In this document: positions 1 to 64,000 of the stretch, piece after piece | Position numbering within the stretch: the stretch's first letter is position 1 | Layout: each line of letters opens with the position of its first letter | Assembly: GCF_001676655.1 (NCBI RefSeq) | Contig: NZ_LZDB01000002.1 | Span: 248,001-312,000 of the forward strand | DNA from: Perlucidibaca aquatica | GTDB lineage: Bacteria; Pseudomonadota; Gammaproteobacteria; Pseudomonadales; Moraxellaceae | Direction: 5' to 3' | DNA: 64,000 nucleotides | Made by a program: the position numbers and the translations under genes | The notes under the pieces: generated by a model | What the model was told of the DNA's origin: nothing | Databases searched by the model: none | Seen by the model: the letters and a program-made list of their open reading frames with translations, nothing else

Positions 1-378
1 CAACTCGTGCAGCCGAGCTGGGCACCACCGGGCTGGTTATTCGGCCCGGTGTGGACAGTTTTATTCATCTTAATGGCCGTGGCCGCCTGGCTGATTTGGC
101 GTCGTCGTGCAGACACTCAAGTGCGCCCGGCACTGACCGTGTACGGCGTTCAGCTGGCGTTTAATGCGCTGTGGACGTGGTTGTTTTTTGCTTGGCAGCA
201 GGGCGATTGGGCGTTGGTGGAAATTGCCCTGCTATGGAGCTTAATTGCCATCACCATCAATCGCTTCTGGGCTATTCATCGTGTGGCGGCGCTATTGCTG
301 CTGCCGTACTTAGCCTGGGTCAGCTTTGCAGCTGCACTGAATTTTTCCTTGTTGCAGTTGAATCCGTTAGCACTTTAG
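1..378 (+). CDS. TspO/MBR family protein, 5' end cut by window edge
   Basis: The frame is open from base 1 and reads QLVQPSWAPPGWLFGPVWT. This is the conserved TspO/MBR signature (PxWxPPxWxFGPVWT), which normally sits some 25-35 residues into the protein. The GTG at 7 is therefore probably internal and the true start lies upstream of the window. The rest has about four hydrophobic helices, with the family's conserved aromatic and asparagine positions (FNALWTWLFF near residue 55, AALNFSLLQLN at the end). Family members are inner-membrane proteins that bind tetrapyrroles or sterol-like ligands and respond to oxygen or light. The specific role here is unknown. Confidence 0.85.
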   Translation, partial: QLVQPSWAPPGWLFGPVWTVLFILMAVAAWLIWRRRADTQVRPALTVYGVQLAFNALWTWLFFAWQQGDWALVEIALLWSLIAITINRFWAIHRVAALLLLPYLAWVSFAAALNFSLLQLNPLAL

Positions 379-438
379 GCGCTAACGGTACGACATGCAG
401 CCTGGCAAAAAGCCTCGGCACTTTCACAGTAGGAATGG

Positions 439-903
439 ATGAATATGAACACCTTAGCGATGTGGAATAAACTCAGCAGCCAGCCTGGCGGGAAATGGAT
501 TTTCTCGCGCGCGCTGTGCTTGAAAGCTCCTTACTTTGGCAGTATCCGCCCACAATTTGAGGCGTTAAAGCCAGGCTATTGTGAAGTGCACATGCGTAAG
601 CGCAGGAGTGTGCTGAATCATTTAGATACCGTGCATGCCATTGCCATGTGCAATATGGCCGAGCTGGCGGGAGGCTCCATGACGGAGGTTACCGTACCGT
701 CGACACACCGTTGGATTCCAAAGGGTATGACGGTTGAGTACTTGAAAAAAGCCACCACCGATTTAGTGGCAGTCGCCACGCCCATGGCAGACATCGATTG
801 GTCCGGAGCGAGTGAGTATCCGGTGAAAATCGTCGTCAGCGACACCCACGGCGTGCCTGTGTTTCAGGCGGTGATTGCCATGTGGGTGTCGCCGAAAAAG
901 TAA
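439..903 (+). CDS. DUF4442 / PaaI-like hotdog-fold thioesterase-like protein
   Basis: A 154-residue single-domain protein resembling DUF4442 proteins (YiiD C-terminal-like hotdog fold), which are related to acyl-CoA thioesterases. Visible family features are the RRSVLNHLDTVHAIAMCNMAE stretch near residues 54-75, the position of the hotdog active-site helix, followed by alternating beta strands. An AGGA ribosome-binding site ends a few bases before the ATG at 439. A second in-frame ATG at 445 is possible. The gene stands alone, about 60 bp after the TspO gene. Substrate is unknown and activity on acyl-CoA is inferred from the family only. Confidence 0.75.
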   Translation: MNMNTLAMWNKLSSQPGGKWIFSRALCLKAPYFGSIRPQFEALKPGYCEVHMRKRRSVLNHLDTVHAIAMCNMAELAGGSMTEVTVPSTHRWIPKGMTVEYLKKATTDLVAVATPMADIDWSGASEYPVKIVVSDTHGVPVFQAVIAMWVSPKK

Positions 904-929
904 GTTTCAGTTCTCTATAGCGCGCTGGT

Positions 930-2144
930 TTAGGCGTTAGCGGCCACCCCATCCAAAACACGATAAACATCCTGCTCATCCATGTAGCGCGGCACGGCAT
1001 ACATGCCATGGGCTTCGGTCAGCGCGTCGGTGGCCATGCGCGCGTAATCACTGCGTTGAATCATGCTGCCGCTGCGGCGTATCGGCAAACGCGCGAGTAA
1101 GTCGCTGACCCGTGTAGACAGTGCGTTGGCCGCGACGGTATCGGTTGCACCGGCAGGTGCTAGCTCAAGATCGCGAGACAAACTGGCGAGCTTCTTCAGG
1201 CAAGCCGGTTGGTTAAACGCCAACACATGCGGTAATACCATGGCATTCGCACGACCATGCGGCACGCCGTATCGAGCGCCGAGTTGATGGGCAATGGCAT
1301 GCACATAACCCACCGCCGACGTGCTCAGGCACAGGCCGGCATAATGAGATCCCAGTGCCATCGCGTCACGCGCGGCTAGGTTGTTAGGCTCAGTACAAGC
1401 AGTCTCTAGGTTATTCAAAATCAGGCGCACCGCCGTTCGGTTGTAGCCATCGGTTTGCTCGTTGGCAAACAGACTCATCCAGCCCTCGAGGGCATGCGTG
1501 AGGGCATCAATCCCTGTTTCTGCGGTCACGGAAGCTGGCATACCTTGTGTGATGAGCGGATCTAGCGCGGCGGCCAGGGGCACTAAACCAGGATCCACCA
1601 CCAAGGCTTTCACATGTGTGCTGCTATCTGAAATGACAGCGGCCACGCTCGCCTCAGAGCCGGTGCCCGAGGTGGAGGGCACCACAAAGAATGGTAGGGC
1701 GGGTTGCCGACCTTTAAGAACGCCCACCAATTGTTGAGGCGTTTTACCCGTGGTGGCCGCGAGGGCGATGACTTTTCCGGCATCAATGGCCGATCCGCCG
1801 CCAATCACCAGAAGGGCATCAGCACGTGCCTGCTGGCAGGCTTGCAATCCGGCTTCCACAATTTCAAAGGTCGGGTCTGGTCGAACGCCGGTAAAAATTT
1901 CGGTGATAACGCCTCGCGCATTGAGGGCGGCAACCAACGGGTCAATCGTACCCAGCTTGGCTAAAACATCATCCGTAATGACGAGAACGCGCTTATGCCC
2001 TTGGTCGGCGATGCTATGACATAAACGCACAGCTGAGCCTTCACCAAACAACACCAGAGGCCGTGGCACCGCCAACACTTTACCGATGGCCCAGATGGCG
2101 CTGAGTTTTGGGAGAGCCTTTAGGCGGTTAGTTAGTGCGGACAT
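930..2144 (-). CDS. Iron-containing alcohol dehydrogenase
   Basis: A 404-residue group III (Fe-dependent) alcohol dehydrogenase. The N-terminal Rossmann-like half carries the nucleotide-binding GGGSAIDAGK at about 115-124 and the PSTSGTGSE motif at 156-164. The C-terminal helical half has the metal ligands expected for the family: D213 and H217 (GIDALTHALE), H282 (GYVHAIAH) and H296 (GVPHGR). The enzyme would oxidise or reduce a primary alcohol/aldehyde with NAD(P). All key residues are present and the length is normal. The gene is transcribed alone, convergent with the DUF4442 gene. Substrate cannot be read from sequence. Confidence 0.9.
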   Translation of the reverse strand: MSALTNRLKALPKLSAIWAIGKVLAVPRPLVLFGEGSAVRLCHSIADQGHKRVLVITDDVLAKLGTIDPLVAALNARGVITEIFTGVRPDPTFEIVEAGLQACQQARADALLVIGGGSAIDAGKVIALAATTGKTPQQLVGVLKGRQPALPFFVVPSTSGTGSEASVAAVISDSSTHVKALVVDPGLVPLAAALDPLITQGMPASVTAETGIDALTHALEGWMSLFANEQTDGYNRTAVRLILNNLETACTEPNNLAARDAMALGSHYAGLCLSTSAVGYVHAIAHQLGARYGVPHGRANAMVLPHVLAFNQPACLKKLASLSRDLELAPAGATDTVAANALSTRVSDLLARLPIRRSGSMIQRSDYARMATDALTEAHGMYAVPRYMDEQDVYRVLDGVAANA

Positions 2145-2291
2145 GGTGTGGCAACTCCAATGAATTTGACTGAGTGGTCACGCTACAGGCCAGAATTGAA
2201 TTGAGCAAGACTTGACACGGAAAGTAAGCCGCAATTTGCCATAGGACGTATAGTGCCTAGGTTACATATCATTCATTTTGAGTATGTCAGC

Positions 2292-2555
2292 ATGTCTAAA
2301 ACACGATTTTTACCCGTCATTCTATTGGCCACGGGGGTTGTTGGTGCCTTTGTGCTTAACCCATCTGCCGATCAGCATCGTGAAAAAATTAAGGTCGTGG
2401 TGTCTGAGCGCAGTCCGGTGGAAGGACTCTTGGGGCTGGGCCAGTTGACCTCGTTCGTGTCGAAGTACCATAGCGTTGGCTTGGCTTCGTACACAACGGT
2501 AGGCGATAAAACGGCTTCAATCGGCGCGTTTGGCGTAGTTTATGTGGTTGATTAA
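2292..2555 (+). CDS. Small DUF4359-like membrane-anchored protein
   Basis: An 87-residue protein with one N-terminal hydrophobic segment (FLPVILLATGVVGAFVL) followed by NPSADQH. The C-terminal stretch runs LASYTT...IGAFGVVYVV. This layout, a TM helix, an NPS motif and a short beta-rich tail ending in GxFG, is typical of DUF4359 proteins, whose function is unknown. The ATG at 2292 is preferred over an upstream GTG at 2253 because it places the hydrophobic helix directly at the N-terminus. It ends 15 bp before the FKBP start, so the two are probably cotranscribed. The family call is tentative. Confidence 0.6.
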   Translation: MSKTRFLPVILLATGVVGAFVLNPSADQHREKIKVVVSERSPVEGLLGLGQLTSFVSKYHSVGLASYTTVGDKTASIGAFGVVYVVD

Positions 2556-2570
2556 GTGGGAGAATACGTG

Positions 2571-2912
2571 ATGAGCGATGAGTTACAGGTAGTGGATCTG
2601 GTGCTGGGCGAGGGTAAGGCCGTGGTGAAAGGCGCGCTGATCCGCGCGCATTACCGAGGCACTTTAATCGATGGCACCGAGTTTGACTCATCATGGACCC
2701 GCGGCCAGCCGTTTCAATGCGTGATTGGAACGGGTCGCGTTATTAAAGGTTGGGACTTAGGTTTGATGGGCATGAAAGTGGGCGGCAAGCGTCAATTGCA
2801 TGTGCCCGCGCATTTGGCTTATGGCGAGCGCCAAGTGGGCGCACACATCAAACCCAACAGCCCGTTGACCTTTGAAATTGAGCTACTCGAAGTCCTCACG
2901 CGCGACGATTAA
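2571..2912 (+). CDS. FKBP-type peptidyl-prolyl cis-trans isomerase
   Basis: A 113-residue, single-domain cytoplasmic FKBP with no signal peptide. Conserved FKBP elements are YRGTLIDGTEFDSSW (residues 24-38), the IGTGRVIKGWDLGLMGMKVG active-site strand/loop (47-66) and the AYGERQVGAHIKPNSPLTFEIELLEV C-terminus. It should catalyse proline isomerisation during protein folding. The ATG at 2571 is chosen over GTG 2556 because GGGAG lies at the proper distance in front of it. Its 3' end overlaps the convergent renalase-like gene by 4 bp. Confidence 0.92.
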   Translation: MSDELQVVDLVLGEGKAVVKGALIRAHYRGTLIDGTEFDSSWTRGQPFQCVIGTGRVIKGWDLGLMGMKVGGKRQLHVPAHLAYGERQVGAHIKPNSPLTFEIELLEVLTRDD

Positions 2913-3919
2913 GTCGCGGTAAGGATTTGCTCTGCCAGGCTTTGGCCACTCAGCCAGGCACCTTCTACCTTGCCTCCATTGAGCCAATCCCCACACAGCC
3001 CTAGCCCTGCCTGTGCTTCCCACACCGCCCCCACATTCAAGGGTTTAGCGGTGTCGGCGTAGCGCCAACGATGCGCGCTCCAAGCATCTGGCGTGCGCCC
3101 ACCCAGACTGATAAATGCCGCAATAAGTGGCGCGGCCACTGCGTCGCTGGTGGCTTCAATGTGGGCCTCACTCCATTCCGCGCTGGCATGAAGCAACCAA
3201 CAGTGTTGGCCGTTTCGCCCCGGCTTATGGCTGTCTTCCGCCACCCAGCGTAAGGGGCCGTGGTTAACAAACGCGGCTTGGAAGGCCAGCTTCATGGGCT
3301 CGTGATAGCGCAACATGAGCGCCCAGCTGCCGCGCATCGGCGCAGTGCTAGCCAGCTCGGCTAAGCCAATATGAATTGGGTGAAGCAGGGGTTGGGCTTG
3401 CGGTGCAGGAACGGCCAGCACAACGGCATCGTAGCTGGCGTCAAGCCAAGCGTGCTCGGCGCTGCGGAGTTGCCACTGCCCTTCGTGCTTCTTTAACGCT
3501 TGGATGGTGATTTGGCTTTGCACATTTAGTGTCGCAGCTACGTGGCGAGCGGGCGCTGTCATGCGCGGAGTACCGACAAAGCGCTGTGGCTTAGCCTGGC
3601 TGGCGCTTGGTTCCGATGCCTCGGGCAAGGAGCCAAATACTTGCAGTTCCGGATCCCACGCGGCAGCCACGCCCAGACTTACCCAGCGCTGAACCTCAGC
3701 ATGAAAACGGGGATCGCGTGCGGTGAAGTACTGCGCGCCGGTATCACATTGCCAAGCATTGCCATGTTCAGTTTCGCCACGCTTCGTGCTCATACGACCG
3801 GCAGCGCCACGGCTCTTTTCGAACACAGTGACGTGGTGGCCGGCAGCCTGTAAGCGTTGAGCGCAGGACAGTCCGGCAATGCCCGCGCCGATCACGGCAA
3901 TTTTTTTTACGGCAGTCAT
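2909..3919 (-). CDS. Renalase-like FAD/NAD-dependent amine oxidoreductase
   Basis: A 336-residue flavoprotein. The N-terminus has the dinucleotide-binding signature VIGAGIAGLSCAQRL, followed by FEKSRGAAGRMSTKR, typical of renalase-like members of the flavin amine oxidase superfamily. The C-terminus carries the second FAD contact (GLCGDWLNGGKVEGAWLSG). No signal peptide is present, so it should be cytosolic. Bacterial renalases oxidise isomeric dihydro-nicotinamides. Whether this one does so is an inference. The gene is single and faces the FKBP gene tail to tail. Confidence 0.85.
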   Translation of the reverse strand: MTAVKKIAVIGAGIAGLSCAQRLQAAGHHVTVFEKSRGAAGRMSTKRGETEHGNAWQCDTGAQYFTARDPRFHAEVQRWVSLGVAAAWDPELQVFGSLPEASEPSASQAKPQRFVGTPRMTAPARHVAATLNVQSQITIQALKKHEGQWQLRSAEHAWLDASYDAVVLAVPAPQAQPLLHPIHIGLAELASTAPMRGSWALMLRYHEPMKLAFQAAFVNHGPLRWVAEDSHKPGRNGQHCWLLHASAEWSEAHIEATSDAVAAPLIAAFISLGGRTPDAWSAHRWRYADTAKPLNVGAVWEAQAGLGLCGDWLNGGKVEGAWLSGQSLAEQILTAT

Positions 3920-3976
3920 GTCGCGTGCTAACCCTTCAAACCATGAGATGCGCTAAGTGTAGCGACCTGGGTCGTG

Positions 3977-4002
3977 GGCTCGCGCTAGGACAAACGCGAG
4001 CC
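3977..4002 (-). other. GC-rich hairpin downstream of the OYE-like gene
   Basis: A perfect 8-bp inverted repeat, GGCTCGCG at 3977-3984 and CGCGAGCC at 3995-4002, with a 10-base loop. It lies just after the stop of the TetR operon's last gene and in front of the renalase-like gene. No T-tract follows on either strand, so a classical intrinsic terminator is doubtful. It may protect or pause the transcript end. Confidence 0.35.
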
Positions 4003-4017
4003 GCAACGATCTATGGC

Positions 4018-5328
4018 TTAGTGACGAATGCGCCACGCTTGGCGTAATTCATCGCCATAGTAGGCGGTGAGTGCGCGCAGTAAGCCCATCTTGGGGTCGG
4101 CTTCCAGGCCATCAGCCAAGCGGAATATTTGTTGGTAGTACCAGGCTTGGCCACCAATCACATTAATGAGCTTGAGGGGCAGCACCGGGCTCGCGGGTGA
4201 AAACAGCCCTTTGGCAGCCAAGCGTAGGGTGTGCTCATACGTTGCCACGCGATCAATTTTCCCGCTGAGTAAGTCGTTGACGGTGTTGGGGTCGGTGCAG
4301 AGGGGGCGCCCCAGACCGATGACATCGCAGTCGCCGGCTTGCAGTGCCTGCTCCATGGCCTCTCGGCTGCGGAAGCCGCCCGTGACCATCAAGGGCATGG
4401 TGGCGACTTGGCGAATCGCCGCAGCGTATTCAAGGAAGTAGGCCTCGCGTTGGCGCGTGCTGGTGCGAACTGCCACCGTTTCCGTTTTGATGGAGTCGCT
4501 GCGTCCGGTGTGGCCCAGCAGCTTGGGCTGCTCGTAGGTGCCACCAGAAATTTCTAACAGATCCACCTGCAAGTCATTCAGCCAGGCCACGACCTGTAGG
4601 CATTCTTCGTGAGAGAAACCCCCTTGGCGGAAGTCATCTGAATTGAGCTTGATCGCAACGGGGTAATGGGGGCCGACAGCCGCCCGTGTAGCACGTACCG
4701 TTTCGAGCAGAAAGCGGGCGCGATTGGCTAAAGAGCCGCCCCAGGCATCGGTGCGTTGATTGGTGATGGGCGATAAAAAGGACGACAGCAAGTAGCCGTG
4801 CGCCGAATGAATTTGCACGCCAGTAAAGCCCGTTTTCTGCGCGACGCGAGCGGCATGGGCATAGCGCTGAATGAGGCCGAGAATTTCTGCTTCGGTGAGT
4901 GCTCGAGGTGAGGCGTAGTTGCCCATGAGATCGAGTTTAACGGCAGACGGCGCAACAGGCTGGCGGGTGACATAGCGCGGCGATTGACGACCCGCGTGAT
5001 TGATCTGCATCCACAGTTGATTGCCGTTGACGGTGCCCGCCGCGGCCCAGGCTTGTAGTCGCGCCATCGCCACGCTGTCTTGCTCGGTCTCCGGCACGAT
5101 CACGACATTGCCGGGACGCTCCAAGACCTCGCGATCAATTTGCACATTGCCGGTAATGAGGAGGCCTGAGCCACCTTCAGACCAGCGCCGGTAGAGTGTA
5201 TTGAGGCGATCGGTGGCGCGTTGCTTAGCATCGGCCACGCCTTCGGTCATGGCAGCTTTGGCCAGGCGGTTGGGTAGCGTGACACCGCAGGGCAAGGTAA
5301 AGGGTTGTGCGAGTAGATCAAGCGTCAT
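4018..5328 (-). CDS. NADH:flavin oxidoreductase, Old Yellow Enzyme family
   Basis: A 436-residue FMN-dependent TIM-barrel oxidoreductase. Near the N-terminus is LPNRLAKAAMTEGVAD, the family's FMN-contacting start, and in the middle GFTGVQIHSAHGYLLSSFLSP with the conserved His/His pair region. GGFRSREAMEQAL and DVIGLGRPLCTDP form the phosphate-binding strands. Start is ATG 5328, preceded by AGGATA. An upstream alternative at 5406 would overlap the membrane-protein gene and lacks family similarity. It closes a four-gene operon led by a TetR regulator, about 37 bp after the membrane protein. It probably reduces an activated alkene, but the substrate is unknown. Confidence 0.9.
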   Translation of the reverse strand: MTLDLLAQPFTLPCGVTLPNRLAKAAMTEGVADAKQRATDRLNTLYRRWSEGGSGLLITGNVQIDREVLERPGNVVIVPETEQDSVAMARLQAWAAAGTVNGNQLWMQINHAGRQSPRYVTRQPVAPSAVKLDLMGNYASPRALTEAEILGLIQRYAHAARVAQKTGFTGVQIHSAHGYLLSSFLSPITNQRTDAWGGSLANRARFLLETVRATRAAVGPHYPVAIKLNSDDFRQGGFSHEECLQVVAWLNDLQVDLLEISGGTYEQPKLLGHTGRSDSIKTETVAVRTSTRQREAYFLEYAAAIRQVATMPLMVTGGFRSREAMEQALQAGDCDVIGLGRPLCTDPNTVNDLLSGKIDRVATYEHTLRLAAKGLFSPASPVLPLKLINVIGGQAWYYQQIFRLADGLEADPKMGLLRALTAYYGDELRQAWRIRH

Positions 5329-5365
5329 GGTGAATATCCTGAATTTGAAAAAGGTTAGATCGCTT

Positions 5366-6022
5366 TTAGCCAATCCAAAGCAGCGCGAGTGATAGTGCGC
5401 CGGCATAAAAAACGGCCACGCTGACAGCGCAGAAAAGGCGTACCGGCAAGGTCGAGCGACCGTGCTGGCGCCACATCCACAGAGCGGCTAAGACCAGTAG
5501 CATCTCCGGGATGAGAGGGTAGAGTGCAAAGCCAGCGATTTGCTGAACGTCTTGGGCATGCCACAAATTCATGGGGCGGGCGGCCCATTCCCACGTCAGG
5601 AAGGCTGCTAAGCCACCCACAGCGCTGACGCTGTAGGGAAAACGGGTGGCTTGGGCCAGCCAGCACAGCGGCCAGAGCAGCATGATCCACAAGCCCATGA
5701 AGTACACCGGTACGGCGCCGCCGAGGCGATAAATACCGTGATCCGGGAAGGTGAGCGTGCCCATCTGTTTCACCAGCATCCAGTCTGCGCAGGGCAACGC
5801 AACAGATAAGGGCAGTAAAAATAGCCAGAGATTCAGGCCTTGGCGATGCCCACGCCAGTAGCACATGAGGGGCAGGTTGATGTTGTACGCCGCTGCTAGA
5901 AGCAAAATGGCCCAGCCCAACATGGCGCCTTGCGACAACAGGGCAATGGGGATGGCAATCGCAAAAAAAACGAGATGAAAACGCAGGGCATCCTGCATAC
6001 CACGATGGCTGACGGTGGTCAT
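5366..6022 (-). CDS. Polytopic membrane protein of unknown function
   Basis: A 218-residue, strongly hydrophobic protein with about six transmembrane segments, many Trp residues and no recognised catalytic motif. The N-terminal segment (residues ~12-45) has two closely spaced helices. A conserved-looking NINLPLMCYWRGHRQG loop follows. Its start overlaps the stop of the upstream epimerase gene by 4 bp (ATGA), so translation is coupled and it belongs to the TetR-epimerase-OYE operon. I do not recognise the family. An accessory membrane role for that pathway is only an inference from position. Confidence 0.7.
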   Translation of the reverse strand: MTTVSHRGMQDALRFHLVFFAIAIPIALLSQGAMLGWAILLLAAAYNINLPLMCYWRGHRQGLNLWLFLLPLSVALPCADWMLVKQMGTLTFPDHGIYRLGGAVPVYFMGLWIMLLWPLCWLAQATRFPYSVSAVGGLAAFLTWEWAARPMNLWHAQDVQQIAGFALYPLIPEMLLVLAALWMWRQHGRSTLPVRLFCAVSVAVFYAGALSLALLWIG

Positions 6023-6984
6023 GGGGCTAGGCTCCGAGCAATGTCCGCCATGCCATCGGCGAGCGAAATGTTAGGGGTATAGCCTAGCTCACGCTGCGCC
6101 TTGGCAATGCTGTAACGATGGCGTCTTAAAAGAAACCTCATGGCAGCGGGGCTGGCTAACGGTTTTTGGCCAAGTAGCTTGAGCGCTGGCGCACTGGCAG
6201 TCAAAAAGGCGTTAAGCGCCCAAGCGGGCAAGGCTGGGACACGTTTTTTCCCCGCCATCTTGGCATGATAAGCAAAGAAGGTGTGGCAGGGCGTGGCGAC
6301 GCCGTCACTGAGGGTAAACACGGAGCCGCCCTGGGCTTTTTCGAGGGCGAGAAAAATGCCATCCAGCAAATTGTCGACATGCACATGGTTGATCACACCG
6401 CGTCCGAAGTCCGGCAGCACAAAAAGCCCCCGCCGAATTAGGTCGATGGGACGCTGCACCCAAGGTACGCTGCCAGCGCCGTAAACATCGCCGGGCCGAA
6501 TCACAATCACCGCAAAATTGGTGGTGTTAAACGTCAGGGCAACTTGCTCGCTGGCCAATTTGGTGTCGTTGTACACATTGCCTTGACCATTTAACGGGCC
6601 GTCTTCGGTGACATCGGCCGGATAGTCAAAGCCATAGACCATGACCGAAGACAAATGCACTAATTGCCGCACGCCTTGTGACTGGGCTACCCGGCAAACA
6701 CGCCGCGTGCCCTCTACATTCACCCGTTCATAAGCCTCACGAGGACCGTCTTCTTCCACAATGGCCGCGGTATGAAAAACCACATCGGCTCCGGCAAAGG
6801 CGGCCTGCAGCGTGGCTTCATCATTGATGTCGCCTACCGTGACTTGGATGCCTAACGCATGCGCACGTTCTGCCGCGATGAGCGAGTGATCCATGCCTTG
6901 AACCTGCCAGCCCAGCGCCAGTGCGCGCTCGGCCATGCGCAATCCAATGAAGCCGCCGATGCCGGTAATCGCAAGCGTTGTCAT
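6019..6984 (-). CDS. NAD-dependent epimerase/dehydratase, extended SDR
   Basis: A 321-residue extended short-chain dehydrogenase. The Rossmann motif TGIGGFIG occupies residues 7-14. Further features are GDINDEATL and DVVFHTAA in the cofactor-binding half, a Ser/Tyr/Lys catalytic set with VHLSSVMVYG and YNDTK, and a C-terminal substrate lobe ending in the sugar-epimerase-like RHRYSIAKAQRELGYTP. Such proteins act on nucleotide sugars or 3-beta-hydroxysteroids. The last motif also occurs in 3-beta-HSD-type members. It overlaps the TetR gene upstream and the membrane protein downstream by 4 bp each, so all are one transcription unit. Confidence 0.88.
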   Translation of the reverse strand: MTTLAITGIGGFIGLRMAERALALGWQVQGMDHSLIAAERAHALGIQVTVGDINDEATLQAAFAGADVVFHTAAIVEEDGPREAYERVNVEGTRRVCRVAQSQGVRQLVHLSSVMVYGFDYPADVTEDGPLNGQGNVYNDTKLASEQVALTFNTTNFAVIVIRPGDVYGAGSVPWVQRPIDLIRRGLFVLPDFGRGVINHVHVDNLLDGIFLALEKAQGGSVFTLSDGVATPCHTFFAYHAKMAGKKRVPALPAWALNAFLTASAPALKLLGQKPLASPAAMRFLLRRHRYSIAKAQRELGYTPNISLADGMADIARSLAP

Positions 6985-7694
6985 GAGGTGATTTCCTGAG
7001 TGAGTAGGGTGGGCGGCAAAACGGCACTGCCACGAATCAAGGCGTAAAAAATCCGGATAATTTCATGGCTTAACTGGGTGATGCTGGGCGGTTCGGCAAC
7101 GGTGAGCCATTCGGCCAGGAGTTCATTGATGCCCCCCACGAGTGCTACGCACACGAGGTGGTAGTTATGTGCGGGCAATTCGCCTCGGCTGACCATGGCG
7201 TTCACGAAGCCTTCAATAACACCCGCCATGTCATGAATGGCTGCGCGGCGACGCGTTTCCATGGCGGCGCTGACGCCAACCGACTCCAGCACGCCGACCC
7301 GCGCGAGTCGGCTATCTGCCAAGTAATGATTAATGAGCGCTTGCATGGCGCGGGGGATTTTTTCTTCGAAACTTTGCTCGGGGGCATTAATGGCTACCAA
7401 AGCGGCTTCACGCAGATCCTGCAAGATGCGGTCGTAGAGATCGGTGAGTAAGGCCTCGCGCGAGGGATAAATAGCGTAGAAGTGACGCGCGGTGACCTTA
7501 GCCTCGGAACAGAGCTGCTCGATGGTCGTGCGGGCATAGCCCTGCCTTGCAAACAATTCCAAACCCGCTGCGAGTAAGCGCTGTTGGCGTTCTGCTCTGC
7601 GTTGTTCAGGCGCTACGCCACGATACGCCCGAGCCGGTTTTTCAGTTTCGCGAGGCGTGTTGGGTAGCGCAGCGTCGGTGAGCGTTACTGTCAT
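6981..7694 (-). CDS. TetR family transcriptional regulator
   Basis: A 237-residue TetR/AcrR regulator with an extra ~28-residue N-terminal tail. The DNA-binding domain runs from about residue 35 to 85 (RRAERQQRLLAAGLELFARQGYARTTIEQLCSEAKVTARHFYAIYPSREALL). The rest is an all-helical ligand-binding and dimerisation domain. It is the first gene of the operon it probably controls (epimerase, membrane protein, OYE-like enzyme). A short palindrome 12 bp upstream of its start is a good operator candidate. Divergent to it are the metallo-hydrolase-like and SDR genes, which may be co-regulated. Confidence 0.92.
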   Translation of the reverse strand: MTVTLTDAALPNTPRETEKPARAYRGVAPEQRRAERQQRLLAAGLELFARQGYARTTIEQLCSEAKVTARHFYAIYPSREALLTDLYDRILQDLREAALVAINAPEQSFEEKIPRAMQALINHYLADSRLARVGVLESVGVSAAMETRRRAAIHDMAGVIEGFVNAMVSRGELPAHNYHLVCVALVGGINELLAEWLTVAEPPSITQLSHEIIRIFYALIRGSAVLPPTLLTQEITS

Positions 7695-7705
7695 ACGTTA
7701 TTTTG

Positions 7706-7719
7706 ACAAGATTTCTTGT
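7706..7719. promoter_or_regulatory. Candidate TetR operator (palindrome)
   Basis: ACAAGA-TT-TCTTGT is a perfect 6-bp inverted repeat with a 2-bp spacer. It sits in the 105-bp intergenic region, 12 bp upstream of the TetR-family gene start and about 80 bp before the divergent gene at 7800. Size and position fit an autoregulatory TetR operator. Binding is inferred. Confidence 0.5.
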
Positions 7720-7799
7720 TGGATTTACAGTCTGCCACAGATTGCGCGTTTGGCAAGTCGGCTAGGCGTGATATTTATCCTGACTGTTGAGGACTAGGC

Positions 7800-8873
7800 A
7801 TGACCGTTTTGCAGCCCCTGAAGCACTTTGACGGCACCCGCGATGCCCGTCGCCCCATGGCACGCGTCGACCATGTGCGTGAAGCCGCCAAGGATTTTCG
7901 CCGCGATATGCTGGCCAAGCCCAAGGTGCGCTTCTACAAATCCTTCGAGCTAGTGCGCGTGCCGTATCCGGCCAAATTTGCCTACCTCAACGCGTTTAGC
8001 TTGCCGACGCCGTTTGTGCATCTGTGCAATCGTTTGAGTGTGATTCAGTTCGACTCCGCTGACGGCATTAAGACCTTGCTGGTCGGGCCATCTGATTGGG
8101 AACATCAACGCGAAACGCCATTTTTTGCCCAGCTCGACCAGCAGGCCGGGCGATTTACGGGTGTGATGGATAAGCTCATCGTTCGCAGGACAGCGACCGT
8201 GCTGGACTGCCTTAAAAGCATTGGTCTTAGCCCTGAAGATGTGGACTACATCACCTATGACCATCTGCATACGCAAAATGTGACGCGCTGGCTCGGCGGC
8301 AATGGTCAGCAGGCACTGTTTCCGAATGCCAAGCTCTTGGTGATGCGGGAAGAGTGGGAGAGCGCGCAGGCGCTGATTCCGTGGCAAAACCAGTGGTATT
8401 GCCCGGATGGCATCGCTGCCGTGCCCGAGAGCAAGTTGATCTTTCTCGACGACAGCGTGGCGCTGGGCGATGGCTCGGTGGCCATTATGCGCACCAAAGG
8501 GCATACCGAAGGTAATCACTCCATTGTCTCCCACACCGACACGGGCCTGATCGTGACCAGTGAAAACGGCGTCAGTCTCGATGCTTATGAGCCCAAGTAC
8601 TCGACCACGCCAGGCCTGGCCGCGTTCGCGAAGCAGACCGGCGCCGAGATCATCATCAACGGCAACACCATGGAGTATGTGGTGGATCAGTACATCTCCA
8701 TGGTGCAGGAAAAGAGCGTAGCCGGCCCCAACCCCAAGGACGAGCGCTTCCCCAATGTCGCGCCGTCGTCGGAAGTCACCGCGTTTTGGCTCTTCCCCGG
8801 CACCGCGCCAACAGCCACCGTGGGTGAGCAAGAGTTTGGTCAATTGACCTTGAAATCAGGAGTCGCCGCATGA
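7800..8873 (+). CDS. Metallo-beta-lactamase-fold-like protein with degenerate metal site
   Basis: A 357-residue protein that looks like a metallo-hydrolase of the MBL fold. A strand-loop ITYDHLHTQN lies at 151-160, where the family usually has HxHxDH. TKGHTEGNH at 232-240 corresponds to the TPGHTPGH third-histidine motif, and VTSENGVS at 252-259 to the usual SGD. Several metal ligands are thus replaced: only part of the first motif is kept, and the bridging Asp becomes Glu/Asn. It may bind one metal, act differently or be non-catalytic. The stop overlaps the following SDR start by 4 bp, so the two work together or at least are co-translated. Confidence 0.6.
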   Translation: MTVLQPLKHFDGTRDARRPMARVDHVREAAKDFRRDMLAKPKVRFYKSFELVRVPYPAKFAYLNAFSLPTPFVHLCNRLSVIQFDSADGIKTLLVGPSDWEHQRETPFFAQLDQQAGRFTGVMDKLIVRRTATVLDCLKSIGLSPEDVDYITYDHLHTQNVTRWLGGNGQQALFPNAKLLVMREEWESAQALIPWQNQWYCPDGIAAVPESKLIFLDDSVALGDGSVAIMRTKGHTEGNHSIVSHTDTGLIVTSENGVSLDAYEPKYSTTPGLAAFAKQTGAEIIINGNTMEYVVDQYISMVQEKSVAGPNPKDERFPNVAPSSEVTAFWLFPGTAPTATVGEQEFGQLTLKSGVAA

Positions 8874-9697
8874 GCCTGCATTGGATCGTTTCAGGGGCAG
8901 CCTCGGGCATTGGGCATGAATTGGCTAAGCAACTGCTGGCGCGTGGTGATCGCGTCTGTGCCTGCGATGTTCAGCCAGCTGGTTTACAGGCATTAAAGGC
9001 ATTAGCCGGTGCGTCTGCGCAGCTGCGCGTGGAAACCTTAGATGTGCGCGATGCCGAGGCGTGGAAGGCCTTAGTGGTTCGGGTTGAAGCGGAAGATGGC
9101 GCGGTCGATGTGCTGGCCAACATCGCCGGTGTGCTGAAAGAAAACTGGGTGCAAGATGCCACGGCTGCCGAAGTCGATTTCCACTTCGACATTAATGTGA
9201 AGGGTGTGATTTTTGGCACTCAGGCGGTCTTGCCCAGCATGCTCGCGCGCGGTCAGGGCCACATCATCAATATCGCGTCGCTGGCAGGTTTATCGCCGGT
9301 GCCTGGTATCGGCCTGTACAGCGCCAGCAAGTTTGCCGTGCGGGGTTATTCACTGGTTGCGGCCATGGAGCTTGCCGACAAGGGCATCGCGGTCACGGCA
9401 GTGTGCCCGGATGCGGTACAGACGCCAATGCTGGACATCCAGCAAGGCAAGCCGCAGACCGCGCTAACCTTCTCTGGCCCGCGTGCATTGACGGCGCAAG
9501 AGGTTGTTGCCGCCATTCTCGGCCCGGTACTTCGGGATCGTCCGTTTGAGATTGCTCTGCCGGCTTGGCGAGGTACTACCGCGAAACTAGCGGGTAACCT
9601 GCCACAGCTCGGTAACAAGGCCATCGGCCTATTCCGCAAGGCTGGCGAGAAGCGCCAGAAGCTCATTCAAGCCGGTAAAAGCAGTACCGAACGCTAA
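8870..9697 (+). CDS. Short-chain dehydrogenase/reductase (SDR)
   Basis: A 275-residue classical SDR. The cofactor motif is SGAASGIGHELA at residues 8-19, followed by ANIAGV (NNAG equivalent, with Ala-Asn-Ile replacing the first Asn residues). The catalytic region is NIASLAGLSPVPGIGLYSASKFAVRG, with Ser, YxxxK and the following helix all present. The C-terminal part is variable. It is translationally coupled to the metallo-hydrolase-like protein. The pair stands divergent to the TetR operon, so a common pathway is plausible. The substrate is not readable. Confidence 0.9.
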   Translation: MSLHWIVSGAASGIGHELAKQLLARGDRVCACDVQPAGLQALKALAGASAQLRVETLDVRDAEAWKALVVRVEAEDGAVDVLANIAGVLKENWVQDATAAEVDFHFDINVKGVIFGTQAVLPSMLARGQGHIINIASLAGLSPVPGIGLYSASKFAVRGYSLVAAMELADKGIAVTAVCPDAVQTPMLDIQQGKPQTALTFSGPRALTAQEVVAAILGPVLRDRPFEIALPAWRGTTAKLAGNLPQLGNKAIGLFRKAGEKRQKLIQAGKSSTER

Positions 9698-9728
9698 GCC
9701 TTTCACTTCAGCGCGCAGGTGGCGGAGT

Positions 9729-11222
9729 TCAGCCCGGCCCCAACGGCCAGCCTAGGCTCAGCCAGAGCGCGAGCAGGCCGCCCCAGCCCATCAACAGCGC
9801 TAGCGAGTAGGGCAGCATCATCGCCATGAGTGTGCCGATGCCCGCTTTCGGCTCGAAGCGCTGGGCAAAGGCCACCACCATCGCAAAATACGGCATGAGT
9901 GGGGTGATGATGTTGGCGACGCTGTCTCCCACGCGATAGGCCGCCAAAGTGCTCTCGGCCGGGATGCCAGCAAGAAAAAACATGGGAATGAAGATGGGTG
10001 CCATCAGCGCCCATTTCGCTGATGCGGAGCCAATCAGCAAATCCAGCGTAACCGTGAATAAAACAAACATCAGCAATAGCACCACCGGCGACCAGTCCAT
10101 GGCTTTGAGCTGTTCAGCACCGGTGATGGCAACGAGCTGCCCGATCTGGCTCCACTGAAAATAGGCCACAAATTGCGCGGCAAAAAACATCAGCACCAGA
10201 TAGCTGGCTAAGGTTTTCAGGGTTTCCTCTAAGGCAGGAACGGCATCGCTGCTGCGAGCCCAACGTTGACTCACCCGCGCATACAGAATGCCGGCAATCC
10301 CCGCATAAAGAGCGACCAATACCACCACGCCTTTGATCAGTGGCGACTTCGTGACGCTGCCATCTTCCCCACGCAAAAAGCCATCCGCAGGGAGCAAGCC
10401 AGCGAGTGCGAAGGCCAGCACAGCCAGTGTCCACAGCAGTACCGCGCGCGCTCCGCCACGGTGTAAACGGCTATCGGCCAGCTCAACGGGCGCGTTGATC
10501 GCAGTCGATGCGGTGGCCGACAATCGGGGCATGACAAATTGATGATTGACCCAAGACACGATCAAGGTGACCCATAGCGTGGACGCCAGCATAAAAAAGT
10601 AATTAGCGGTCACAGCGACTTCCGCGCCAGGCTTCACCGTTTGCAAGGCTTCGCTGGCGATACCGGCAAGCAAGGCATCGACGGGCCCAATCAGCACATT
10701 GGCAGAAAAGCCGCCAGAAACACCAGCAAAGGCACAGGCGATGCCAGCGAGTGGTGGTAGTCCCGCGCGTTGGAAGAGCAGGCCAGCGAGTGGAATGACC
10801 ACCACATAACCGGCATCCACGGCAATGCTCGACAACACACCGGCCAGTGCAACGACCGTTGGCAATGCGCGCACACCGCTGAGGCGAACCAGCGATGACA
10901 GGATACCTGCGAGTAAGCCTGAGCGTTCGGCCAGCCCCAAACCGAGCATGGCCACGACGACATTGCCGACGGGCGCAAAACTGGTGAAATTGGTCACGGT
11001 GTCGTTGAACAAATGGTTCAACCCGACCAGAGAGATCAGATTAACGGCGGTAATGGTCTTACTGCCATCCGGCCATGTGGCTTGCCAGCCTAGGCCCGCG
11101 GCAATGGCGGAGGCCACCAATACGATGCCGCAGAGCCAAACAAAGAGCCACGCGGGCGGGGGGAGACGATTCCCTAGCGTCTCAATACGATCCAGTGTTC
11201 GTAAAAAGCGAGTTGCTGCCAT
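9729..11222 (-). CDS. AbgT family transporter
   Basis: A 497-residue inner-membrane protein with about 12-13 hydrophobic segments. It matches the AbgT (p-aminobenzoyl-glutamate transport) family. The N-terminal LDRIETLGNRLPPPAWLFVWL is the family hallmark. Later blocks are NLISLVGLNHLFNDTVTNFTSFAPVG, AVDAGYVVVIPLAGLLF and the C-terminal GDSVANIITPLMPYFAMV. Characterised homologues take up p-aminobenzoyl-glutamate or export sulfonamides. The gene starts 2 bp after the DedA-PAP2 stop, so it is probably the second gene of that transcript. Confidence 0.93.
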   Translation of the reverse strand: MAATRFLRTLDRIETLGNRLPPPAWLFVWLCGIVLVASAIAAGLGWQATWPDGSKTITAVNLISLVGLNHLFNDTVTNFTSFAPVGNVVVAMLGLGLAERSGLLAGILSSLVRLSGVRALPTVVALAGVLSSIAVDAGYVVVIPLAGLLFQRAGLPPLAGIACAFAGVSGGFSANVLIGPVDALLAGIASEALQTVKPGAEVAVTANYFFMLASTLWVTLIVSWVNHQFVMPRLSATASTAINAPVELADSRLHRGGARAVLLWTLAVLAFALAGLLPADGFLRGEDGSVTKSPLIKGVVVLVALYAGIAGILYARVSQRWARSSDAVPALEETLKTLASYLVLMFFAAQFVAYFQWSQIGQLVAITGAEQLKAMDWSPVVLLLMFVLFTVTLDLLIGSASAKWALMAPIFIPMFFLAGIPAESTLAAYRVGDSVANIITPLMPYFAMVVAFAQRFEPKAGIGTLMAMMLPYSLALLMGWGGLLALWLSLGWPLGPG

Positions 11223-11224
11223 GT

Positions 11225-12631
11225 TTAGCTACCTGAGCCTAAAACGGTGTAGGGGATTAATGCGGATGCCCAGCTATGTCGCAGCCACAAGAAGCCCGAT
11301 AAGACTAAGGCAAGCATAATGATGAGTGTCGGCTCCCAGTGCCTTACCCGGATAAAGCCTGCGCCGCGGTACCAAGACCAGCGCAACCCGGCTACCACAG
11401 CCGTACCTAACATGACACCAGCCATCACATCACTGATCCAATGTAGGCCCAGAAATGCGCGTGATATCGACGTGAAAATAATGAGCGTTAGGCTCACCGC
11501 CAGCGCCCAAGGCTTGAGGCCGGGCCAAAAATCGCGGGTCATAAAAACATAGAACAAACCCCACAGCACGGTCACGGAAAAGGCGTGATCGCTGGGGAAG
11601 GATGCCTCGTCGCGCATGGTAAAGACGGGCTGTGGGCCTGGATGGGCAAACAGTGTTTGCAGCAGTGAGGGCAGGAATAAACACAACAGGCTGGCCACAA
11701 CGGTAAAGCTGAGGGCACGCCATTCGCGGCGAAGCAGCAACCAAAACGCCACGATGCCGCCCAGGGTCAGTAAGGCGCGGTTATCGGCTAGCAGCGTAAA
11801 TGCCGTAAACAACCAATCAATGCCGGGCTGTCGGAGGCGGGTGAACTCCGTTGTGACCCAGGCATTGAGGTCGGCCAACAAGGGTAAATACAGGGCAAGC
11901 GAGATAAAACTAACTAAGCCGACGCTGCCCACCAGTAACGTCATAAATTGGTTTTCTGGAATGCCATCGGCGCAGGCAAATACCCCGTGGTTATGCGGCG
12001 CATGTTGCTGTCGCCAACGCCGTGTGAGGCTGTTAAGGCGGGGCAGTAACCAAACCAACGTTCCAATAGTAATGAGAATGGCGCCCACAAAAAGGAGCTG
12101 ATGCTTGCCGGGTAGCAGTGGGCTGTCGATGGCAGCACCGGCAAAATAGCCTGGCAAAATATTCGGCGGAGCCCAAAGCAGGGCGGAAATGACATTAAAA
12201 AAGAGGAAGCGTGGAAATGGCATTTGGAAAATGCCAGTCGCCAGAGGAACAAAGGCGCGGATAGGACCAATAAAGCGTCCAAAGATCAGGCTTTTGCCGC
12301 CGTGTTTTTCGACAAAAGCTTCACTGGCCGCCAACCAATGCGGATTTTTTCGGAAAGGCCAGACATGCTCAATGCGGTGTTTAAAGTGATGCCCGATGGC
12401 ATAACTGATGCCGTCGCCGACGATGGCGCCCGCCACCGCATAGAGCAGCACTTCATAGACATTTATGCCGATATGTCCGGCCAATAAGGTCAGACCAATC
12501 ATGACCGGAATAGCAGGAATGATGGAGCCGATGACGGCCAGTGACTCAAGTGCGGCAAGGCCAAAAATGAGTAGCAGTGTCCAATCCGGATTCTGCGTTA
12601 GCCAGGCCCACCAGGTTTCAGTCATGTGCAT
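11225..12631 (-). CDS. DedA-PAP2 fusion membrane phosphatase
   Basis: A 468-residue two-domain membrane protein. Residues ~1-205 form a DedA/SNARE-associated domain (FGRFIGPIRAFVPLATGIFQMP, then NVISALLWAPPNILPGYFAG). Residues ~235-430 are a PAP2 acid phosphatase with motif C2 PSDHAF and motif C3 SRAFLGLHWISDV. The usual C1 motif (KxxxxxxRP) is degraded to LLQTLFAHPGPQP, an oddity worth noting. DedA proteins flip undecaprenyl phosphate or other lipids, and PAP2 proteins dephosphorylate lipid pyrophosphates. The fusion therefore suggests lipid-carrier recycling at the inner membrane. It is followed after 2 bp by an AbgT transporter gene. Start could also be the ATG at 12625. Confidence 0.88.
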   Translation of the reverse strand: MHMTETWWAWLTQNPDWTLLLIFGLAALESLAVIGSIIPAIPVMIGLTLLAGHIGINVYEVLLYAVAGAIVGDGISYAIGHHFKHRIEHVWPFRKNPHWLAASEAFVEKHGGKSLIFGRFIGPIRAFVPLATGIFQMPFPRFLFFNVISALLWAPPNILPGYFAGAAIDSPLLPGKHQLLFVGAILITIGTLVWLLPRLNSLTRRWRQQHAPHNHGVFACADGIPENQFMTLLVGSVGLVSFISLALYLPLLADLNAWVTTEFTRLRQPGIDWLFTAFTLLADNRALLTLGGIVAFWLLLRREWRALSFTVVASLLCLFLPSLLQTLFAHPGPQPVFTMRDEASFPSDHAFSVTVLWGLFYVFMTRDFWPGLKPWALAVSLTLIIFTSISRAFLGLHWISDVMAGVMLGTAVVAGLRWSWYRGAGFIRVRHWEPTLIIMLALVLSGFLWLRHSWASALIPYTVLGSGS

Positions 12632-12730
12632 AGGAGCTTAGGCAAATGGGCAAGTTGCCTGCACCCTACTCAGCTGAGGCCGCGCCTGCAAGTGGGATTG
12701 TAAGTGTGCGGCAGTTTCTGGTTAATTATT

Positions 12731-12749
12731 AAGCACTTTGGCAGTGCTT
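12731..12749. other. Hairpin between DedA-PAP2 promoter region and transglycosylase gene
   Basis: AAGCACT and AGTGCTT form a perfect 7-bp stem with a 5-base loop. It lies in the 184-bp gap upstream of the DedA-PAP2 gene and downstream of the lytic transglycosylase stop. A weak A/T-rich tail follows on the minus strand. It may end the transglycosylase transcript. No long T-tract is present. Confidence 0.35.
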
Positions 12750-12815
12750 TAAGCCGCTATTGGCAAACGTCATCGACTTGATTGGACTTAAAAGTAGAAA
12801 AAATTAGCTTAAATT

Positions 12816-13649
12816 CTATCGATTGATTTTTTTGTATTCTCTTTCGATTTTGAAAACATAATGTTTAGGGGCTGTGTGAAGTAGCGGCGTTAAGTGCGTA
12901 AAGGAAGTCACATTTCCTGCTCGCTTATAAGTTCGCTGGATGCTGCCAAGCCCAGCATTATAGCTAGCAAACATGTATTTCCTTCTGTCTTCGGGGTCTT
13001 CAATTTGGGGCCACGATTCATATATTTTACGGTTGTAATATATGCCGGCAGCAATACTGTAGTAAGGGTCGAATGCATCTTCAAAATGTGGGTTTTTGCG
13101 TTTAATTTCAAGATAAGTTTTAGGCATAATCTGCATTAAGCCCATGGCGCCGGAGTGAGACTTAGCGTGGGGTTTGAGCTCAGACTCAACAATTGCTTGC
13201 GCTTTGAACCATGTCCAATCAGCACCAATACCGAAGTAGTGCTTAGTGTATTTTCTAAAGTGATCGTCATAATTGTTTTTAAATTTAGTATTATTGCGTG
13301 GGTGCCTCTGTTTAGAATTTGTTATGGAAGAATTATCTGAACTTTTGGTGTCGATTTCAGGTGATATTATTTCGTTGTTTTCGTTATCAGCAGAAAAGAA
13401 AAAAGAAAAGTATTTTGCGATTAGGCCTGGCTTTTCTTTTGGCTCAGACTCACTCACGGTGTGTGAATTTATTTGTTTTTGATGTGCAATTTTTTCTTTT
13501 TGGGCGGCAGTATCCGCTAAGCTAATCGAAATACTTGGCGGTTCTTGCGTATAGTCACTAGCATGTAATACGCTTGAATATATTGATATGTACGCAATAA
13601 ATGTAAATACAGTAAGTGGGTTATTTTTGTATTTAATGACTAATGACAT
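12816..13649 (-). CDS. Exported lytic transglycosylase, SLT domain
   Basis: A 277-residue protein. An N-terminal hydrophobic segment (VFTFIAYISIYSSVLHA) serves as signal peptide, then a low-complexity Ser/Asn/Lys-rich linker to about residue 135, then an SLT (goose-lysozyme-like) domain. Domain hallmarks are AIVESELKPHAKSHSGAMGLMQIMP (catalytic Glu in VESE) and the YNAGLGSI motif. It should cleave peptidoglycan glycan strands to 1,6-anhydro-muropeptides in the periplasm. The coding sequence is visibly more AT-rich than its neighbours, as are the next three genes upstream, so the group was probably acquired together. The DUF350 gene precedes it by 5 bp. Confidence 0.88.
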   Translation of the reverse strand: MSLVIKYKNNPLTVFTFIAYISIYSSVLHASDYTQEPPSISISLADTAAQKEKIAHQKQINSHTVSESEPKEKPGLIAKYFSFFFSADNENNEIISPEIDTKSSDNSSITNSKQRHPRNNTKFKNNYDDHFRKYTKHYFGIGADWTWFKAQAIVESELKPHAKSHSGAMGLMQIMPKTYLEIKRKNPHFEDAFDPYYSIAAGIYYNRKIYESWPQIEDPEDRRKYMFASYNAGLGSIQRTYKRAGNVTSFTHLTPLLHTAPKHYVFKIEREYKKINR

Positions 13650-13654
13650 ATTTA

Positions 13655-13882
13655 TTAGTTCAGGCTCATGCCTATAATAATGCCCATGCCAATACCGTTC
13701 CCAACAAAAATACCCAGCATAACTAGGCCAATGGCCAGATTGCCTTCCGCTAACTTTTCTTTTAATCTAAAGCCCATTCGTCGCTCAAATATTGCGCTGG
13801 CTAACCAACTGATAAGCAAGCTCAACGTAGAGCCAGACATGGCATAAATTAAATTTAGAATTATGGGATCAAAGTTTGTCAT
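13655..13882 (-). CDS. Small DUF350-domain membrane protein
   Basis: A 75-residue protein with two transmembrane helices (about residues 8-30 and 50-73) separated by a charged loop, FERRMGFRLKEKLAEGNLAIG. The E-x-GN-x-A-x-G pattern leading into a Gly-rich second helix matches one repeat of the DUF350 (YjfL) family. The small two-helix shape beside a transglycosylase also recalls a holin, but the DUF350 pattern is the better match. It lies 5 bp before the transglycosylase start and presumably shares its transcript. Function is unknown. Confidence 0.65.
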   Translation of the reverse strand: MTNFDPIILNLIYAMSGSTLSLLISWLASAIFERRMGFRLKEKLAEGNLAIGLVMLGIFVGNGIGMGIIIGMSLN

Positions 13883-13908
13883 AGTTTTTTACTCAAATTT
13901 TATTTTAA

Positions 13909-14124
13909 TTATCGGCACCAGATTTCTGTATTAGGCGATATTTCTTTTGTGCGGCTGTTAAGTTCTGCCTGACAGGTCTCAAGCGATGGAAAGCGTATAA
14001 ACGTCGTGTTGTAGCCAAACTGTGTCTTGGTGGAGATCCAAAGCATTGCATCTTTAATATTTTCTGCAAATAAATTTCCGCTTAACGATGCTAATAAAAT
14101 AAATGGATAAATATACTTTTTCAT
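13909..14124 (-). CDS. Small exported protein of unknown function
   Basis: A 71-residue product starting at ATG 14124. It has a clear signal peptide (MKKYIYPFILLASLSGNLFA) followed by a ~51-residue mature part. The mature part has two cysteines, one in the middle (LETCQAEL) and one at the end (IWCR), which could form a disulfide in the periplasm. A longer upstream start at 14184 would overlap the RodZ-like gene and bury the signal peptide, so it is rejected. It sits between the RodZ-like gene (20 bp gap) and the DUF350 gene in the AT-rich cluster. I do not recognise a family. Confidence 0.65.
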   Translation of the reverse strand: MKKYIYPFILLASLSGNLFAENIKDAMLWISTKTQFGYNTTFIRFPSLETCQAELNSRTKEISPNTEIWCR

Positions 14125-14143
14125 TATAACTTGACCTAATAAA

Positions 14144-14962
14144 TTAGCTGTTTGTAGAGGCATAGAGTTCTGAGCTGGAATCATTCACACTGATGATTCT
14201 AACCGTATTGAATCTTTCTGCATTCAATTTAAATGGTGTCTTACCATTAATTTGTACTTTTTTGGAAGGTTTAACTAAGCCGCTGTAAACGATCAGGCCA
14301 CTAGCGTCGATAACTTGCACGTGGGTTGTTGATGACGCAACGAGAAAACTGGATTTTTTTACGGTGGCTCGAGTACGAGTAACCATGGTTGACGTTTTTT
14401 CGGATAATTTGCTTTCTGAAGAATAAAAAGTATTTGACGTTAAATTATCTTGAATTGACACCGTAGCTTGAATCGTGCGTTTAGGTTGATTAGTGTTGGA
14501 ACCCATGCTGAGGAAAAAAGCAAAAGTACCAATAAAACAAGACGCCAATACAGCTTGACCTACTTTACTATGAGTGGATTGCAGGATACTTTCCAGATGA
14601 TTCTTAACCTGAGAGACCCAAGAGATAGGCGGAGTCATTGTTGCTTTAGAATTAACTTCACTGTGCTGTAAGTCGTTTTTCAGCCAATACGTTTCCAGCC
14701 AAGCGTCATAGAGAGCAATGACTTCAATGGGGTTGAGTTTTAGCGCGTTTGCATAGCGACGTAGATAGCCTTTAACGAAGATGGGCTCTGGTAGACTCAG
14801 GAACTGCTCCAGTTCCAATGAGTAAAGTGTCTTTTCACTCATTTGTGCAATGTCTGAAGCCTCGGTAATGGTTAGTCCTAGTACGTCACGTTGTGCTTTA
14901 AGCCAACGGCCAACGGGCGGGTAAGCAATCGGGTCGAGTGTAATTTGGCTCAATTCAAACAC
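14144..14962 (-). CDS. RodZ-like helix-turn-helix membrane protein
   Basis: A 272-residue protein with RodZ architecture. It has a cytoplasmic HTH_25 domain at about residues 18-90 (VGRWLKAQRDVLGLTITEAS, then FVKGYLRRYANALKL) and a basic/hydrophilic linker. A single transmembrane helix near 155-172 (VLASCFIGTFAFFLSMG) leads to a periplasmic tail resembling DUF4115 (HVQVIDASGLIVYSGLVKPSKKVQINGKTPF). RodZ couples MreB to the wall-elongation machinery. This copy is AT-rich, lies beside a lytic transglycosylase and has a shortened tail, so it looks like a paralogue rather than the housekeeping RodZ. It heads the four-gene cluster. A DNA-binding role is not excluded. Confidence 0.75.
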   Translation of the reverse strand: MFELSQITLDPIAYPPVGRWLKAQRDVLGLTITEASDIAQMSEKTLYSLELEQFLSLPEPIFVKGYLRRYANALKLNPIEVIALYDAWLETYWLKNDLQHSEVNSKATMTPPISWVSQVKNHLESILQSTHSKVGQAVLASCFIGTFAFFLSMGSNTNQPKRTIQATVSIQDNLTSNTFYSSESKLSEKTSTMVTRTRATVKKSSFLVASSTTHVQVIDASGLIVYSGLVKPSKKVQINGKTPFKLNAERFNTVRIISVNDSSSELYASTNS

Positions 14963-15027
14963 CTTACAATGTCGTGAAGAGCAATGTGCCTGCTGTTTAG
15001 GTCTTTGCTCTATAATTGAGCGGCAAG

Positions 15028-15045
15028 TTACATAAAATTACATAA
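15028..15045. repeat. Tandem TTACATAA repeat upstream of the RodZ-like gene
   Basis: TTACATAA occurs at 15028-15035 and again at 15038-15045, a 10-bp period equal to about one helical turn. It lies 66 bp upstream of the RodZ-like start, in a 289-bp non-coding stretch between divergent genes. It could be a tandem regulator site. No protein is implicated by sequence. Confidence 0.35.
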
Positions 15046-15251
15046 GGCTACAATCGTACAAAAAATTTTTATTGCGTTGTACACAAGCAATTCCGAGCAC
15101 AGAGTGCTGTGATCACTCGGTTCCCAAATAATCAGTGAGGTTGCGTTGATTTTTGTTCAGCTTTCAACGATGGAGGCATTCATTAACACTATTCCGAGGT
15201 TTGTGTGCGTCTGTTGATTGAAGGCATGGCCACGCCAACGAGCACTTCCAC

Positions 15252-15596
15252 TTGAACACCCTCGGGCTACTCCAAACGTCAGCCTTGTTTGTACTGACCG
15301 CCGTGGCTGAAATTGTGGGTTGCTACTTACCCTATCTCTGGCTGAAAAAAGCCGGCTCGCCGTGGTTGCTGTTGCCGGCGGCGCTCAGTCTGGCGCTATT
15401 TGCTTGGCTGCTGACGCTGCATCCGGCGGCGAGTGGTCGTGTTTATGCGGCCTACGGTGGGGTCTATATTGTGGTGGCGCTGCTGTGGTTGCGCTGGGTT
15501 GATGGCATCACGTTACAGGCAACCGATTGGTTGGGCGCTGGCATCGCGCTCATCGGCATGGCAATCATCGTGTCGGGCTGGAAAGCCGCCATCTAA
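15252..15596 (+). CDS. ynfA: YnfA family (UPF0060) small membrane protein
   Basis: A 114-residue protein closely matching the YnfA/UPF0060 family. It has four transmembrane helices, the early [15 protein letters not shown] segment and the highly conserved [19 protein letters not shown] in the third helix. The start is a TTG at 15252. No ATG in frame gives a better N-terminus, and the length then agrees with the family. YnfA proteins are SMR-like drug transporters in some enterics, but the role here is unproven. The gene faces the SulP transporter tail to tail, with only 3 bp between the stops. Confidence 0.9.
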
Positions 15597-15599
15597 GGA

Positions 15600-17087
15600 C
15601 TAGTGACCAACCACACGATCAATGGTCTCGGGCTTATCGTGCACACCAAAGCGGTCGACGATGGTGGCACTGGCCTCATTGAGGCCGATGACTTCAACGG
15701 ATTTGCCTTCACGGCGGAACTTGAGCACGACTTTATCCAGTGCGGCGACCGAGGTGATATCCCAAAAATGTGCGCGCTTAAGGTCAATTTGCACCTGTGA
15801 GATGTCCTCTTTAAAGTCGAAAGACGCACTGAATTTATCGGCAGATGAGAAAAATACTTGGCCTACGACTTTGTAGCGGCGCGTTTGGCTGGCGCTTTCT
15901 AAGCTCGCCTCAACGTACATGAAGTGGCTGATTTTATTAGCGAAAAAGAGTGAAGCAAGTAGCACGCCGGCGAAGACGCCGTAAGCCAGATTATGTGTCA
16001 CCACCACAAAGGTGACCGTGACCAACATGACAATCGAGCTCGACATCGGATGCTTTCGCAGATTGAGTACGGAGTCCCAGCTGAACGTGCCAATAGACAC
16101 CATAATCATGACGGCAACGAGTGCGGCCATGGGGATTTTCGACACCCACTCGCTGAGAAATAAGCACATGATGAGCAGTACAACGCCGGCGGTTAATGTT
16201 GATAGACGTGTGCGCCCACCGGATTTCACATTAATCACGGACTGACCAATCATTGCGCAGCCCGCCATGCCGCCGAGCAAACCGGCACCGATATTGGCAA
16301 TGCCCTGACCTTTGCATTCGCGATTTTTGTCGCTAGGGGTGTCAGTCATTTCATCCACAATCGTGGCTGTCATCATGGACTCGAGCAGGCCGACAACGGC
16401 GAGAGCCGCGGAGTAGGGAAGAATGATTTGCAGGGTCTCAAAGGTTAGAGGAACCTCTGGCCAAAGGAAAATGGGCAGGGTGTCGGGTAGTTGCCCCATG
16501 TCGCCGACGGTTCGGATATCAAGCCCCAGGACCAGTGCAAAAGCCGTCAGCGTAAGAATGCAGACCAGAGGAGATGGAATGACCTTGCCGATCACGGGGA
16601 GGAAGGGAAATAAATAGATGATGCCCAGGCCCGCTGCCGTCATGGCATACACATGCCAGCTCACATCGGTTAATTCAGGCAATTGAGCCATAAAAATTAA
16701 GATGGCTAAGGCGTTAACGAAACCGGTCACCACAGAGCGCGAAACAAAGCGCATGAGACTGCCCAGCTGCAAATACCCCGCCAGTATTTGCAGTACGCCA
16801 CAGAGTAAAGTGGCCGCTAATAAGTATTGCAATCCATGCGACTTCACGAGGGTGATCATGAGCAAAGCCATGGCCCCAGTAGCTGCCGAAATCATGCCGG
16901 GTCGGCCGCCTACAAATGCAATCACCACGGCAATGCAGAAGGACGCATAAAGGCCTACCTTCGGGTCGACTCCGGCAATAATTGAAAACGCGATGGCCTC
17001 TGGAATGAGCGCAAGTGCGACGACTATGCCAGCAAGCACATCTCCACGTACGTTCGAAAACCACGTTTCTTTGAGTTGGTTATACAT
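15600..17087 (-). CDS. SulP family anion permease with STAS domain
   Basis: A 495-residue SulP transporter. The N-terminus has the family block [38 protein letters not shown]. About 10-12 membrane segments follow, including [14 protein letters not shown] and [27 protein letters not shown] cytoplasmic STAS domain lies at about residues 385-490 ([21 protein letters not shown]). The family carries sulfate, bicarbonate or dicarboxylates. This subtype resembles bacterial SulP proteins often proposed as bicarbonate or sulfate symporters. No carbonic anhydrase is adjacent. It is a single gene. Confidence 0.92.
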
Positions 17088-17119
17088 ACGAGATTCTGGG
17101 AGCAGCTGTTGCGGTGGGC

Positions 17120-17668
17120 TTAACGCAGGAGCGGCATATTAACACAGTGGGTTATGCAGGCGGCCCACGCAGCGAGCTTTGCGGCATAAGTCATGCCCGC
17201 GTGGGCGGGACTGGTCGAGGGTAGGCGCAATAAGGCCAATGTGTGCTGTCGTGGCAACGCTAACGCGGGTTTAACGTGACGATGCCAGCATTGCTCGGCT
17301 TTAGCTCCGTTGAAGCAGACTTGGCGGATGTGCGGGTGCTGTTGCAGAAAGCCGGCGAAGTCATTGACCACGATGCTGGCGTCATCGATATCGGCATCGA
17401 GGCTGCCGGGGCGATGGCAGGCCGCGAGTACATCCCACAGGGCAATGCCGTTAGCCTGCAAAATTAAGAGCCGTTCGGCATAGGGCAGGTCGGGCGAAAA
17501 GCCGAGCACATCGGCGAGGATGGGCCAGAAGGCGTTGCGCGGGTGGGCGTAATAGGCCTGTGCCTGCAGCGAGGCCTGGCCGGGCATGCTGCCGAGAATC
17601 AGCAGCCGCGCATCGCTACGGGCGACCGGCGCGAAGCCCTGCGCTTGCGAGTTATCAGCAATAGCCAA
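17120..17668 (-). CDS. DNA-deoxyinosine/uracil glycosylase, UDG family 6-like
   Basis: A 182-residue member of the uracil-DNA glycosylase superfamily. Motif 1 is [12 protein letters not shown] followed by [11 protein letters not shown], and motif 2 is [10 protein letters not shown]. This set is characteristic of the hypoxanthine-DNA glycosylase (family 6) branch rather than classical Ung. The enzyme should remove deaminated bases to start base excision repair. It starts with TTG at 17668 directly after the TGA of the dienelactone-hydrolase gene, which is an in-frame stop, so no longer start exists. The two genes are therefore cotranscribed. Confidence 0.82.
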
Positions 17669-18394
17669 TCACAACACCTTGTCAAAAAACGCGAATACGC
17701 GCTCCCAACTGTCTTCGGCGGCGGCCTCGTTGTACTTCGAGCGCAGCGGGCTGTAGTCACCGAGTTCACGAAAAATAAACGTGTCGTGGTTGTTCATGTA
17801 GGAGTGGCCGGCATCGGGGTAGCTCTTCACATCGTGTTCAACGCCGAGCTTATCCAGATGCTTGTTGAGCAGCTTGCCGTGCTTGCCCATGATCATGTCT
17901 TTCTCGCCCCAGCCGCCGACCACCGGGCAGATGCCCTGCAAGTCTTCGGCCTTGGGCGGCACCATGCCATAGAACGGCGCCACCACGGCCAGCGGTGCTT
18001 GCGCGCCGTAGAGCAGGGCAAAGCGGCCGCCCATGCAGAAGCCCATCACGCCGACTTGCTGCACATCCAGCTCCGGCTCGATCAGCAGCCACTGGCGCAC
18101 GGCTTCGAGCTGTTCGAACGCCAGACCCTTGCCGGTCTCGTGTGCGAGCAGCGTCTTGGTCACGCACAGCGGCTTCATCGAGCCGTTGTCGTAGAGGTCG
18201 GGCACCACCGCCGGGTAGCCGGCATCGGCGAGACGACTGGCGATGCGGCGAATGTCATCGGTCAGGCCGAAGATGTCATGGATGGCAATCACCGCCGCAC
18301 GCTTGCTGTTGCGGCGCGCCGGCAGAAACAGCTCGCACTGCATGTCATGACCGTTACTGAGTGACAGGGTGAAGCGGCGATTGGCGACCGTCAT
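17669..18394 (-). CDS. Dienelactone hydrolase family protein
   Basis: A 241-residue alpha/beta hydrolase of the dienelactone hydrolase family. The nucleophile elbow is GFCMGGR with Cys as nucleophile. IHDIFGLTDDIRRIADRLA-like sequence occurs near residue 35, and the catalytic His is in DAGHSYMNN near the end. Start is ATG 18394 with AAGGA upstream. Longer starts would run into the preceding alpha/beta hydrolase gene. Family members hydrolyse cyclic lactones or esters, and no chlorocatechol genes are nearby, so the substrate is open. The gene is 11 bp after the exported hydrolase and immediately before the glycosylase. Confidence 0.88.
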   Translation of the reverse strand: MTVANRRFTLSLSNGHDMQCELFLPARRNSKRAAVIAIHDIFGLTDDIRRIASRLADAGYPAVVPDLYDNGSMKPLCVTKTLLAHETGKGLAFEQLEAVRQWLLIEPELDVQQVGVMGFCMGGRFALLYGAQAPLAVVAPFYGMVPPKAEDLQGICPVVGGWGEKDMIMGKHGKLLNKHLDKLGVEHDVKSYPDAGHSYMNNHDTFIFRELGDYSPLRSKYNEAAAEDSWERVFAFFDKVL

Positions 18395-18405
18395 GGTGGC
18401 TGTCC

Positions 18406-19338
18406 TTACAGAGATTTGTTCAGGAATTGGGTGTAGAGCTCGGCACTTTCGCTCGGACGCTCCAGGTGCGGCATGTGGCCAATGCCCTTGAATACGAACA
18501 CGCGCGAACCGGGAATCTTGCGCCAAACCGAGGCCATGCTGATATGCAGCAGCTTGTCTTCATCGCCCCAGATGATCAGCGTCGGCACCTTGATCTTGCT
18601 CAGTTGGTCATCCAAATTCACATTGCTGATCTGCTTAAAAATGTATTCGTGGCGCGGTACACGTGCGATGGCCTGCTCGCCAACGGCATCCAAGACAAAG
18701 CCAGGAATAAACGGTGGTTGGCTCATGGTCATGGCGTAAAAGGTGTGAAAACCGGCGATATCTTTAGCAAAGAAGCCGTTCTTGCCGGCGGCAATTTGCT
18801 GACGCAATACGCTAGGGGTAGGGCTACTTACGCCAGAGGCATTCATCAGGCCTAGGCTGTGCACTTGCTCAGGATGACGTAGCGCAAGCTCGGCGGAAAT
18901 GAAGCCACCCATTGAGTTGCCGATGACATCCACCTGAGGATTTTTCGGCTTCAATGCCTTAATCACGGCACTGACGCGATCCGCTTGCGTTGCCGCATCA
19001 TAGGCTGCCGTTGGAATGAAGCTGGAGTCGCCAAACCCCGGTAAATCCAGCGAGATGATGCAGCGTTCGGCGGGCATCTTTTGCGCCATACGGAACCAGT
19101 GCGCGCCCCGCGCGGTGAAACCATGGATCATGACGATGCAGGGCTCGCTACTGTCGAGCTTGCGCGTAAAGACCTTTACGTCATGGCCATCAACGTTGAC
19201 GGAGCTAGTCTTTAAGTCGGCGCGGAATTGCTCTAAGCCCAGCGCCTTGTCCTGTACCCAGGCGCCGAGTGAGGCCTGTGCCAATCCTGTTGTAGTGAGA
19301 CCGGCAGCCAGTAACAGGGTCTTCAGGGATAATTTCAT
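18406..19338 (-). CDS. Exported alpha/beta hydrolase (lipase/esterase-like)
   Basis: A 310-residue alpha/beta hydrolase starting at ATG 19338 (GGAG upstream). An N-terminal signal peptide, LKTLLLAAGLTTTGLAQA, directs it to the envelope. Fold hallmarks are the oxyanion HGF in IVMIHGFTARGAHW, the nucleophile elbow GNSMGG (Ser), the acid in IIWGDEDKLL and the catalytic His in GIGHMPHLERP. It resembles periplasmic or outer-membrane carboxylesterases of Pseudomonadales. The dienelactone hydrolase follows after 11 bp, so they form an operon. Confidence 0.88.
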   Translation of the reverse strand: MKLSLKTLLLAAGLTTTGLAQASLGAWVQDKALGLEQFRADLKTSSVNVDGHDVKVFTRKLDSSEPCIVMIHGFTARGAHWFRMAQKMPAERCIISLDLPGFGDSSFIPTAAYDAATQADRVSAVIKALKPKNPQVDVIGNSMGGFISAELALRHPEQVHSLGLMNASGVSSPTPSVLRQQIAAGKNGFFAKDIAGFHTFYAMTMSQPPFIPGFVLDAVGEQAIARVPRHEYIFKQISNVNLDDQLSKIKVPTLIIWGDEDKLLHISMASVWRKIPGSRVFVFKGIGHMPHLERPSESAELYTQFLNKSL

Positions 19339-19435
19339 GGAGTCACTCCGCGCCACTAAAATCTGGCGATTTTTGTTGTCAGTTCGAGTCAGCTGCGCAG
19401 ACTAGCTGAGCAGAAGGTATCTGCCAAGCTTGTGA

Positions 19436-20911
19436 TCAAGTTGGAACGCGACTGAACCAGGGCTGCGCCTGTTCCAGTTGAGCGGCCAGCCTGAACAGCA
19501 AGGCCTCATCGCCGAACGGTGCCACAAATTGAGCGCCCAAGGGCAGGCCATCGGATGTCCAGTACAGAGGAACCGACATGGAGGGCGTGCCGGTCAGATT
19601 CGAGAGCTGGGTGAAGGGCACGCGGCGCAGACTTTCGCTGGCCATTTTTTCGACCTGACCACTTTGCAGCAGGAGTTTACCCAGGCCCAGAGCCAGTAAG
19701 GGCTTGAGTGCGGCCTCCTGCCAAGCGGGTGTCTTTTGCTCGCCAATCTTCGCCGGCAGGCAAGCTTGTGTCGGAGTTAGATACAGATCATAGGTTTGAA
19801 AGAAAGTAGCGAGCGAGCGTGAAAAGCCATTCCATTTGAACAATGAGCGCGTGTATTCGCCAGCAGACAGTGCGCGTCCGAGCAGACCTAGAGCCCGTGT
19901 ATCAAGTTCGAAATCCTGCTCGCGAGCACCGTGCAGTCGCTGGGCCTCGACCATGTTCGCGGCCGTCTGACCCATGTACATGGTCAGGAAACATTCGGCC
20001 AGCTCCTGACCATCAATTGCCGGTTCGGCCTCTTCGACCTCATGCCCGAGTTGACGCAGCAGCGCCACGCAAGCCTCGATTGCCTGGATCGCATCGGGAT
20101 CTACACCCAGCCCCAGGGGCGAGCGCGTTGAATAACCAATGCGCAGCTTGCCGGGATCACGCACGACTTCCTCAAGATACGGCCGAGCCGGTGCCTGAAT
20201 ATGAAACGGTGCGCCCGAATCCGGGCCTTGCAAGGCATCCAGCATGGCCGCGCTGTCACGCACACTGCGGCTCACCACATGCTCGCTGGATGCCCCGTGC
20301 CAGAACTCGGCATGACGCGGCCCTGCCGGCACACGACCACGCGATGGCCGTAGCCCGAACAGCCCGCAATACGCCGCCGGAATACGAATCGAGCCGCCGC
20401 CATCGCTGGCTCCGGCCATCGGCACCATGCCCGCCGCCACGGCTGCCGCCGAGCCTCCGGATGAGCCTCCGGTGGTGTAGTCCGGGTTCCACGGATTGCG
20501 CGATGGCCCCCAGAGTTCCGGCTCGGTCGTGCCTTTCAGCGCCAGCTCCGGCGTGTTGGTCTTGCCGAAAATCACCAAACCGGCAGCCAGCGCTCGGTTC
20601 ACATATTCGGAATGGCTGGCCGGCACATAATGGCGAAAAGCACGACTGCCAGCGCTCGACGCCACCCCGGCATGATCCTGCGCGATGTCCTTGATCAGGA
20701 ATGGCACGCCGGCAAACGGGCCGCGCAGCTCATCTCTCACACGTGCTTTGGCGATCTCGTGCATGGGAGTGATAATGGCGTTGAGTTCGGGGTTGACGGC
20801 TGCGGCACGGTCTAGAGCACAGTCGAGCAACTCGCTCGGTGTCACTTGCTTGCTGCTGACCAGCGCGGCGAGCCCAAGGGCATCGTGTTGGCGATATTCT
20901 TCGAATTTCAT
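19436..20911 (-). CDS. Amidase, amidase-signature family
   Basis: A 491-residue amidase-signature enzyme with an intact Ser-cisSer-Lys triad. The catalytic residues are K74 (PFLIKD), S150 in the Gly/Ser-rich [16 protein letters not shown] loop, and nucleophile S174 in [12 protein letters not shown]. The K-to-S and S-to-S spacings match the well-studied family members. No signal peptide is present, so it is cytoplasmic. It hydrolyses an amide of unknown identity. GatA is unlikely because no gatB/gatC neighbours are present. The gene is transcribed alone. Confidence 0.92.
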
Positions 20912-21074
20912 TTGTTGTCCTTCGGGTCAAGCGGAACTTTTTTGTTGTTCGGTTATCCTCTTGGCGAGAGACTAGCAGGTCAGTCGTATAGCTCGATAGC
21001 GTCGCGCACCGAACAAACGCCTCACTGCCAGGGCGTTTGACACTGCGCAGTGGGGAATGAGTCGGTATTCGTAA

Positions 21075-22205
21075 TCATTTTCTGCCGGTGACTTGGACTT
21101 CTACTCGACGGTCGGGCTGCAAGCAGACGATTAATGCGTTGGTCTTTTTTGTGCCTTTGCATTCATCTGGCTTCGTTACGGGATCTGCTCCATTAACTCC
21201 GCTGGCTGAGATCTTATCGGCCGGAATACCTGCGGACTTCACCAGATAAGCTTTGACCGCTTCGGCACGACGGGTCGAAAGCTTGAGATTGTATGCATGT
21301 GAACCAATTCGGTCGGTGTGACCTGTCACTATGATGGCATTGAAATCGACATCTCGCAGGTCAGCAACCAGCGTGTCGAGCGCTTGTTTCCCATCAGGCT
21401 TCACCGTTGATTTGTTGAAATCGAAAAGAGAATCTGCTGAGAGCGTCACCTTGCGCAAGGGCTGTGGCTGTGGCGTTGGTGCGACTGCCACCTGTTCTTG
21501 GGGAGCAGCAGGCGCATAGGCAACAGGTTCTAGCGTTGTAACGCGTTGGACAGGTGCAGGCGTCTTCCCAAATCGATAGACCAAACCGGCCGAGATAAGA
21601 TCAATATCGCCTGTGTTGCCGATCGCATCATTAATACGGTATCGCTCTGCTTCGACGCGCATCCCAAGGGATGGGGTGAAATCGTACTGAACACCTAAGC
21701 CAAATTTGTAATTTGCAGCCCGCTTGCTTTGATTGGGAAACGTGCCGACGGATCCCGTGTTGGAGAATGAGCTTTTTACATCAGAGAAATTTACGCCTAT
21801 CCGTCCCAACGCTGAAAATTTATCAGTAAGGGGCAGAGTTCCGACGGTGTCTAGATTGATGCCTTTTAGTTTCATTTCACCACTAAACGTTCCAGGCGGG
21901 CTTGTCGTTGCGTTAAAGCTAAAATTTCCCGTATCGAAATATCCACTTTCTAAGGCAAAGTATTTGGTGAATTGGTAACCACCAAAAACTTTGTACCCGA
22001 GTTTTCGATCATCATCTTTGAATGAAGTGGTCGTTAAGCCTGCTCGCGCGAGGCTACCGATAATCCTTTCGTCATCAATGGTTGCTCGTGATTGACCAAG
22101 GCTTCCGCCAACGTACCAACCCGAATCGTCTGCCATTGCCAATGAGCTCGCCATTACACCCATGGTCAGTAGACTCAATCTCAACACTGTAGTTGCTAAT
22201 GTCAT
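21075..22205 (-). CDS. OmpA-like outer membrane protein
   Basis: A 376-residue outer-membrane protein. Start at ATG 22205 has AGGGGG before it and places a signal peptide (LRLSLLTMGVMASSLAMA) at the N-terminus. Residues ~24-210 form an 8-stranded OmpA-type beta barrel (YVGGSLGQSRA, YKVFGGYQFTKYFALE, ending in GLVYRFG). A Pro-rich hinge with repeated AP follows. The C-terminal OmpA domain binds peptidoglycan (DFNKSTVKPDGKQAL, VTGHTDRIGS, NLKLSTRRAEAV). It follows the ice-binding-domain lipoprotein gene by 37 bp on the same strand, suggesting co-expression of two surface proteins. Confidence 0.92.
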   Translation of the reverse strand: MTLATTVLRLSLLTMGVMASSLAMADDSGWYVGGSLGQSRATIDDERIIGSLARAGLTTTSFKDDDRKLGYKVFGGYQFTKYFALESGYFDTGNFSFNATTSPPGTFSGEMKLKGINLDTVGTLPLTDKFSALGRIGVNFSDVKSSFSNTGSVGTFPNQSKRAANYKFGLGVQYDFTPSLGMRVEAERYRINDAIGNTGDIDLISAGLVYRFGKTPAPVQRVTTLEPVAYAPAAPQEQVAVAPTPQPQPLRKVTLSADSLFDFNKSTVKPDGKQALDTLVADLRDVDFNAIIVTGHTDRIGSHAYNLKLSTRRAEAVKAYLVKSAGIPADKISASGVNGADPVTKPDECKGTKKTNALIVCLQPDRRVEVQVTGRK

Positions 22206-22242
22206 GTTTCCCCCTGGAATTTTTTGAATTAATGACCGAGGC

Positions 22243-23883
22243 TTATGGCCCAGGTACATTGATCACTGTATTTACTAGGGTCACTGAAGCGTCCAGTGAC
22301 AGCACCCTGCCATTTAGCGTCAGGACAGTCATATTCCCCGCGGTTGAGAACGCTGCACCCGATTGCGCGATTATCGTGCCGACCATGGTGCCGCCACCTC
22401 CTGCATTAATGATGGCCGCACTACCGACCTGCCAGAAGACGTTCTTGGCTTGAGCGCCATTAATTAATGTAACGCTTTGCGGAAATGCAGCGCCTGGGCC
22501 ACCAACGGTGAGTGTGGTCGCCATCTGGAATACCCAAACCGCATTCGCATCACCATTGGCGTCCAGGGTCAGATCTGCACCTTGAATTCTGAAAGTGCCT
22601 GCCGGGGCTTGATAAACACCAGGGGCGAGAGTAAGGCCGCCCAAATTTGCGGCACCTGAATTCCCAGCTAACCCGGCCAGCATGTTGTAGGCAGTTAACG
22701 CATCGTCACGAGCCTGTTTTGCTATGGCGAACGTTTGCGCAGTGCCTTCTGATGGGCAGGCAATGGTAGGAGGTGGTGCTGCGGTATAGATCTTCCCATT
22801 CACAGTTCCTACATTGTCACCCGTTTCGGTATAAGTACATCCCGGTCCAGCATCATGGAACCCCGTCACCGCGGTAGAAGCGGCAGTCGTTCCAATGTCG
22901 CCATTGATCACCGTAAGCGTTCCTTGGTTTGTCATTCCCGCCGAACCGCCAATGATCCCGAATGTCTTGGCCGATAGCAGCGATGGAGCTTGTGCATTGC
23001 ATGTACTTACAGGGCCTGCAGTGAAGGTCCAGACCTTGTTACTCGCCAGCGTATTGCCGGCCACATCCTTAACCCCTGTTGTCATGGTCGCCGTATATGT
23101 TGTCGTGTTGACGAGGCTGCTGGATGGCGCAAAGCTGGCAATCTTGGTCGCCGCATCGTAGGTCACCGAGCCATTGAGTACAGGTCCTAATGGTGGCCCA
23201 CTGGTTTGCAGCGTAAATGTGCTGGTTGTGATCGTTGAGGGATCCATCGATTCACTAAATGTCGCACTGACCACTGCGTTGGGGCACACGCCAGTGGCAA
23301 GATCAGCGGGGAATACAGTCGTCACGGTAGGCGGGGTGAGATCGGCAACGGCACCCGTCGTAAAGGTCCAAACGTAGTTGCTTGCTGCGGGGGCAGGGGC
23401 TTTATTTCCCCCCAATGCATTACCCGCAAGATCCGTCGCACCTGTCGTGACGGTTGCTGTATATGTGGTCGTTGCAGCAAGTAGTACTGTCGGAGAAAAA
23501 GTTGCGGATCTAGCGCTTGCTACATAGCTCACCGTGCCGCCAACAAGGGGAGTAGGACATGGTGAGATGGTACTAGCACACAGGGTGAAATTAGCTATTC
23601 CAGAAGCTCCGCTTAGTGTTGCGGGGTTCATGTCTTCGCTGAATGTTGCAATGATTTTCGTACTGGTAGGAACAGCGACCGCAAGTGCATCGGGAACCGT
23701 TACGGTTACTTGTGGACGAATCGTGTCGGGGACTGGAATAGGTACAGGAAAATCACCTATTCCCAAGATGGGGTCCCTACCCTGACTGCCGCCGCATCCC
23801 GGAGCTAATACCAAAGCAAAAGCGCTAAAAATGAATGTGACTAAAAACGTCAGATATCCAGTTTTTGTTTTTATGCTATTCAT
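22243..23883 (-). CDS. Lipoprotein with two Ig-like (Big_5) repeats and DUF3494 ice-binding domain
   Basis: A 546-residue surface lipoprotein. The N-terminal signal ends in a lipobox (LAPGC, Cys about 30). Two bacterial Ig-like Big_5 domains follow at about 52-175 and 178-285 (matching TFSEDMNPATL and TFSESMDPSTI turns). A DUF3494 ice-binding-protein-like beta-solenoid runs from about 300 to the end (FGIIGGSAGMTNQG, INGDIGTT, NAVWVFQMATTLTVG, NVFWQVGS). DUF3494 proteins bind ice or act as adhesins. The function here could be ice adhesion, antifreeze activity or simply surface attachment. The OmpA-like gene follows in the same operon. Confidence 0.88.
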   Translation of the reverse strand: MNSIKTKTGYLTFLVTFIFSAFALVLAPGCGGSQGRDPILGIGDFPVPIPVPDTIRPQVTVTVPDALAVAVPTSTKIIATFSEDMNPATLSGASGIANFTLCASTISPCPTPLVGGTVSYVASARSATFSPTVLLAATTTYTATVTTGATDLAGNALGGNKAPAPAASNYVWTFTTGAVADLTPPTVTTVFPADLATGVCPNAVVSATFSESMDPSTITTSTFTLQTSGPPLGPVLNGSVTYDAATKIASFAPSSSLVNTTTYTATMTTGVKDVAGNTLASNKVWTFTAGPVSTCNAQAPSLLSAKTFGIIGGSAGMTNQGTLTVINGDIGTTAASTAVTGFHDAGPGCTYTETGDNVGTVNGKIYTAAPPPTIACPSEGTAQTFAIAKQARDDALTAYNMLAGLAGNSGAANLGGLTLAPGVYQAPAGTFRIQGADLTLDANGDANAVWVFQMATTLTVGGPGAAFPQSVTLINGAQAKNVFWQVGSAAIINAGGGGTMVGTIIAQSGAAFSTAGNMTVLTLNGRVLSLDASVTLVNTVINVPGP

Positions 23884-24223
23884 TTGAATCCCCTAAACTG
23901 ATTTTGACAGTCATCGACGTAATCATTGAGAAGCCACGATGGCCTCTGTGCGTTCGCTAATTACAGAACACGAACCTTACTGAGCAGTATTTGCTTAGGC
24001 GTTAATAAGTTCTGTGTGCTAGCGCACATAGACAAGAGATTCCTGCGTTTACGGAAAGATCAATGTGAAACCTTGAGTCGAGCTGCGCGGCAGCTTTTGG
24101 GTTTCCGCTGGCAAACAAAAAATTACATTTCAGCAAATGAAGTGATACATTGCGGCCAAAGGTGATGTGCTGAAGCACATCTACCGATCAAAAATAATAA
24201 AACGCCTAGCTGACATCGCCATG
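23884..24223. other. Intergenic region between the DUF3494 lipoprotein and the AraC gene
   Basis: This 340-bp stretch separates two divergent genes and must hold both promoters. I see no tRNA, no convincing ORF with family similarity and no long repeat. An open frame running from 23926 has no recognisable protein features. The AraC gene could begin as early as GTG 24167. Confidence 0.5.
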
Positions 24224-25258
24224 ATGAACAAGACGCTATCTGATCGCGGCCGATTTGCCGTGCTCTGCTACCAGGCCATCGGACGGGCCGGCCACGACGC
24301 CGAGACTTTTTTAGAAAGTCTGGGGTACTCTGCTAAGCAATTTCAGCAGCCTGATTTTTGTTACCCCCACGATCGAGTCATTCACTTTTGGACAGCGCTT
24401 GAGCACTTTACCGGCGACCCAGACATTGGTTTAAGCATTGGCAGGCATCTGCCGTCGTCCCGGGGCAGTGTGCAAAGTTGCTTGTTTCTCGGCGCGCCAA
24501 ACTTTGGAGATGCCCTAGTCACGAGCTTTAAGTACATGCGCTTATTGTCCGATGCCATTACGGTGCAATTGCATGGCTTGGGCGACACCAGCTATTTGCA
24601 TCTGCAGTCGCGATGCCCGGATGTGAATGCTTTCAGGCACTACACCGAGTGTCTGCTACTGGGGTTCATTGCATTTTATCGGGAGGTTACCGGCAACCAG
24701 TTCAAGCCGACCCGCATCGATTTTGCTTGTGAGGCCCCAGTCAATATGGCCGAACGCACCACGATCTATGATTGTTCTTTGCACTTTGGCTGCAGTGAAA
24801 ATCGCATTTATTTCGATACTGCCGTGTTGGCGTGCAACTGTGGTTATGCAGAGCCTGAGCTCTTGCGCATGCATGAAAATTACGCCCGTAGTGCGTTGCG
24901 CAAAATTGAAGAGCAAGATTTTCTGCTGCGCGTGCAGACAGTTATCTCGAGTTTGTTGCAGCGGGGAGAGGTGACGTTGGAAGCGGCCAGCCGCTCCTTG
25001 GGCCTCAACACCACCGAGCTGAAGTATCGACTCAGTACGTTGGGTACGCACTTCATTCGTGAGCGGGAAAACTGCCGCCGTCGTTTAGTCAAAGAGATGT
25101 TACGCCGGAGCAGTGAGAGCATTTCTCAAATTGCATTTACCGCAGGATTCTCCGAGCCCAGTACGTTCTATCGAGCCTTTAAACGCTGGAGCCATGGCGA
25201 GACACCGGCAGATTTCCGGGCTCGCCATCAGCGCCATGATGTGGCGCCTAAGCTTTAG
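24224..25258 (+). CDS. AraC family regulator, OruR/ArgR-like
   Basis: A 344-residue regulator. The N-terminal AraC_N (arabinose-binding-domain-like) region of about 200 residues resembles OruR-type proteins (FWTALEHFTGDPDIGLSIGRHLPSSRG). The C-terminal HTH_18 domain spans about 235-335, with the two AraC helices ending in ISQIAFTAGFSEPSTFYRAFKRWSHGETPADFR. Start is ambiguous among GTG 24167, ATG 24221 and ATG 24224. The last pair gives the normal family N-terminus. It ends 3 bp before the convergent DUF1302 gene and probably controls the DUF1302/DUF1329/YCF48/MMPL cluster. Confidence 0.88.
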   Translation: MNKTLSDRGRFAVLCYQAIGRAGHDAETFLESLGYSAKQFQQPDFCYPHDRVIHFWTALEHFTGDPDIGLSIGRHLPSSRGSVQSCLFLGAPNFGDALVTSFKYMRLLSDAITVQLHGLGDTSYLHLQSRCPDVNAFRHYTECLLLGFIAFYREVTGNQFKPTRIDFACEAPVNMAERTTIYDCSLHFGCSENRIYFDTAVLACNCGYAEPELLRMHENYARSALRKIEEQDFLLRVQTVISSLLQRGEVTLEAASRSLGLNTTELKYRLSTLGTHFIRERENCRRRLVKEMLRRSSESISQIAFTAGFSEPSTFYRAFKRWSHGETPADFRARHQRHDVAPKL

Positions 25259-25261
25259 TCA

Positions 25262-27346
25262 TTAAAAGCTGTAGGTGCCGTAGAAAAGAACACGGTCGCG
25301 ATCGCGCTCAAGGTATTCGCGAATATTGGAACCGAACTTTGCTTCATAACCCGCACCCAATTGCAGCTGATTGGGGAAGCGCAGCACCATGCCGAGATTG
25401 GCCATTCTGCGGCCTTCAATAAAGTTAGCCTGTGGCGCAGGCGTAATGCCCTTTAAGTCATGAAAGAAGATGATGCTGGGCTCAAACACGGCGCCCGGAA
25501 TCAAATTGTTATAGGCAAAGCGTGCCACGGCGCGGTAGCCGTAAGACAGTTCAGTTGGGCGATTCCATGTTTGCTGGGTAGGATTCTGTCGGCGAATATC
25601 GGGAGCACCTGTGGCCGTGCCCGTGCCATCGGCACCCGGACTGGTATGCGTATTTTCGCCGGGCCCATTCAAGGGCAGTACCTGTGACCCGGTCATGTTC
25701 TCGATATAGGTCGCGCCGAGTTCGAGAATCGTCGTCATGTCATCTGCTCCAAACGGATTGTGTGGAAACAGCTTAAGAAACGACAACGAAATGTTATGCA
25801 CGGGGAAGCGTTCGTAGCCCTGCACGTACTGATTCCCCTGAACTTGAAAGCCACGATACTTTTCAATGTAACTCGGCAGTGCATTCTCGCCACTGGGAAT
25901 AACGGTGCCGGCGCGCACGGGCGTGTTAGGCGCAGCAACCAAGTCTTGTGTGGGCAGGGCGGGCTGTAATAACGAGAACAACACATCAGTTGTTAGAATT
26001 TGCAGGGGCATATTAGGGCGATACGCGTATTCGCCGGAAAACGCGACGCCTAGCACATTGGTGTTGAAGCTCAGGCCCAGTAGGTCGATGTTCTCGGGGT
26101 AATCGAGGAATACCTTGAGCGTATCGACGGTGAGTGGGTTTTCACCAACGGGGGAGTTAGCAAAGCCACGGCAGTCAGCCAGTGCATCTAAAAAAGCGGC
26201 GGTGCCGTTAATGCCACTGGATCGATGCCAGCACGATTCATCTGCCGCAAAACCACTCAGGTAAGGAAAGGGGCTGTGATAGTGCAAATAATGCAGGCTC
26301 ACTTCGGTGCCGTTATTGAGCCAATCAGCCACATAGGTTAAGCGACCGCCGTACTGGCCTTTATTTGAGGCATAGCCAAACTCGGCAGGTAGCACTTGGG
26401 GGCTGTAGGAGGTATCGGTAATCAAGCCATTAACCCCGTAAGCGGTAGAAACCCCATCCGGATTTTCCTTCTGGTTGCCAAGGCCTAGGGTCAGGTAGTC
26501 GTTATCCACGGGATCCAAGGTGGAGGCGAAGCTGCCGTGGGGTGGGGCGCGAACGGCACGCCATTCGAGAGGTGCCACTAGTTCGAGCGATACGCTATCC
26601 AAAATGGGGAAGCTGAGTACGGCCATATTGACGGGCGTAGATACATCACTGAGCTGGAAGCCGGGACGAACAGCGGCATTGGCATCGAGTGGATTGAGTT
26701 GGTTCAGGTTGTGAAACAGGGTCAATAATGATTCGCCCCAGGGCAGGACTTGCCGTCCCACTTTCAAGTTAATGGGCAGGCCGAATACTTCCGGCGTGTA
26801 CTGAAAAAAAGCCTTACGCAGCTCGGCGCGGCGCGCGTAAATATCAACCACATTCTGATCGCGTGGAGTGCGTTCCGGTTGGTAGGTGCTGTCGGCGTGA
26901 AACTCTTCAAAATTGGCGTTCACGGGGTCGTAGTAGAAAAGACCGGAGAACTCGACTTTCAGATCGCCGCGTTGCAGCTTGATCTCGGGGGATATGCGAA
27001 TTGACGAGTCGGTAATATCGCCTTTGTCGTAATTCCAGTTGCCATCGTCCGAGTTAGTGCCGGTGAACGCCCCTTTGGCATTGATCAAATCGCGATTGCC
27101 CTGCTCGCTGGTGCAGCCATTGCTGGCTTGGCCCGCACTGTCATTGCCATCGCAGAGGCTCTCTTGGCCGGGAATGGAGAGTTTGGCGACCTGATTTAAG
27201 TCGCGATCTTCGGCACGAAAAGCCACGCCGGCTAAAACATTGGTCTTAACATCAAAACGGATGCCCGCTAATTCGCCTTCGAGCGCCCAGGCAGGGGTCG
27301 ACAGAGTCAATAAGCAGGTCACCCATACAAGTCCGCGTTGTGTCAT
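25262..27346 (-). CDS. DUF1302 family outer-membrane protein
   Basis: A 694-residue exported protein starting at ATG 27346 with signal peptide MTQRGLVWVTCLLTLSTPAWA. The mature part is rich in alternating beta-strand-like segments and ends in an aromatic residue (LFYGTYSF), as expected of an outer-membrane barrel. Blocks such as LKVGRQVLPWGESLLTLFHNLNQLNPLDANAA are diagnostic of DUF1302. Members occur next to DUF1329 proteins and MMPL transporters in many Pseudomonadales, and a channel or binding role for hydrophobic compounds has been proposed. It is divergent to the DUF1329 gene, with 215 bp of shared promoter region. Confidence 0.9.
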   Translation of the reverse strand: MTQRGLVWVTCLLTLSTPAWALEGELAGIRFDVKTNVLAGVAFRAEDRDLNQVAKLSIPGQESLCDGNDSAGQASNGCTSEQGNRDLINAKGAFTGTNSDDGNWNYDKGDITDSSIRISPEIKLQRGDLKVEFSGLFYYDPVNANFEEFHADSTYQPERTPRDQNVVDIYARRAELRKAFFQYTPEVFGLPINLKVGRQVLPWGESLLTLFHNLNQLNPLDANAAVRPGFQLSDVSTPVNMAVLSFPILDSVSLELVAPLEWRAVRAPPHGSFASTLDPVDNDYLTLGLGNQKENPDGVSTAYGVNGLITDTSYSPQVLPAEFGYASNKGQYGGRLTYVADWLNNGTEVSLHYLHYHSPFPYLSGFAADESCWHRSSGINGTAAFLDALADCRGFANSPVGENPLTVDTLKVFLDYPENIDLLGLSFNTNVLGVAFSGEYAYRPNMPLQILTTDVLFSLLQPALPTQDLVAAPNTPVRAGTVIPSGENALPSYIEKYRGFQVQGNQYVQGYERFPVHNISLSFLKLFPHNPFGADDMTTILELGATYIENMTGSQVLPLNGPGENTHTSPGADGTGTATGAPDIRRQNPTQQTWNRPTELSYGYRAVARFAYNNLIPGAVFEPSIIFFHDLKGITPAPQANFIEGRRMANLGMVLRFPNQLQLGAGYEAKFGSNIREYLERDRDRVLFYGTYSF

Positions 27347-27561
27347 TTTTATTCTTCCGGACAAACTGGGGGGCGGTGTTTTTTTCCATTCGCATCTTTT
27401 GCAGGGGTGTGCCAAGGTGGCATTGGCCGGCGAGAAATTACTTGTTCGCCGCAAGGCCAATTCATGACTATCGGTGGCTTCGTACACTGATCGACTACAT
27501 CGTGCTGCATGCCTGTAACGACAGCGCTTAGATCAAAAAAAATGGCGGGAGAATAAGAAGA

Positions 27562-28932
27562 ATGAACCAACTCTTAAAAATGAGCGTTTTGCTACTGCTA
27601 TCCGGCGCAGCTCAGGCCGGTGTGTCCGCAGCTGAGGCTGATCGTTTAGGCAAAGATCTGACGCCGGTTGGCGCTGAAATGGGGGCATCGGCGGATGGCC
27701 TCATTCCGGCATGGCAGGGAAAGAGCTTTTACAGTCAGGCCCAGTTGGACATTAATCGACCTGCATTGGTTGCGATGGGGCGTAATAACCCAACAGGGGC
27801 CTATGCCCTGCTGGCCGGTAAACTGGCCGATGATAAACCCCGTCTGACCATCACTCGCGCCAACATGGCGCAATACGCCACCCAGCTCACCGAAGGCCAT
27901 AAGGCCATGTTCCGCTTGTACCCGACTTACAAGATGAATGTGTACCCCACCGAACGCACCGGGTTTTTCCCCGAGCAGATTTACGCGGCCACTAAGAAAA
28001 ACGCTACATCAGCCACGCTGCAAGGTACGGATGATCTGAAAGGCGCTGCCATCGGCTTCCCATTCCCTATCCCGAAAACCGGCGCTGAAGTGATCTGGAA
28101 TCACCGTTTGAAGTATCGCGGTAATGCGGTGCGTTTGGTGAACAATTCCGCCATCGTCTCGCAGGACGGTGGCATTCAGCAGTCGCGCTTTATTGCGGAT
28201 GTAAAGTTCGTTTACGCCAACTACAAAAATCCAGCACCGGCAGACAACAAGCTGGCCTTGTATTTCTTAGCCAAGAACCAAGCACCCGCGCGAGTCGCTG
28301 GGCAGACTACGCTGGTTCATGAACCCATTATGGGCTCGCGTTCGGCGTGGTTGTTTGATCCGGGTCTAGGTCGTGTGCGTCGCGCACCGGATGTGGGCTT
28401 CGATAACCCGACGTTGGGTGCGGATGGTGAGCAATTCAACGACCAAGTGGATACGTTCAACGGCTCTTTGGAACGTTATGACTGGAAGCTGTTAGGCAAG
28501 AAACCCATGCTGATTGCTTACAACAGCGTGCGTATGTCGTCACCAACACACAAAGTGAAAGACATTCTGACCAAAGGCCACGCCAACCAAGATCACGCTC
28601 GCTATGAGCTGCATCGCGTCTGGGTTGTTGAGGCAACGTTGAAAGCCGGTCAGCGCCATCAGTTCAAAAAGCGTCGCTTCTATGTCGATGAGGACTCCTA
28701 TGCCATTGCGGCTGTGGATTGCTATGACAACCGCGACCAACTGTGGAAATTCCAAGAAGCGCATCTGGCCACCGTTCCGTTCCTGCCAACGGTTTCGCCA
28801 AGCCCAGAGTTTATTTATGACTTGCTGAGTGGCCGTTACTACGCAACGGGTCTGTTGAATGAAAGTGAGTTCAGTGACTGGACCATTGATTTCAAAGACA
28901 GCCACTTCTTGCCGCAGAGCATGTCCAAATAA
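27562..28932 (+). CDS. DUF1329 family exported protein (lipid-handling, LolA/B-like fold)
   Basis: A 456-residue protein with signal peptide (LKMSVLLLLSGAAQA). DUF1329 hallmarks include SAAEADRLGKDLTPVGAEMGASADGLIPAW at the N-terminus and SRSAWLFDPGLGRVRRAPDVGFDNP in the middle. RRFYVDEDSYAIAAVDCYDNRDQLWKF and FIYDLLSGRYYATGL follow. DUF1329 is related to outer-membrane lipoprotein-sorting folds that bind hydrophobic ligands, so a periplasmic carrier is plausible. It begins the plus-strand operon DUF1329-YCF48-MMPL, 8 bp before the next gene. Confidence 0.92.
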   Translation: MNQLLKMSVLLLLSGAAQAGVSAAEADRLGKDLTPVGAEMGASADGLIPAWQGKSFYSQAQLDINRPALVAMGRNNPTGAYALLAGKLADDKPRLTITRANMAQYATQLTEGHKAMFRLYPTYKMNVYPTERTGFFPEQIYAATKKNATSATLQGTDDLKGAAIGFPFPIPKTGAEVIWNHRLKYRGNAVRLVNNSAIVSQDGGIQQSRFIADVKFVYANYKNPAPADNKLALYFLAKNQAPARVAGQTTLVHEPIMGSRSAWLFDPGLGRVRRAPDVGFDNPTLGADGEQFNDQVDTFNGSLERYDWKLLGKKPMLIAYNSVRMSSPTHKVKDILTKGHANQDHARYELHRVWVVEATLKAGQRHQFKKRRFYVDEDSYAIAAVDCYDNRDQLWKFQEAHLATVPFLPTVSPSPEFIYDLLSGRYYATGLLNESEFSDWTIDFKDSHFLPQSMSK

Positions 28933-28940
28933 GGGTTTAG

Positions 28941-29969
28941 ATGATGTTGAAATACCTGTTGTGTGCGGCTTTGCTGACACTTTCTGCGGGCGTCAGTGCT
29001 GCGGCACCCGCAGGCCACGCCGAGATCATGCCCAAAGCGACATCTAGCACTCTGCTCGATGTCGTGGCGCTGCCCAAGGGCTTTATTGCCGTCGGTGCGA
29101 GAGGTCATATCCTCAGCTCAAAAGACGGCGTGAATTGGACGCAGAGCTCGGTGCCGACGCGGGCGATGATCAATCGAGTCATTGCCCTGCCGGATGGCCG
29201 CCTATTTGCGGTCGGACATGATGGCGTGATCTTACGGAGTGTTGATCGCGGCCAACGCTGGACCTTGCAGCATCAGACCATTTCAGATCAACGCCCGAAC
29301 ACCCTCTATGATGTGGCCTTTGTTTCTGCGCAACGGGGTTATGCCCTGGGCGCATTTGGCCTCATGTTGGTGACTGAGGATGGCGGCACGACGTGGCAGC
29401 CCGTGGAGAATGCGCTGTCACTTTCGGGCCTGCATTTGAATGCCATCGCCAACTTAGGTGAGGGGGGGCTGATTGTCAGTGGTGAGCGCGGCTTGTTAGG
29501 CGTTTCGCGTGATGGCGGTCTGACATGGAAATTGTCGGCACCCGCGTATGCGGGCTCGTATTTTGGTGTGTTGCCCACCTCGGCGAATACCGCCTTGGTC
29601 TATGGTCAGCGTGGTCGTTTGTTCGCCATTGACGACATTAATCGTCTGCAATCAGGCGATCCTGCCAGTTTCGATCCGCTCATTACCCCTAGTCCGGATG
29701 ATGCTCAAGCCTTGAAGCTCGGCTTTCGACGCGTCCTTGTGCCCGTTGAATCATCATTTTTTGGGGGCAGCCTATTGCCCGATGGTCGTGCGGTCTTTGT
29801 TGGGGCAGATGCCACGACACTGTTAGTAGATCCTGCGTTTACCTCCGCGACATTGCTTAAGCATAAGGGTTCTGCGACCTATTCCCGTGTTGCTCTCCAA
29901 GGTCAGCACTTGCTGGTGGTGGGTATGCACGGTGTCTCTCGAATTAAGCTGCCGGAGCTCACCAAGTGA
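28941..29969 (+). CDS. YCF48-like (BNR-repeat) exported beta-propeller protein
   Basis: A 342-residue protein with signal peptide (MMLKYLLCAALLTLSAGVSA). It has repeated propeller strands of the YCF48/Hcf136-BNR type, e.g. GHILSSKDGVNWTQ, GVILRSVDRGQRWTLQ, GLMLVTEDGGTTWQPV and GLLGVSRDGGLTWKL. Each repeat carries the SxDGGxxW signature. In cyanobacteria YCF48 aids photosystem II assembly. In proteobacteria it accompanies MMPL transporters, so it is probably a periplasmic scaffold for the complex. Its TGA overlaps the GTG of the RND gene by 4 bp. Confidence 0.92.
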   Translation: MMLKYLLCAALLTLSAGVSAAAPAGHAEIMPKATSSTLLDVVALPKGFIAVGARGHILSSKDGVNWTQSSVPTRAMINRVIALPDGRLFAVGHDGVILRSVDRGQRWTLQHQTISDQRPNTLYDVAFVSAQRGYALGAFGLMLVTEDGGTTWQPVENALSLSGLHLNAIANLGEGGLIVSGERGLLGVSRDGGLTWKLSAPAYAGSYFGVLPTSANTALVYGQRGRLFAIDDINRLQSGDPASFDPLITPSPDDAQALKLGFRRVLVPVESSFFGGSLLPDGRAVFVGADATTLLVDPAFTSATLLKHKGSATYSRVALQGQHLLVVGMHGVSRIKLPELTK

Positions 29970-32317
29970 AAGAGTCTCTCGTTCTCTCCGAACGCACCCG
30001 ACGTATTCTTGCAGTCATTGAGCCGCTGGTTTTTGCTAGGCGCAAACTCACTCTCGGCATTCTTGGCCTCATTACGCTGATTCTGCTGTATTGCGGCAGC
30101 CATCTGGCACCCGATGCCGGTTATGAAAAGACCATTCCGCTCGATCACCCCTACATGGAGGTGTACAAGAAGTACCAGCGTGACTTTGGTGGCGCCAACA
30201 TTGTGCTGGTGGCGGTGCAAAACACGCGGGGCGATATTTATCAGCCGGCATTCCTAGAGAAGCTGCGTAAAGTCACCGACGATGTGTTCTTCCTGCCCAA
30301 CGTGGATCGCGCGCGCGTGTCGTCGCTGTTCACGCCCAGCACGCGCTACATTGAAGTGGTTGAAGATGGTTTACGTGGCGCCGATGTGATTCCGGCGGAC
30401 TATCAGCCCACCCCTGAGATGATGGAGCAGGTGCGCTCGAATGTCCGCAAGGCGGGTATCGTGGGGCGTCTAGTCTCTAACGATGAGCACGGCGGCATGG
30501 TGTTCGCGGAAATGCTAGAGGTTGATCCGGTTACTGGTAATCGCATTGATTACAAACAGGTAGCGGATCAGCTGGAGGCGATTCGCGGCAAGTATGAGAA
30601 AGATGGCGTCACCATTCACGTCATTGGTTTTGCTAAGGTCGTGGGGGATATGACCGATGCAACGGGCCAAGTCTTTATCTTCTTCTTGCTGACCCTGCTG
30701 CTGACCACCGGCCTGCTGTGGATTTATTGCGGCAGTTTACGGATGGCGGTGATGCCGCTGGTCTGCGCCCTCGTGTCGGTGATGTGGAACTTTGGCTTGC
30801 TGGTGGTCTTTGGCATGGGCTTGGACCCCTTCGCGGTCTTGGTGCCTTTCCTCGTGCTGTCAATTTCGATCTCTCATGGTGTGCAATATGTAAATGCGTG
30901 GGTGACCGAAGTGGATGCCGGCAACACCAGCCTGGAAGCCTCGCTCATCACCTTCCGACGCTTTGCCATTCCGGGCACGATTGCCTTGCTGACGGCCGTC
31001 ATTGGCTTCGTCACCATCATGATTATCGAGATTCAAGCCATTCAAGACATGGCCTTGAATGCGTCGCTGGGCTGCCTCGCCATCATCATCACCAACAAGG
31101 TACTGATGCCGATCTGGCTGTCGTATATGCCGGTGAGCAATGCCAGTCAGTTTAAGGAAGCGCAGCGCGTTCGTGAGCGCTTGCTCGACCCGTGCTGGCA
31201 TCAGCTGAAAAAGCTGACGCGTCCTGTGCAATCGAAAGTGGTTATTGGTGGCGCCATTTTGGTCACGATCTGGGGGGCTTGGCATTACCAGGACCTTCAC
31301 GTGGGGGACATCCAAAAGGGCGTGCCTGAGCTGCGTGCCGACTCACGCTACAACCAGGACACCGCCACCATCGTCGATAATTACGTGCTCGGTGCCGACA
31401 TTCTGAAAGTCATTGCTGAGGCGGGGCCCGATGCCTGCATCAACTATGAATGGATGGAGGAAGTGGATCGCTTCGCGTGGCGTATGGAGAACGTAGAGGG
31501 TGTGGCCAAGGCCTTCTCTGCGCTGACCTATGCACGACAGGTGTATGTCGGCTTTAACGAGGGCCGTCCTCACGCCGACGTGGTGCCGCGTAATGCCCAG
31601 TCCTTGTCTCGTGCCACCAGTCTGCTGCCCAGCAGTGCCGGTTTGTTTAATGCCAATTGCAGCGCCTTGCCTGTCTTTATTTACCTCAAAGACCACAAAG
31701 CGGAAACGCTGGAACATGTGGTGAATGCGGTTAAGGCATTTAATGCTGAGCGTAAGCCCAATGGCATGACCTTCCGACTGGCGACGGGCAACGCGGGTGT
31801 CATGGCCGCGACCAACGAAGTTATCCATGCCGATGAAAAGCAGGTCGTGATTGGCGTGTTCCTCATCATCGTGCTGTTTGTTTGGTTGTCATTCCGTGAC
31901 GCGGCGTCGGTGCTGTCCATCGGCTTGCCGCTGGCGATGGTGTCGGTGCTGGCCTATGCCTTCATGGCCTTGCTCGGCATTGGCCTAAAGGTCGCGACGC
32001 TGCCGGTACTGGCGATGGCGGTGGGCATTGGCGTGGACTACGGCATCTACCATTACGCCATTCTGCAAGAAAGCATGGGCATGGGCATGAAACTGGAAGA
32101 AGCGCATTACCGCACGCTGCAACGCTCGGGCAAGGCAGTGATCTTCACCGGCTTCTCGCTCGCGCTATCGGTCGCGATGTGGATGTTCTCGGAGTTACAG
32201 TTCCAGCGCGATATGGGTGTGCTGCTCGCGTTTATGTTCCTCGCCAACATGGTGGCCGCGGTATTGCTGGTCCCTGCAATTACCCGCTACATGATTCCGC
32301 ATCATATTCGCGACTAA
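29966..32317 (+). CDS. RND/MMPL family transporter
   Basis: A 783-residue inner-membrane transporter with two six-helix MMPL halves. Features are an initial TM helix (LTLGILGLITLILLYCG), a large periplasmic loop and TM cluster 1 near residues 230-390. A second loop and TM cluster 2 follow near 630-780, including the TM4-like VGIGVDYGIYHYAI, where Asp lies in the proton-relay position. The start is GTG 29966. The system probably exports or imports a hydrophobic compound together with the YCF48, DUF1329 and DUF1302 proteins. The substrate cannot be inferred. It ends 3 bp from the convergent TauE/SafE-like gene. Confidence 0.92.
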   Translation: MKESLVLSERTRRILAVIEPLVFARRKLTLGILGLITLILLYCGSHLAPDAGYEKTIPLDHPYMEVYKKYQRDFGGANIVLVAVQNTRGDIYQPAFLEKLRKVTDDVFFLPNVDRARVSSLFTPSTRYIEVVEDGLRGADVIPADYQPTPEMMEQVRSNVRKAGIVGRLVSNDEHGGMVFAEMLEVDPVTGNRIDYKQVADQLEAIRGKYEKDGVTIHVIGFAKVVGDMTDATGQVFIFFLLTLLLTTGLLWIYCGSLRMAVMPLVCALVSVMWNFGLLVVFGMGLDPFAVLVPFLVLSISISHGVQYVNAWVTEVDAGNTSLEASLITFRRFAIPGTIALLTAVIGFVTIMIIEIQAIQDMALNASLGCLAIIITNKVLMPIWLSYMPVSNASQFKEAQRVRERLLDPCWHQLKKLTRPVQSKVVIGGAILVTIWGAWHYQDLHVGDIQKGVPELRADSRYNQDTATIVDNYVLGADILKVIAEAGPDACINYEWMEEVDRFAWRMENVEGVAKAFSALTYARQVYVGFNEGRPHADVVPRNAQSLSRATSLLPSSAGLFNANCSALPVFIYLKDHKAETLEHVVNAVKAFNAERKPNGMTFRLATGNAGVMAATNEVIHADEKQVVIGVFLIIVLFVWLSFRDAASVLSIGLPLAMVSVLAYAFMALLGIGLKVATLPVLAMAVGIGVDYGIYHYAILQESMGMGMKLEEAHYRTLQRSGKAVIFTGFSLALSVAMWMFSELQFQRDMGVLLAFMFLANMVAAVLLVPAITRYMIPHHIRD

Positions 32318-32319
32318 CG

Positions 32320-33093
32320 CTAGTGATGCATGCTGCCGTGATCCATGTGCTCATGGTTCATTTGTTCGTGGTTCACGGCAGCCGGCGTCATCGATGACTC
32401 ATGATGATGCTGGCCGTGCGGTATGAGTTCCGGCCCGATGAGGGTCCAAAGTCCAAAGAGAATAACCAGCGCACCTGCGGTTTGGCGTGTGCCGGGCCGC
32501 TGAAGTACGCGTCGTAATTGGGCGGATGCTGTGCCTGTCACTAACAGCGTTGGCAGCGTACCCAAACCAAAAGCGAGCATGACCAGCGCGGACTGGCTAG
32601 GTTCGGCGCGTGTGATCGCTAATGCCATGGCGCTGTATACGAGGCCACAGGGTAAGAAACCCCAGAGCATGCCAGCGGCGAGTGCCTGACCCGGATGCTT
32701 GATGGGCAGCAGGCGCTGACGTAATGGCGCCATCCAGCGCCACAGCGGGCCACCGATACGTTCCAACGTTGCCAGGGCTTGGAACCATCCGGCCAAATAG
32801 GCGCCAAGTAACATCATAAAGAGACCGGCAAACCAGCGAATAGCCGTACCAACCCCGCCGAGATTTTGTAAACCAGTCAACAGAAAACCTGCCAACAAGC
32901 CCAGCAGCATATAGGTCAGTAAACGACCACTGTTGTAGATCAGCTGCCAACCGACGAGGGCGATGCCGTGGCGTGATCGCTCGGGCAGCGCGTAGGTAAA
33001 GGCACTGCTGAGGCCGCCGCACATGCCCACGCAGTGGGTGCCGCCCAGCAGACCCATGACGAAGGCCGTAGCCAACCAGCTCAGATCCATCAT
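32320..33093 (-). CDS. TauE/SafE-like (CcoS-linked) membrane protein with His/Met-rich tail
   Basis: A 257-residue membrane protein with about six helices, of the sulfite-exporter TauE/SafE-like type that closes many cco operons. MGLLGGTHCVGMCGGLSSAF (residues ~13-32) is diagnostic, with two Cys and a His in the first helix, and WGFLPCGLVYSAMALA follows. The last ~30 residues are extremely rich in His and Met (EQMNHEHMDHGSMHH), a probable copper-binding tail. Its start overlaps the ccoS stop by 4 bp, tying it to cbb3 oxidase assembly. A copper-delivery role is inferred from the metal-binding pattern and location. Confidence 0.82.
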   Translation of the reverse strand: MMDLSWLATAFVMGLLGGTHCVGMCGGLSSAFTYALPERSRHGIALVGWQLIYNSGRLLTYMLLGLLAGFLLTGLQNLGGVGTAIRWFAGLFMMLLGAYLAGWFQALATLERIGGPLWRWMAPLRQRLLPIKHPGQALAAGMLWGFLPCGLVYSAMALAITRAEPSQSALVMLAFGLGTLPTLLVTGTASAQLRRVLQRPGTRQTAGALVILFGLWTLIGPELIPHGQHHHESSMTPAAVNHEQMNHEHMDHGSMHH

Positions 33094-33293
33094 GGCGATG
33101 TGTCTCCGGCCTCGGTGGACGATTTGGCGGCCTCAGTGAGGGTGCGCTGGCGATCACGATCATCCAAAATGATGCGATGCGCGGGGCCCTGTAAGTCATC
33201 GTACTGAGCATTCCGCACGGCCCAGGAAAAGAACCAGACAGAGGCCACGAGAAAAAGCAGGCTGAGGGGAATAAGCAGGTATATGACTTCCAT
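33090..33293 (-). CDS. ccoS: CcoS, cbb3 oxidase maturation protein
   Basis: A 67-residue protein starting at ATG 33293 with one N-terminal TM helix (VIYLLIPLSLLFLVASVWFFSWAV) and the CcoS signature AVRNAQYDDLQGPAHRIILDD. CcoS is required for cofactor insertion (haem and CuB) into the CcoN subunit. It lies between ccoI (20 bp upstream) and the TauE/SafE-like gene (4-bp overlap), the usual order. A longer upstream start at 33392 is unsupported and would run into ccoI. Confidence 0.93.
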   Translation of the reverse strand: MEVIYLLIPLSLLFLVASVWFFSWAVRNAQYDDLQGPAHRIILDDRDRQRTLTEAAKSSTEAGDTSP

Positions 33294-33313
33294 GCGGATG
33301 TCTCTATGAGCGG

Positions 33314-35749
33314 TTATTGACGCTGGCGTAAGCGCAGGGCGTTGATGACCACAACCAGTGAACTTAAGGACATGCCCAGCGCGGCCAACCAAGGCGGTAC
33401 AAAGCCCAAGGCAGCCGGCGGCAGAATAGCGAGATTGTAGCCCACGGCCCAGCGCAAGTTCTGCTGAATAATGTGTGCTGTGCGATCGGCCATGCGAAAC
33501 GCGGGCAACAAGGCGGGTAAGCGATCGCCGAGTAGAACCGCGTCGGCCGTGGTTTGCGCCAAGTCTGTGCCCGAGCCCATGGCAATGCCGAGGTGGGCTT
33601 GGCCCAAGCTTGGGGCATCGTTCACGCCGTCTCCAACCATCACCACAATGGCGCCGCTGGCTTGCAATTTCTCGATGGCCTGCTGTTTCTCCTGCGGTGT
33701 CATGGCGCCTTGGCAGTGATCAATGCCCAGTGCCTCAGCGACTTGTTGTGGCACGGCGGAATGATCACCGGACATCAAATAGGTTTGCAAACCGCGCTCG
33801 CGTAAAGCCTGAATCACCGGCAGTGCCTCGGGCCGTAATTGATCCTCCAGCGTGATGCAGGCGAGCACGACGCGAGGCGTATTTTCGGCATGAAGGGCTT
33901 GGCGAGTGAGATACAAGGTTAAGGCGGACTCGTGGGTTGCCGAGCTTTCTGCACAGGCAAACCGAGCATGACCTAAGCGATAGATAAAGCCTTCATGCGA
34001 GGCGGATACGCCAGAGCCAGCGATTTGGCTAGGCGGTTCGTTAAATGGCGTGGCCACCGCGTGTTCTTGCTGGGCGAGGGCGGTAATGGCTTGGGCAATG
34101 GGGTGCGCGGAGCCAGCCTCAAGACCGGCCAACAGGCTGAGTACCTGCTCACGCGGTAATGCCTGGGTATCGAGCTTTTTTACGATGAGCTGTGCTGTTG
34201 TTAGCGTACCGGTCTTGTCAAACACCACATGCGTGGCGGCGGCTAACGTGTCCAAGACATGGCCACGGGTGAGCAAGAAGCTTTCTCGCGCCAGCGTGTG
34301 TGTGGCCGCCGTCAACGCGGCGGGTGTCGCCAGAGAGAGGGCACAAGGGCAGGTGGCTACCAATACGGCCAGCACCGCCCAAAAGGCATGGCTGGGATCA
34401 ACAAACTGCCATCCCACATAGGTCAGCACGGCCAGTACCAGCACGCGTGCCACAAAGAAATGCGCCATGCGGTCCGCTTTTTGGGCAATCAGCGGCTTTT
34501 CTGACAAGGCACGTGCAAGCAGTTGCTGCAGCGTGGCCAGCACAGACTCTTGGCCCACGCGCGTGACTTCAGCTTCTAGAACTTGCTCGCCGTTGATGCT
34601 GCCACCCAGTAAATCGGCACCGGGCTGTTTATTGACGGGCAGTGGCTCGCCGGTAATGAAGGCCTCCGAAACACTGCTGCTGCCGTGGAGCACCCGTGCA
34701 TCACAGGGTACGGACTCCCCGGCGCGTATCAGAATGACATCGCCCGGTAACAAATCATCGCTGGCCACTGTTTGCCATTGACCATCCGCTAAACGGCGCT
34801 GGGCGAGGCGAGGCTCCATCAGCATCAGACTGGCCGCAGTTTCTCCGGCATGCTGTCTTGCCTTCAGCTCTAAATATCGGCTGGTCTGTAGAAAGAAAAT
34901 AAACATACAGACCGAATCAAAGTAGGTTTCTCCACTTTGGGTCACGGTGGCATACCAGCTCGCGGTGTAGGCAAAAATCAGCGCGATGGACACAGGCACG
35001 TCCATGGTCAAGCTGCGGGCCTTCAGGGCGTTGACGGCGGCGCGATAAAAAGGCCATCCGGCGTAGAAAAAGACCGGGGTTGCCACCACGCCAGAAATCC
35101 AGCGCAAGTAGTCGCGATATTCATCACTAATGCCTTGAAAGGCACCGATATAGAGCCCTAGGCCGTACATCATGGCCTGCATCGTGCCCAAGCCGGCTAG
35201 GGCGACTCGAATGAGCTGCGTCCTTGCCTCACGCTTGAGCTGGGCAGCATGGGTGTCGGCTTGGAATGGGCGGGCACGATAGCCCACCGTTTCGAGTACC
35301 TTCAGCAAGCTGCTCAAAGGCCGCTGGCTGTCATCCCAAACTAAACGCAGTCGATGATTACTGAGATTCACAGAAGCTTGGGCAACGCTGTGTTCTTGCG
35401 TTAAGCGACGCTCAATTAGCCAGGCACAAGCCGCGCAGCTGACGTTCTCTAAACTAAGCTCGGTGCAGGCATAGCGGCCTTCACGGTGTACAAAGTCACT
35501 TTGTGCCGCAGGATGGTCAAATCGCAGGAGGTCTTCAAGCGCTTCGGGCAGGGCGGCGGTGGGGCTGCTGCTATCTCGTTCTTGGTAGTAAGACGATAAA
35601 CCACTGGACACAATGCTTTCTGCAACGGCGACACAGCCGGGGCAACAAAAAGCTCGCCGCTCGCCAAGCACCAGGGTGTGATAGCGGGGCGTATGATCTG
35701 AACCAGACCCTTCCGGATTGGGCAGGTCGCAGTGGTAGCAGTTACTCAC
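33314..35749 (-). CDS. ccoI: CcoI/FixI copper-transporting P-type ATPase
   Basis: An 811-residue P1B-type ATPase. The N-terminus has a Cys-rich zinc/metal-binding region (MSNCYHCDLPNPEG and FCCPGCVAVAESIV) and a heavy-metal-associated domain with CAAC (NVSCAACAWLIERRL). About eight TM helices follow, including the CPC metal site (VATCPCALSLATPAALTAA). The catalytic core has TGEPLPVNK, phosphorylation motif DKTGTLT and hinge MVGDGVNDAP. It exports or delivers copper for the binuclear centre of cbb3 oxidase. It overlaps ccoH by 4 bp and is followed by ccoS. Confidence 0.95.
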   Translation of the reverse strand: MSNCYHCDLPNPEGSGSDHTPRYHTLVLGERRAFCCPGCVAVAESIVSSGLSSYYQERDSSSPTAALPEALEDLLRFDHPAAQSDFVHREGRYACTELSLENVSCAACAWLIERRLTQEHSVAQASVNLSNHRLRLVWDDSQRPLSSLLKVLETVGYRARPFQADTHAAQLKREARTQLIRVALAGLGTMQAMMYGLGLYIGAFQGISDEYRDYLRWISGVVATPVFFYAGWPFYRAAVNALKARSLTMDVPVSIALIFAYTASWYATVTQSGETYFDSVCMFIFFLQTSRYLELKARQHAGETAASLMLMEPRLAQRRLADGQWQTVASDDLLPGDVILIRAGESVPCDARVLHGSSSVSEAFITGEPLPVNKQPGADLLGGSINGEQVLEAEVTRVGQESVLATLQQLLARALSEKPLIAQKADRMAHFFVARVLVLAVLTYVGWQFVDPSHAFWAVLAVLVATCPCALSLATPAALTAATHTLARESFLLTRGHVLDTLAAATHVVFDKTGTLTTAQLIVKKLDTQALPREQVLSLLAGLEAGSAHPIAQAITALAQQEHAVATPFNEPPSQIAGSGVSASHEGFIYRLGHARFACAESSATHESALTLYLTRQALHAENTPRVVLACITLEDQLRPEALPVIQALRERGLQTYLMSGDHSAVPQQVAEALGIDHCQGAMTPQEKQQAIEKLQASGAIVVMVGDGVNDAPSLGQAHLGIAMGSGTDLAQTTADAVLLGDRLPALLPAFRMADRTAHIIQQNLRWAVGYNLAILPPAALGFVPPWLAALGMSLSSLVVVINALRLRQRQ

Positions 35750-36258
35750 TCGGGTTGTAGGCTAATGCCTTCCTGTGAAGGTAAGCGGCGTGTGCCTGCT
35801 AAGCGCCAATCGCGGGTGGATAATTCAATCTGGAAGACGCCATCAAGTGGCTGCGCGAGCTGGCCACGATAGCTGTTGCCCATCAGGCGTTGTAAGACCA
35901 ATTTCTGGTCCTTACCGCTTTGGGTGCTATGCACAAAGTTCAGCTCAATGCTGGGCGCTTCAACCGGTGCTTTGGCGTTCAGCGTCAGTAATACCTCACC
36001 CGTCGTGTCATCAAACGTGATGTTCGCTACTAAGCCTAAGGCTAACGCGGCTTCATCTCGGCTGAAGCTGTTATTGATGGACTTGCCATCTTCGTACCAA
36101 TCATCACGCACCACGGCATCGCGATGAATAACGGCGAGGTAAACAAAGTGCAGCGAAAAGGCGACTGCAAACGCAGGGATGGCGATAACAAACCAAAGCC
36201 AAGGGTGACGATACCAAGGCACGATCGGGGCGGCACTGGTATTCGGCTTAGTACTCAT
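35746..36258 (-). CDS. ccoH: CcoH/FixH, cbb3 oxidase assembly protein
   Basis: A 170-residue protein with one TM helix near the N-terminus (HPWLWFVIAIPAFAVAFSLHFVYLAV) and a periplasmic beta-rich FixH domain (VRDDWYEDGKSINNSFSRDEAALALG, a family hallmark). ATG 36258, preceded by GGAG, is preferred over an upstream TTG 36300 that overlaps the ccoG stop. CcoH stays associated with the cbb3 complex and aids assembly. Its last bases overlap the ccoI start by 4 bp. Confidence 0.93.
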   Translation of the reverse strand: MSTKPNTSAAPIVPWYRHPWLWFVIAIPAFAVAFSLHFVYLAVIHRDAVVRDDWYEDGKSINNSFSRDEAALALGLVANITFDDTTGEVLLTLNAKAPVEAPSIELNFVHSTQSGKDQKLVLQRLMGNSYRGQLAQPLDGVFQIELSTRDWRLAGTRRLPSQEGISLQPE

Positions 36259-36296
36259 AAATGCTCCGGGAGTGGCTTTAGCTTGGCGCGGTTGCG

Positions 36297-37733
36297 TCAA
36301 AGCTGAGGCGACAAAAAGGTATTTTTCGTTTCAGCACGCACCGACGAATTCCCGCGCTGCGTCACGACAATTTCAATCTCGGCTCGTCTGGCTGTAATCA
36401 CTTCCGGGTCGGCCGTGATCGAGATGGGGCGCGTCGCTAATTCACCGGCGTGCAGGCGAATGACGATGGGTTCGCCATCCAGTTGTACGGGGAACGTCGT
36501 CGACTTGGCCCGAATTTCGTACTCGGCTGCCGTTTGTGCTTTGTTTTGGATTTTCAGCGTGTAGCTGTTTTCAATCCAACCGTCATTATTCTCGCGATAG
36601 AGCTGGCCACGATCCCGCAAAGCCTCTACAGATAAAGGCACGCGACTAATCAGTGCATACAGTAGCGCGCCCATCATCAGGCTGAGCACCACGGTATAAC
36701 CAATGAGGCGAGGGCGGATAAAGTGGTACTGGCCGTCGCCGGTTTTCTCCAGGAGATTTTCCGTGGTGTATTTTACCAAGCCTCGGTCATAGCCCATTTG
36801 ATCCATGACGCTATCGCAGGCGTCGATACAGGCGGCACATTGGATGCACTCGAACTGCAGGCCATCGCGAATATCAATGCCTGTGGGGCAGACTTGTACG
36901 CACATGCCGCAGTCGATGCAGTCGCCCAGTCCCGCTTCTTCACCGGTGGTGCCGCGTTTACGCGAACCGCGTGGGTCACCCCGATGATAGTCGTAAGAAA
37001 TAATCAGGGTGTCGCGATCAAACATCACGCTTTGGAAGCGGCCGTAGGGGCAGACGTGCAGACAGATTTGCTCACGCATCCAGCCCGCATTCAGGTAGGT
37101 CGCCAGTGAGAAAAAGCCCAGCCAAAAGCCCATCCAAAAATCGAGCGTGCCGGTACTGACTTGTTCCCACAGATCGCGGACGGGGGTGAAGTAGCCAATA
37201 AAGGCGATACCTGTGGCGACCGAAATGACTACCCAACCACTGTGCTTAACGGTGCGGCGCAGGAATTTGCCGATGCTCATGGGGGCTTTGTCGAGGCGCA
37301 TACGCGCGTTGCGGTTGCCCTCGGCAAGTTCCTCAACCCACATGAAGGCTTTGGTCCACACCGTCTGAGGGCAGGTATAACCACACCAGACACGACCGGC
37401 GAGCACCGTGACGGCGAATAGGGCAAAGGCCGCGATGATAAAAAGCCAAGACAAAAAGAAGAAATCTTGCGGCAGAAAGGTCCACCCAAAGATATAAAAA
37501 TGACGCTCGGGCAGATCAAAAATGACCGCCTGACGGCCTTCCCAATTCAGCCAGGGCAGCAGGAAAAACAACGCCATAGTGGCAAACAGCGAGACATTTC
37601 GAATGTATTGAAAAAAGCCAGAAATGGAGCGGGCATGAATTTTCTCGCGCTTGGCGTACAAGTCCATCATTTGTGGCTGATGCACTTTCACCGGATCGGG
37701 CGAGAGGTCACGGGTTGGAATCTGCTGGCTCAT
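36297..37733 (-). CDS. ccoG: CcoG/FixG, polyferredoxin-type cbb3 maturation protein
   Basis: A 478-residue protein with five or six TM helices and cytoplasmic 4Fe-4S ferredoxin motifs. The first is CIDCGMCVQVCPTGIDIRDG and the second is CIQCAACIDACDSV. A conserved early CGYTCPQTVWTKAF block and a C-terminal Ig-like domain (~370-478) complete the family. CcoG reduces Cu(II) to Cu(I) for delivery to CcoN. It starts after the ccoNOQP terminator, 120 bp downstream of ccoP, and precedes ccoH. Confidence 0.95.
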   Translation of the reverse strand: MSQQIPTRDLSPDPVKVHQPQMMDLYAKREKIHARSISGFFQYIRNVSLFATMALFFLLPWLNWEGRQAVIFDLPERHFYIFGWTFLPQDFFFLSWLFIIAAFALFAVTVLAGRVWCGYTCPQTVWTKAFMWVEELAEGNRNARMRLDKAPMSIGKFLRRTVKHSGWVVISVATGIAFIGYFTPVRDLWEQVSTGTLDFWMGFWLGFFSLATYLNAGWMREQICLHVCPYGRFQSVMFDRDTLIISYDYHRGDPRGSRKRGTTGEEAGLGDCIDCGMCVQVCPTGIDIRDGLQFECIQCAACIDACDSVMDQMGYDRGLVKYTTENLLEKTGDGQYHFIRPRLIGYTVVLSLMMGALLYALISRVPLSVEALRDRGQLYRENNDGWIENSYTLKIQNKAQTAAEYEIRAKSTTFPVQLDGEPIVIRLHAGELATRPISITADPEVITARRAEIEIVVTQRGNSSVRAETKNTFLSPQL

Positions 37734-37781
37734 GGTTACTTCCGACGATTCGACAATGTCCGCTATTTTACGGCCTTTTGA

Positions 37782-37816
37782 AACAAAACAGCCCGCGACA
37801 AATGGTCGCAGGCTGT
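37782..37816 (-). terminator. Intrinsic terminator after ccoNOQP
   Basis: On the minus strand a 12-bp stem, ACAGCCTGCGAC pairing with GTCGCGGGCTGT (one G-T wobble-type mismatch near the middle), has a 5-base loop. A T-rich run (TTTTGTTT) follows it at 37788-37781. It lies 38 bp after the ccoP stop and before ccoG, separating structural from maturation genes. Partial readthrough is possible. Confidence 0.7.
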
Positions 37817-37853
37817 GTTTGTTAACGCATTTTAATGATTGCTCGTATCAGAC

Positions 37854-38738
37854 TTACTTGTTCGACAACGAGTAAACATAAGCCGCCATCAAATGAACAC
37901 GTTCTGGACCCAAGGTCTTGGCAAAGCTAGGCATGTGATTCTGGCGACCGTAGAAGACAGTTTCCAATACTTTCTTCTGTGTACCGCCATGAAGCCACGT
38001 GGTGTCCGTTAGGTTGGGCGCACCAATGGCCGGGTTGCCCTTACCGTTGGCACCATGACAGCCCGCGCACACGCCAAAACGTGCTTGGCCAGCTTCGGCG
38101 AGATCGGCATTGACCTTACGACCTGAGAGCGAAAGGGCATAAGCCACCACTTCACGAACGCCTTGCTCACCCATGGTGTCTAGCCACGCCGGCATGACAC
38201 CGTTGCGACCCAGTGTCAGTGTTTCCACCAGCTTTTCAGGTTCGCCACCGTAGAGCCAGTCGTGGTCGGTTAAGTTCGGGAAGCCATTGCCGCCGCGTGC
38301 GTTAGAGCCGTGGCAAACCGCGCAGTTGTTGGCAAAAATACGACCAGCTACTTTCATGGCACGTTCGTTTTTCGCCAGTTCCGGAATCGGAATGGCGGCG
38401 AAGGAGGCGTACAGCGGACCAAACTGCTTGTCATAAGCGGCTTCATCCGCCTTCAACTCGCCGTGGGAGGTCCAGCCCAGCAGGCCTTGGAACTTACCTA
38501 GGCCTGGATACAGGGCCAGATAACCCAAAGCAAAAGCGATGGAACCCCAGAAGCAGATCAACCACCAGCGCGGCAGGGGGTTGTTGTACTCCTTGATGCC
38601 ATCGTATTCATGGCCTGTGGTGCCGTCTTCGGCCATTTCCGACAGGTCCATCTTGCGAGTCCACATCAACAGCCAAGACACGACCACGATGTTGGCCAGT
38701 GCCAGAACGATGATGTAACCGCTCCAGAAATCAGTCAT
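37854..38738 (-). CDS. ccoP: CcoP, cbb3 oxidase dihaem cytochrome c subunit
   Basis: A 294-residue membrane-anchored cytochrome c. It has an N-terminal TM helix and FixP_N region (about residues 5-30), and a second TM helix near 57-77. Two c-type haem motifs follow: CAVCH at 139-143 and CAGCH at 224-228. Methionine axial ligand candidates lie in VMPAW (~182) and HMPSF. It passes electrons from cytochrome c to CcoO/CcoN. Its start overlaps the ccoQ stop by 4 bp, and a terminator follows. Confidence 0.95.
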   Translation of the reverse strand: MTDFWSGYIIVLALANIVVVSWLLMWTRKMDLSEMAEDGTTGHEYDGIKEYNNPLPRWWLICFWGSIAFALGYLALYPGLGKFQGLLGWTSHGELKADEAAYDKQFGPLYASFAAIPIPELAKNERAMKVAGRIFANNCAVCHGSNARGGNGFPNLTDHDWLYGGEPEKLVETLTLGRNGVMPAWLDTMGEQGVREVVAYALSLSGRKVNADLAEAGQARFGVCAGCHGANGKGNPAIGAPNLTDTTWLHGGTQKKVLETVFYGRQNHMPSFAKTLGPERVHLMAAYVYSLSNK

Positions 38739-38920
38739 TTCGTTTCTCCACTCTTCGTCTTTTCAGCGCGTGCTTGATAGATCGGGTCAGAGTCCAGCGC
38801 GAGTTGTCCGTCTTCTTCAAAGCGCTTGCGATTGGAAGGCTTGTAGGCCCACCAGCAAATCCCTAAGAAAGCCACCATCGCGAAGAGGGTGGCGATGCCG
38901 TGCAAAGTCCCGCTGTCCAT
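38735..38920 (-). CDS. ccoQ: CcoQ, small cbb3 oxidase subunit
   Basis: A 61-residue single-TM protein typical of CcoQ. It has helix LHGIATLFAMVAFLGICWWAYKPSN, then a charged cytoplasmic tail (RKRFEEDGQLAL). It stabilises the CcoP interaction with the CcoNO core. It sits between ccoO (2-bp gap) and ccoP (4-bp overlap) in the conserved order. Confidence 0.93.
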   Translation of the reverse strand: MDSGTLHGIATLFAMVAFLGICWWAYKPSNRKRFEEDGQLALDSDPIYQARAEKTKSGETK

Positions 38921-38922
38921 GA

Positions 38923-39543
38923 TTACCGTACCCCTCTGTCTTTAAAGGCATGACCGAGTTGCTGCAGGTAGACCACGAGGGCGTCCAGTTCGGACTTACC
39001 CTTGACTGCTTCTGCTGCGCCGGCAATATCCGCGTCGGTGTAAGGCACGCCGAAATTACGGAAAGTTTCCAGCTTTTTGGCGGTCAAACGGCCATCCAAC
39101 GCAGTGGTTTCCAGCCATGGGTAGCTTGGCATGATGGACTCAGGCACCACATCGCGAGGATTGATCAAATGCGCACGATGCCATTGATCGGAGTAACGAC
39201 CACCCACGCGAGCCAAATCTGGGCCGGTACGCTTGGAACCCCACAGGAAGGGGTGATCCCAAACCGACTCACCACCTACTGAATAGTGGCCGTAGCGTGC
39301 AGTTTCGGCACGCAGCGGACGCACCATCTGGGTGTGGCAGACGTGGCAGCCTTCACGGATGTAAACATCGCGGCCTTCCATGGCCAGCGGGCTGAGCTTG
39401 ACCAAAGTTTTGACCGGCTCAGTGGTTTCTTTCTGGAAGAATTGCGGAACAATTTCGACCAGCGTTGCAAAGCTGATGGCAATGACCGTAAAGAATGCCA
39501 GCAGGCCAACATTCTTTTCGACTAATTCATGCTTAGAAGCCAT
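38923..39543 (-). CDS. ccoO: CcoO, cbb3 oxidase monohaem cytochrome c subunit
   Basis: A 206-residue membrane cytochrome c. An N-terminal TM helix ([25 protein letters not shown]) is followed by the single c-haem motif [11 protein letters not shown], with the conserved [34 protein letters not shown] block. It accepts electrons from CcoP and hands them to CcoN. It follows ccoN by 12 bp. Confidence 0.95.
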
Positions 39544-39555
39544 GGTGCATTCTCC

Positions 39556-40977
39556 TTAGGCGGCCGGCAGGTCTTTTGGCGTATCGCCGCGAACCGTTCT
39601 GAACACGTTGTAGGCCATGATGAGCATGCCGGTGAGGAACATGGCACCACCGATCATGCGACCTATATACATCGGGTGGCTGGCTACAACGCTTTCAATG
39701 AAGCTGTAGGTCAGCGTGCCGTCGGCGTTAATGGCGCGCCACATCAGACCTTGGGTGATCCCCGAGATCCACATGGAGACGATGTAGAACACGGTGCCAA
39801 TCGTCGCCAGCCAGAAGTGCAGGTTGATCAGCGAGGTCGAGTACATGGCCTGGCGTTCCCAGAGACGCGGAATCAGCACATACAAGGAACCAATCGAGAT
39901 CATGGCAACCCAGCCGAGAGCACCGGAGTGCACGTGGCCAATGGTCCAGTCGGTGTTGTGTGACAGCGAGTTAACGGTCTTGATCGACATCATCGGGCCT
40001 TCAAACGTGGCCATGGCGTAGAACGACAGGGCAACGATGAGGAAGCGGATGATCGGATCGGAACGCAGTTTGTCCCAAGCGCCTGAAAGTGTCAGTACGC
40101 CGTTGAGCATGCCGCCCCAGCTCGGTGCAATCAGAATCAGCGAGAACGCCATACCCAAGGACTGTGTCCAGTCTGGCAGTGCCGAGTAGTGCAAATGGTG
40201 CGCACCGGCCCACATGTAGACCGAGATCAGCGCCCAGAAGTGCACGATCGAGAGACGATACGAGTACACCGGACGACCGGCCTGGATGGGCACGAAGTAG
40301 TACATCATGCCGAGGAAGCCGGCGGTGAGCAGGAAGCCCACGGCGTTGTGGCCGTACCACCACTGAATCATCGCGTCCGTTGCACCCGAGTACATGGAGT
40401 AGGACTTGAAGGTGTCAATGGGCATCGCCATCGAGTTCACGATGTGCAATAGCGCAATGGTGATGATGAAGCCACCATAGAACCAGTTCGCCACATAGAT
40501 GTGCGATGTCTGACGCTTAACCAGCGTGCCAAAGAACACCGCAGCATAAGCAATCCAAACCACGGCAATCAGAAGGTCGATGGGCCATTCCAGCTCGGCA
40601 TATTCCTTAGCCGAAGTCAGTCCCATAGGCAGTGTGATGATCGCGGCAACGATGACCGTCTGCCAGCCCCAGAACACGAACTGGGCGAGCTTGGGCATGA
40701 ACAGCGGCGTTAATGTGGTGCGTTGCACGACATAAAACGAAGTTGTCATCAGCGCAGAGCCACCAAAGGCGAAGATCACCAAGTTGGTGTGCAGAGGGCG
40801 CAAGCGGCCAAAGGAAAACCAGGCGGTGTCAAAATTGAGAGCGGGCCAGGCCAGCTGAGAGGCGATTAATACGCCAACAGCCATACCCAGAATTCCCCAA
40901 ATGACGGTCATGATGGCAAATTGCCTGACCACCTGCATGTGATACGCCGGCGCGGCGCCTGACGGAGCATGGGACAT
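39556..40977 (-). CDS. ccoN: CcoN, cbb3 oxidase catalytic subunit I
   Basis: A 473-residue haem-copper oxidase subunit with about 12 TM helices. Start ATG 40977 has AGGAAG upstream. A longer frame to 41100 encodes an unrelated tail. CcoN hallmarks are the low-spin haem region ([21 protein letters not shown]), the CuB His/Tyr cluster ([26 protein letters not shown]) and [30 protein letters not shown] carries the high-spin-haem and CuB histidines. It reduces oxygen to water with high affinity. First gene of ccoNOQP. I found no convincing FNR box upstream. Confidence 0.95.
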
Positions 40978-41764
<787 letters not shown>

Positions 41765-41793
41765 CGTTAAAACTACACTTTTAGGAGAACACC

Positions 41794-43107
41794 ATGCTTC
41801 CTCGCGTGGCGGGCTTTATTAGCCTTTTCTTACTGCTGCCAAACCTGGCATTTGCCTCCGACACAGTCGCTCTGAATTCCGGCAACACCGCATGGATTCT
41901 CACGGCTACTGCGTTGGTGTTGTTTATGACCTTGCCCGGTCTGGCGTTGTTTTACGGCGGCTTAGTCCGCAGTAAAAACGTCCTGTCTATTCTGATGGCG
42001 TGTTTTGCCATTGCGGGTGGCGTTAGCGTGCTGTGGCTCTTAGGCCTGTATTCGCTGACCTTTAGTGACGGCGGCGTTGCTCAAGACTGGATTGGTGGTA
42101 TCAGCAAGGCTGCCTTTGCCGGCATAAACCGCGACTCGATGCAGGGTGATATCCCGGAAGTGCTGTTTGCCGCCTTCCAGATGACCTTTGCCATCATTAC
42201 TCCAGCGCTCATTATTGGTGCATTTGCCGAGCGCGTTAAGTTCTCCGCCACACTGATCTTCTCCTTGCTGTGGACGGCTGCTGTCTACGTGCCGGTAGCG
42301 CATTGGGTTTGGGGCGGCGGTTTCTTGGCTCAGCGCGGCGTCATCGACTTTGCCGGTGGTATCACTGTGCATATCACGGCAGGTATCGCTGCATTGGTTG
42401 CGGCTATTGTGATTGGTCCGCGTCGTGGCTTCCCCAAAACGCCGATGCCTCCGCACAACCTCACAATGACAGTCATCGGTGCGGGCATGCTCTGGGTCGG
42501 TTGGTTCGGCTTTAATGCCGGCTCGGCACTGGCTGCAAATGGCAGTGCAGGCATGGCGCTGCTGGTCACGCACATTTCAGCGTCCGCCGGCGCTTTGGTC
42601 TGGATGCTGTGTGAGTGGAAGCGTTTCGGTAAGCCCTCTGTGCTCGGTATTGTTACCGGCATGGTGGCGGGTTTGGGCACGATTACCCCAGCCGCTGGCA
42701 GCGTAGGCCCCATGGGTGCGTTGATCATTGGTGTGCTCGCGGGCTTGGTCTGCTTCAACATGACGCAAATCGTTAAGCGCAAATGGGAAATTGATGATTC
42801 GCTGGATGTTTTCCCGGTGCACGGCGTGGGCGGCATTTTGGGTAGCTTGATTGTGGCGGTTCTGGCCAGCCCGGATCTGGGTATCTTCTCGGGCTTTGGC
42901 TTCGGTGGCAGTAATGCCAGCATTGCCGATCAGTTCTCAGCTCAAGCCTTGGGCGTTGGCGTTGCGGTTGTGTATACCGCGGCCGTGACTTGGGTATTGT
43001 TGAAGGTCACGGGTGTGCTGACTGGCGGCCTGCGTGTTTCGGCTGAACAAGAAACGGAAGGTCTGGATCTCGTCTTACATGATGAGAAGGGTTACGACAT
43101 CCGCTAA
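41794..43107 (+). CDS. amtB: AmtB ammonium transporter
   Basis: A 437-residue Amt protein. The cleavable signal peptide (FISLFLLLPNLAFA) is typical of AmtB. About 11 TM helices follow, with GLALFYGGLVRSKNVLS (helix 1), LWTAAVYVPVAHWVWGGGFLAQRGVIDFAGG (containing the pore Asp/His region) and DVFPVHGVGGILGSL with the second pore histidine. It conducts ammonium into the cell under nitrogen limitation and is controlled by GlnK, encoded just upstream. A large hairpin follows the stop. Confidence 0.95.
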   Translation: MLPRVAGFISLFLLLPNLAFASDTVALNSGNTAWILTATALVLFMTLPGLALFYGGLVRSKNVLSILMACFAIAGGVSVLWLLGLYSLTFSDGGVAQDWIGGISKAAFAGINRDSMQGDIPEVLFAAFQMTFAIITPALIIGAFAERVKFSATLIFSLLWTAAVYVPVAHWVWGGGFLAQRGVIDFAGGITVHITAGIAALVAAIVIGPRRGFPKTPMPPHNLTMTVIGAGMLWVGWFGFNAGSALAANGSAGMALLVTHISASAGALVWMLCEWKRFGKPSVLGIVTGMVAGLGTITPAAGSVGPMGALIIGVLAGLVCFNMTQIVKRKWEIDDSLDVFPVHGVGGILGSLIVAVLASPDLGIFSGFGFGGSNASIADQFSAQALGVGVAVVYTAAVTWVLLKVTGVLTGGLRVSAEQETEGLDLVLHDEKGYDIR

Positions 43108-43118
43108 TGTGGCAGGTT

Positions 43119-43149
43119 GCGCCGCGATCACCAAACTGGTGCGCGGCGC
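43119..43149 (+). terminator. Possible terminator/hairpin after amtB
   Basis: GCGCCGCG at 43119-43126 pairs with CGCGGCGC at 43142-43149. The loop itself contains a second pairing (CACCA with TGGTG), giving a long, stable hairpin. No good T-tract follows, so it may be a pause or a factor-dependent end. Confidence 0.4.
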
Positions 43150-43298
43150 GACTTTGTTGCACCATTTTGTTGCAGCGTTTGGGCGCCAACAAAGTTCGTG
43201 ACTGACTGGTTGCCAGTGTCACGGTCATCGTGTAGGTTCAACCTCCGGCGATTCACTAGACCGGTGTTTACACAATTACTTTTTTGGAGAAGAACAAG

Positions 43299-43685
43299 AT
43301 GGCAGCTTTCCTGTCGCAACAATGGTTTGCAAAAGTCGCTGAACTGACCGCCGCTGCGGGCGACCTCAATGTACCTGCTGGCCTCGCTAATCTGCTGCTG
43401 AACGTCACCGTCAACGACGCTCCGGAAGGCAAAGTCGATCTCGCCCTGAATGGCGGCAAGTTTGAGCTGGGTCACAACGCCGCAGCCGGCACTAAGCTGA
43501 TCTTGTCGGCTGAGCTGCTGCGTCGCATCTTCCTCGAAGGCGATGCCAGCGCGGGTATGCAAGGTTTCATGACGGGTCAACTGAAAGTTGAAGGCGACAT
43601 GAGCAAGATCATGGCCATGCAGTCCGCTCGTCCAAGCGAGCCAATGAAGGCCCTGTTTAAGCAGATTTTGGAAATGACTGCTTAA
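43299..43685 (+). CDS. SCP2 sterol-binding domain protein
   Basis: A 128-residue protein of the SCP2 fold (alpha-beta, hydrophobic lipid cavity). Start is ATG 43299, 8 bases after GGAGA. The TTG at 43284 is upstream of that site. Motifs include VDLALNGGKFELGHN, LILSAELLRRIFLEGDASAGMQGFMTGQLKVEGDMSKIMAMQ, typical of bacterial SCP2 proteins that bind fatty acyl-CoA or other lipids. No catalytic partner is fused. A strong terminator follows the stop. Confidence 0.85.
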   Translation: MAAFLSQQWFAKVAELTAAAGDLNVPAGLANLLLNVTVNDAPEGKVDLALNGGKFELGHNAAAGTKLILSAELLRRIFLEGDASAGMQGFMTGQLKVEGDMSKIMAMQSARPSEPMKALFKQILEMTA

Positions 43686-43700
43686 TTTAGTGCTGGATTA

Positions 43701-43739
43701 AAAAACCCACCAACAGTGCGCTGTTGGTGGGTTTTTTTT
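43701..43739 (+). terminator. Strong intrinsic terminator after the SCP2 gene
   Basis: AACCCACCAACAG (43704-43716) and CTGTTGGTGGGTT (43721-43733) form a perfect 13-bp stem with loop TGCG, followed by a run of T. The A-run on the 5' side makes it bidirectional, so it can also stop the MAPEG gene's transcript from the other side. Confidence 0.92.
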
Positions 43740-43768
43740 CGCGCCGATTTAGCCGAAGCTGCGGGTCA

Positions 43769-44191
43769 TTACAGGCCCGAGCAAAGGTTTACGATCCAAT
43801 AAGCCACGATAAGCATTTGCGCGATCCACAAGTTGGCACGAATGAAAACCATGGTGGGGCTGGTGCTGATGGCGTGAACTAAGACCTGACCAATGCGAAG
43901 GCCCAGAAATACCATGGCTAAGCCATCCACAATCGCGAGCTGATTGGTGGCATAGGCGGCCAGCACAATGGCGGCGAATACGGGCAGATTTTCAACACAG
44001 TTCAGGTGCGCGTGTTGAAGACGAACAAAGAAGGCAGGATCGCTCCAGGTTTGCGCGCCGCGTGTCCACGCATTGGCAGAGGCTTTGCCGGTTAACACCA
44101 AACCGACACGATAACTCGCATAGCTCAGGGCTAAGAGGGCCGTAAGTGCAGCAAAGCACAAGAGAGCGCAAATGGCGGGGGATAGGGTCAT
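43769..44191 (-). CDS. MAPEG family membrane protein
   Basis: A 140-residue protein with four TM helices, matching the MAPEG domain. Features are a first helix with LCFAALTALLALSYASYRVG, the conserved RLQHAHLNCVENLPVFAAIVL (His/Asn/Glu signature, residues ~56-76), then VFLGLRIGQVLVHAI. Eukaryotic MAPEG proteins conjugate glutathione to lipid mediators. Bacterial members have little known function. Start ATG 44191 is chosen because the upstream option adds a non-family N-terminus. Confidence 0.85.
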   Translation of the reverse strand: MTLSPAICALLCFAALTALLALSYASYRVGLVLTGKASANAWTRGAQTWSDPAFFVRLQHAHLNCVENLPVFAAIVLAAYATNQLAIVDGLAMVFLGLRIGQVLVHAISTSPTMVFIRANLWIAQMLIVAYWIVNLCSGL

Positions 44192-44272
44192 GATTTTTCT
44201 CGTTAAGTAAGTGACAGGAGAAAAGTACACGACTTAAGCCCTGAGTCACAGTCCTACACGGCTTTCAATCGT

Positions 44273-45670
44273 CTACAAAGGCGTTGAGTGACGGGTGTTT
44301 GCCAGAAGCACACGTACACATAGCCCCGGTTTTTCCTGGTGAGCTTGTGCCGGCAATAAGGCAATTTCGCCGCCGTGGAGTTGAACGACGGATTTCACCA
44401 GGCTCAGCCCAAGCCCCAGCCCTGGCGTTTGTCGGGTCGCATCGAGACGAAACAGCCGATCAAACACATTCGCCGTGGCGGAATCAGGAATCCCTGGACC
44501 TTGGTCACTGATTTCAAGCTGCCAATTATTGGCGTTTGGTTTCAGCGATATCGTGACAAGACTCTTTGGCGGGCTGTACTTCAGTGCGTTATCGAGCAAA
44601 TTAATCAGTAACTGAAACAGCAAGTCGCGATGACCGAGACTGATGGCTTGGGTCGGTAGCGAGAACGTGAGGGTTTGTTCGCGGGACTCCGCAAGCGGCT
44701 CCATAAACTCCACCGCATCCACAACCAGAAGACTTAAATCAACGAGGGTGAAGTCCGCTCGAAGCACGCCCGAATCCACACTGGCAATTTTCAGTAGCGC
44801 ATTAAAGGTGACCAAAACCTGATCAACATCCGTCAGGCTCGCCTCAATCAAGGGGACTATGTCAGTGCCTTTATGGGCATCGGCAAGCAGGCTTTCTAGT
44901 CGTGCTCGGTGACGCGTGAGGGGGGATCGTAAGTCGTGAGCAATATTGTCGGTGGCATTACGTACACCGGCGAGTAGTCGGTCAATACGGTCCAGCATGT
45001 CATTGAGGGTATTTGCGAGCTCATCGAACTCATCGCCGGTGTGGCGGATGGGGATTCGATGACGCAAATCACCTTGCATGATGAGACTCGCCGTGTGGCG
45101 AATTTCGCCAATGGGCCTTAATGCCAAGCGCGTGGTATAGCGCCCAGCAAGCCACGAAAGTAGCAGAACGAGCAGCAGACTCCAGGTTGCACCTTGGCGA
45201 ATTTTGCGCTCCACATACGCCATTTCGCGCTCATCAAATCCCACCAGAATGCGATATCCCTGTGGCAGCTGGTGCCACATGACCACCAGGCTGTAGTCGT
45301 CGTGATCGTGGTGGCTGGGCAGCCAAACATATTCGTCTGCAGGTAGCGAATCGTATGGCCAGTGGGTCAGGTTGCCGGCAAGTTTTTGCGCGTTGGCGTC
45401 GGTTAAGAAGTAACTGCGTCTATCTAAGGGGGAGGACTCTTTAAGGCGACTATTAATCAGCGAAGTCACACCGCGTAAGCCATCGAGTTGAAATTCAGCG
45501 TCCAGAATATTGAGTTCGGCACGCACACTTTCTTCAATATGCTGGCGCATGAAGTACTGGCTCAACAGCATCACGCCTGCAGTTAAGACCAGAAAGCAGA
45601 CCAGAATGACGCCTGCATTGGATACCGTAATGCGGGTCGCAGTAGACCAGTTAGGCGTTAGCTTATTCAC
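44273..45670 (-). CDS. Two-component sensor histidine kinase
   Basis: A 465-residue kinase. Start GTG 45670 overlaps the response-regulator stop, while longer frames would read through the regulator gene. Layout: TM1 (about 18-38), periplasmic sensor of ~120 residues with several His-rich stretches (SHHDHDDYSLVVMWH), TM2, then HAMP (about 190-240). The DHp domain has NIAHDLRSPLTRHRARLESLL, and the HATPase domain has LLINLLDNALKYSP, DQGPGIP and GLGLGLSLVKSVVQLHGG. The autophosphorylated His is in AHDLRSPL. The His-rich sensor could bind a metal. It is translationally linked to its regulator. Confidence 0.92.
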   Translation of the reverse strand: MNKLTPNWSTATRITVSNAGVILVCFLVLTAGVMLLSQYFMRQHIEESVRAELNILDAEFQLDGLRGVTSLINSRLKESSPLDRRSYFLTDANAQKLAGNLTHWPYDSLPADEYVWLPSHHDHDDYSLVVMWHQLPQGYRILVGFDEREMAYVERKIRQGATWSLLLVLLLSWLAGRYTTRLALRPIGEIRHTASLIMQGDLRHRIPIRHTGDEFDELANTLNDMLDRIDRLLAGVRNATDNIAHDLRSPLTRHRARLESLLADAHKGTDIVPLIEASLTDVDQVLVTFNALLKIASVDSGVLRADFTLVDLSLLVVDAVEFMEPLAESREQTLTFSLPTQAISLGHRDLLFQLLINLLDNALKYSPPKSLVTISLKPNANNWQLEISDQGPGIPDSATANVFDRLFRLDATRQTPGLGLGLSLVKSVVQLHGGEIALLPAQAHQEKPGLCVRVLLANTRHSTPL

Positions 45671-46334
45671 GAAGGCTATACCCGGCACCCCTAACGGTGT
45701 GAATGAGCGGAGCCCACGGCGCCTTATCAATTTTTGCCCGCAAGCGCGACATATGAACATCAATGACATTCGTTTGGGGGTCAAAATGATAATCCCAGAC
45801 ATTTTCCAAAAGCATGGTGCGCGTAAGCACTTGGCCTGCATGACGCATGAGGTACTCCAAGACGCGATACTCCTGAGGCTTCAAGAGTATCTCTTCGTCG
45901 CCGCGATGGACTTGGCGAGTGAGTCGGTTGAGGCTGAGATTGCCGATGCGGAGCTCATTATTGGCTTCAAACGGTGTTTGGCGGCGAGTAATGACCTCTA
46001 TTCGCGCTAGCAGTTCGCTGAGGGCAAAAGGTTTGACTAAATAATCATCGCCGCCGGCGCGTAAGCCTTTAATGCGTTCATCGACGTGGCTCAGGGCACT
46101 CAGAATTAATACAGGAACGGTCGCGCCGCTACTTCTTAAGGCGGTGAGTACCGTCAGGCCATCCATTTGCGGCAGTAGGCGATCCAGAATAATGGCATCA
46201 AAGGACTCGCCCGTTGCCAGATACAAACCATCGCGACCATTATCGGCGTGTTCGACGACATGACCTGCTTCCGTTAAGCCCTTGCGAAGGTAGCGTGCGA
46301 TTTCAGCATCATCTTCAATTATCAGAATGCGCAT
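45663..46334 (-). CDS. OmpR-family response regulator
   Basis: A 223-residue regulator of the QseB/CusR/PmrA-like subfamily. The receiver domain (1-120) has acidic pocket IIEDDAE, phospho-acceptor D51 (AIILDRLLPQMDG) and Lys at KPFALSELLARIE. The trans_reg_C winged helix (about 127-222) has LKPQEYRVLEYLMRHAGQVLTRTMLLENVWDYHFDPQTNVIDVHMSRLR. Its last codons overlap the kinase start by 8 bases. The target genes are not visible here, and the PaaX/desaturase genes upstream are separate. Confidence 0.94.
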   Translation of the reverse strand: MRILIIEDDAEIARYLRKGLTEAGHVVEHADNGRDGLYLATGESFDAIILDRLLPQMDGLTVLTALRSSGATVPVLILSALSHVDERIKGLRAGGDDYLVKPFALSELLARIEVITRRQTPFEANNELRIGNLSLNRLTRQVHRGDEEILLKPQEYRVLEYLMRHAGQVLTRTMLLENVWDYHFDPQTNVIDVHMSRLRAKIDKAPWAPLIHTVRGAGYSLRE

Positions 46335-46361
46335 GGGGCAGGCCTTGGATGAAAACAGTGA

Positions 46362-47141
46362 TCAGCGAATTGAGGCGTAAAGCGTTTGCCAGATTTGATG
46401 CCCGACTTTATCAAAGGTGCGGACGCTGGCAACAAATGCCAGTCGGGCTTGGCTATCAATAAAGCTATCGGGAAGTAAGGGGTCGAAAACAACATGTCGA
46501 ATGGCTTGGCCACCGAGCAAGAATGACTCACGTGCCGCTGTTTCGGCATCGAGCTCCTGTGCGTGTTGCATCCAGGTTTCTAGCGATTGCTGCCAATAAC
46601 GGTAGTCTGCATTGAGGCGAGTGGTATCCCAAAGGCTTGTGAGCGCGGCTTCGTCGCTCCATTGCTGACTCAAACATAAGCGTGCTTCCGGCTCCAGGCC
46701 GAGCGTGTGCAGGCGCTTTAAGACCGCTTCTGGGCCGCTTTCTAAGTTATTTGGCCGAACATGCAGGCCTTGCTCAAGCTCGCGAAAACCCAACATGGTT
46801 AACGCACGTTCACGACGCTTTAGTGCGGTGCGATTGGTGCGCCCCAGATTAGCAGTGAACACCGTCATCCAGTCGCCATGCCAAGGTCTGAGGCGTTGCT
46901 CGGCGCTACGCCAGGTCGCAACATCGCCCGCTAAATCTAAGGCTTGCGGGCCGAGACGATAATGCCCGCGGCCCGCCGCCTGTACCAAGCCATCTGCAGA
47001 TAAGCGCACCAGCGCTACACGCACCGAGTTCTCGCTGATCGCAAAAATTCCGCAGGCGGTAATGGCTTCACGCACGGACACCTGATGATGGTCACTGGCT
47101 AGCAGCAGATCGAGTATCAGGTGTCGTGCATTGAGTTTCAT
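46362..47141 (-). CDS. PaaX family transcriptional regulator
   Basis: A 259-residue PaaX-like regulator. The N-terminal winged helix (about 5-65) has LILDLLLASDHHQVSVREAITACGIFAISENSVRVALVRLSADGLV. The PaaX central region has the HGDWMTVFTANLGRTNRTALKRRERALTMLGF block, and the family's C-terminal domain extends to the end. The best-known member represses phenylacetate catabolism in response to phenylacetyl-CoA. Here the gene overlaps a fatty acid desaturase by 4 bp and no paa genes are near, so acyl-CoA-type sensing in lipid metabolism is a reasonable inference. Confidence 0.88.
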   Translation of the reverse strand: MKLNARHLILDLLLASDHHQVSVREAITACGIFAISENSVRVALVRLSADGLVQAAGRGHYRLGPQALDLAGDVATWRSAEQRLRPWHGDWMTVFTANLGRTNRTALKRRERALTMLGFRELEQGLHVRPNNLESGPEAVLKRLHTLGLEPEARLCLSQQWSDEAALTSLWDTTRLNADYRYWQQSLETWMQHAQELDAETAARESFLLGGQAIRHVVFDPLLPDSFIDSQARLAFVASVRTFDKVGHQIWQTLYASIR

Positions 47142-48232
47142 GTTGAGCGGGCAGTCTCTGGCGTGGTGAAAAAGCGATTAGCGCGCTTGAGGGCGGCGTA
47201 ATCGTTAAATCGCACACCCATCTCGCGCATCGCATTATGCGCGATCTTGGCATTCCACTGGCGAATGTAGAACGGCTCTTTCACTGCGAAATGGTGAATG
47301 GCGTGCGTGCTGCCGAAATTGAAGCAGAACAGCTGCATCGGGAGCAACCACCAAGGATTCAGCACTTGGCACTGCTGCATGACGTTTTTCGCTTCGACAT
47401 CACCGTAATAGTGCATGTTGGAGCTAATGAAGTGCAGGCAGAAGGTGCGCAGGAAGGAAGGCAGCATGTAAACCACGGCGAAGATATTCAGCCCCGCCAC
47501 GCCCGCTTCAGCCCAGGACGGTAGCGTGATGGCATAGCCCGAGAGGTCTGCACCGAAGCTCACCAGATGCCAGATCACCCACGTGTGAAACAGCGCATAG
47601 TAAATATTGCCGAGTGGGAAATAGGCGCCGACTTGCTCTTTGATCATGGCGCGCACTTCGGCCTTGCTCTTCGGCTTCTGTGACTGAATATAGGCACGTG
47701 TAGCGTTACGCATGGTCATGGGGCGCAGGTAGACGGCGAGCATGTTGTCACCTGTCATGAGCAAACGGCGTAAGCCCCAGCGTTCGCCATTGGTGATGCC
47801 GCGTTCTTCCAAATCGGATTCGGTGCCGGAGAACTTGTGGTGATGCAGATGCAGCTTGCGACGCACAAACGGGCTGACCGTACTGGCTCGGGCAATCCAA
47901 CCCATGAGCAACATGAAGTTGATGACTTTGGGCTGCTTACGGAAATACATGATGTGGATCAGGTCGTGCTCCAGCTCATGAATAAACGACGCAAAAATGG
48001 CGGTGATAGGCACACAGAGCCACCACGGAATAACACCCTGAACATAGAGCGTGCCACTGGCGATCATGCCGAGCAGGGAAACAATCATGATGCCGGCGCC
48101 GATAGCATCCTGATGCCGCAACCAGTGATGGCGTTCGCGAAGCGCGACACCCGCGGCCAGCACGGTATTTTTTATGTGTTCTGATTTTTGCGCATCGGTC
48201 ATGGCCGATGCGTTGGAATGAGATGACGTCAT
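47138..48232 (-). CDS. Fatty acid desaturase (membrane di-iron)
   Basis: A 364-residue membrane-bound desaturase/hydroxylase with three histidine boxes. These are HELEHDLIH (85-93), HLHHH (128-132) and HAIHH in the C-terminal third. It has about four TM helices and no cytochrome b5 domain. It should introduce a double bond (or hydroxyl) into a fatty acyl chain using two iron atoms. It is translationally coupled to the PaaX-like regulator, which probably controls it. A separate AraC gene lies upstream on the same strand, 130 bp away. Confidence 0.9.
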   Translation of the reverse strand: MTSSHSNASAMTDAQKSEHIKNTVLAAGVALRERHHWLRHQDAIGAGIMIVSLLGMIASGTLYVQGVIPWWLCVPITAIFASFIHELEHDLIHIMYFRKQPKVINFMLLMGWIARASTVSPFVRRKLHLHHHKFSGTESDLEERGITNGERWGLRRLLMTGDNMLAVYLRPMTMRNATRAYIQSQKPKSKAEVRAMIKEQVGAYFPLGNIYYALFHTWVIWHLVSFGADLSGYAITLPSWAEAGVAGLNIFAVVYMLPSFLRTFCLHFISSNMHYYGDVEAKNVMQQCQVLNPWWLLPMQLFCFNFGSTHAIHHFAVKEPFYIRQWNAKIAHNAMREMGVRFNDYAALKRANRFFTTPETARST

Positions 48233-48362
48233 GAAGCGATGCCTCGTTGAAAACGACGGACAGGAGAGTCCGACCGCATCAGATTAGGGCTTAGGGTTAG
48301 CCAAGTGTCAGGGGCAGTTGCGCCTAATATCTGTCAAATTAGGCCAACTTTAGGGGGCGGTT

Positions 48363-49385
48363 TTAGCGTGTATCAAAAGGTTGACGACGAAACGCCGAGG
48401 GCGAGCATCCCGTCCATTGACGAAATGCTCGCGTGAAGTTGGCGGGATCTTGATAACCCAAGGCTTGAGCTATTTGAGCTATCGTTGCATCGGGTCGCGC
48501 CAGTAAAGTTTTGGCTTGCTGCTCTCGGGCTTCGTCGAGTAGGCGCTGGTAGGACGTACCTGCTTCCTGTAATCGGCGCTTGAGTGTGCGTTCAGATACA
48601 TGGAGCTTTTCTGCTAGCTCATGCAGGCGGTCATAGCGACCGGTATTTGCGTTCAGCTGAGAGCGAATCTGTGCAACCCAAGGGTCTAATGCTTCTGCCG
48701 CTGCGAGCTCAGCAAGCTCCTGTTCGCATTGGGCGATGGCCAGCTGCGCCGTCGCGGGGTTGGCCGTAGCAATGCGCTGGCGGAGCAATTGCCGTGGAAA
48801 GCGGATTTGCATACTGGGTTGGGCGAAGTGGAATTTGGGCAGGCGATCGCGCCAGGCGGCGTAATGCGGCGGCTCGGGGTAGGGCACGGCAATCTCGCTG
48901 CGCCAATGGGACGGTGTGGGTTGCCCACTGAGCAAGCGGTTAAACAAGCAGCAGAGTTCGACGAGCACAATGTCGCAGGTGAAGCTTTTCAACACCCCAA
49001 GCGGAATGGTTTCGGCCAACTCCACAATGACCCAGTCATCTTCATACTGGATGCGGCTGCGAAATAGCGGTGCGCGTGCCTCAAGGTAGCGTTGACTGAG
49101 CGCAACGGCTTCCTCCAGCGTGCTGCTACTCATTAGGCTGAAGCCAACAAAGCCGTGCTGAGTCAGTTGGCTCCGTAGGCCCAGCTCATAGGCCAAGGCG
49201 GGATCGCCACTGACGCGCAGTGAGTTTGCCAACATGCGACCGTACTGAAACCCCTCGATACGACGATTCTGCAGGCCAAGCTGGGCTTCCGTCAGGTCGG
49301 TACCTGCCAGCACATCGTCAGCCGCATGCCCACGTTCGAGCATGAGAGATAACAAATAGATGGCGTAGCTGGCAGGCAATTGCAT
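48363..49385 (-). CDS. AraC family regulator, OruR/ArgR-like
   Basis: A 340-residue AraC-type regulator. The AraC_N domain occupies about 20-190 (QLTQHGFVGFSLMSSSTLEEAVALSQRYLEARAPLF). The C-terminal HTH_18 domain spans about 240-335 (LHELAEKLHVSERTLKRRLQEAGTSYQRLLDEAREQQAKTLL, then ALGYQDPANFTRAFRQWTGCSPSAFR). This subfamily often sits beside lipid or alkane genes. Upstream of the desaturase on the same strand, it may activate it, but the 130-bp gap leaves room for an independent promoter. Confidence 0.88.
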   Translation of the reverse strand: MQLPASYAIYLLSLMLERGHAADDVLAGTDLTEAQLGLQNRRIEGFQYGRMLANSLRVSGDPALAYELGLRSQLTQHGFVGFSLMSSSTLEEAVALSQRYLEARAPLFRSRIQYEDDWVIVELAETIPLGVLKSFTCDIVLVELCCLFNRLLSGQPTPSHWRSEIAVPYPEPPHYAAWRDRLPKFHFAQPSMQIRFPRQLLRQRIATANPATAQLAIAQCEQELAELAAAEALDPWVAQIRSQLNANTGRYDRLHELAEKLHVSERTLKRRLQEAGTSYQRLLDEAREQQAKTLLARPDATIAQIAQALGYQDPANFTRAFRQWTGCSPSAFRRQPFDTR

Positions 49386-49398
49386 AAGTTAAAAAGCA

Positions 49399-49998
49399 TC
49401 AATGAGGCCAAAGCACCTTCATACGGGCATCGCGGCCACAAGACAAGCGGTAGTACTGATATCGGAAGCTGTTTTTCTTGTAGTAATCCTGGTGATAGTC
49501 CTCCGCCACATAGAATGTGTTCGCGGGCACGATGCGCGTGGCAATCTGCTTCAGACCACGGGCTTTCAGCAGAGCCGCTTTGCTCTGCTCGGCGATGCGC
49601 ATCTGCGCGGCATTGGCCGTAAAAATAGCCGGGCCGTATTGCTCACCACGATCACAGAACTGCCCGCCGGCATCGAGAAAATCATGATGTCGCCAGAAGT
49701 AGTTCACCAATTGCCCATAGCTGATCACGGTGGGGTCGTACTGAACTTCCACAGCCTCCAAATGCCCCGTGGCACCACTGGAGACTTGAGCATAGTTCGG
49801 CTGAGCGACATGCCCGCCGGTATAGCCAGATATAACGGCCTTTACGCCCTTCAGCTTCTCGAAGTCTGATTCGCTGCACCAGAAGCAGCCGCCGGCAAAA
49901 ATAGCTGTTTCCGTCTGGGCTACCGGGGCTGCGGCCGAGGCAGTGCTGGTGGCAAAGGGGAGGACGCAAAGCAGTAATGCCTTCCTGAGCAAATCCAT
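49399..49998 (-). CDS. msrA: Exported peptide-methionine (S)-S-oxide reductase
   Basis: A 199-residue MsrA with signal peptide (LLRKALLLCVLPFATSTASA). The catalytic motif is GCFWC with nucleophilic Cys38 and Cys41, followed by SESDFEKLKGV and YTGGHVAQPNYAQVSSGATGHLEAVEVQYDP. It repairs oxidised methionine in exported proteins. It starts 2 bp after the msrB stop, so both are in one operon. The signal peptide makes it a periplasmic enzyme, unlike cytoplasmic MsrA. Confidence 0.93.
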   Translation of the reverse strand: MDLLRKALLLCVLPFATSTASAAAPVAQTETAIFAGGCFWCSESDFEKLKGVKAVISGYTGGHVAQPNYAQVSSGATGHLEAVEVQYDPTVISYGQLVNYFWRHHDFLDAGGQFCDRGEQYGPAIFTANAAQMRIAEQSKAALLKARGLKQIATRIVPANTFYVAEDYHQDYYKKNSFRYQYYRLSCGRDARMKVLWPH

Positions 49999-50000
49999 GA

Positions 50001-50504
50001 TTAACCTCTCAGAGCGGGCAGCGGCTTGCCTTGCTCAATAAAGCGCAGGGCTAGACCGTTATTGCAATAGCGCAACCCAGTCGGCTTAGGGCCATCTTCG
50101 AAGACATGGCCTTGATGGCCACCACAGCGCGAACAGTGATACTCCACGCGTGTCATAAAGAAGCGGCGATCCTCTCGCTGGCCAATGGACTTCGGCAGCG
50201 CTTGGAAAAAACTGGGCCAGCCTGTGCCACTGTCAAACTTGGCCATACTCTTAAACAGAGGCTGGAAGCAGGCGGCACAGAGGTAAGTGCCCGACGATTT
50301 TTCATAGTTAAGCTGACTGGAAAAACGCGATTCGGTGTTTTCTTCGAACAGCACATCCCAGGCGTCGTCACTGACTTTTTTTCGCCAGAAGACCGGGTCT
50401 TTAATGAAGCCTTTGACTTGATGAGTGGCGACCGTGGTGGCATGGCCAAAGCGCGTCGCTAACAGGGCAACCACTCCGCCCAGCAGTAAATTTCTTCGAT
50501 TCAT
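50001..50504 (-). CDS. msrB: Exported peptide-methionine (R)-S-oxide reductase
   Basis: A 167-residue MsrB. The N-terminus MNRRNLLLGGVVALLATRFGHA is Tat-like (twin Arg before a hydrophobic stretch). Zinc-site cysteines lie at 76/79 (CAAC) and 124/127 (CSRC), the FDSGTGWPSFF motif is intact, and the catalytic Cys147 lies in RYCNNGLALRF. The Asn-Asn after Cys is a small departure from the usual CVNS/CINS. It reduces the R epimer of methionine sulfoxide and partners MsrA in the envelope. Confidence 0.92.
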   Translation of the reverse strand: MNRRNLLLGGVVALLATRFGHATTVATHQVKGFIKDPVFWRKKVSDDAWDVLFEENTESRFSSQLNYEKSSGTYLCAACFQPLFKSMAKFDSGTGWPSFFQALPKSIGQREDRRFFMTRVEYHCSRCGGHQGHVFEDGPKPTGLRYCNNGLALRFIEQGKPLPALRG

Positions 50505-50643
50505 GATGATTTATGCTCGTAATAGCAGGGTGTCATGTTTTAGACGCTAAGACAGCTGAAACGCTACAACGTATTGGGGATATTTTCCTTTGCCCCGAAT
50601 CGGCTACCCTAACGCCCTTTGACGGATCTGTCCCGGAGCTGAG

Positions 50644-51543
50644 ATGAGTGCGTTGCTATTACTGTCGGTTTGTTTGCTCCTCGGTGTGCTCATGCGCCGC
50701 TATGGCAATCCACCGGCGGCGTTGGCTCCCAGCCTAAACTGGTGGGTCGTTCAAATTGCCTTACCAGCGATGGTGCTAGAGCTGATTCCTCGCCTACATC
50801 TTGATCCTAACCTCTGGTATTTGGTGGTCTCGCAGTGGCTGGTTTTTCTTGGCGCGTTTCTGCTTTGCCGCTGGTTGGGCAGACGCCTTGGCTGGTCGAA
50901 TGCCCGGATCGGCGCATTGACCTTGGTGTGTGGCTTGGGCAATACCTCTTTTATGGGCTACCCCTTGCTCGAGGCTTTGCGCGGTCCCGAGCAATTGGCT
51001 CTGGGTGTCGTGGCGGATCAGTTGGGTTGCTTTGTCATGCTCAGCTTGGGCGGTGTTGTGGTTGGTGTAATTTATGCCGGCCAAGCCGCCACACCCGCCG
51101 CTGTGGCTAAGCGAGTATTGCTGTTTCCCGCATTTGTCTGCCTCATCATCGGTCTGTTGGTCGGGCAGTTGGGCGGATGGCCACCCTCCGTGGAAAGTGT
51201 TCTTCACCGTATTGCGCAATCGTTGGCGCCCTTAGCGTTGTTCTCGGTGGGCTTACGCCTAAAGTTGCAACTGGCTCGTCATCAGTGGCTGCCTGTGGGC
51301 GTGGCACTGGGCTGGAAAATGGCATTGGCACCAGTGGTGATGTGGAGCCTGGGTAGTGCTTTGGGTGTCTCGGGTGCCATCTTGAGTGTTGCGGTATTGC
51401 AGGCGGCAATGGCCCCGATGATCTCGGCTGCTATCTTGGCGGAACAATTTAAATTGGAGCCTGACCTAGCCAATGCTGTGCTGGGTATTGGCATTCTATT
51501 GTCGTTGGTGACCGTGCCTTTATGGAGTATGGCGTTACCTTAG
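50644..51543 (+). CDS. AEC family transporter
   Basis: A 299-residue membrane protein with about ten helices in two five-helix halves, typical of the auxin efflux carrier (AEC) family. Motifs are LNWWVVQIALPAMVLELIPRL early, LVCGLGNTSFMGYPLLEALRG in helix 4 and AAMAPMISAAILAEQF near the C-terminus. Bacterial AEC proteins transport malate, malonate or similar anions. The substrate here is not readable. It is a single gene, immediately before the tRNA-Asn where the island is inserted. Confidence 0.9.
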   Translation: MSALLLLSVCLLLGVLMRRYGNPPAALAPSLNWWVVQIALPAMVLELIPRLHLDPNLWYLVVSQWLVFLGAFLLCRWLGRRLGWSNARIGALTLVCGLGNTSFMGYPLLEALRGPEQLALGVVADQLGCFVMLSLGGVVVGVIYAGQAATPAAVAKRVLLFPAFVCLIIGLLVGQLGGWPPSVESVLHRIAQSLAPLALFSVGLRLKLQLARHQWLPVGVALGWKMALAPVVMWSLGSALGVSGAILSVAVLQAAMAPMISAAILAEQFKLEPDLANAVLGIGILLSLVTVPLWSMALP

Positions 51544-51661
51544 GCTCGTCCGTTGTGCGAGAAGCAGGCGGTTTGCCGGTGAGCGGCTTATTTATGAGCA
51601 AACAGTCGCACAGAGGCTTGACCGGAAACGGCCTCATCACTATGATTCGCGTCCTCACCGA

Positions 51662-51737
51662 TCCTCGATAGCTCAGTCGGTAGAGCAACGGACTGTTAAT
51701 CCGTGGGTCACTGGTTCGAGTCCAGTTCGAGGAGCCA
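51662..51737 (+). tRNA. tRNA-Asn (anticodon GTT)
   Basis: A complete 76-nt cloverleaf. The acceptor stem TCCTCGA pairs with TCGAGGA before GCCA. The D-loop is GCTCAGTCGGTAGAGC, the anticodon arm CGGACTGTTAATCCG holds GTT, and the T-arm has GGTTCGAGTCC, with encoded CCA at the 3' end. Its 3' half is the likely integration site of the adjacent integrase (bases ~51718-51737). The downstream attachment copy is not visible in this window. Confidence 0.97.
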
Positions 51738-51784
51738 TATATACGTTTCAACATGCATTAGCATGACCTGAAACGGCCGGATAA

Positions 51785-51806
51785 GCCCGCATTTGCGGGC
51801 TTTTTC
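51785..51806 (+). terminator. Intrinsic terminator after tRNA-Asn
   Basis: GCCCGC and GCGGGC form a 6-bp stem with loop ATTT, followed by TTTTTC. It stops tRNA-Asn transcription before the integrase gene. Confidence 0.8.
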
Positions 51807-51903
51807 GTTTTCAACACGTCTCACCACACCTTGACACACCTCAACCCTTTGGGGGTAAGTTTAGGGGCACGGAATCAGCCGTACCCCATTGAACGAGGTT
51901 GTC

Positions 51904-53244
51904 ATGGCCCGCCAAGTCGTCCCGCTAACTGACACTAAATGTGAAGCTGCGCGCTACAACCCCGATGGAGGCAAGAAGCTTTCTGATGGGGGCGGACTTT
52001 TTCTGCTGCTAAATCCGTCTGGCAGCAAGTCCTGGCGGATGAAGTACACCCGACCGGGTGACAGAAAAGAAGATAGCTTGGTGATCGGCAGCTACCCTTC
52101 CACGACGCTCAAGATGGCCCGCAAACGACGCGAGGAAGTAAAAGAGCTACTAGCGCAAGGGATAGACCCCAAATCACACCTGCGTGAGCAGCAAGCGCGC
52201 CTCAAGGCCGACCACGAGAACAGTTTCGAGGCAGTGGCCCGGCTATGGCACAAGGCGGAGGCGAAGAAGAAGAAATGGTCAGAGGACTACACCACGACAT
52301 ATTTGGAAAGGATGGAAGCCAATCTTTTCCAAGCCCTTGGGCGGCGGCCCGTCACGAGCCTCAAGACCCGCGACCTCATTCAGCCCGTTAGAAAAATTGA
52401 AGAGCGCGGTGCACTGGAACTCGCGCAGCGGATGCAGCAGGCAATTTGCCGAGTGATGCGTTACGCCGTTCAGCAGGGACTGATTGATAGCAACCCTGCG
52501 TTGGATTTGGCGGGAAATAGCAGCTCGCCGAAGGTCAAACACCACCCAGCCCTGCCTGAAGAACGTCTGCCAGAATTCCTTATTAAGCTGGAGGGCTACA
52601 GCGGGCGCTCCCCGGTTACCCGTCTAGCGGTGCAGATCGCCCTTATGGTATTCATCCGGAGCAGCGAGCTGCGTTTTGCCCGCTGGCAGGAAATTGATTT
52701 GGAACGATCAATCTGGACGGTTCCCGCCTCGCGAGAGCCTATCGCGAACCTGGAAGGTAAGCGAGTGGTACCGCACTCGTATAGAGGTTCAAAAATGAGG
52801 GAAGAACATCTTGTGCCGCTATCTCGACAAGTTGTAAGGCTGCTACGGGAGGTTTACGAGATCACCGGGCGCCAAGAGTTAGTGTTTCCCGGCTCCGGCA
52901 AAAATGGGAAGTGTGTGCTGTCAGAAAACACCATCAACTCAGCCCTGCGCAGACTGGGCTTCAATACCAAGACTGATGTTTGTGGTCACGGATTTAGGAG
53001 TATGGCAAATGGAGCGCTTCGACAATCCAAATTGTGGCAGTCGGATGCTATTCGGTTGCAAATGAGCCACAGGGAAAGGAACAGTGTGGAAGCTGCCTAC
53101 ATTCATTCAGCAGAGTTCATTGAGGAGCGGCGGCAGATGATGCAATGGTGGTCGGACTATCTGGACGCAAATCGTCAGGAGCGGGTAACTCCGTATGACT
53201 TCGCCCACCCGAGGCTTAGAGCAGTGGCAATTAGGAGGGCCTGA
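51904..53244 (+). CDS. Tyrosine recombinase/integrase, P4-like
   Basis: A 446-residue integrase starting at ATG 51904 (MARQVVPLTDTKCEAARY). Residues ~1-90 are the DUF4102 arm-binding domain (LSDGGGLFLLLNPSGSKSWRMKY), ~95-195 the core-binding SAM-like domain, ~215-400 the catalytic domain. The catalytic set is an Arg in the RSSELRFARW helix, HGFRSMANGAL (H-x-x-R) and Tyr in AAYIHSAEFIEERRQMMQWW. It should recombine the island at the tRNA-Asn 3' end. An upstream TTG at 51889 is less likely. Confidence 0.93.
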   Translation: MARQVVPLTDTKCEAARYNPDGGKKLSDGGGLFLLLNPSGSKSWRMKYTRPGDRKEDSLVIGSYPSTTLKMARKRREEVKELLAQGIDPKSHLREQQARLKADHENSFEAVARLWHKAEAKKKKWSEDYTTTYLERMEANLFQALGRRPVTSLKTRDLIQPVRKIEERGALELAQRMQQAICRVMRYAVQQGLIDSNPALDLAGNSSSPKVKHHPALPEERLPEFLIKLEGYSGRSPVTRLAVQIALMVFIRSSELRFARWQEIDLERSIWTVPASREPIANLEGKRVVPHSYRGSKMREEHLVPLSRQVVRLLREVYEITGRQELVFPGSGKNGKCVLSENTINSALRRLGFNTKTDVCGHGFRSMANGALRQSKLWQSDAIRLQMSHRERNSVEAAYIHSAEFIEERRQMMQWWSDYLDANRQERVTPYDFAHPRLRAVAIRRA

Positions 53245-53445
53245 GCTCGGCCCCGCTGCGCGCTGCGCGCTTCACTCTACCTGCATTATTAAGACTGAGA
53301 ACTGAGCGGCCGCTAAGCCGCGGATTTGCTCGGGTCATGGGACAATTTAATTAGGTTGACTGACAAGTCAAAGCATTCTCAAGACAATTAATCAAATTTT
53401 TTGTCTTTCGTTGGTGGCGGCTCTATAATAGGGGGAGGCAACCGT

Positions 53446-54084
53446 TTAAGCCATGACTTCTGGGGTTGCGGACTGCTTTATCTCCAACTCTTTTTTCTCC
53501 AAATTTATTTTCGGGTACATTGTATTTTCCAATTCTTTTACCTTCAGTCGATACTCTTTTAAAAATAAAATTCGGTCACCTTTAAAGTACAAATGTGGAT
53601 TAATCCAGAAAACATTGGGCGACTTTGGATAAATTAATCCACCCTCTATGATCTCTTTTAAGCCGCGCTGTAAGGTCTTCAAGCTAAAACTTATTTTATT
53701 TCCATTTAAAATGCACTCCTTGTTTTTATTTTCCATGAAATAAATATAGACTGAGTCAGCATATCCGCCGCGCATTGGCTCATCCATATAAATTTGAAGG
53801 ACCTCTTCCAAAACCTGTCGAGCCGATAATGTAAGCTTCTGTTTTTCCGTGTTAAGTTCCGCAAAAATTTTTATGAATGCCTTTTTATCAATTTCAGTGA
53901 CGCTAATAGCGCAAGAACCAAGAATCTCTCCGGTATCAACATCAGCGAGAGTCCTGTTAATCTGAGTGAACACCTTCTTTTTTTTCATTTTCATAGATAT
54001 TTCATGTACAAAAGGATTCAGATTAGGAGAGAAGTCTAATTTTCTAAGGTTTACGCGTTCTTTTGGCTCGGTTTGTGTGTTCAT
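53446..54084 (-). CDS. RepL-like winged-helix protein (replication initiator-like)
   Basis: A 212-residue AT-rich gene product. Its second half reads FSLKTLQRGLKEIIEGGL and SPNVFWINPHLYFKGDR. This is the winged-helix pattern of plasmid RepL-type initiators (a helix ending in an E-x-G-x-I turn, then a beta wing with INPxxxFKGDR). The N-terminal half is charged and low complexity. It would support excised-element replication or regulation. It overlaps the AlpA-like gene by 4 bp and is placed as in many gammaproteobacterial mobilizable islands. A pure regulator is possible. Confidence 0.6.
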   Translation of the reverse strand: MNTQTEPKERVNLRKLDFSPNLNPFVHEISMKMKKKKVFTQINRTLADVDTGEILGSCAISVTEIDKKAFIKIFAELNTEKQKLTLSARQVLEEVLQIYMDEPMRGGYADSVYIYFMENKNKECILNGNKISFSLKTLQRGLKEIIEGGLIYPKSPNVFWINPHLYFKGDRILFLKEYRLKVKELENTMYPKINLEKKELEIKQSATPEVMA

Positions 54085-54284
54085 TTATTAATTTCCTCGC
54101 CGAGCTTATTAATATAATCCTCTACATCGCAAACCCTATAATAAACTAATCCCTGTCGAGCTTTATTAAATTTAATTGGTTTTGGAAAATTTGGATCAGC
54201 TTTATGGCGATAAAAAGTTGTTCTTGAAAACCCAAAAGCTCGGATCAATAAGGTCTGGCTAATTAAAAATCGTTTGATGTTCAT
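54081..54284 (-). CDS. AlpA-like excisionase/regulator
   Basis: A 67-residue protein with a MerR-like HTH of the AlpA/excisionase kind. The signature is ISQTLLIRAFGFSRTTFYRHKADPNFPKPIKF followed by VYYRVCDVEDYINKL. AlpA-type proteins activate or assist excision of P4-like islands. The start overlaps no upstream gene and its stop overlaps the RepL-like gene by 4 bp. The gene is AT-rich like its neighbour. Confidence 0.82.
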   Translation of the reverse strand: MNIKRFLISQTLLIRAFGFSRTTFYRHKADPNFPKPIKFNKARQGLVYYRVCDVEDYINKLGEEINK

Positions 54285-54457
54285 TTCTTATCCCTTAAAA
54301 TTTGATAAGAAAATCCTACATAGTTCATCATGATGCATCAATTTTTAATAAAATTTATCAAATTGCGCTATAAATATATTATTATCACTATAGCGAAAGT
54401 TTTATTCTTTTCTGGAATTAAGAGGCTGAATTTTCGTTGTGGATATGAAAAAATATT

Positions 54458-55798
54458 CTAAAATTTAATCGACATTTTACTTTCATCGTCATTGTTCGAC
54501 CTGCTAACCGTCTGCATATCGATTCTCAACGCATCTATCTCTTGTGCTTTTTTCCATAGTTTATCGAGCTCATCACTTTTATTTTTACTCAAGATCGGCT
54601 TTGGCGGAGATTTTAACTGCCTTTCAACTTCATCCTGTGCCCTCATCAATTCGACCTCAGCAAGCTTTAGTTTTCTTTCTGCATCGTGATCTACTTCCCT
54701 TAAATCAGTTTGGGATCGCTTCAGCTCAACCAGCTCATCATTAATAATTCGTAGGAGTGCCCTTACAGGGTGTGCATTCCGCCAATCATCTATCCTTTGT
54801 GAAATACCACGCCAATAAATCAATTTTTCAAAGGCTGATCGCGCTACTTTATATGCATCAATTGCTGCGCTTAGTGGCGTGTTTATTGAATTAGGCTGCC
54901 TGATGCTGTCGTCGGCGTGCCTTTGTTCACGCAGCTCTTGCAGTCGTTGATCATATTTTAATCTACTTTCTCGAGCGAAAGCAGCCTCATCCGCATCCAA
55001 TTCCTCACCTAAAACCTGATCCCAACGCAGCTTCTCCAATTTGCTACTAGCTGTTGATACATCTATTTCTAGGGCAGTACGGGAGCGGTTAATGTTCCCT
55101 AAATCGGTTTTAATGCCTCTTCGCTCTAAAGCGCTTGCCAGCGGACCAAGGTGAGTAGTTGGCAATGCATCTAGCCCAGCATCTTCATGGTTACGATGGT
55201 CAATTCGTGTTTCATAACCATGCCGAGAAAGCGCAGCATTTGCATTGCTCTCCCACGCTTTTCTGCACTCAATAATCTGCTGTTTTGATGATGGCAGGCC
55301 CCGTCTTTTTAGTGTCAGCCCATCTAACTCGACATCCGATTTTTCAACCAGCTTACCGTCTTCGTTCATCTTACGGGTGGTCAACAGGATGTGAGCATGA
55401 TGGTTTCTCTGGTCGCCTACGCGACTTGGCTTGTGGATAGCTAGGTCGGCGGCAACTTGGTAGCGCCCAATAAGCCATCTTACATAATCGCGGGCCACTT
55501 CAAGTCGCTGTGCCTCATTCAGCTCGGCGGGTAGTGCTATTACCCATTCGCGCGCTGTCCGACCATCTTTTCGCTTTTCGGATTCTTCGACTGTATTCCA
55601 AAGCGCTTCACGCTCAATCGCGAGGCCATACGGTGCAATGACCTCAGAGTGTGCAACGCCAGATTTCCGCGTGTAGTCGTGATTTTCGCCCGTGCGCTTA
55701 TCGATCAGCTTACTGCCTGACCGGTAGGCAGCAGCGGCCACACTGGACCTGCCAGCGCGACGGCTCAGGGGTTTACAGGACGCGTGGTAGATCGCCAT
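54458..55798 (-). CDS. mobA: MobA/MobL family relaxase (MobQ type)
   Basis: A 446-residue relaxase. The N-terminal domain has AIYHASCKPLSRRAGRSSVAAAAYRSG (the MobA/MobL signature with an early Tyr), EWVIALPAELN, and the metal motif HHAHILLTTRKM (about 131-142). The C-terminal half is a charged, coiled-coil region (about 250-430) that lacks a primase domain. It would nick at oriT, lying 39 bp upstream of the start, and pilot the strand for transfer. With no type IV secretion genes nearby it relies on a helper. The divergently placed TraD-like gene is on the other side of the oriT. Confidence 0.9.
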   Translation of the reverse strand: MAIYHASCKPLSRRAGRSSVAAAAYRSGSKLIDKRTGENHDYTRKSGVAHSEVIAPYGLAIEREALWNTVEESEKRKDGRTAREWVIALPAELNEAQRLEVARDYVRWLIGRYQVAADLAIHKPSRVGDQRNHHAHILLTTRKMNEDGKLVEKSDVELDGLTLKRRGLPSSKQQIIECRKAWESNANAALSRHGYETRIDHRNHEDAGLDALPTTHLGPLASALERRGIKTDLGNINRSRTALEIDVSTASSKLEKLRWDQVLGEELDADEAAFARESRLKYDQRLQELREQRHADDSIRQPNSINTPLSAAIDAYKVARSAFEKLIYWRGISQRIDDWRNAHPVRALLRIINDELVELKRSQTDLREVDHDAERKLKLAEVELMRAQDEVERQLKSPPKPILSKNKSDELDKLWKKAQEIDALRIDMQTVSRSNNDDESKMSIKF

Positions 55799-55836
55799 TG
55801 CTTTTTACTCTTTTTCTGTCGCCTGCAGGCCGCCGA

Positions 55837-55866
55837 GAGTTGTTCATCAACTCGTAAGTGCGCCCT
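55837..55866. other. oriT, MobQ/RSF1010-like: hairpin plus nic core
   Basis: GAGTTG (55837-55842) and CAACTC (55848-55853) form a 6-bp inverted repeat with loop TTCAT. One base later comes TAAGTGCGCCCT (55855-55866). A short inverted repeat directly followed by (A/T)AAGTGCGCCCT is the known structure of RSF1010/MobQ origins of transfer. It lies between the relaxase and the accessory gene. I do not assign the nicked strand. Confidence 0.85.
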
Positions 55867-55975
55867 TCCGATTTTTACGGGCAGGGTGTAGACCGAGCTG
55901 CTTGCAATATCATCAGTTTTACTTATTATGTCAATTGGTATGAATCATCAGAGCAAATGATATATGATAAAAACA

Positions 55976-56200
55976 ATGGAGCAGCGGATCGCTGCCGCTG
56001 AAGCCGCGCTGGCACGTATGAAGTACAACACGAGCAAGCTCGCCCAGCAGCAGGACATTAGACGGAAAGTGCTGGTCGGCGCGTTCATCCTAGAACGTCT
56101 AGGCGGTGGCTTGCCGGATGGGTTTGATGAGTGGCTTGTCCGACCGCGTGACCGTGAAATTTTCGGTCTTTCGCCACGAGTTGGGGAACAAGAAATGTGA
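55976..56200 (+). CDS. TraD/MobC-like mobilization accessory protein
   Basis: A 74-residue, basic-helical protein (MEQRIAAAEAALARMKYNTSKL then QDIRRKVLVGAFILERLGGGLPDGFDEWL). A heptad-like N-terminus followed by RRKxLxGAxILERLGG is the pattern of TraD/MobC-type relaxosome accessory proteins of MobQ elements. It is divergent from the relaxase, with the oriT between them, the standard arrangement. ATG 55964 is an alternative start. Confidence 0.72.
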   Translation: MEQRIAAAEAALARMKYNTSKLAQQQDIRRKVLVGAFILERLGGGLPDGFDEWLVRPRDREIFGLSPRVGEQEM

Positions 56201-56349
56201 GTCGTGTATGGCTTGTCTTAAGAGAAACTGTGTCGATTTCAGTGAGGACCGCAATGGGGTTATATCTGGCCCTTCATCGTCTGCTTGCCGGGTGACTAGG
56301 CTATTAACTTGCAGAGCGGATGTTTTATTATGCTAGTGAGAGTGGTCGC

Positions 56350-56712
56350 TTATCCCTGAGCATCTGTGGACTCTAGCTGATCGATGCGCGCTTGCAGCTT
56401 GGAGTTATCGTCTTTTAGACGGCTACTATATTTTTCCCAAGACTCCACGGCCTCATCGGATTTTGTTACCAGTCTGGCATAGCGTTGATTGAGACTAGCG
56501 ATCTCCTGCGCCTGCTGCTCATGCGCCTGTTGCCACTGACTCAGCACATGTTCCAGGTTGCGATAAGCACTCTGCCAAGCAGCCAAGTTGTTGCCTTGTC
56601 GTTGAAGCCGTCTGTCCTGATCCAGCAGATCATTCCTTAGGCCACGCAGGTACGCCTCGCTCTTGAAGTAATCCTCCGCCTGATACCCATTACCGCCATT
56701 GTTGTTGAGCAT
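56350..56712 (-). CDS. Coiled-coil protein, short paralogue A
   Basis: A 120-residue protein with no known domain. It begins MLNNNGGNGYQAEDYFKSEAY, then is almost wholly predicted coiled coil (heptads of L/Q/A, e.g. DLLDQDRRLQRQGNNLAAWQ). It is a paralogue of the protein at 61398-62126: from 56474 to 56712 the two genes align without a gap at a constant offset of 5414 bp and are nearly identical over long stretches (e.g. 56501-56600). This copy is about half as long and lacks the C-terminal coiled region of the other. Upstream are two palindromes shared with the other locus. Function is unknown. Confidence 0.7.
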   Translation of the reverse strand: MLNNNGGNGYQAEDYFKSEAYLRGLRNDLLDQDRRLQRQGNNLAAWQSAYRNLEHVLSQWQQAHEQQAQEIASLNQRYARLVTKSDEAVESWEKYSSRLKDDNSKLQARIDQLESTDAQG

Positions 56713-56790
56713 CTCGCTTGCCCTCTCGCTAACTCACAGTCTGCCTTATTGATAGGTAGCTAGGTTGGCTAACATCTGCAGCTAGTTGAT

Positions 56791-56800
56791 GAATATATTC
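56791..56800. promoter_or_regulatory. Palindrome GAATATATTC, copy 1
   Basis: A perfect 10-bp palindrome, preceded by TTGAT. It is 79 bp upstream of the short coiled-coil gene and 47 bp upstream of the metzincin lipoprotein gene. Its partner is 24 bp away (56815). Two more copies lie at 62242 and 62306. Confidence 0.7.
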
Positions 56801-56814
56801 TGCAATACTATGAT

Positions 56815-56824
56815 GAATATATTC
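56815..56824. promoter_or_regulatory. Palindrome GAATATATTC, copy 2
   Basis: Preceded by ATGAT and 24 bp from copy 1 (start to start), i.e. on about the same helix face after two turns. It ends 22 bp before the ATG of the metzincin lipoprotein gene, a position that would block its translation start or promoter. Confidence 0.7.
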
Positions 56825-56846
56825 ATAAAAAAAGAGCTAGGACGCC

Positions 56847-58580
56847 ATGTATATTTTCCTTACCAATCGAGCAGGTTTAGTTTCAGCCATCATTCTTTTG
56901 GCCACCTTGATGACGGCTTGCGGTGGCGCTGGTGGAGGCTCTGGTAGTGGTTCGTCCACCCCAGCACCGGGTGGTGGTACTCCCACCACTCCAACGACAC
57001 CGACGACGCCACTGCCTGGTGACGATTCCACGGTGCCGGTGGCCACGCTGACGCGCTCGGCCTCTGGCACTGGTTGCACCGTGACCCAGCTCACGGGTGG
57101 CAAGGGTGACTACAGTCTGGAGATCAAGGACGTTTCTTGGTTGCAGGTTGTGCAACAGGACATGGTGGATACGGACTCCCGCCTAGCGGCGAAGAAGGAA
57201 ACCCGTGTCCGCATCGATGTCACCACCTCGCGTACCGGCGTGCCGATGCCTGCCTCGGCTAAGCTGGTCTTGGGCTCCTCCACTGGAGCCTGCCAGACCG
57301 TCGCGCTCACTAGCGCGGCGACCACGGCACCGACGGCAGTTGACCGTGCCACGCTAACGAAGAGCTATGTTGGCGTCATCCCGGCAGGCCAGCTGGCTGC
57401 CGATGTCGTCAGCTGGCAGGTGGCTGTTGATGACATGCGCGCCTCCTCGGCAGCGGCGGCCGACCGCCTCTACCGGAGTGGCACCATCGAAGTGGTTCCT
57501 GAGATCACCGAGAATATTGTGGTGCGCCCGATCACCTTCCAAGGTCAGACGGGTGTCTTGCCTTCTGAAGCTGACCTCAAGGCGCTGCTGAAGCGAACCT
57601 ATCCGCACAATGACTTCACGATCACCTACGAGGCGGCGATCACGCCGACCCCGCTCAAGCCTGAAAACGCTGAGAGTGTGTCCGGTGGTATCTACACATT
57701 CTCCTTCCAGCGCGCGACGGACACCATCGCTGAGCTGGACTTTCAGTGCTTTGATCGCAGCCCTCTGGAGATCAAAATGGACCCCAACGGACTGCGCCGG
57801 ATGACAAAATGCTTTAGCGCATGGCCGAGTAACATTCGGTTTAATGCGCAGGGTGGTGGCAATTTAGGGGGCGTCGCCCTGGGCACCTCCTTGATGTCGC
57901 TGTCCTTTAGCTCCGTGGATGACAGCAGTGTCAGCAGCCCATACCTGGGTGGTCACTGGCTAAATCAAGGTGCCACGGTGTTGGGCCATGAATTCGGTCA
58001 CGTGATGGCCTTGGGCCATGCATCTTGTGGCACCACTGACCAAGTGGACTCCGATCTGTATCCGGATGGTCGTATTGGCACCAATGGTGGCGGTTACGAT
58101 ACCGGTCGTGGTTATTATTTCAGCACGGCCGGTGGCAGCTTCTCTGACACCATGAGCTACTGTGGCAAAGGTTGGACCTCAGACCTCGCCTACCGCAAGG
58201 TCATGGCTTACAAGAATGGCGATCTGGACGCCGCCGCACCGACATCCAGTGCCCGTGTCATGGCCCGGGAAACTGGGGACCATGATCACGATGCCCATGC
58301 CAAGCAGACTGCACCGTCTGTTCAGGGCATGGTGATCCGCTTCTACAAGATCAAGGGTGTCTGGGTGCCCCGCCTAGGCTATGCACCGCCCAATGCGGTG
58401 GCCTCCGGCCTGCGCCAGGACGCGAGCTTCATCAGTCCTGTACTCAAGGGTATTTCGGTGCACACCATCGAGAGCCACTATGGGGAACTGGGCAGTGGTC
58501 CTTACTTCATCAAGGCCACGCCCCAGGCGCTGGCTCTGGTGAAGGGCCTCCTGAAGCCGGGCGAAGTGCTTAAGTTCTGA
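56847..58580 (+). CDS. Metzincin-like zinc metalloprotease lipoprotein
   Basis: A 577-residue exported lipoprotein with signal peptide and lipobox LMTAC (Cys ~25). A Gly/Ser/Pro/Thr-rich linker to about residue 60 tethers it to the membrane. The catalytic zinc site is HEFGHVMALGH (about 382-392), an HExxHxxxxxH motif, and a Met-turn candidate DTMSYCG follows about 45 residues later. Together they mark a metzincin. Outside this the sequence is not familiar. An AGGA precedes ATG 56847. It is island cargo facing the short coiled-coil gene, with shared palindromes between. Likely to act on extracellular or envelope proteins. Confidence 0.78.
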   Translation: MYIFLTNRAGLVSAIILLATLMTACGGAGGGSGSGSSTPAPGGGTPTTPTTPTTPLPGDDSTVPVATLTRSASGTGCTVTQLTGGKGDYSLEIKDVSWLQVVQQDMVDTDSRLAAKKETRVRIDVTTSRTGVPMPASAKLVLGSSTGACQTVALTSAATTAPTAVDRATLTKSYVGVIPAGQLAADVVSWQVAVDDMRASSAAAADRLYRSGTIEVVPEITENIVVRPITFQGQTGVLPSEADLKALLKRTYPHNDFTITYEAAITPTPLKPENAESVSGGIYTFSFQRATDTIAELDFQCFDRSPLEIKMDPNGLRRMTKCFSAWPSNIRFNAQGGGNLGGVALGTSLMSLSFSSVDDSSVSSPYLGGHWLNQGATVLGHEFGHVMALGHASCGTTDQVDSDLYPDGRIGTNGGGYDTGRGYYFSTAGGSFSDTMSYCGKGWTSDLAYRKVMAYKNGDLDAAAPTSSARVMARETGDHDHDAHAKQTAPSVQGMVIRFYKIKGVWVPRLGYAPPNAVASGLRQDASFISPVLKGISVHTIESHYGELGSGPYFIKATPQALALVKGLLKPGEVLKF

Positions 58581-58607
58581 CGGTAGCTACATGAACAAAG
58601 CTCATCC

Positions 58608-58632
58608 AAAAAGGCACTTAAGGCGCTTTTTT
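58608..58632 (+). terminator. Possible terminator after the metzincin gene
   Basis: A short imperfect stem (A-run and GGC...GCGC) ends in a run of six T bases, 28-52 bp after the stop. The stem has a mismatch, so strength is uncertain. Confidence 0.4.
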
Positions 58633-58814
58633 ATGTGCTGTCTTGAGGGTAAAAGAGCGCTTTGCGTGCCTTAATGAGTATTCATATCGACCGATGGCGG
58701 GCAGGAGGCCCTTCACCAGAGCCACTTCGCATACACGACTCTCCATAACTGGTCATGGTGTGAAATCGTTAGGCCCTATGAAGATTGCATGCATACGTTG
58801 ACGGAGGCCAGTTC

Positions 58815-59093
58815 ATGGACAAGCGATTTCACACCATGACCCACATACAGCAGATGGAGGCGCGTCTGGCTGTTTACCGGAAAATTGAAGAACGCCCAGG
58901 GTTGCCCTTGCCTGAGGTGCTCAAATTGTTGCGGACCGGGTTGCGTATCACGCGCGCGGAGATTTCCCGCATGACTAATTTGTCTGTGCGCTACCTTCAA
59001 GAGATTGAGCATGGTCAGGCTAATCCAACGATGGATATTGCCGACCAGCTCTTAAAGCCATTCGGGCTCCGAATGGGTGTTGTGATGGAGTGA
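58815..59093 (+). CDS. Xre-type HTH regulator
   Basis: A 92-residue protein with an HTH_3 (Xre/HipB-like) domain in the second half: LRITRAEISRMTNLSVRYLQEIEHGQANPTMDIADQLLKPFGL. Start ATG 58815 has GGAGG at the right distance. A longer GTG-type start at 58785 is unsupported. The small exported protein starts 3 bp after its stop, so the two are one unit. No toxin-like partner is recognisable, unless the exported protein is one. Confidence 0.8.
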   Translation: MDKRFHTMTHIQQMEARLAVYRKIEERPGLPLPEVLKLLRTGLRITRAEISRMTNLSVRYLQEIEHGQANPTMDIADQLLKPFGLRMGVVME

Positions 59094-59096
59094 TCT

Positions 59097-59591
59097 ATGA
59101 ACAAGCTGACTTGCGCTGTCCTTACGTTGGCTCTGTCACCGGCTTTCGTGGTGGCCGCCACGGCACCGGTCAGCCAGGCCGAGCGTGATATTTCGCGCTG
59201 GCTGAGCTGTCAGCAAGGAGACTTTGCAAAGGCTCTCAAGGCATACAACGCTGCAAGGGCCTATGGCGTCCAGAACAACGGCATGCAACCTGATCCCAAG
59301 CCCTATCGGCTGAAGCGCCCATTGATGGTGCTGGGCGTACCCCAGTCCACCATTAACAACGTCGCCTACAGCGCCGACCAAGAGGAGTTGAGCTGGAGCT
59401 ATCAGACCACGCTACCCACGGCGGAAGTGCTCAAGCGCCTGAAGCTCAAGAATGAGCCTTTGCGCGAGCCGAACGGCAGTGTCACCTACTCCATGTGGCA
59501 GGAGATGGGCGGCCCAGATGGAGTAATGATCTACATCAGCAGCCGCAGTAAGCAGTTGACGGAAGTGTCATGCTCCTACGTGCGTGCCTAG
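59097..59591 (+). CDS. Small exported protein, unknown function
   Basis: A 164-residue product with a clear signal peptide (LTCAVLTLALSPAFVVA). The mature part has two cysteines (SCQQGDF near the start, SCSYVRA at the end), which may be disulfide-linked. No family is recognised. It follows the Xre gene by 3 bp and probably shares its promoter and regulation. It lies in the same island as another exported protein, the metzincin lipoprotein. Confidence 0.65.
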   Translation: MNKLTCAVLTLALSPAFVVAATAPVSQAERDISRWLSCQQGDFAKALKAYNAARAYGVQNNGMQPDPKPYRLKRPLMVLGVPQSTINNVAYSADQEELSWSYQTTLPTAEVLKRLKLKNEPLREPNGSVTYSMWQEMGGPDGVMIYISSRSKQLTEVSCSYVRA

Positions 59592-59835
59592 TGATGTGGT
59601 AGGGCATAGAAGTGTCCTGCGTCAAGGCAGGTCGGGGTAATAGCAGATCATTTGCAGCACAGATCAGCAAAAATTGGATTATTTAAGTGCGCAGTGATCA
59701 TGGGTTGGAGCATTCACCACACGAATTGGTAAAAATTCGTCTCATGAGGACAAGGCGTCCACACTTTGGTAGTACTACATGTAGTCATAGAATTAGCGCA
59801 TCATGATGTCGTATGTTTGCAATGAGAATTTTGTC

Positions 59836-60261
59836 ATGAAGACAAATAAGCCCAAGCCCCTGCTGGAGCGCATAAAGACCCGGATTGCCCGCAAGAAAGG
59901 CAATGTGTTTCTGCGCGAAGACTTCACCGACTTAGGTGGGTATGACCAGGTCGGCCGAGCGTTGAAGCAGCTCGCAGCCGATGGAGTAATCTGCCGCCTG
60001 GGCTACGGGGTCTATGCGCGTGGCTATTACAATCGCTATGCGAAGAAAATTCTTCCAGTCGAAGGCGTAGTGACCGTTCGACGTGCAGTAGAGCGTTTAG
60101 GCGTGACCATTCTCCCGTCGCCAAATCTTATGCGAATGAACGCCGATGGGGTGCAAGTGCCCAACGGACGAGTTATTGGAGTGAACAAGCGCCTCACCCG
60201 CAAGCTCGGTTATGACACCTTTCAGATCGTTTATAAGTTTGTGAGTGTGCCGAGAATTTAA
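59836..60261 (+). CDS. DUF6088 / AbiEi-antitoxin-like protein, no visible partner
   Basis: A 141-residue protein. The N-terminal winged-helix pattern is RIARKKGNVFLREDFTDLGGYDQVGRALKQLAADGVICRLGYGVYARG, typical of the DUF6088/AbiEi-type N-terminus of type IV toxin-antitoxin antitoxins. The remaining part (RRAVERLGVTILPS) follows the family. AbiEi proteins usually repress their own operon and pair with a nucleotidyltransferase (AbiEii). None is found here, so it is an orphan or a regulator. ATG 59803 is an alternative start. Confidence 0.7.
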   Translation: MKTNKPKPLLERIKTRIARKKGNVFLREDFTDLGGYDQVGRALKQLAADGVICRLGYGVYARGYYNRYAKKILPVEGVVTVRRAVERLGVTILPSPNLMRMNADGVQVPNGRVIGVNKRLTRKLGYDTFQIVYKFVSVPRI

Positions 60262-60533
60262 TTTCCCCTCAAATTTCGTCGAATAGTTTTCGGCAATATG
60301 GCTGTAATGAAGTGATGTTCGATGAGTCTGGCTAGCCATCATTCGACCCCAGCAATTATGGGTTTAAAAAACTCAGCGAGTTTATTAACGCGATTTGCTG
60401 TTTGAGATTGAGCGTCGGGTTGCGTTGGCCTACATCTAATACAGCAGGAAGAAGAGTTTTTTCTTAAAAGCAAGCTATCCATCATGCTATTCGCCATTCC
60501 GTTACCTACCGCAATGATTAACTCTGCTATCTA

Positions 60534-60875
60534 TTATTTTGTCGGATCGAAGTCGATTAGATAGGCAGTAGTCCCACATGAGGCATCAGCCCATTCATGA
60601 GCTAGGGCCAGTGCTTCAGCCAGATGCGAAGAACGCACCAAAACCAGTTGCTGAACTAAAGGCAGGGTGGTGATTAATCGCTCGATGCTGCATTTGCTGT
60701 CAGCACCTGAGGTGATCACCATGACCACATGACCTTTTTGGTATGCACGGCGGAACAGCCTACCCAAGTACGCATCAACCAGTCGCTTGCGTAGCCCCAG
60801 TTGCCATTTTGAAGGAACTTGCAGTAATCGAGTGTCATGACGAGCAGTCATGAAGCCGTGCATGAACTTATTCAC
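60534..60875 (-). CDS. Hypothetical protein, island cargo
   Basis: A 113-residue basic N-terminal/hydrophobic C-terminal protein with no recognised family. It has VVMVITSGADSKCSIERLITTLPLVQQLVLVRSS, a short alpha/beta stretch, and ends in YLIDFDP. No signal peptide or TM helix is evident. Start is uncertain (GTG 60875 or an internal ATG near 60851). It lies downstream of the decayed HAD region on the same strand and may be transcribed from further upstream. Confidence 0.45.
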   Translation of the reverse strand: MNKFMHGFMTARHDTRLLQVPSKWQLGLRKRLVDAYLGRLFRRAYQKGHVVMVITSGADSKCSIERLITTLPLVQQLVLVRSSHLAEALALAHEWADASCGTTAYLIDFDPTK

Positions 60876-60989
60876 AATCTGGCAACTGATCGAGAGAAAT
60901 ATACGAGTATCGCTGCTTCAGCTCTTGCTGCATCTTGGGGCTTTCCTCATGCATCTCCTTTCGCAATGAAGCGATTGCGGAGGGTGACA

Positions 60990-61288
60990 ACCCATGGGGT
61001 ACTTTGTTCCTATCCATTAGCATCTCTGGTATGCGGCGTAAGTCCGCTTATTATCATCTGTTAAGGGAGATGCTGAGGAGTGGCATTAGCAAGGTTGCCC
61101 CCAAGCACACTCTGGTAGCTCACTGAGTAGCGCTCACGCCACGATTAGCTAACAGCTAACCGAAGCTCTGGATGCTGGCGCATCAGTGCACAGGATTGAG
61201 GCGTGTTTTGAAAAAGTTCGTCATTAAAGTCATCAACATGGAGAGGGTAGGGATGAAGTACTCCGTCGAAGTCCAGCAATAGGGTCAT
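60990..61288 (-). pseudogene. Decayed HAD-family (SAK-like) protein gene
   Basis: From ATG 61288 (AGGTGAGC before it) a 47-codon frame reads MTLLLDFDGVLHPYP, the HAD nucleophile motif DxDG, and continues to RQHPELRLAVS before a TAA at 61145-61147. Reading through that stop gives SWRERYSVSYQSVLGGN. HAD proteins of this family have VSSSWRE at the same point, so a Ser codon is replaced by a stop. Two more in-frame stops follow, with a GLTPHTRD-like segment (family GVTP) between them. The gene is therefore broken. It lies 110 bp downstream of the long coiled-coil gene on the same strand. Confidence 0.6.
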
Positions 61289-61397
61289 GCTCACCTGACT
61301 GTCTATGATAGGGGCATGGTTGATTAGCTCTGGGGCGAGCTGGCTAAAGATGGTTTTAATGAGTCCATCATCTTTTTGATCGTTTTATCAATCATTG

Positions 61398-62126
61398 TCA
61401 TGGCTGCGCATTACTGAAGTCATATTCAAGTCGAAGATCATCAATTTGCAGAGCATCCTCTAGGTGAAGACTTTGTGCCTCAATCGCATCATTTAGACTC
61501 TGAAGTTCGGCAAGAATTCGCGTATTTATGGTCATATCTGCATGGAGGTTTTGGATGGTATCAGTGACCTTACTGGCCAAGTGTGCGTTTTGATTCACTA
61601 GATCAGTAAGGTGCCGTTCTCGCTCTCCTGCGTCTTCCAAGCGGAGGTCTGTTTCCATACTGGCGACCTGGGCCTGGAGCTGGGTGTTTAGCTCTTGAAG
61701 AGCAGTAATCGTTGCCTGGATTTCGTCAGCAACAGGCGCAGCGGTCTGGTTGACCCGGGCGAGCTGCAAAGAGTCGATCACCTTTTGCTGCTCGTTGACC
61801 TGGGCCTGGAGCCTAGTGTTGGTGTCAGAGAGCTTGCTACTGTGTAGCTTCCAAGATGCAATAGCTTCATCTGCATCTTGATCCAGACTGGCATAGCGTT
61901 GATTGAGTCTGGTGATCTCCTGCGCCTGCTGCTCATGTGCCTGTTGCCACTTACTCTGCACATGTTCCAGGTTACGATAAGCACTCTGCCAAGCAGCCAG
62001 GTTGTTGCCTTGCTGTTTTAGCTGATCGCTTTGGTTTCGGAGATCATTCTTGAGGCCAAACAGGTATGCCTCGCTCTTGAAGTAATCTTCTACCTGATAT
62101 CCCTGACCACCATTGTTGTTGAGCAT
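61398..62126 (-). CDS. Coiled-coil protein, long paralogue B
   Basis: A 242-residue protein starting MLNNNGGQGYQVEDYFKSEAY. Nearly all of the rest is coiled coil: a first block (about 20-110) shared with paralogue A, then QQKVIDSLQ..., then ELNTQLQAQVASMETDLR (about 130-155), and a C-terminal block to 240. The N-terminal 80 residues are nearly identical to the short copy at 56350-56712. No enzymatic domain is visible, so a structural, scaffold or regulatory role is likely. It is divergent to the Xre regulator, and two GAATATATTC palindromes lie in the 226-bp space between them. Confidence 0.72.
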   Translation of the reverse strand: MLNNNGGQGYQVEDYFKSEAYLFGLKNDLRNQSDQLKQQGNNLAAWQSAYRNLEHVQSKWQQAHEQQAQEITRLNQRYASLDQDADEAIASWKLHSSKLSDTNTRLQAQVNEQQKVIDSLQLARVNQTAAPVADEIQATITALQELNTQLQAQVASMETDLRLEDAGERERHLTDLVNQNAHLASKVTDTIQNLHADMTINTRILAELQSLNDAIEAQSLHLEDALQIDDLRLEYDFSNAQP

Positions 62127-62241
62127 GATACTCCCTCGCTCTCAAATCGGCCGCAAGATGGCCGGTTTCATGTCAAAGCACTTTGGTCCGTAAGCTGCTA
62201 ATCGTGACCTAAGTCGGTAACTAAGCTTTGCATGAAATGAT

Positions 62242-62251
62242 GAATATATTC
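62242..62251. promoter_or_regulatory. Palindrome GAATATATTC, copy 3
   Basis: Preceded by ATGAT, 116 bp upstream of the long coiled-coil gene. Same 10-bp palindrome as the pair near 56.8 kb. Confidence 0.7.
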
Positions 62252-62305
62252 AACATTTTTGAAGATATCTAGTTGGTATCGCCTAGCGTTATATCAAGTG
62301 ATGAT

Positions 62306-62315
62306 GAATATATTC
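62306..62315. promoter_or_regulatory. Palindrome GAATATATTC, copy 4
   Basis: Preceded by ATGAT. It is 64 bp from copy 3 and 38 bp upstream of the Xre regulator start. A weaker related element (AGATATCT at 62263) lies between. The likely binding protein is the adjacent Xre regulator. Confidence 0.7.
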
Positions 62316-62352
62316 CGTGGATTAACAATCCCTGTAACCACACCCTGTGGGT

Positions 62353-62592
62353 ATGGAAAAGGCCTATAAAATAACCCTTAAACACCTCGCCAATAATGTT
62401 CGACAGCGGCGCAAATCTCTGCATTTGTCTCAGGAAGAACTGGCGCTTCGCGCGGGTGTCGACCGAACTTACGTTAGCCAGATCGAGCGACGGGTGAGCA
62501 ATCCTTCATTGCTTATTTTAAGTCGTTTGTCCGATGTCTTGCAGATGGATGTCACACAACTGCTTAGTCCTCCAGTGCCGGAAAAGGGTTAA
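62353..62592 (+). CDS. Xre-family HTH regulator, likely palindrome-binding
   Basis: A 79-residue single-domain HTH_3 protein: LKHLANNVRQRRKSLHLSQEELALRAGVDRTYVSQIERRVSNPSLLILSRLSDVLQMDVTQLL. The helix-turn-helix is complete, with a short basic start. The C-terminal MDVTQLL tail is like controller (C) proteins of restriction-modification operons, though no such operon is seen. It is divergent to the long coiled-coil gene, with two GAATATATTC copies in between, so autoregulation is likely. ATG 62353 is preferred over GTG 62347. Confidence 0.82.
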   Translation: MEKAYKITLKHLANNVRQRRKSLHLSQEELALRAGVDRTYVSQIERRVSNPSLLILSRLSDVLQMDVTQLLSPPVPEKG

Positions 62593-63145
62593 AGATATCT
62601 GGGTAGGTGACGTTTCCTTTGTCGATATTTTATTTTGATTTCAACCGGTAACATGCTGGATGGGGTACCAGAATCGTCAAAGCCCCCCGACGTAATCTGA
62701 GAACAAATTCCAACAGATCACTGATTCAGAGCTGTTTCTACACGCTTAATGCGCGTAATTTCGATTTCGGCGATCTTGACGATCATTCAATGTCGAATAT
62801 GAATTGAGGAGCATTTCCCTGTCTCAATCGTATTGCTACATGAGAGTACGCCCAGCCCATCATTCCACCGGATCTGCGCGAAAGGCTGCGCAGGTCAGTT
62901 AATTCAAACGTTAGGGGGCCACTTTTGGGCTAAGTTAGCCAGTTTATTTCGGTTGTAACAGGCTGGACAAGCTGGATACGGCCTCCCACACAGGGCAGGC
63001 TCCGAGCCTCGCTCCAGAGCTGCCCTAGGTCGACATCTTCGCTGGCAAGCTGCTTATGGTCAGGCAAGCGGTTGATTTGAATGACCATCGGGAGGTCAAA
63101 CGCAGTTACCGAGACCACACAGCATCCCTTGAGACAAGGAGATGT
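62593..63145. other. Non-coding stretch between the Xre gene and the nuclease-like gene
   Basis: This 553-bp stretch has no gene I can support. A minus-strand open frame at 62930-63118 (62 codons, GTG start) has no family features and is set aside. No repeat, tRNA or clear hairpin with T-tract was found. Confidence 0.5.
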
Positions 63146-64000
63146 CTAGTGAAATGAGTCCTTATCATTGTCGTAGTTTTTAAAGTGCTCTTTGAGCCGC
63201 TCAATCGTCCAGCGCCACTTCGGCGTGGTGGGTCGGCATACGGTATTTTGATTGCCAAACATGCCCACTTCCCTGATGGCTTGATCGACAGCAATGGTTT
63301 GTAGCCACTCAATAGCCACGAAGTACTCGCACAGCTCAGGATCATTTACATGCTCTACGTGATAAGTCCCAAGTATGTCGGCGGTTAGCACCGGCACATC
63401 AACGCCGTCTTGCTTAACTGTGAAATCAGCCGCGGCTGTTGCCAGTCCAGTGACACGGCCTACGCCAACATAACCTTGCTGCGGAACTTTCACCCATACG
63501 CGATCGCCGGGTGTGAGCATCTTCAAACTTCTGCTGTACCAAATGCCGCCGCCACCTGAAATGAAGCCGAACTTCATGGCATCTTGCCAAGAGCGTGTCG
63601 CGTCATGACCAAAGGAGCAGTAGTACTCGCCATTCCATGGCTCTGCTTGGCCCCCAGCATTCCCGCTGCTGGCATTGACCTGGGTCTTGGCAGGATCGAT
63701 TAGCCAAGAGCGGCTGATCAACTGCTGAGTGCCATGCTGAAACACTTGGAAGCACAGTGCATTAATTGGAATGTCGCGCTCACTTAGGTAGGCCACTATT
63801 CGTTCTGTGCTGGCATCAAGCCCGGAAGCGACGATGATTATTTGGTGGCTCTGGTTAAGTGCATCTTCATCGAGCGAGAGACCGAAGTATTGGTAGAAAT
63901 CGGCGGCTAAGTCGGCATCTTTTTTGAACCTTTTGTAGATGGCGGCAATGTCCTCTGCCCCCAGTTGCTCGACCCAAGAGGCATAGTCCAGCGCTTGCGC
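63146..64000 (-). CDS. DUF91/NucS-like nuclease plus EVE/PUA-like domain, 5' end beyond window
   Basis: The frame is open to base 64000. Upstream of the first GTG (63796) it continues through AAIYKRFKKDADLAADFYQ and HQIIIVASGLDASTERIVAYL. This matches proteins in which a DUF91/NucS-like nuclease part is followed by an IVAxxLDxSTERIVxYLxxxxxPINAxxFQ core. The C-terminal ~150 residues (WNGEYYCSFGHDATRSW, then PQQGYVGVGRVTGLA) resemble an EVE/PUA-like base-reading domain. A nuclease role against modified or foreign DNA is an inference. The visible part is 284 codons. The real start lies outside the window. Confidence 0.68.
   Translation of the reverse strand, partial: AQALDYASWVEQLGAEDIAAIYKRFKKDADLAADFYQYFGLSLDEDALNQSHQIIIVASGLDASTERIVAYLSERDIPINALCFQVFQHGTQQLISRSWLIDPAKTQVNASSGNAGGQAEPWNGEYYCSFGHDATRSWQDAMKFGFISGGGGIWYSRSLKMLTPGDRVWVKVPQQGYVGVGRVTGLATAAADFTVKQDGVDVPVLTADILGTYHVEHVNDPELCEYFVAIEWLQTIAVDQAIREVGMFGNQNTVCRPTTPKWRWTIERLKEHFKNYDNDKDSFH

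Follow-up and report, generated by a model that had tools for sequence, protein, structure and literature searches.

A predicted MOBQ-type origin of transfer in an integrated defence and copper island of Perlucidibaca aquatica

The island and its genes

The DNA analysed here, which we refer to as "the window," is a stretch of 64,000 nucleotides from contig C2 of Perlucidibaca aquatica. Its right-hand part belongs to an island inserted at a tRNA gene. The integration target is tRNA-Asn(gtt) at 51662–51737 (+ strand), and a 20-bp att repeat, TCCAGTTCGAGGAGCCATAT, lies at 51721–51740 (+). The right copy of this repeat is beyond the window, at 92307–92326 in window numbering (contig C2 340307–340326). 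The insert runs from 51741 to 92326 (40,586 bp), with the portion at 51741–64000 inside the window. A relative, G006, has the corresponding empty site: it is 92% identical to 49617–51740, ending just past tRNA-Asn, and then resumes with DNA that is found here from C2 340332. A first att search, using the 24-base tRNA end with up to three mismatches, gave no second copy; the 20-bp repeat was found only once the empty site had been placed. In another relative, G001 (L127), the tRNA-Asn end at 2096–2119 is followed 1.6 kb downstream by a diverged second copy (3719–3742, three mismatches), perhaps marking an element, small or decayed, at the same site.

The first gene of the island that we describe encodes a tyrosine integrase of 451 aa, as listed from a TTG start (51889–53244, +; PF13356, PF22022 and PF00589). 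It is followed by two genes on the minus strand, encoding a RepL-like replication initiator of 212 aa (53446–54084) and a small AlpA/excisionase-like helix-turn-helix protein of 67 aa (54081–54284), with the stop codon of the latter gene overlapping the start of the former. The RepL-like protein matches PF05732 with 24.7 bits (cut-off, 20.3) and is 34% identical to a protein of plasmid pPsv48C; a search for it gave matches in 2 other genomes of 369. The AlpA-like protein matches PF05930 with an E-value of 0.0097, which is under the cut-off. Beyond these genes lie the MobQ relaxase gene (54458–55798, −) and a divergent gene for a 78-aa protein (55964–56200, +), both discussed below.

The island also carries much cargo. 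Within the window there is an AbiEi-like protein (59803–60258, +; PADLOC E-value, 1.8e-33). To the right of the window (L123 and L135; C2 309000–340326), the island has type I restriction genes with an adjoining PDC-S11 candidate, as well as PD-Lambda-4. Pfam matches in the same part include a CusS-type sensor and regulator, an outer-membrane efflux protein, a multicopper oxidase and CusF, together with a heavy-metal P-type ATPase, a MerR regulator and a UmuDC-like pair; from the neighboring copper genes, we infer a copper role for the ATPase and the regulators. Two coiled-coil-like genes, at 56350–56712 (−) and 61398–62126 (−), are paralogous (77% DNA identity over 300 nt), and copies of ATGATGAATATATTCA lie upstream of both (56786–56825 and 62237–62316).

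A hairpin and an exact nic core in the divergent gap

The relaxase gene and the gene for the 78-aa protein are separated by 165 bp, a divergent placement that the preliminary description of this DNA had given correctly. Within this gap, positions 55837–55866 read GAGTTGTTCATCAACTCGTAAGTGCGCCCT, comprising, in order, arms and loop of a hairpin, a spacer and a core. The hairpin (55837–55853, +) has the arms GAGTTG and CAACTC, a perfect 6-bp inverted repeat, around a 5-nt loop, TTCAT. A single spacer base, G, precedes the core, TAAGTGCGCCCT (55855–55866, +), which lies 57 nt upstream of the relaxase gene. Thus, the combination first described at this site, 6-bp perfect arms and then an exact core, is present as described. 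MOBQ origins of transfer (oriTs) are recognized by the core TAAGTGCGCCCT, an inverted repeat just 5′ of it and a position beside the relaxase gene, and all three features are found here.

There is a single exact copy of the core in the window, and no other in the whole genome (2,492,918 bases); the pattern read backwards has no copies in the genome. From a first-order Markov estimate, 0.023 exact cores (with W as the first base) are expected in the window. Perfect 6-bp repeats at the offset of the hairpin are found at 0.18% of positions, so that core and hairpin would jointly arise by chance ~4e-5 times per window, assuming independence. The loose motif is unremarkable, with 7 sites in the window when up to two mismatches are allowed, against a shuffle mean of 11, which is not above chance; the weight is therefore on the exact match, the hairpin and the location. 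A fold of the single-stranded DNA matches the described hairpin (−4.9 kcal/mol; z, −2.0). Its stability is moderate, and folds at least equally good were obtained in 9 of 200 shuffles, so that the stem, taken by itself, is modest.

The relaxase and its divergent neighbor

The relaxase (446 aa) matches MobA_MobL (PF03389) with an E-value of 8.4e-63 and 212.6 bits (cut-off, 26.7), and the NCBI MobQ equivalog NF041496 with 221.1 bits, above its cut-off of 200. A Ti-type TraA model scores higher on this protein than the MobQ model (235 bits), yet far under its own cut-off of 590. Among proteins of solved structure, it matches NES (4ht4; E-value, 9.9e-21), so named in PMC6856555, and, more weakly, R1162 MobA (2ns6; E-value, 1.7e-7). 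The reading frame is open, and the N-terminal Tyr25 and the HUH histidines His122, His134 and His136 are kept. R1162 MobA has two motif II glutamates, of which one is matched (E84) and the second is not. This gene is the only MobA_MobL match in the genome, directly beside the putative oriT. Among seven genomes of the genus, only its own has the relaxase; in a sample of 369 genomes from the class, 19, its own included, have relatives with an E-value of at most 1e-20.

The neighbor had been labelled TraD/MobC-like, a label of which the MobC half agrees with its relatives and the TraD half does not. In phmmer searches against stop-to-stop frames of relaxase loci, relatives of the 78-aa protein include an annotated E. 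coli MobC (L106; E-value, 5.3e-4) and relaxase neighbors in Acinetobacter (L105) and Rhizobium (L108). At an E-value of at most 0.01, 23 of 26 matches are divergent from the relaxase and within 1 kb of it (allowing overlap of up to 450 nt). With a 27-sequence profile at the same threshold, 75 of 83 matches in loci with a listed relaxase start are divergent. The protein has no Pfam match at all. The TraD family (PF06412) was considered as a candidate and rejected, since the Pfam cut-off is not passed and the TraD of pSC101 is not reached, being absent from 71 phmmer matches (E-value ≤10) and 89 profile matches (E-value ≤1). In MOBQ4 plasmids, MobC has fewer than 100 aa, adjoins oriT and is opposite to mobA (PMC6856555). 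Judged from its relatives, the 78-aa protein is a MobC-like MOBQ accessory protein of the relaxosome, with a predicted function, and not a Pfam TraD.

The core and the hairpin in relatives of the relaxase

We surveyed the DNA upstream of the relaxase starts of 97 relatives, consisting of 80 loci, 12 loci with an N-terminal match and 5 named records, i.e., four from plasmid searches plus pSC101. The survey omits L092–L096 and L101 (N-terminus unmatched), L102 (matched from residue 4, and another part of the L095 gene), pGXY060 (whose record begins with the relaxase), pPsv48C and matches without a given locus. In 94 of the 97 (the exceptions being L007, L017 and L045), at least 100 nt of upstream sequence is available. 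Of these 94 loci, which are not independent, many being near-identical Rhodobacteraceae, 56 have an exact core upstream of the relaxase and on the other strand; shuffled cores give a mean of 0.03 (maximum, 1). Allowing one mismatch increases the count to 69, with a shuffled mean of 0.74 (maximum, 11), and leaves 25 of the 94 loci in which no such core is found. On the same strand, there is an exact core in 1 locus and a core with at most one mismatch in 6. With two mismatches, 71 of 94 relatives have a same-strand site; we ascribe this to the near-palindrome AAGTGCGCACTT, which makes the two-mismatch count of no use as a control.

Sites with up to two mismatches, the one in the window included, were then compared for pairing upstream of the core. 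They come from 79 loci and represent 60 distinct 41-mers; L064, with its site <30 nt from the relaxase, is omitted. In 18 of the 60 distinct sites, the arms pair perfectly over at least 5 bp and stop one base short of TAAG, compared with a mean of 0.5 (maximum, 3) in shuffles. The other 42, among them pSC101, have no perfect hairpin at that exact offset. By our own reading, the 18 paired sites have six different 6-base proximal arms (CAAGTC, GTTTGC, CAATTC, CAACTC, TAACTC and GTTTGT), each with a matching distal arm; because these sites were selected for pairing, the variety of arms is illustrative and not a further test. One locus, L088, whose genome belongs to the same family, has arms identical to those described here, GAGTTG/CAACTC, and a core with one mismatch.

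From the 29 matches listed for other genomes, we chose eight MobQ loci that lie on larger contigs. Three of them, all from one genus, have an exact core on the opposite strand, 54–55 nt from the relaxase; in the other five, no core with at most one mismatch is found. Relatives of the island integrase, RepL-like protein and MobC-like protein are found in none of the eight (tblastn, E-value ≤1e-3). The three loci with exact cores (L170, L171 and L172), whose genus is not that of the island, are on contigs that measure 66 kb to 1.39 Mb and have, by eye, 7-bp hairpins. A coupling-protein-like gene adjoins the MobQ gene of L170, which may therefore be another type of element.

Comparison with known MOBQ systems

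The site had been described as RSF1010-like, to be checked by alignment with the oriTs of RSF1010 and pSC101. The nic core is identical in both, as far as the RSF1010 sequence given in PMC4814116 goes, and the relaxase is a MobQ protein. RSF1010/R1162 (IncQ1) has the core TAAGTGCG/CCCT with a hairpin just 5′ of it, the substrate in PMC4814116 being CAGTTTCTCGAAGAGAAACCGGTAAGTGCG/CCCTCCC. By alignment with this substrate, the predicted nick falls between 55862 (G) and 55863 (C). The likeness holds for the core and not for the hairpin: the 10-bp stem of RSF1010 has another sequence and abuts TAAG, whereas the island stem has 6 bp and is one base further off. RSF1010 MobA is reported to cleave a substrate that keeps only 6 bp of repeat to nearly the same extent as the full one (41% versus 44%; PMC4814116). 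The MOBQ consensus NWACCNNTAAGTGCGCCCTYNN, as given in PMC3832669, fits the site by eye but for one arm base.

In pSC101 (NC_002056, L109), mobA and a small traD are divergent, with oriT between them, and an exact TAAGTGCGCCCT lies 53 nt from mobA, compared with 57 nt here. It differs in that its hairpin has another sequence and is imperfect at the equal offset, its TraD has 154 aa and matches PF06412, where the island protein has 78 aa and no match, its relaxase is 27% identical, and it is a plasmid rather than an island. The divergent arrangement of a relaxase gene and a small gene is common to several small MOBQ plasmids. Identities to the island relaxase are 43% for pPL-03mi (Pseudomonas), 42% for p4_010030 (Acinetobacter), 31% for L106 (E. 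coli) and 44% for pGXY060 (Komagataeibacter). A MobC-like gene is present in p4_010030, L106 and pGXY060; pPL-03mi has no clear match (E-value, 0.1). Core-like upstream sites have two mismatches in pPL-03mi, two in p4_010030 and one in L106. Unlike the island, all four are plasmids, and none has a relative of the island integrase or the RepL-like protein (tblastn).

Plasmid pPsv48C of P. savastanoi combines, in one replicon, a MobQ relaxase (37% identity), a RepL-like protein (34%) and a MobC-like neighbor, and its MOBQ region is reported to be functional (PMC9791958). It differs from the island in being a plasmid, in having an additional MOBP relaxase and in its core-like site, TAAGTGCGCACT. 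This site (L124, 38988–38999) falls within the annotated start of the MOBQ gene. According to PMC9791958, oriTfinder gave no oriT for this gene, and the paper offers a speculative one; TAAGTGCGCACT is thus a candidate oriT core.

A candidate helper system

The island has no match to PF03135 (VirB4-type) or PF02534 (VirD4/TraG-type), the mating-pore and coupling families searched. Each family has a single match in the genome, outside the island, at ~480–485 kb of C2. Around these matches, TraG, TrbB, TrbE, TrbJ, TrbL and TrbF pass their NCBIfam cut-offs, defining an IncP-type Trb cluster ~140 kb from the island on the same contig. The cluster (L130 and L131; C2 470000–500000) adjoins a CusA-type transporter and a multicopper-oxidase-like gene. 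There is also a weak relaxase match (PF03432; 24.5 bits, at the cut-off) 22 kb from the cluster, at C2 458133–458306. The cluster is probably a separate integrated conjugative element, and its TraG/Trb system is a possible helper of the island. RP4 functions in laboratory E. coli are reported to mobilize cloned Acinetobacter MOBQ1 modules (PMC6863613). MOBQ elements are, according to PMC9791958, not moved by every MPF-T system, which makes the helper link a conjecture.

Interpretation

We consider that an integrative mobilizable element (IME) very probably has its origin of transfer at positions 55837–55866. This reading, made from sequence comparison, draws together the exact core, the hairpin, the MobQ relaxase with its catalytic residues, the MobC-like gene, the integrase, the att repeats and the empty site. 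The island had already been proposed to be mobilizable; a MobQ relaxase within an element bounded by att repeats and matched by an empty site supports this, with transfer itself a prediction. Like the canonical IMEs reviewed in PMC5704250, the island has an integrase, att repeats, an empty site, its own canonical relaxase and an oriT, while the PF03135 and PF02534 matches lie outside it. It is unlike them in its host, as none of the canonical IMEs described by 2017 came, according to that review, from Proteobacteria.

The oriT might be genuine but dead, the island being a stranded remnant in which the relaxase or excision has been lost by point changes. The presence of the relaxase in one of seven genomes of the genus and the heavy cargo of defence and copper genes would fit a remnant. 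Against it, the relaxase frame is open with its catalytic residues kept, the integrase domains and both att repeats are present, and the hairpin and core are perfect. We regard such a loss as unlikely.

Still less probable, to the point of being a marginal concern, is that the hairpin merely serves the divergent promoters as operator or terminator, with the core matching by chance or as a relic. At 55934–55906 (−), upstream of the hairpin in the direction of relaxase transcription, there is a promoter-like pair for the relaxase (two promoter-like sites were found, with 0.7 expected), and a related relaxase, TraA of pIP501, is reported to repress a promoter overlapped by its repeats (PMC4981023). 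However, core and hairpin have the low joint chance estimated above, the core is conserved beside MobQ genes, and the terminator-like sites found do not include the hairpin; moreover, operator and oriT roles are not mutually exclusive. Use of the site by the relaxase of another element, with the island relaxase inactive on it, is favored by the second relaxase-like match, to PF03432. It can be set aside as extremely improbable, as that match is of a family that is not MobQ, the sole MobA_MobL match in the genome adjoins the site, and, among MOBQ relaxases, some are reported to prefer their own oriT in cis and others to act in trans (PMC6856555).

If the site is the oriT of an IME, transfer might proceed as follows. 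First, the element would excise, and the relaxase would bind the CAACTC arm with the help of the MobC-like protein. Second, the core would be melted, and Tyr25 would cut TAAGTGCG/CCCT at 55862/55863, with the relaxase staying on the 5′ end. Third, a type IV secretion system acting in trans (the IncP-type TraG/Trb system of the same contig is a candidate) would send the strand into a recipient cell, where the hairpin would direct its recircularization, the circle may be maintained briefly by the RepL-like protein, and the integrase would insert it into tRNA-Asn.

An oriT of this kind is already well known. What changes is the view of the 40.6-kb defence and copper island, which gains a predicted nick, a relaxase, an accessory protein, att sites and a candidate helper. 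Integrated elements with a complete MOBQ module are not among the canonical proteobacterial IMEs described in 2017 (PMC5704250), and the titles and abstract openings covered by our literature search, mostly outside subscription journals, gave no obvious published match for such an element. We suggest, tentatively and with more doubt than conviction, that the island belongs to a gammaproteobacterial class of canonical IMEs, in which a tRNA-Asn integrase has captured the complete core of a mobilizable plasmid (RepL-type initiator, MobQ, MobC and oriT), anti-phage and copper genes have been added as cargo, and the resident TraG/Trb system provides mobilization. If this is true, many defence islands of uncertain mobility would be open to the same one-motif test.
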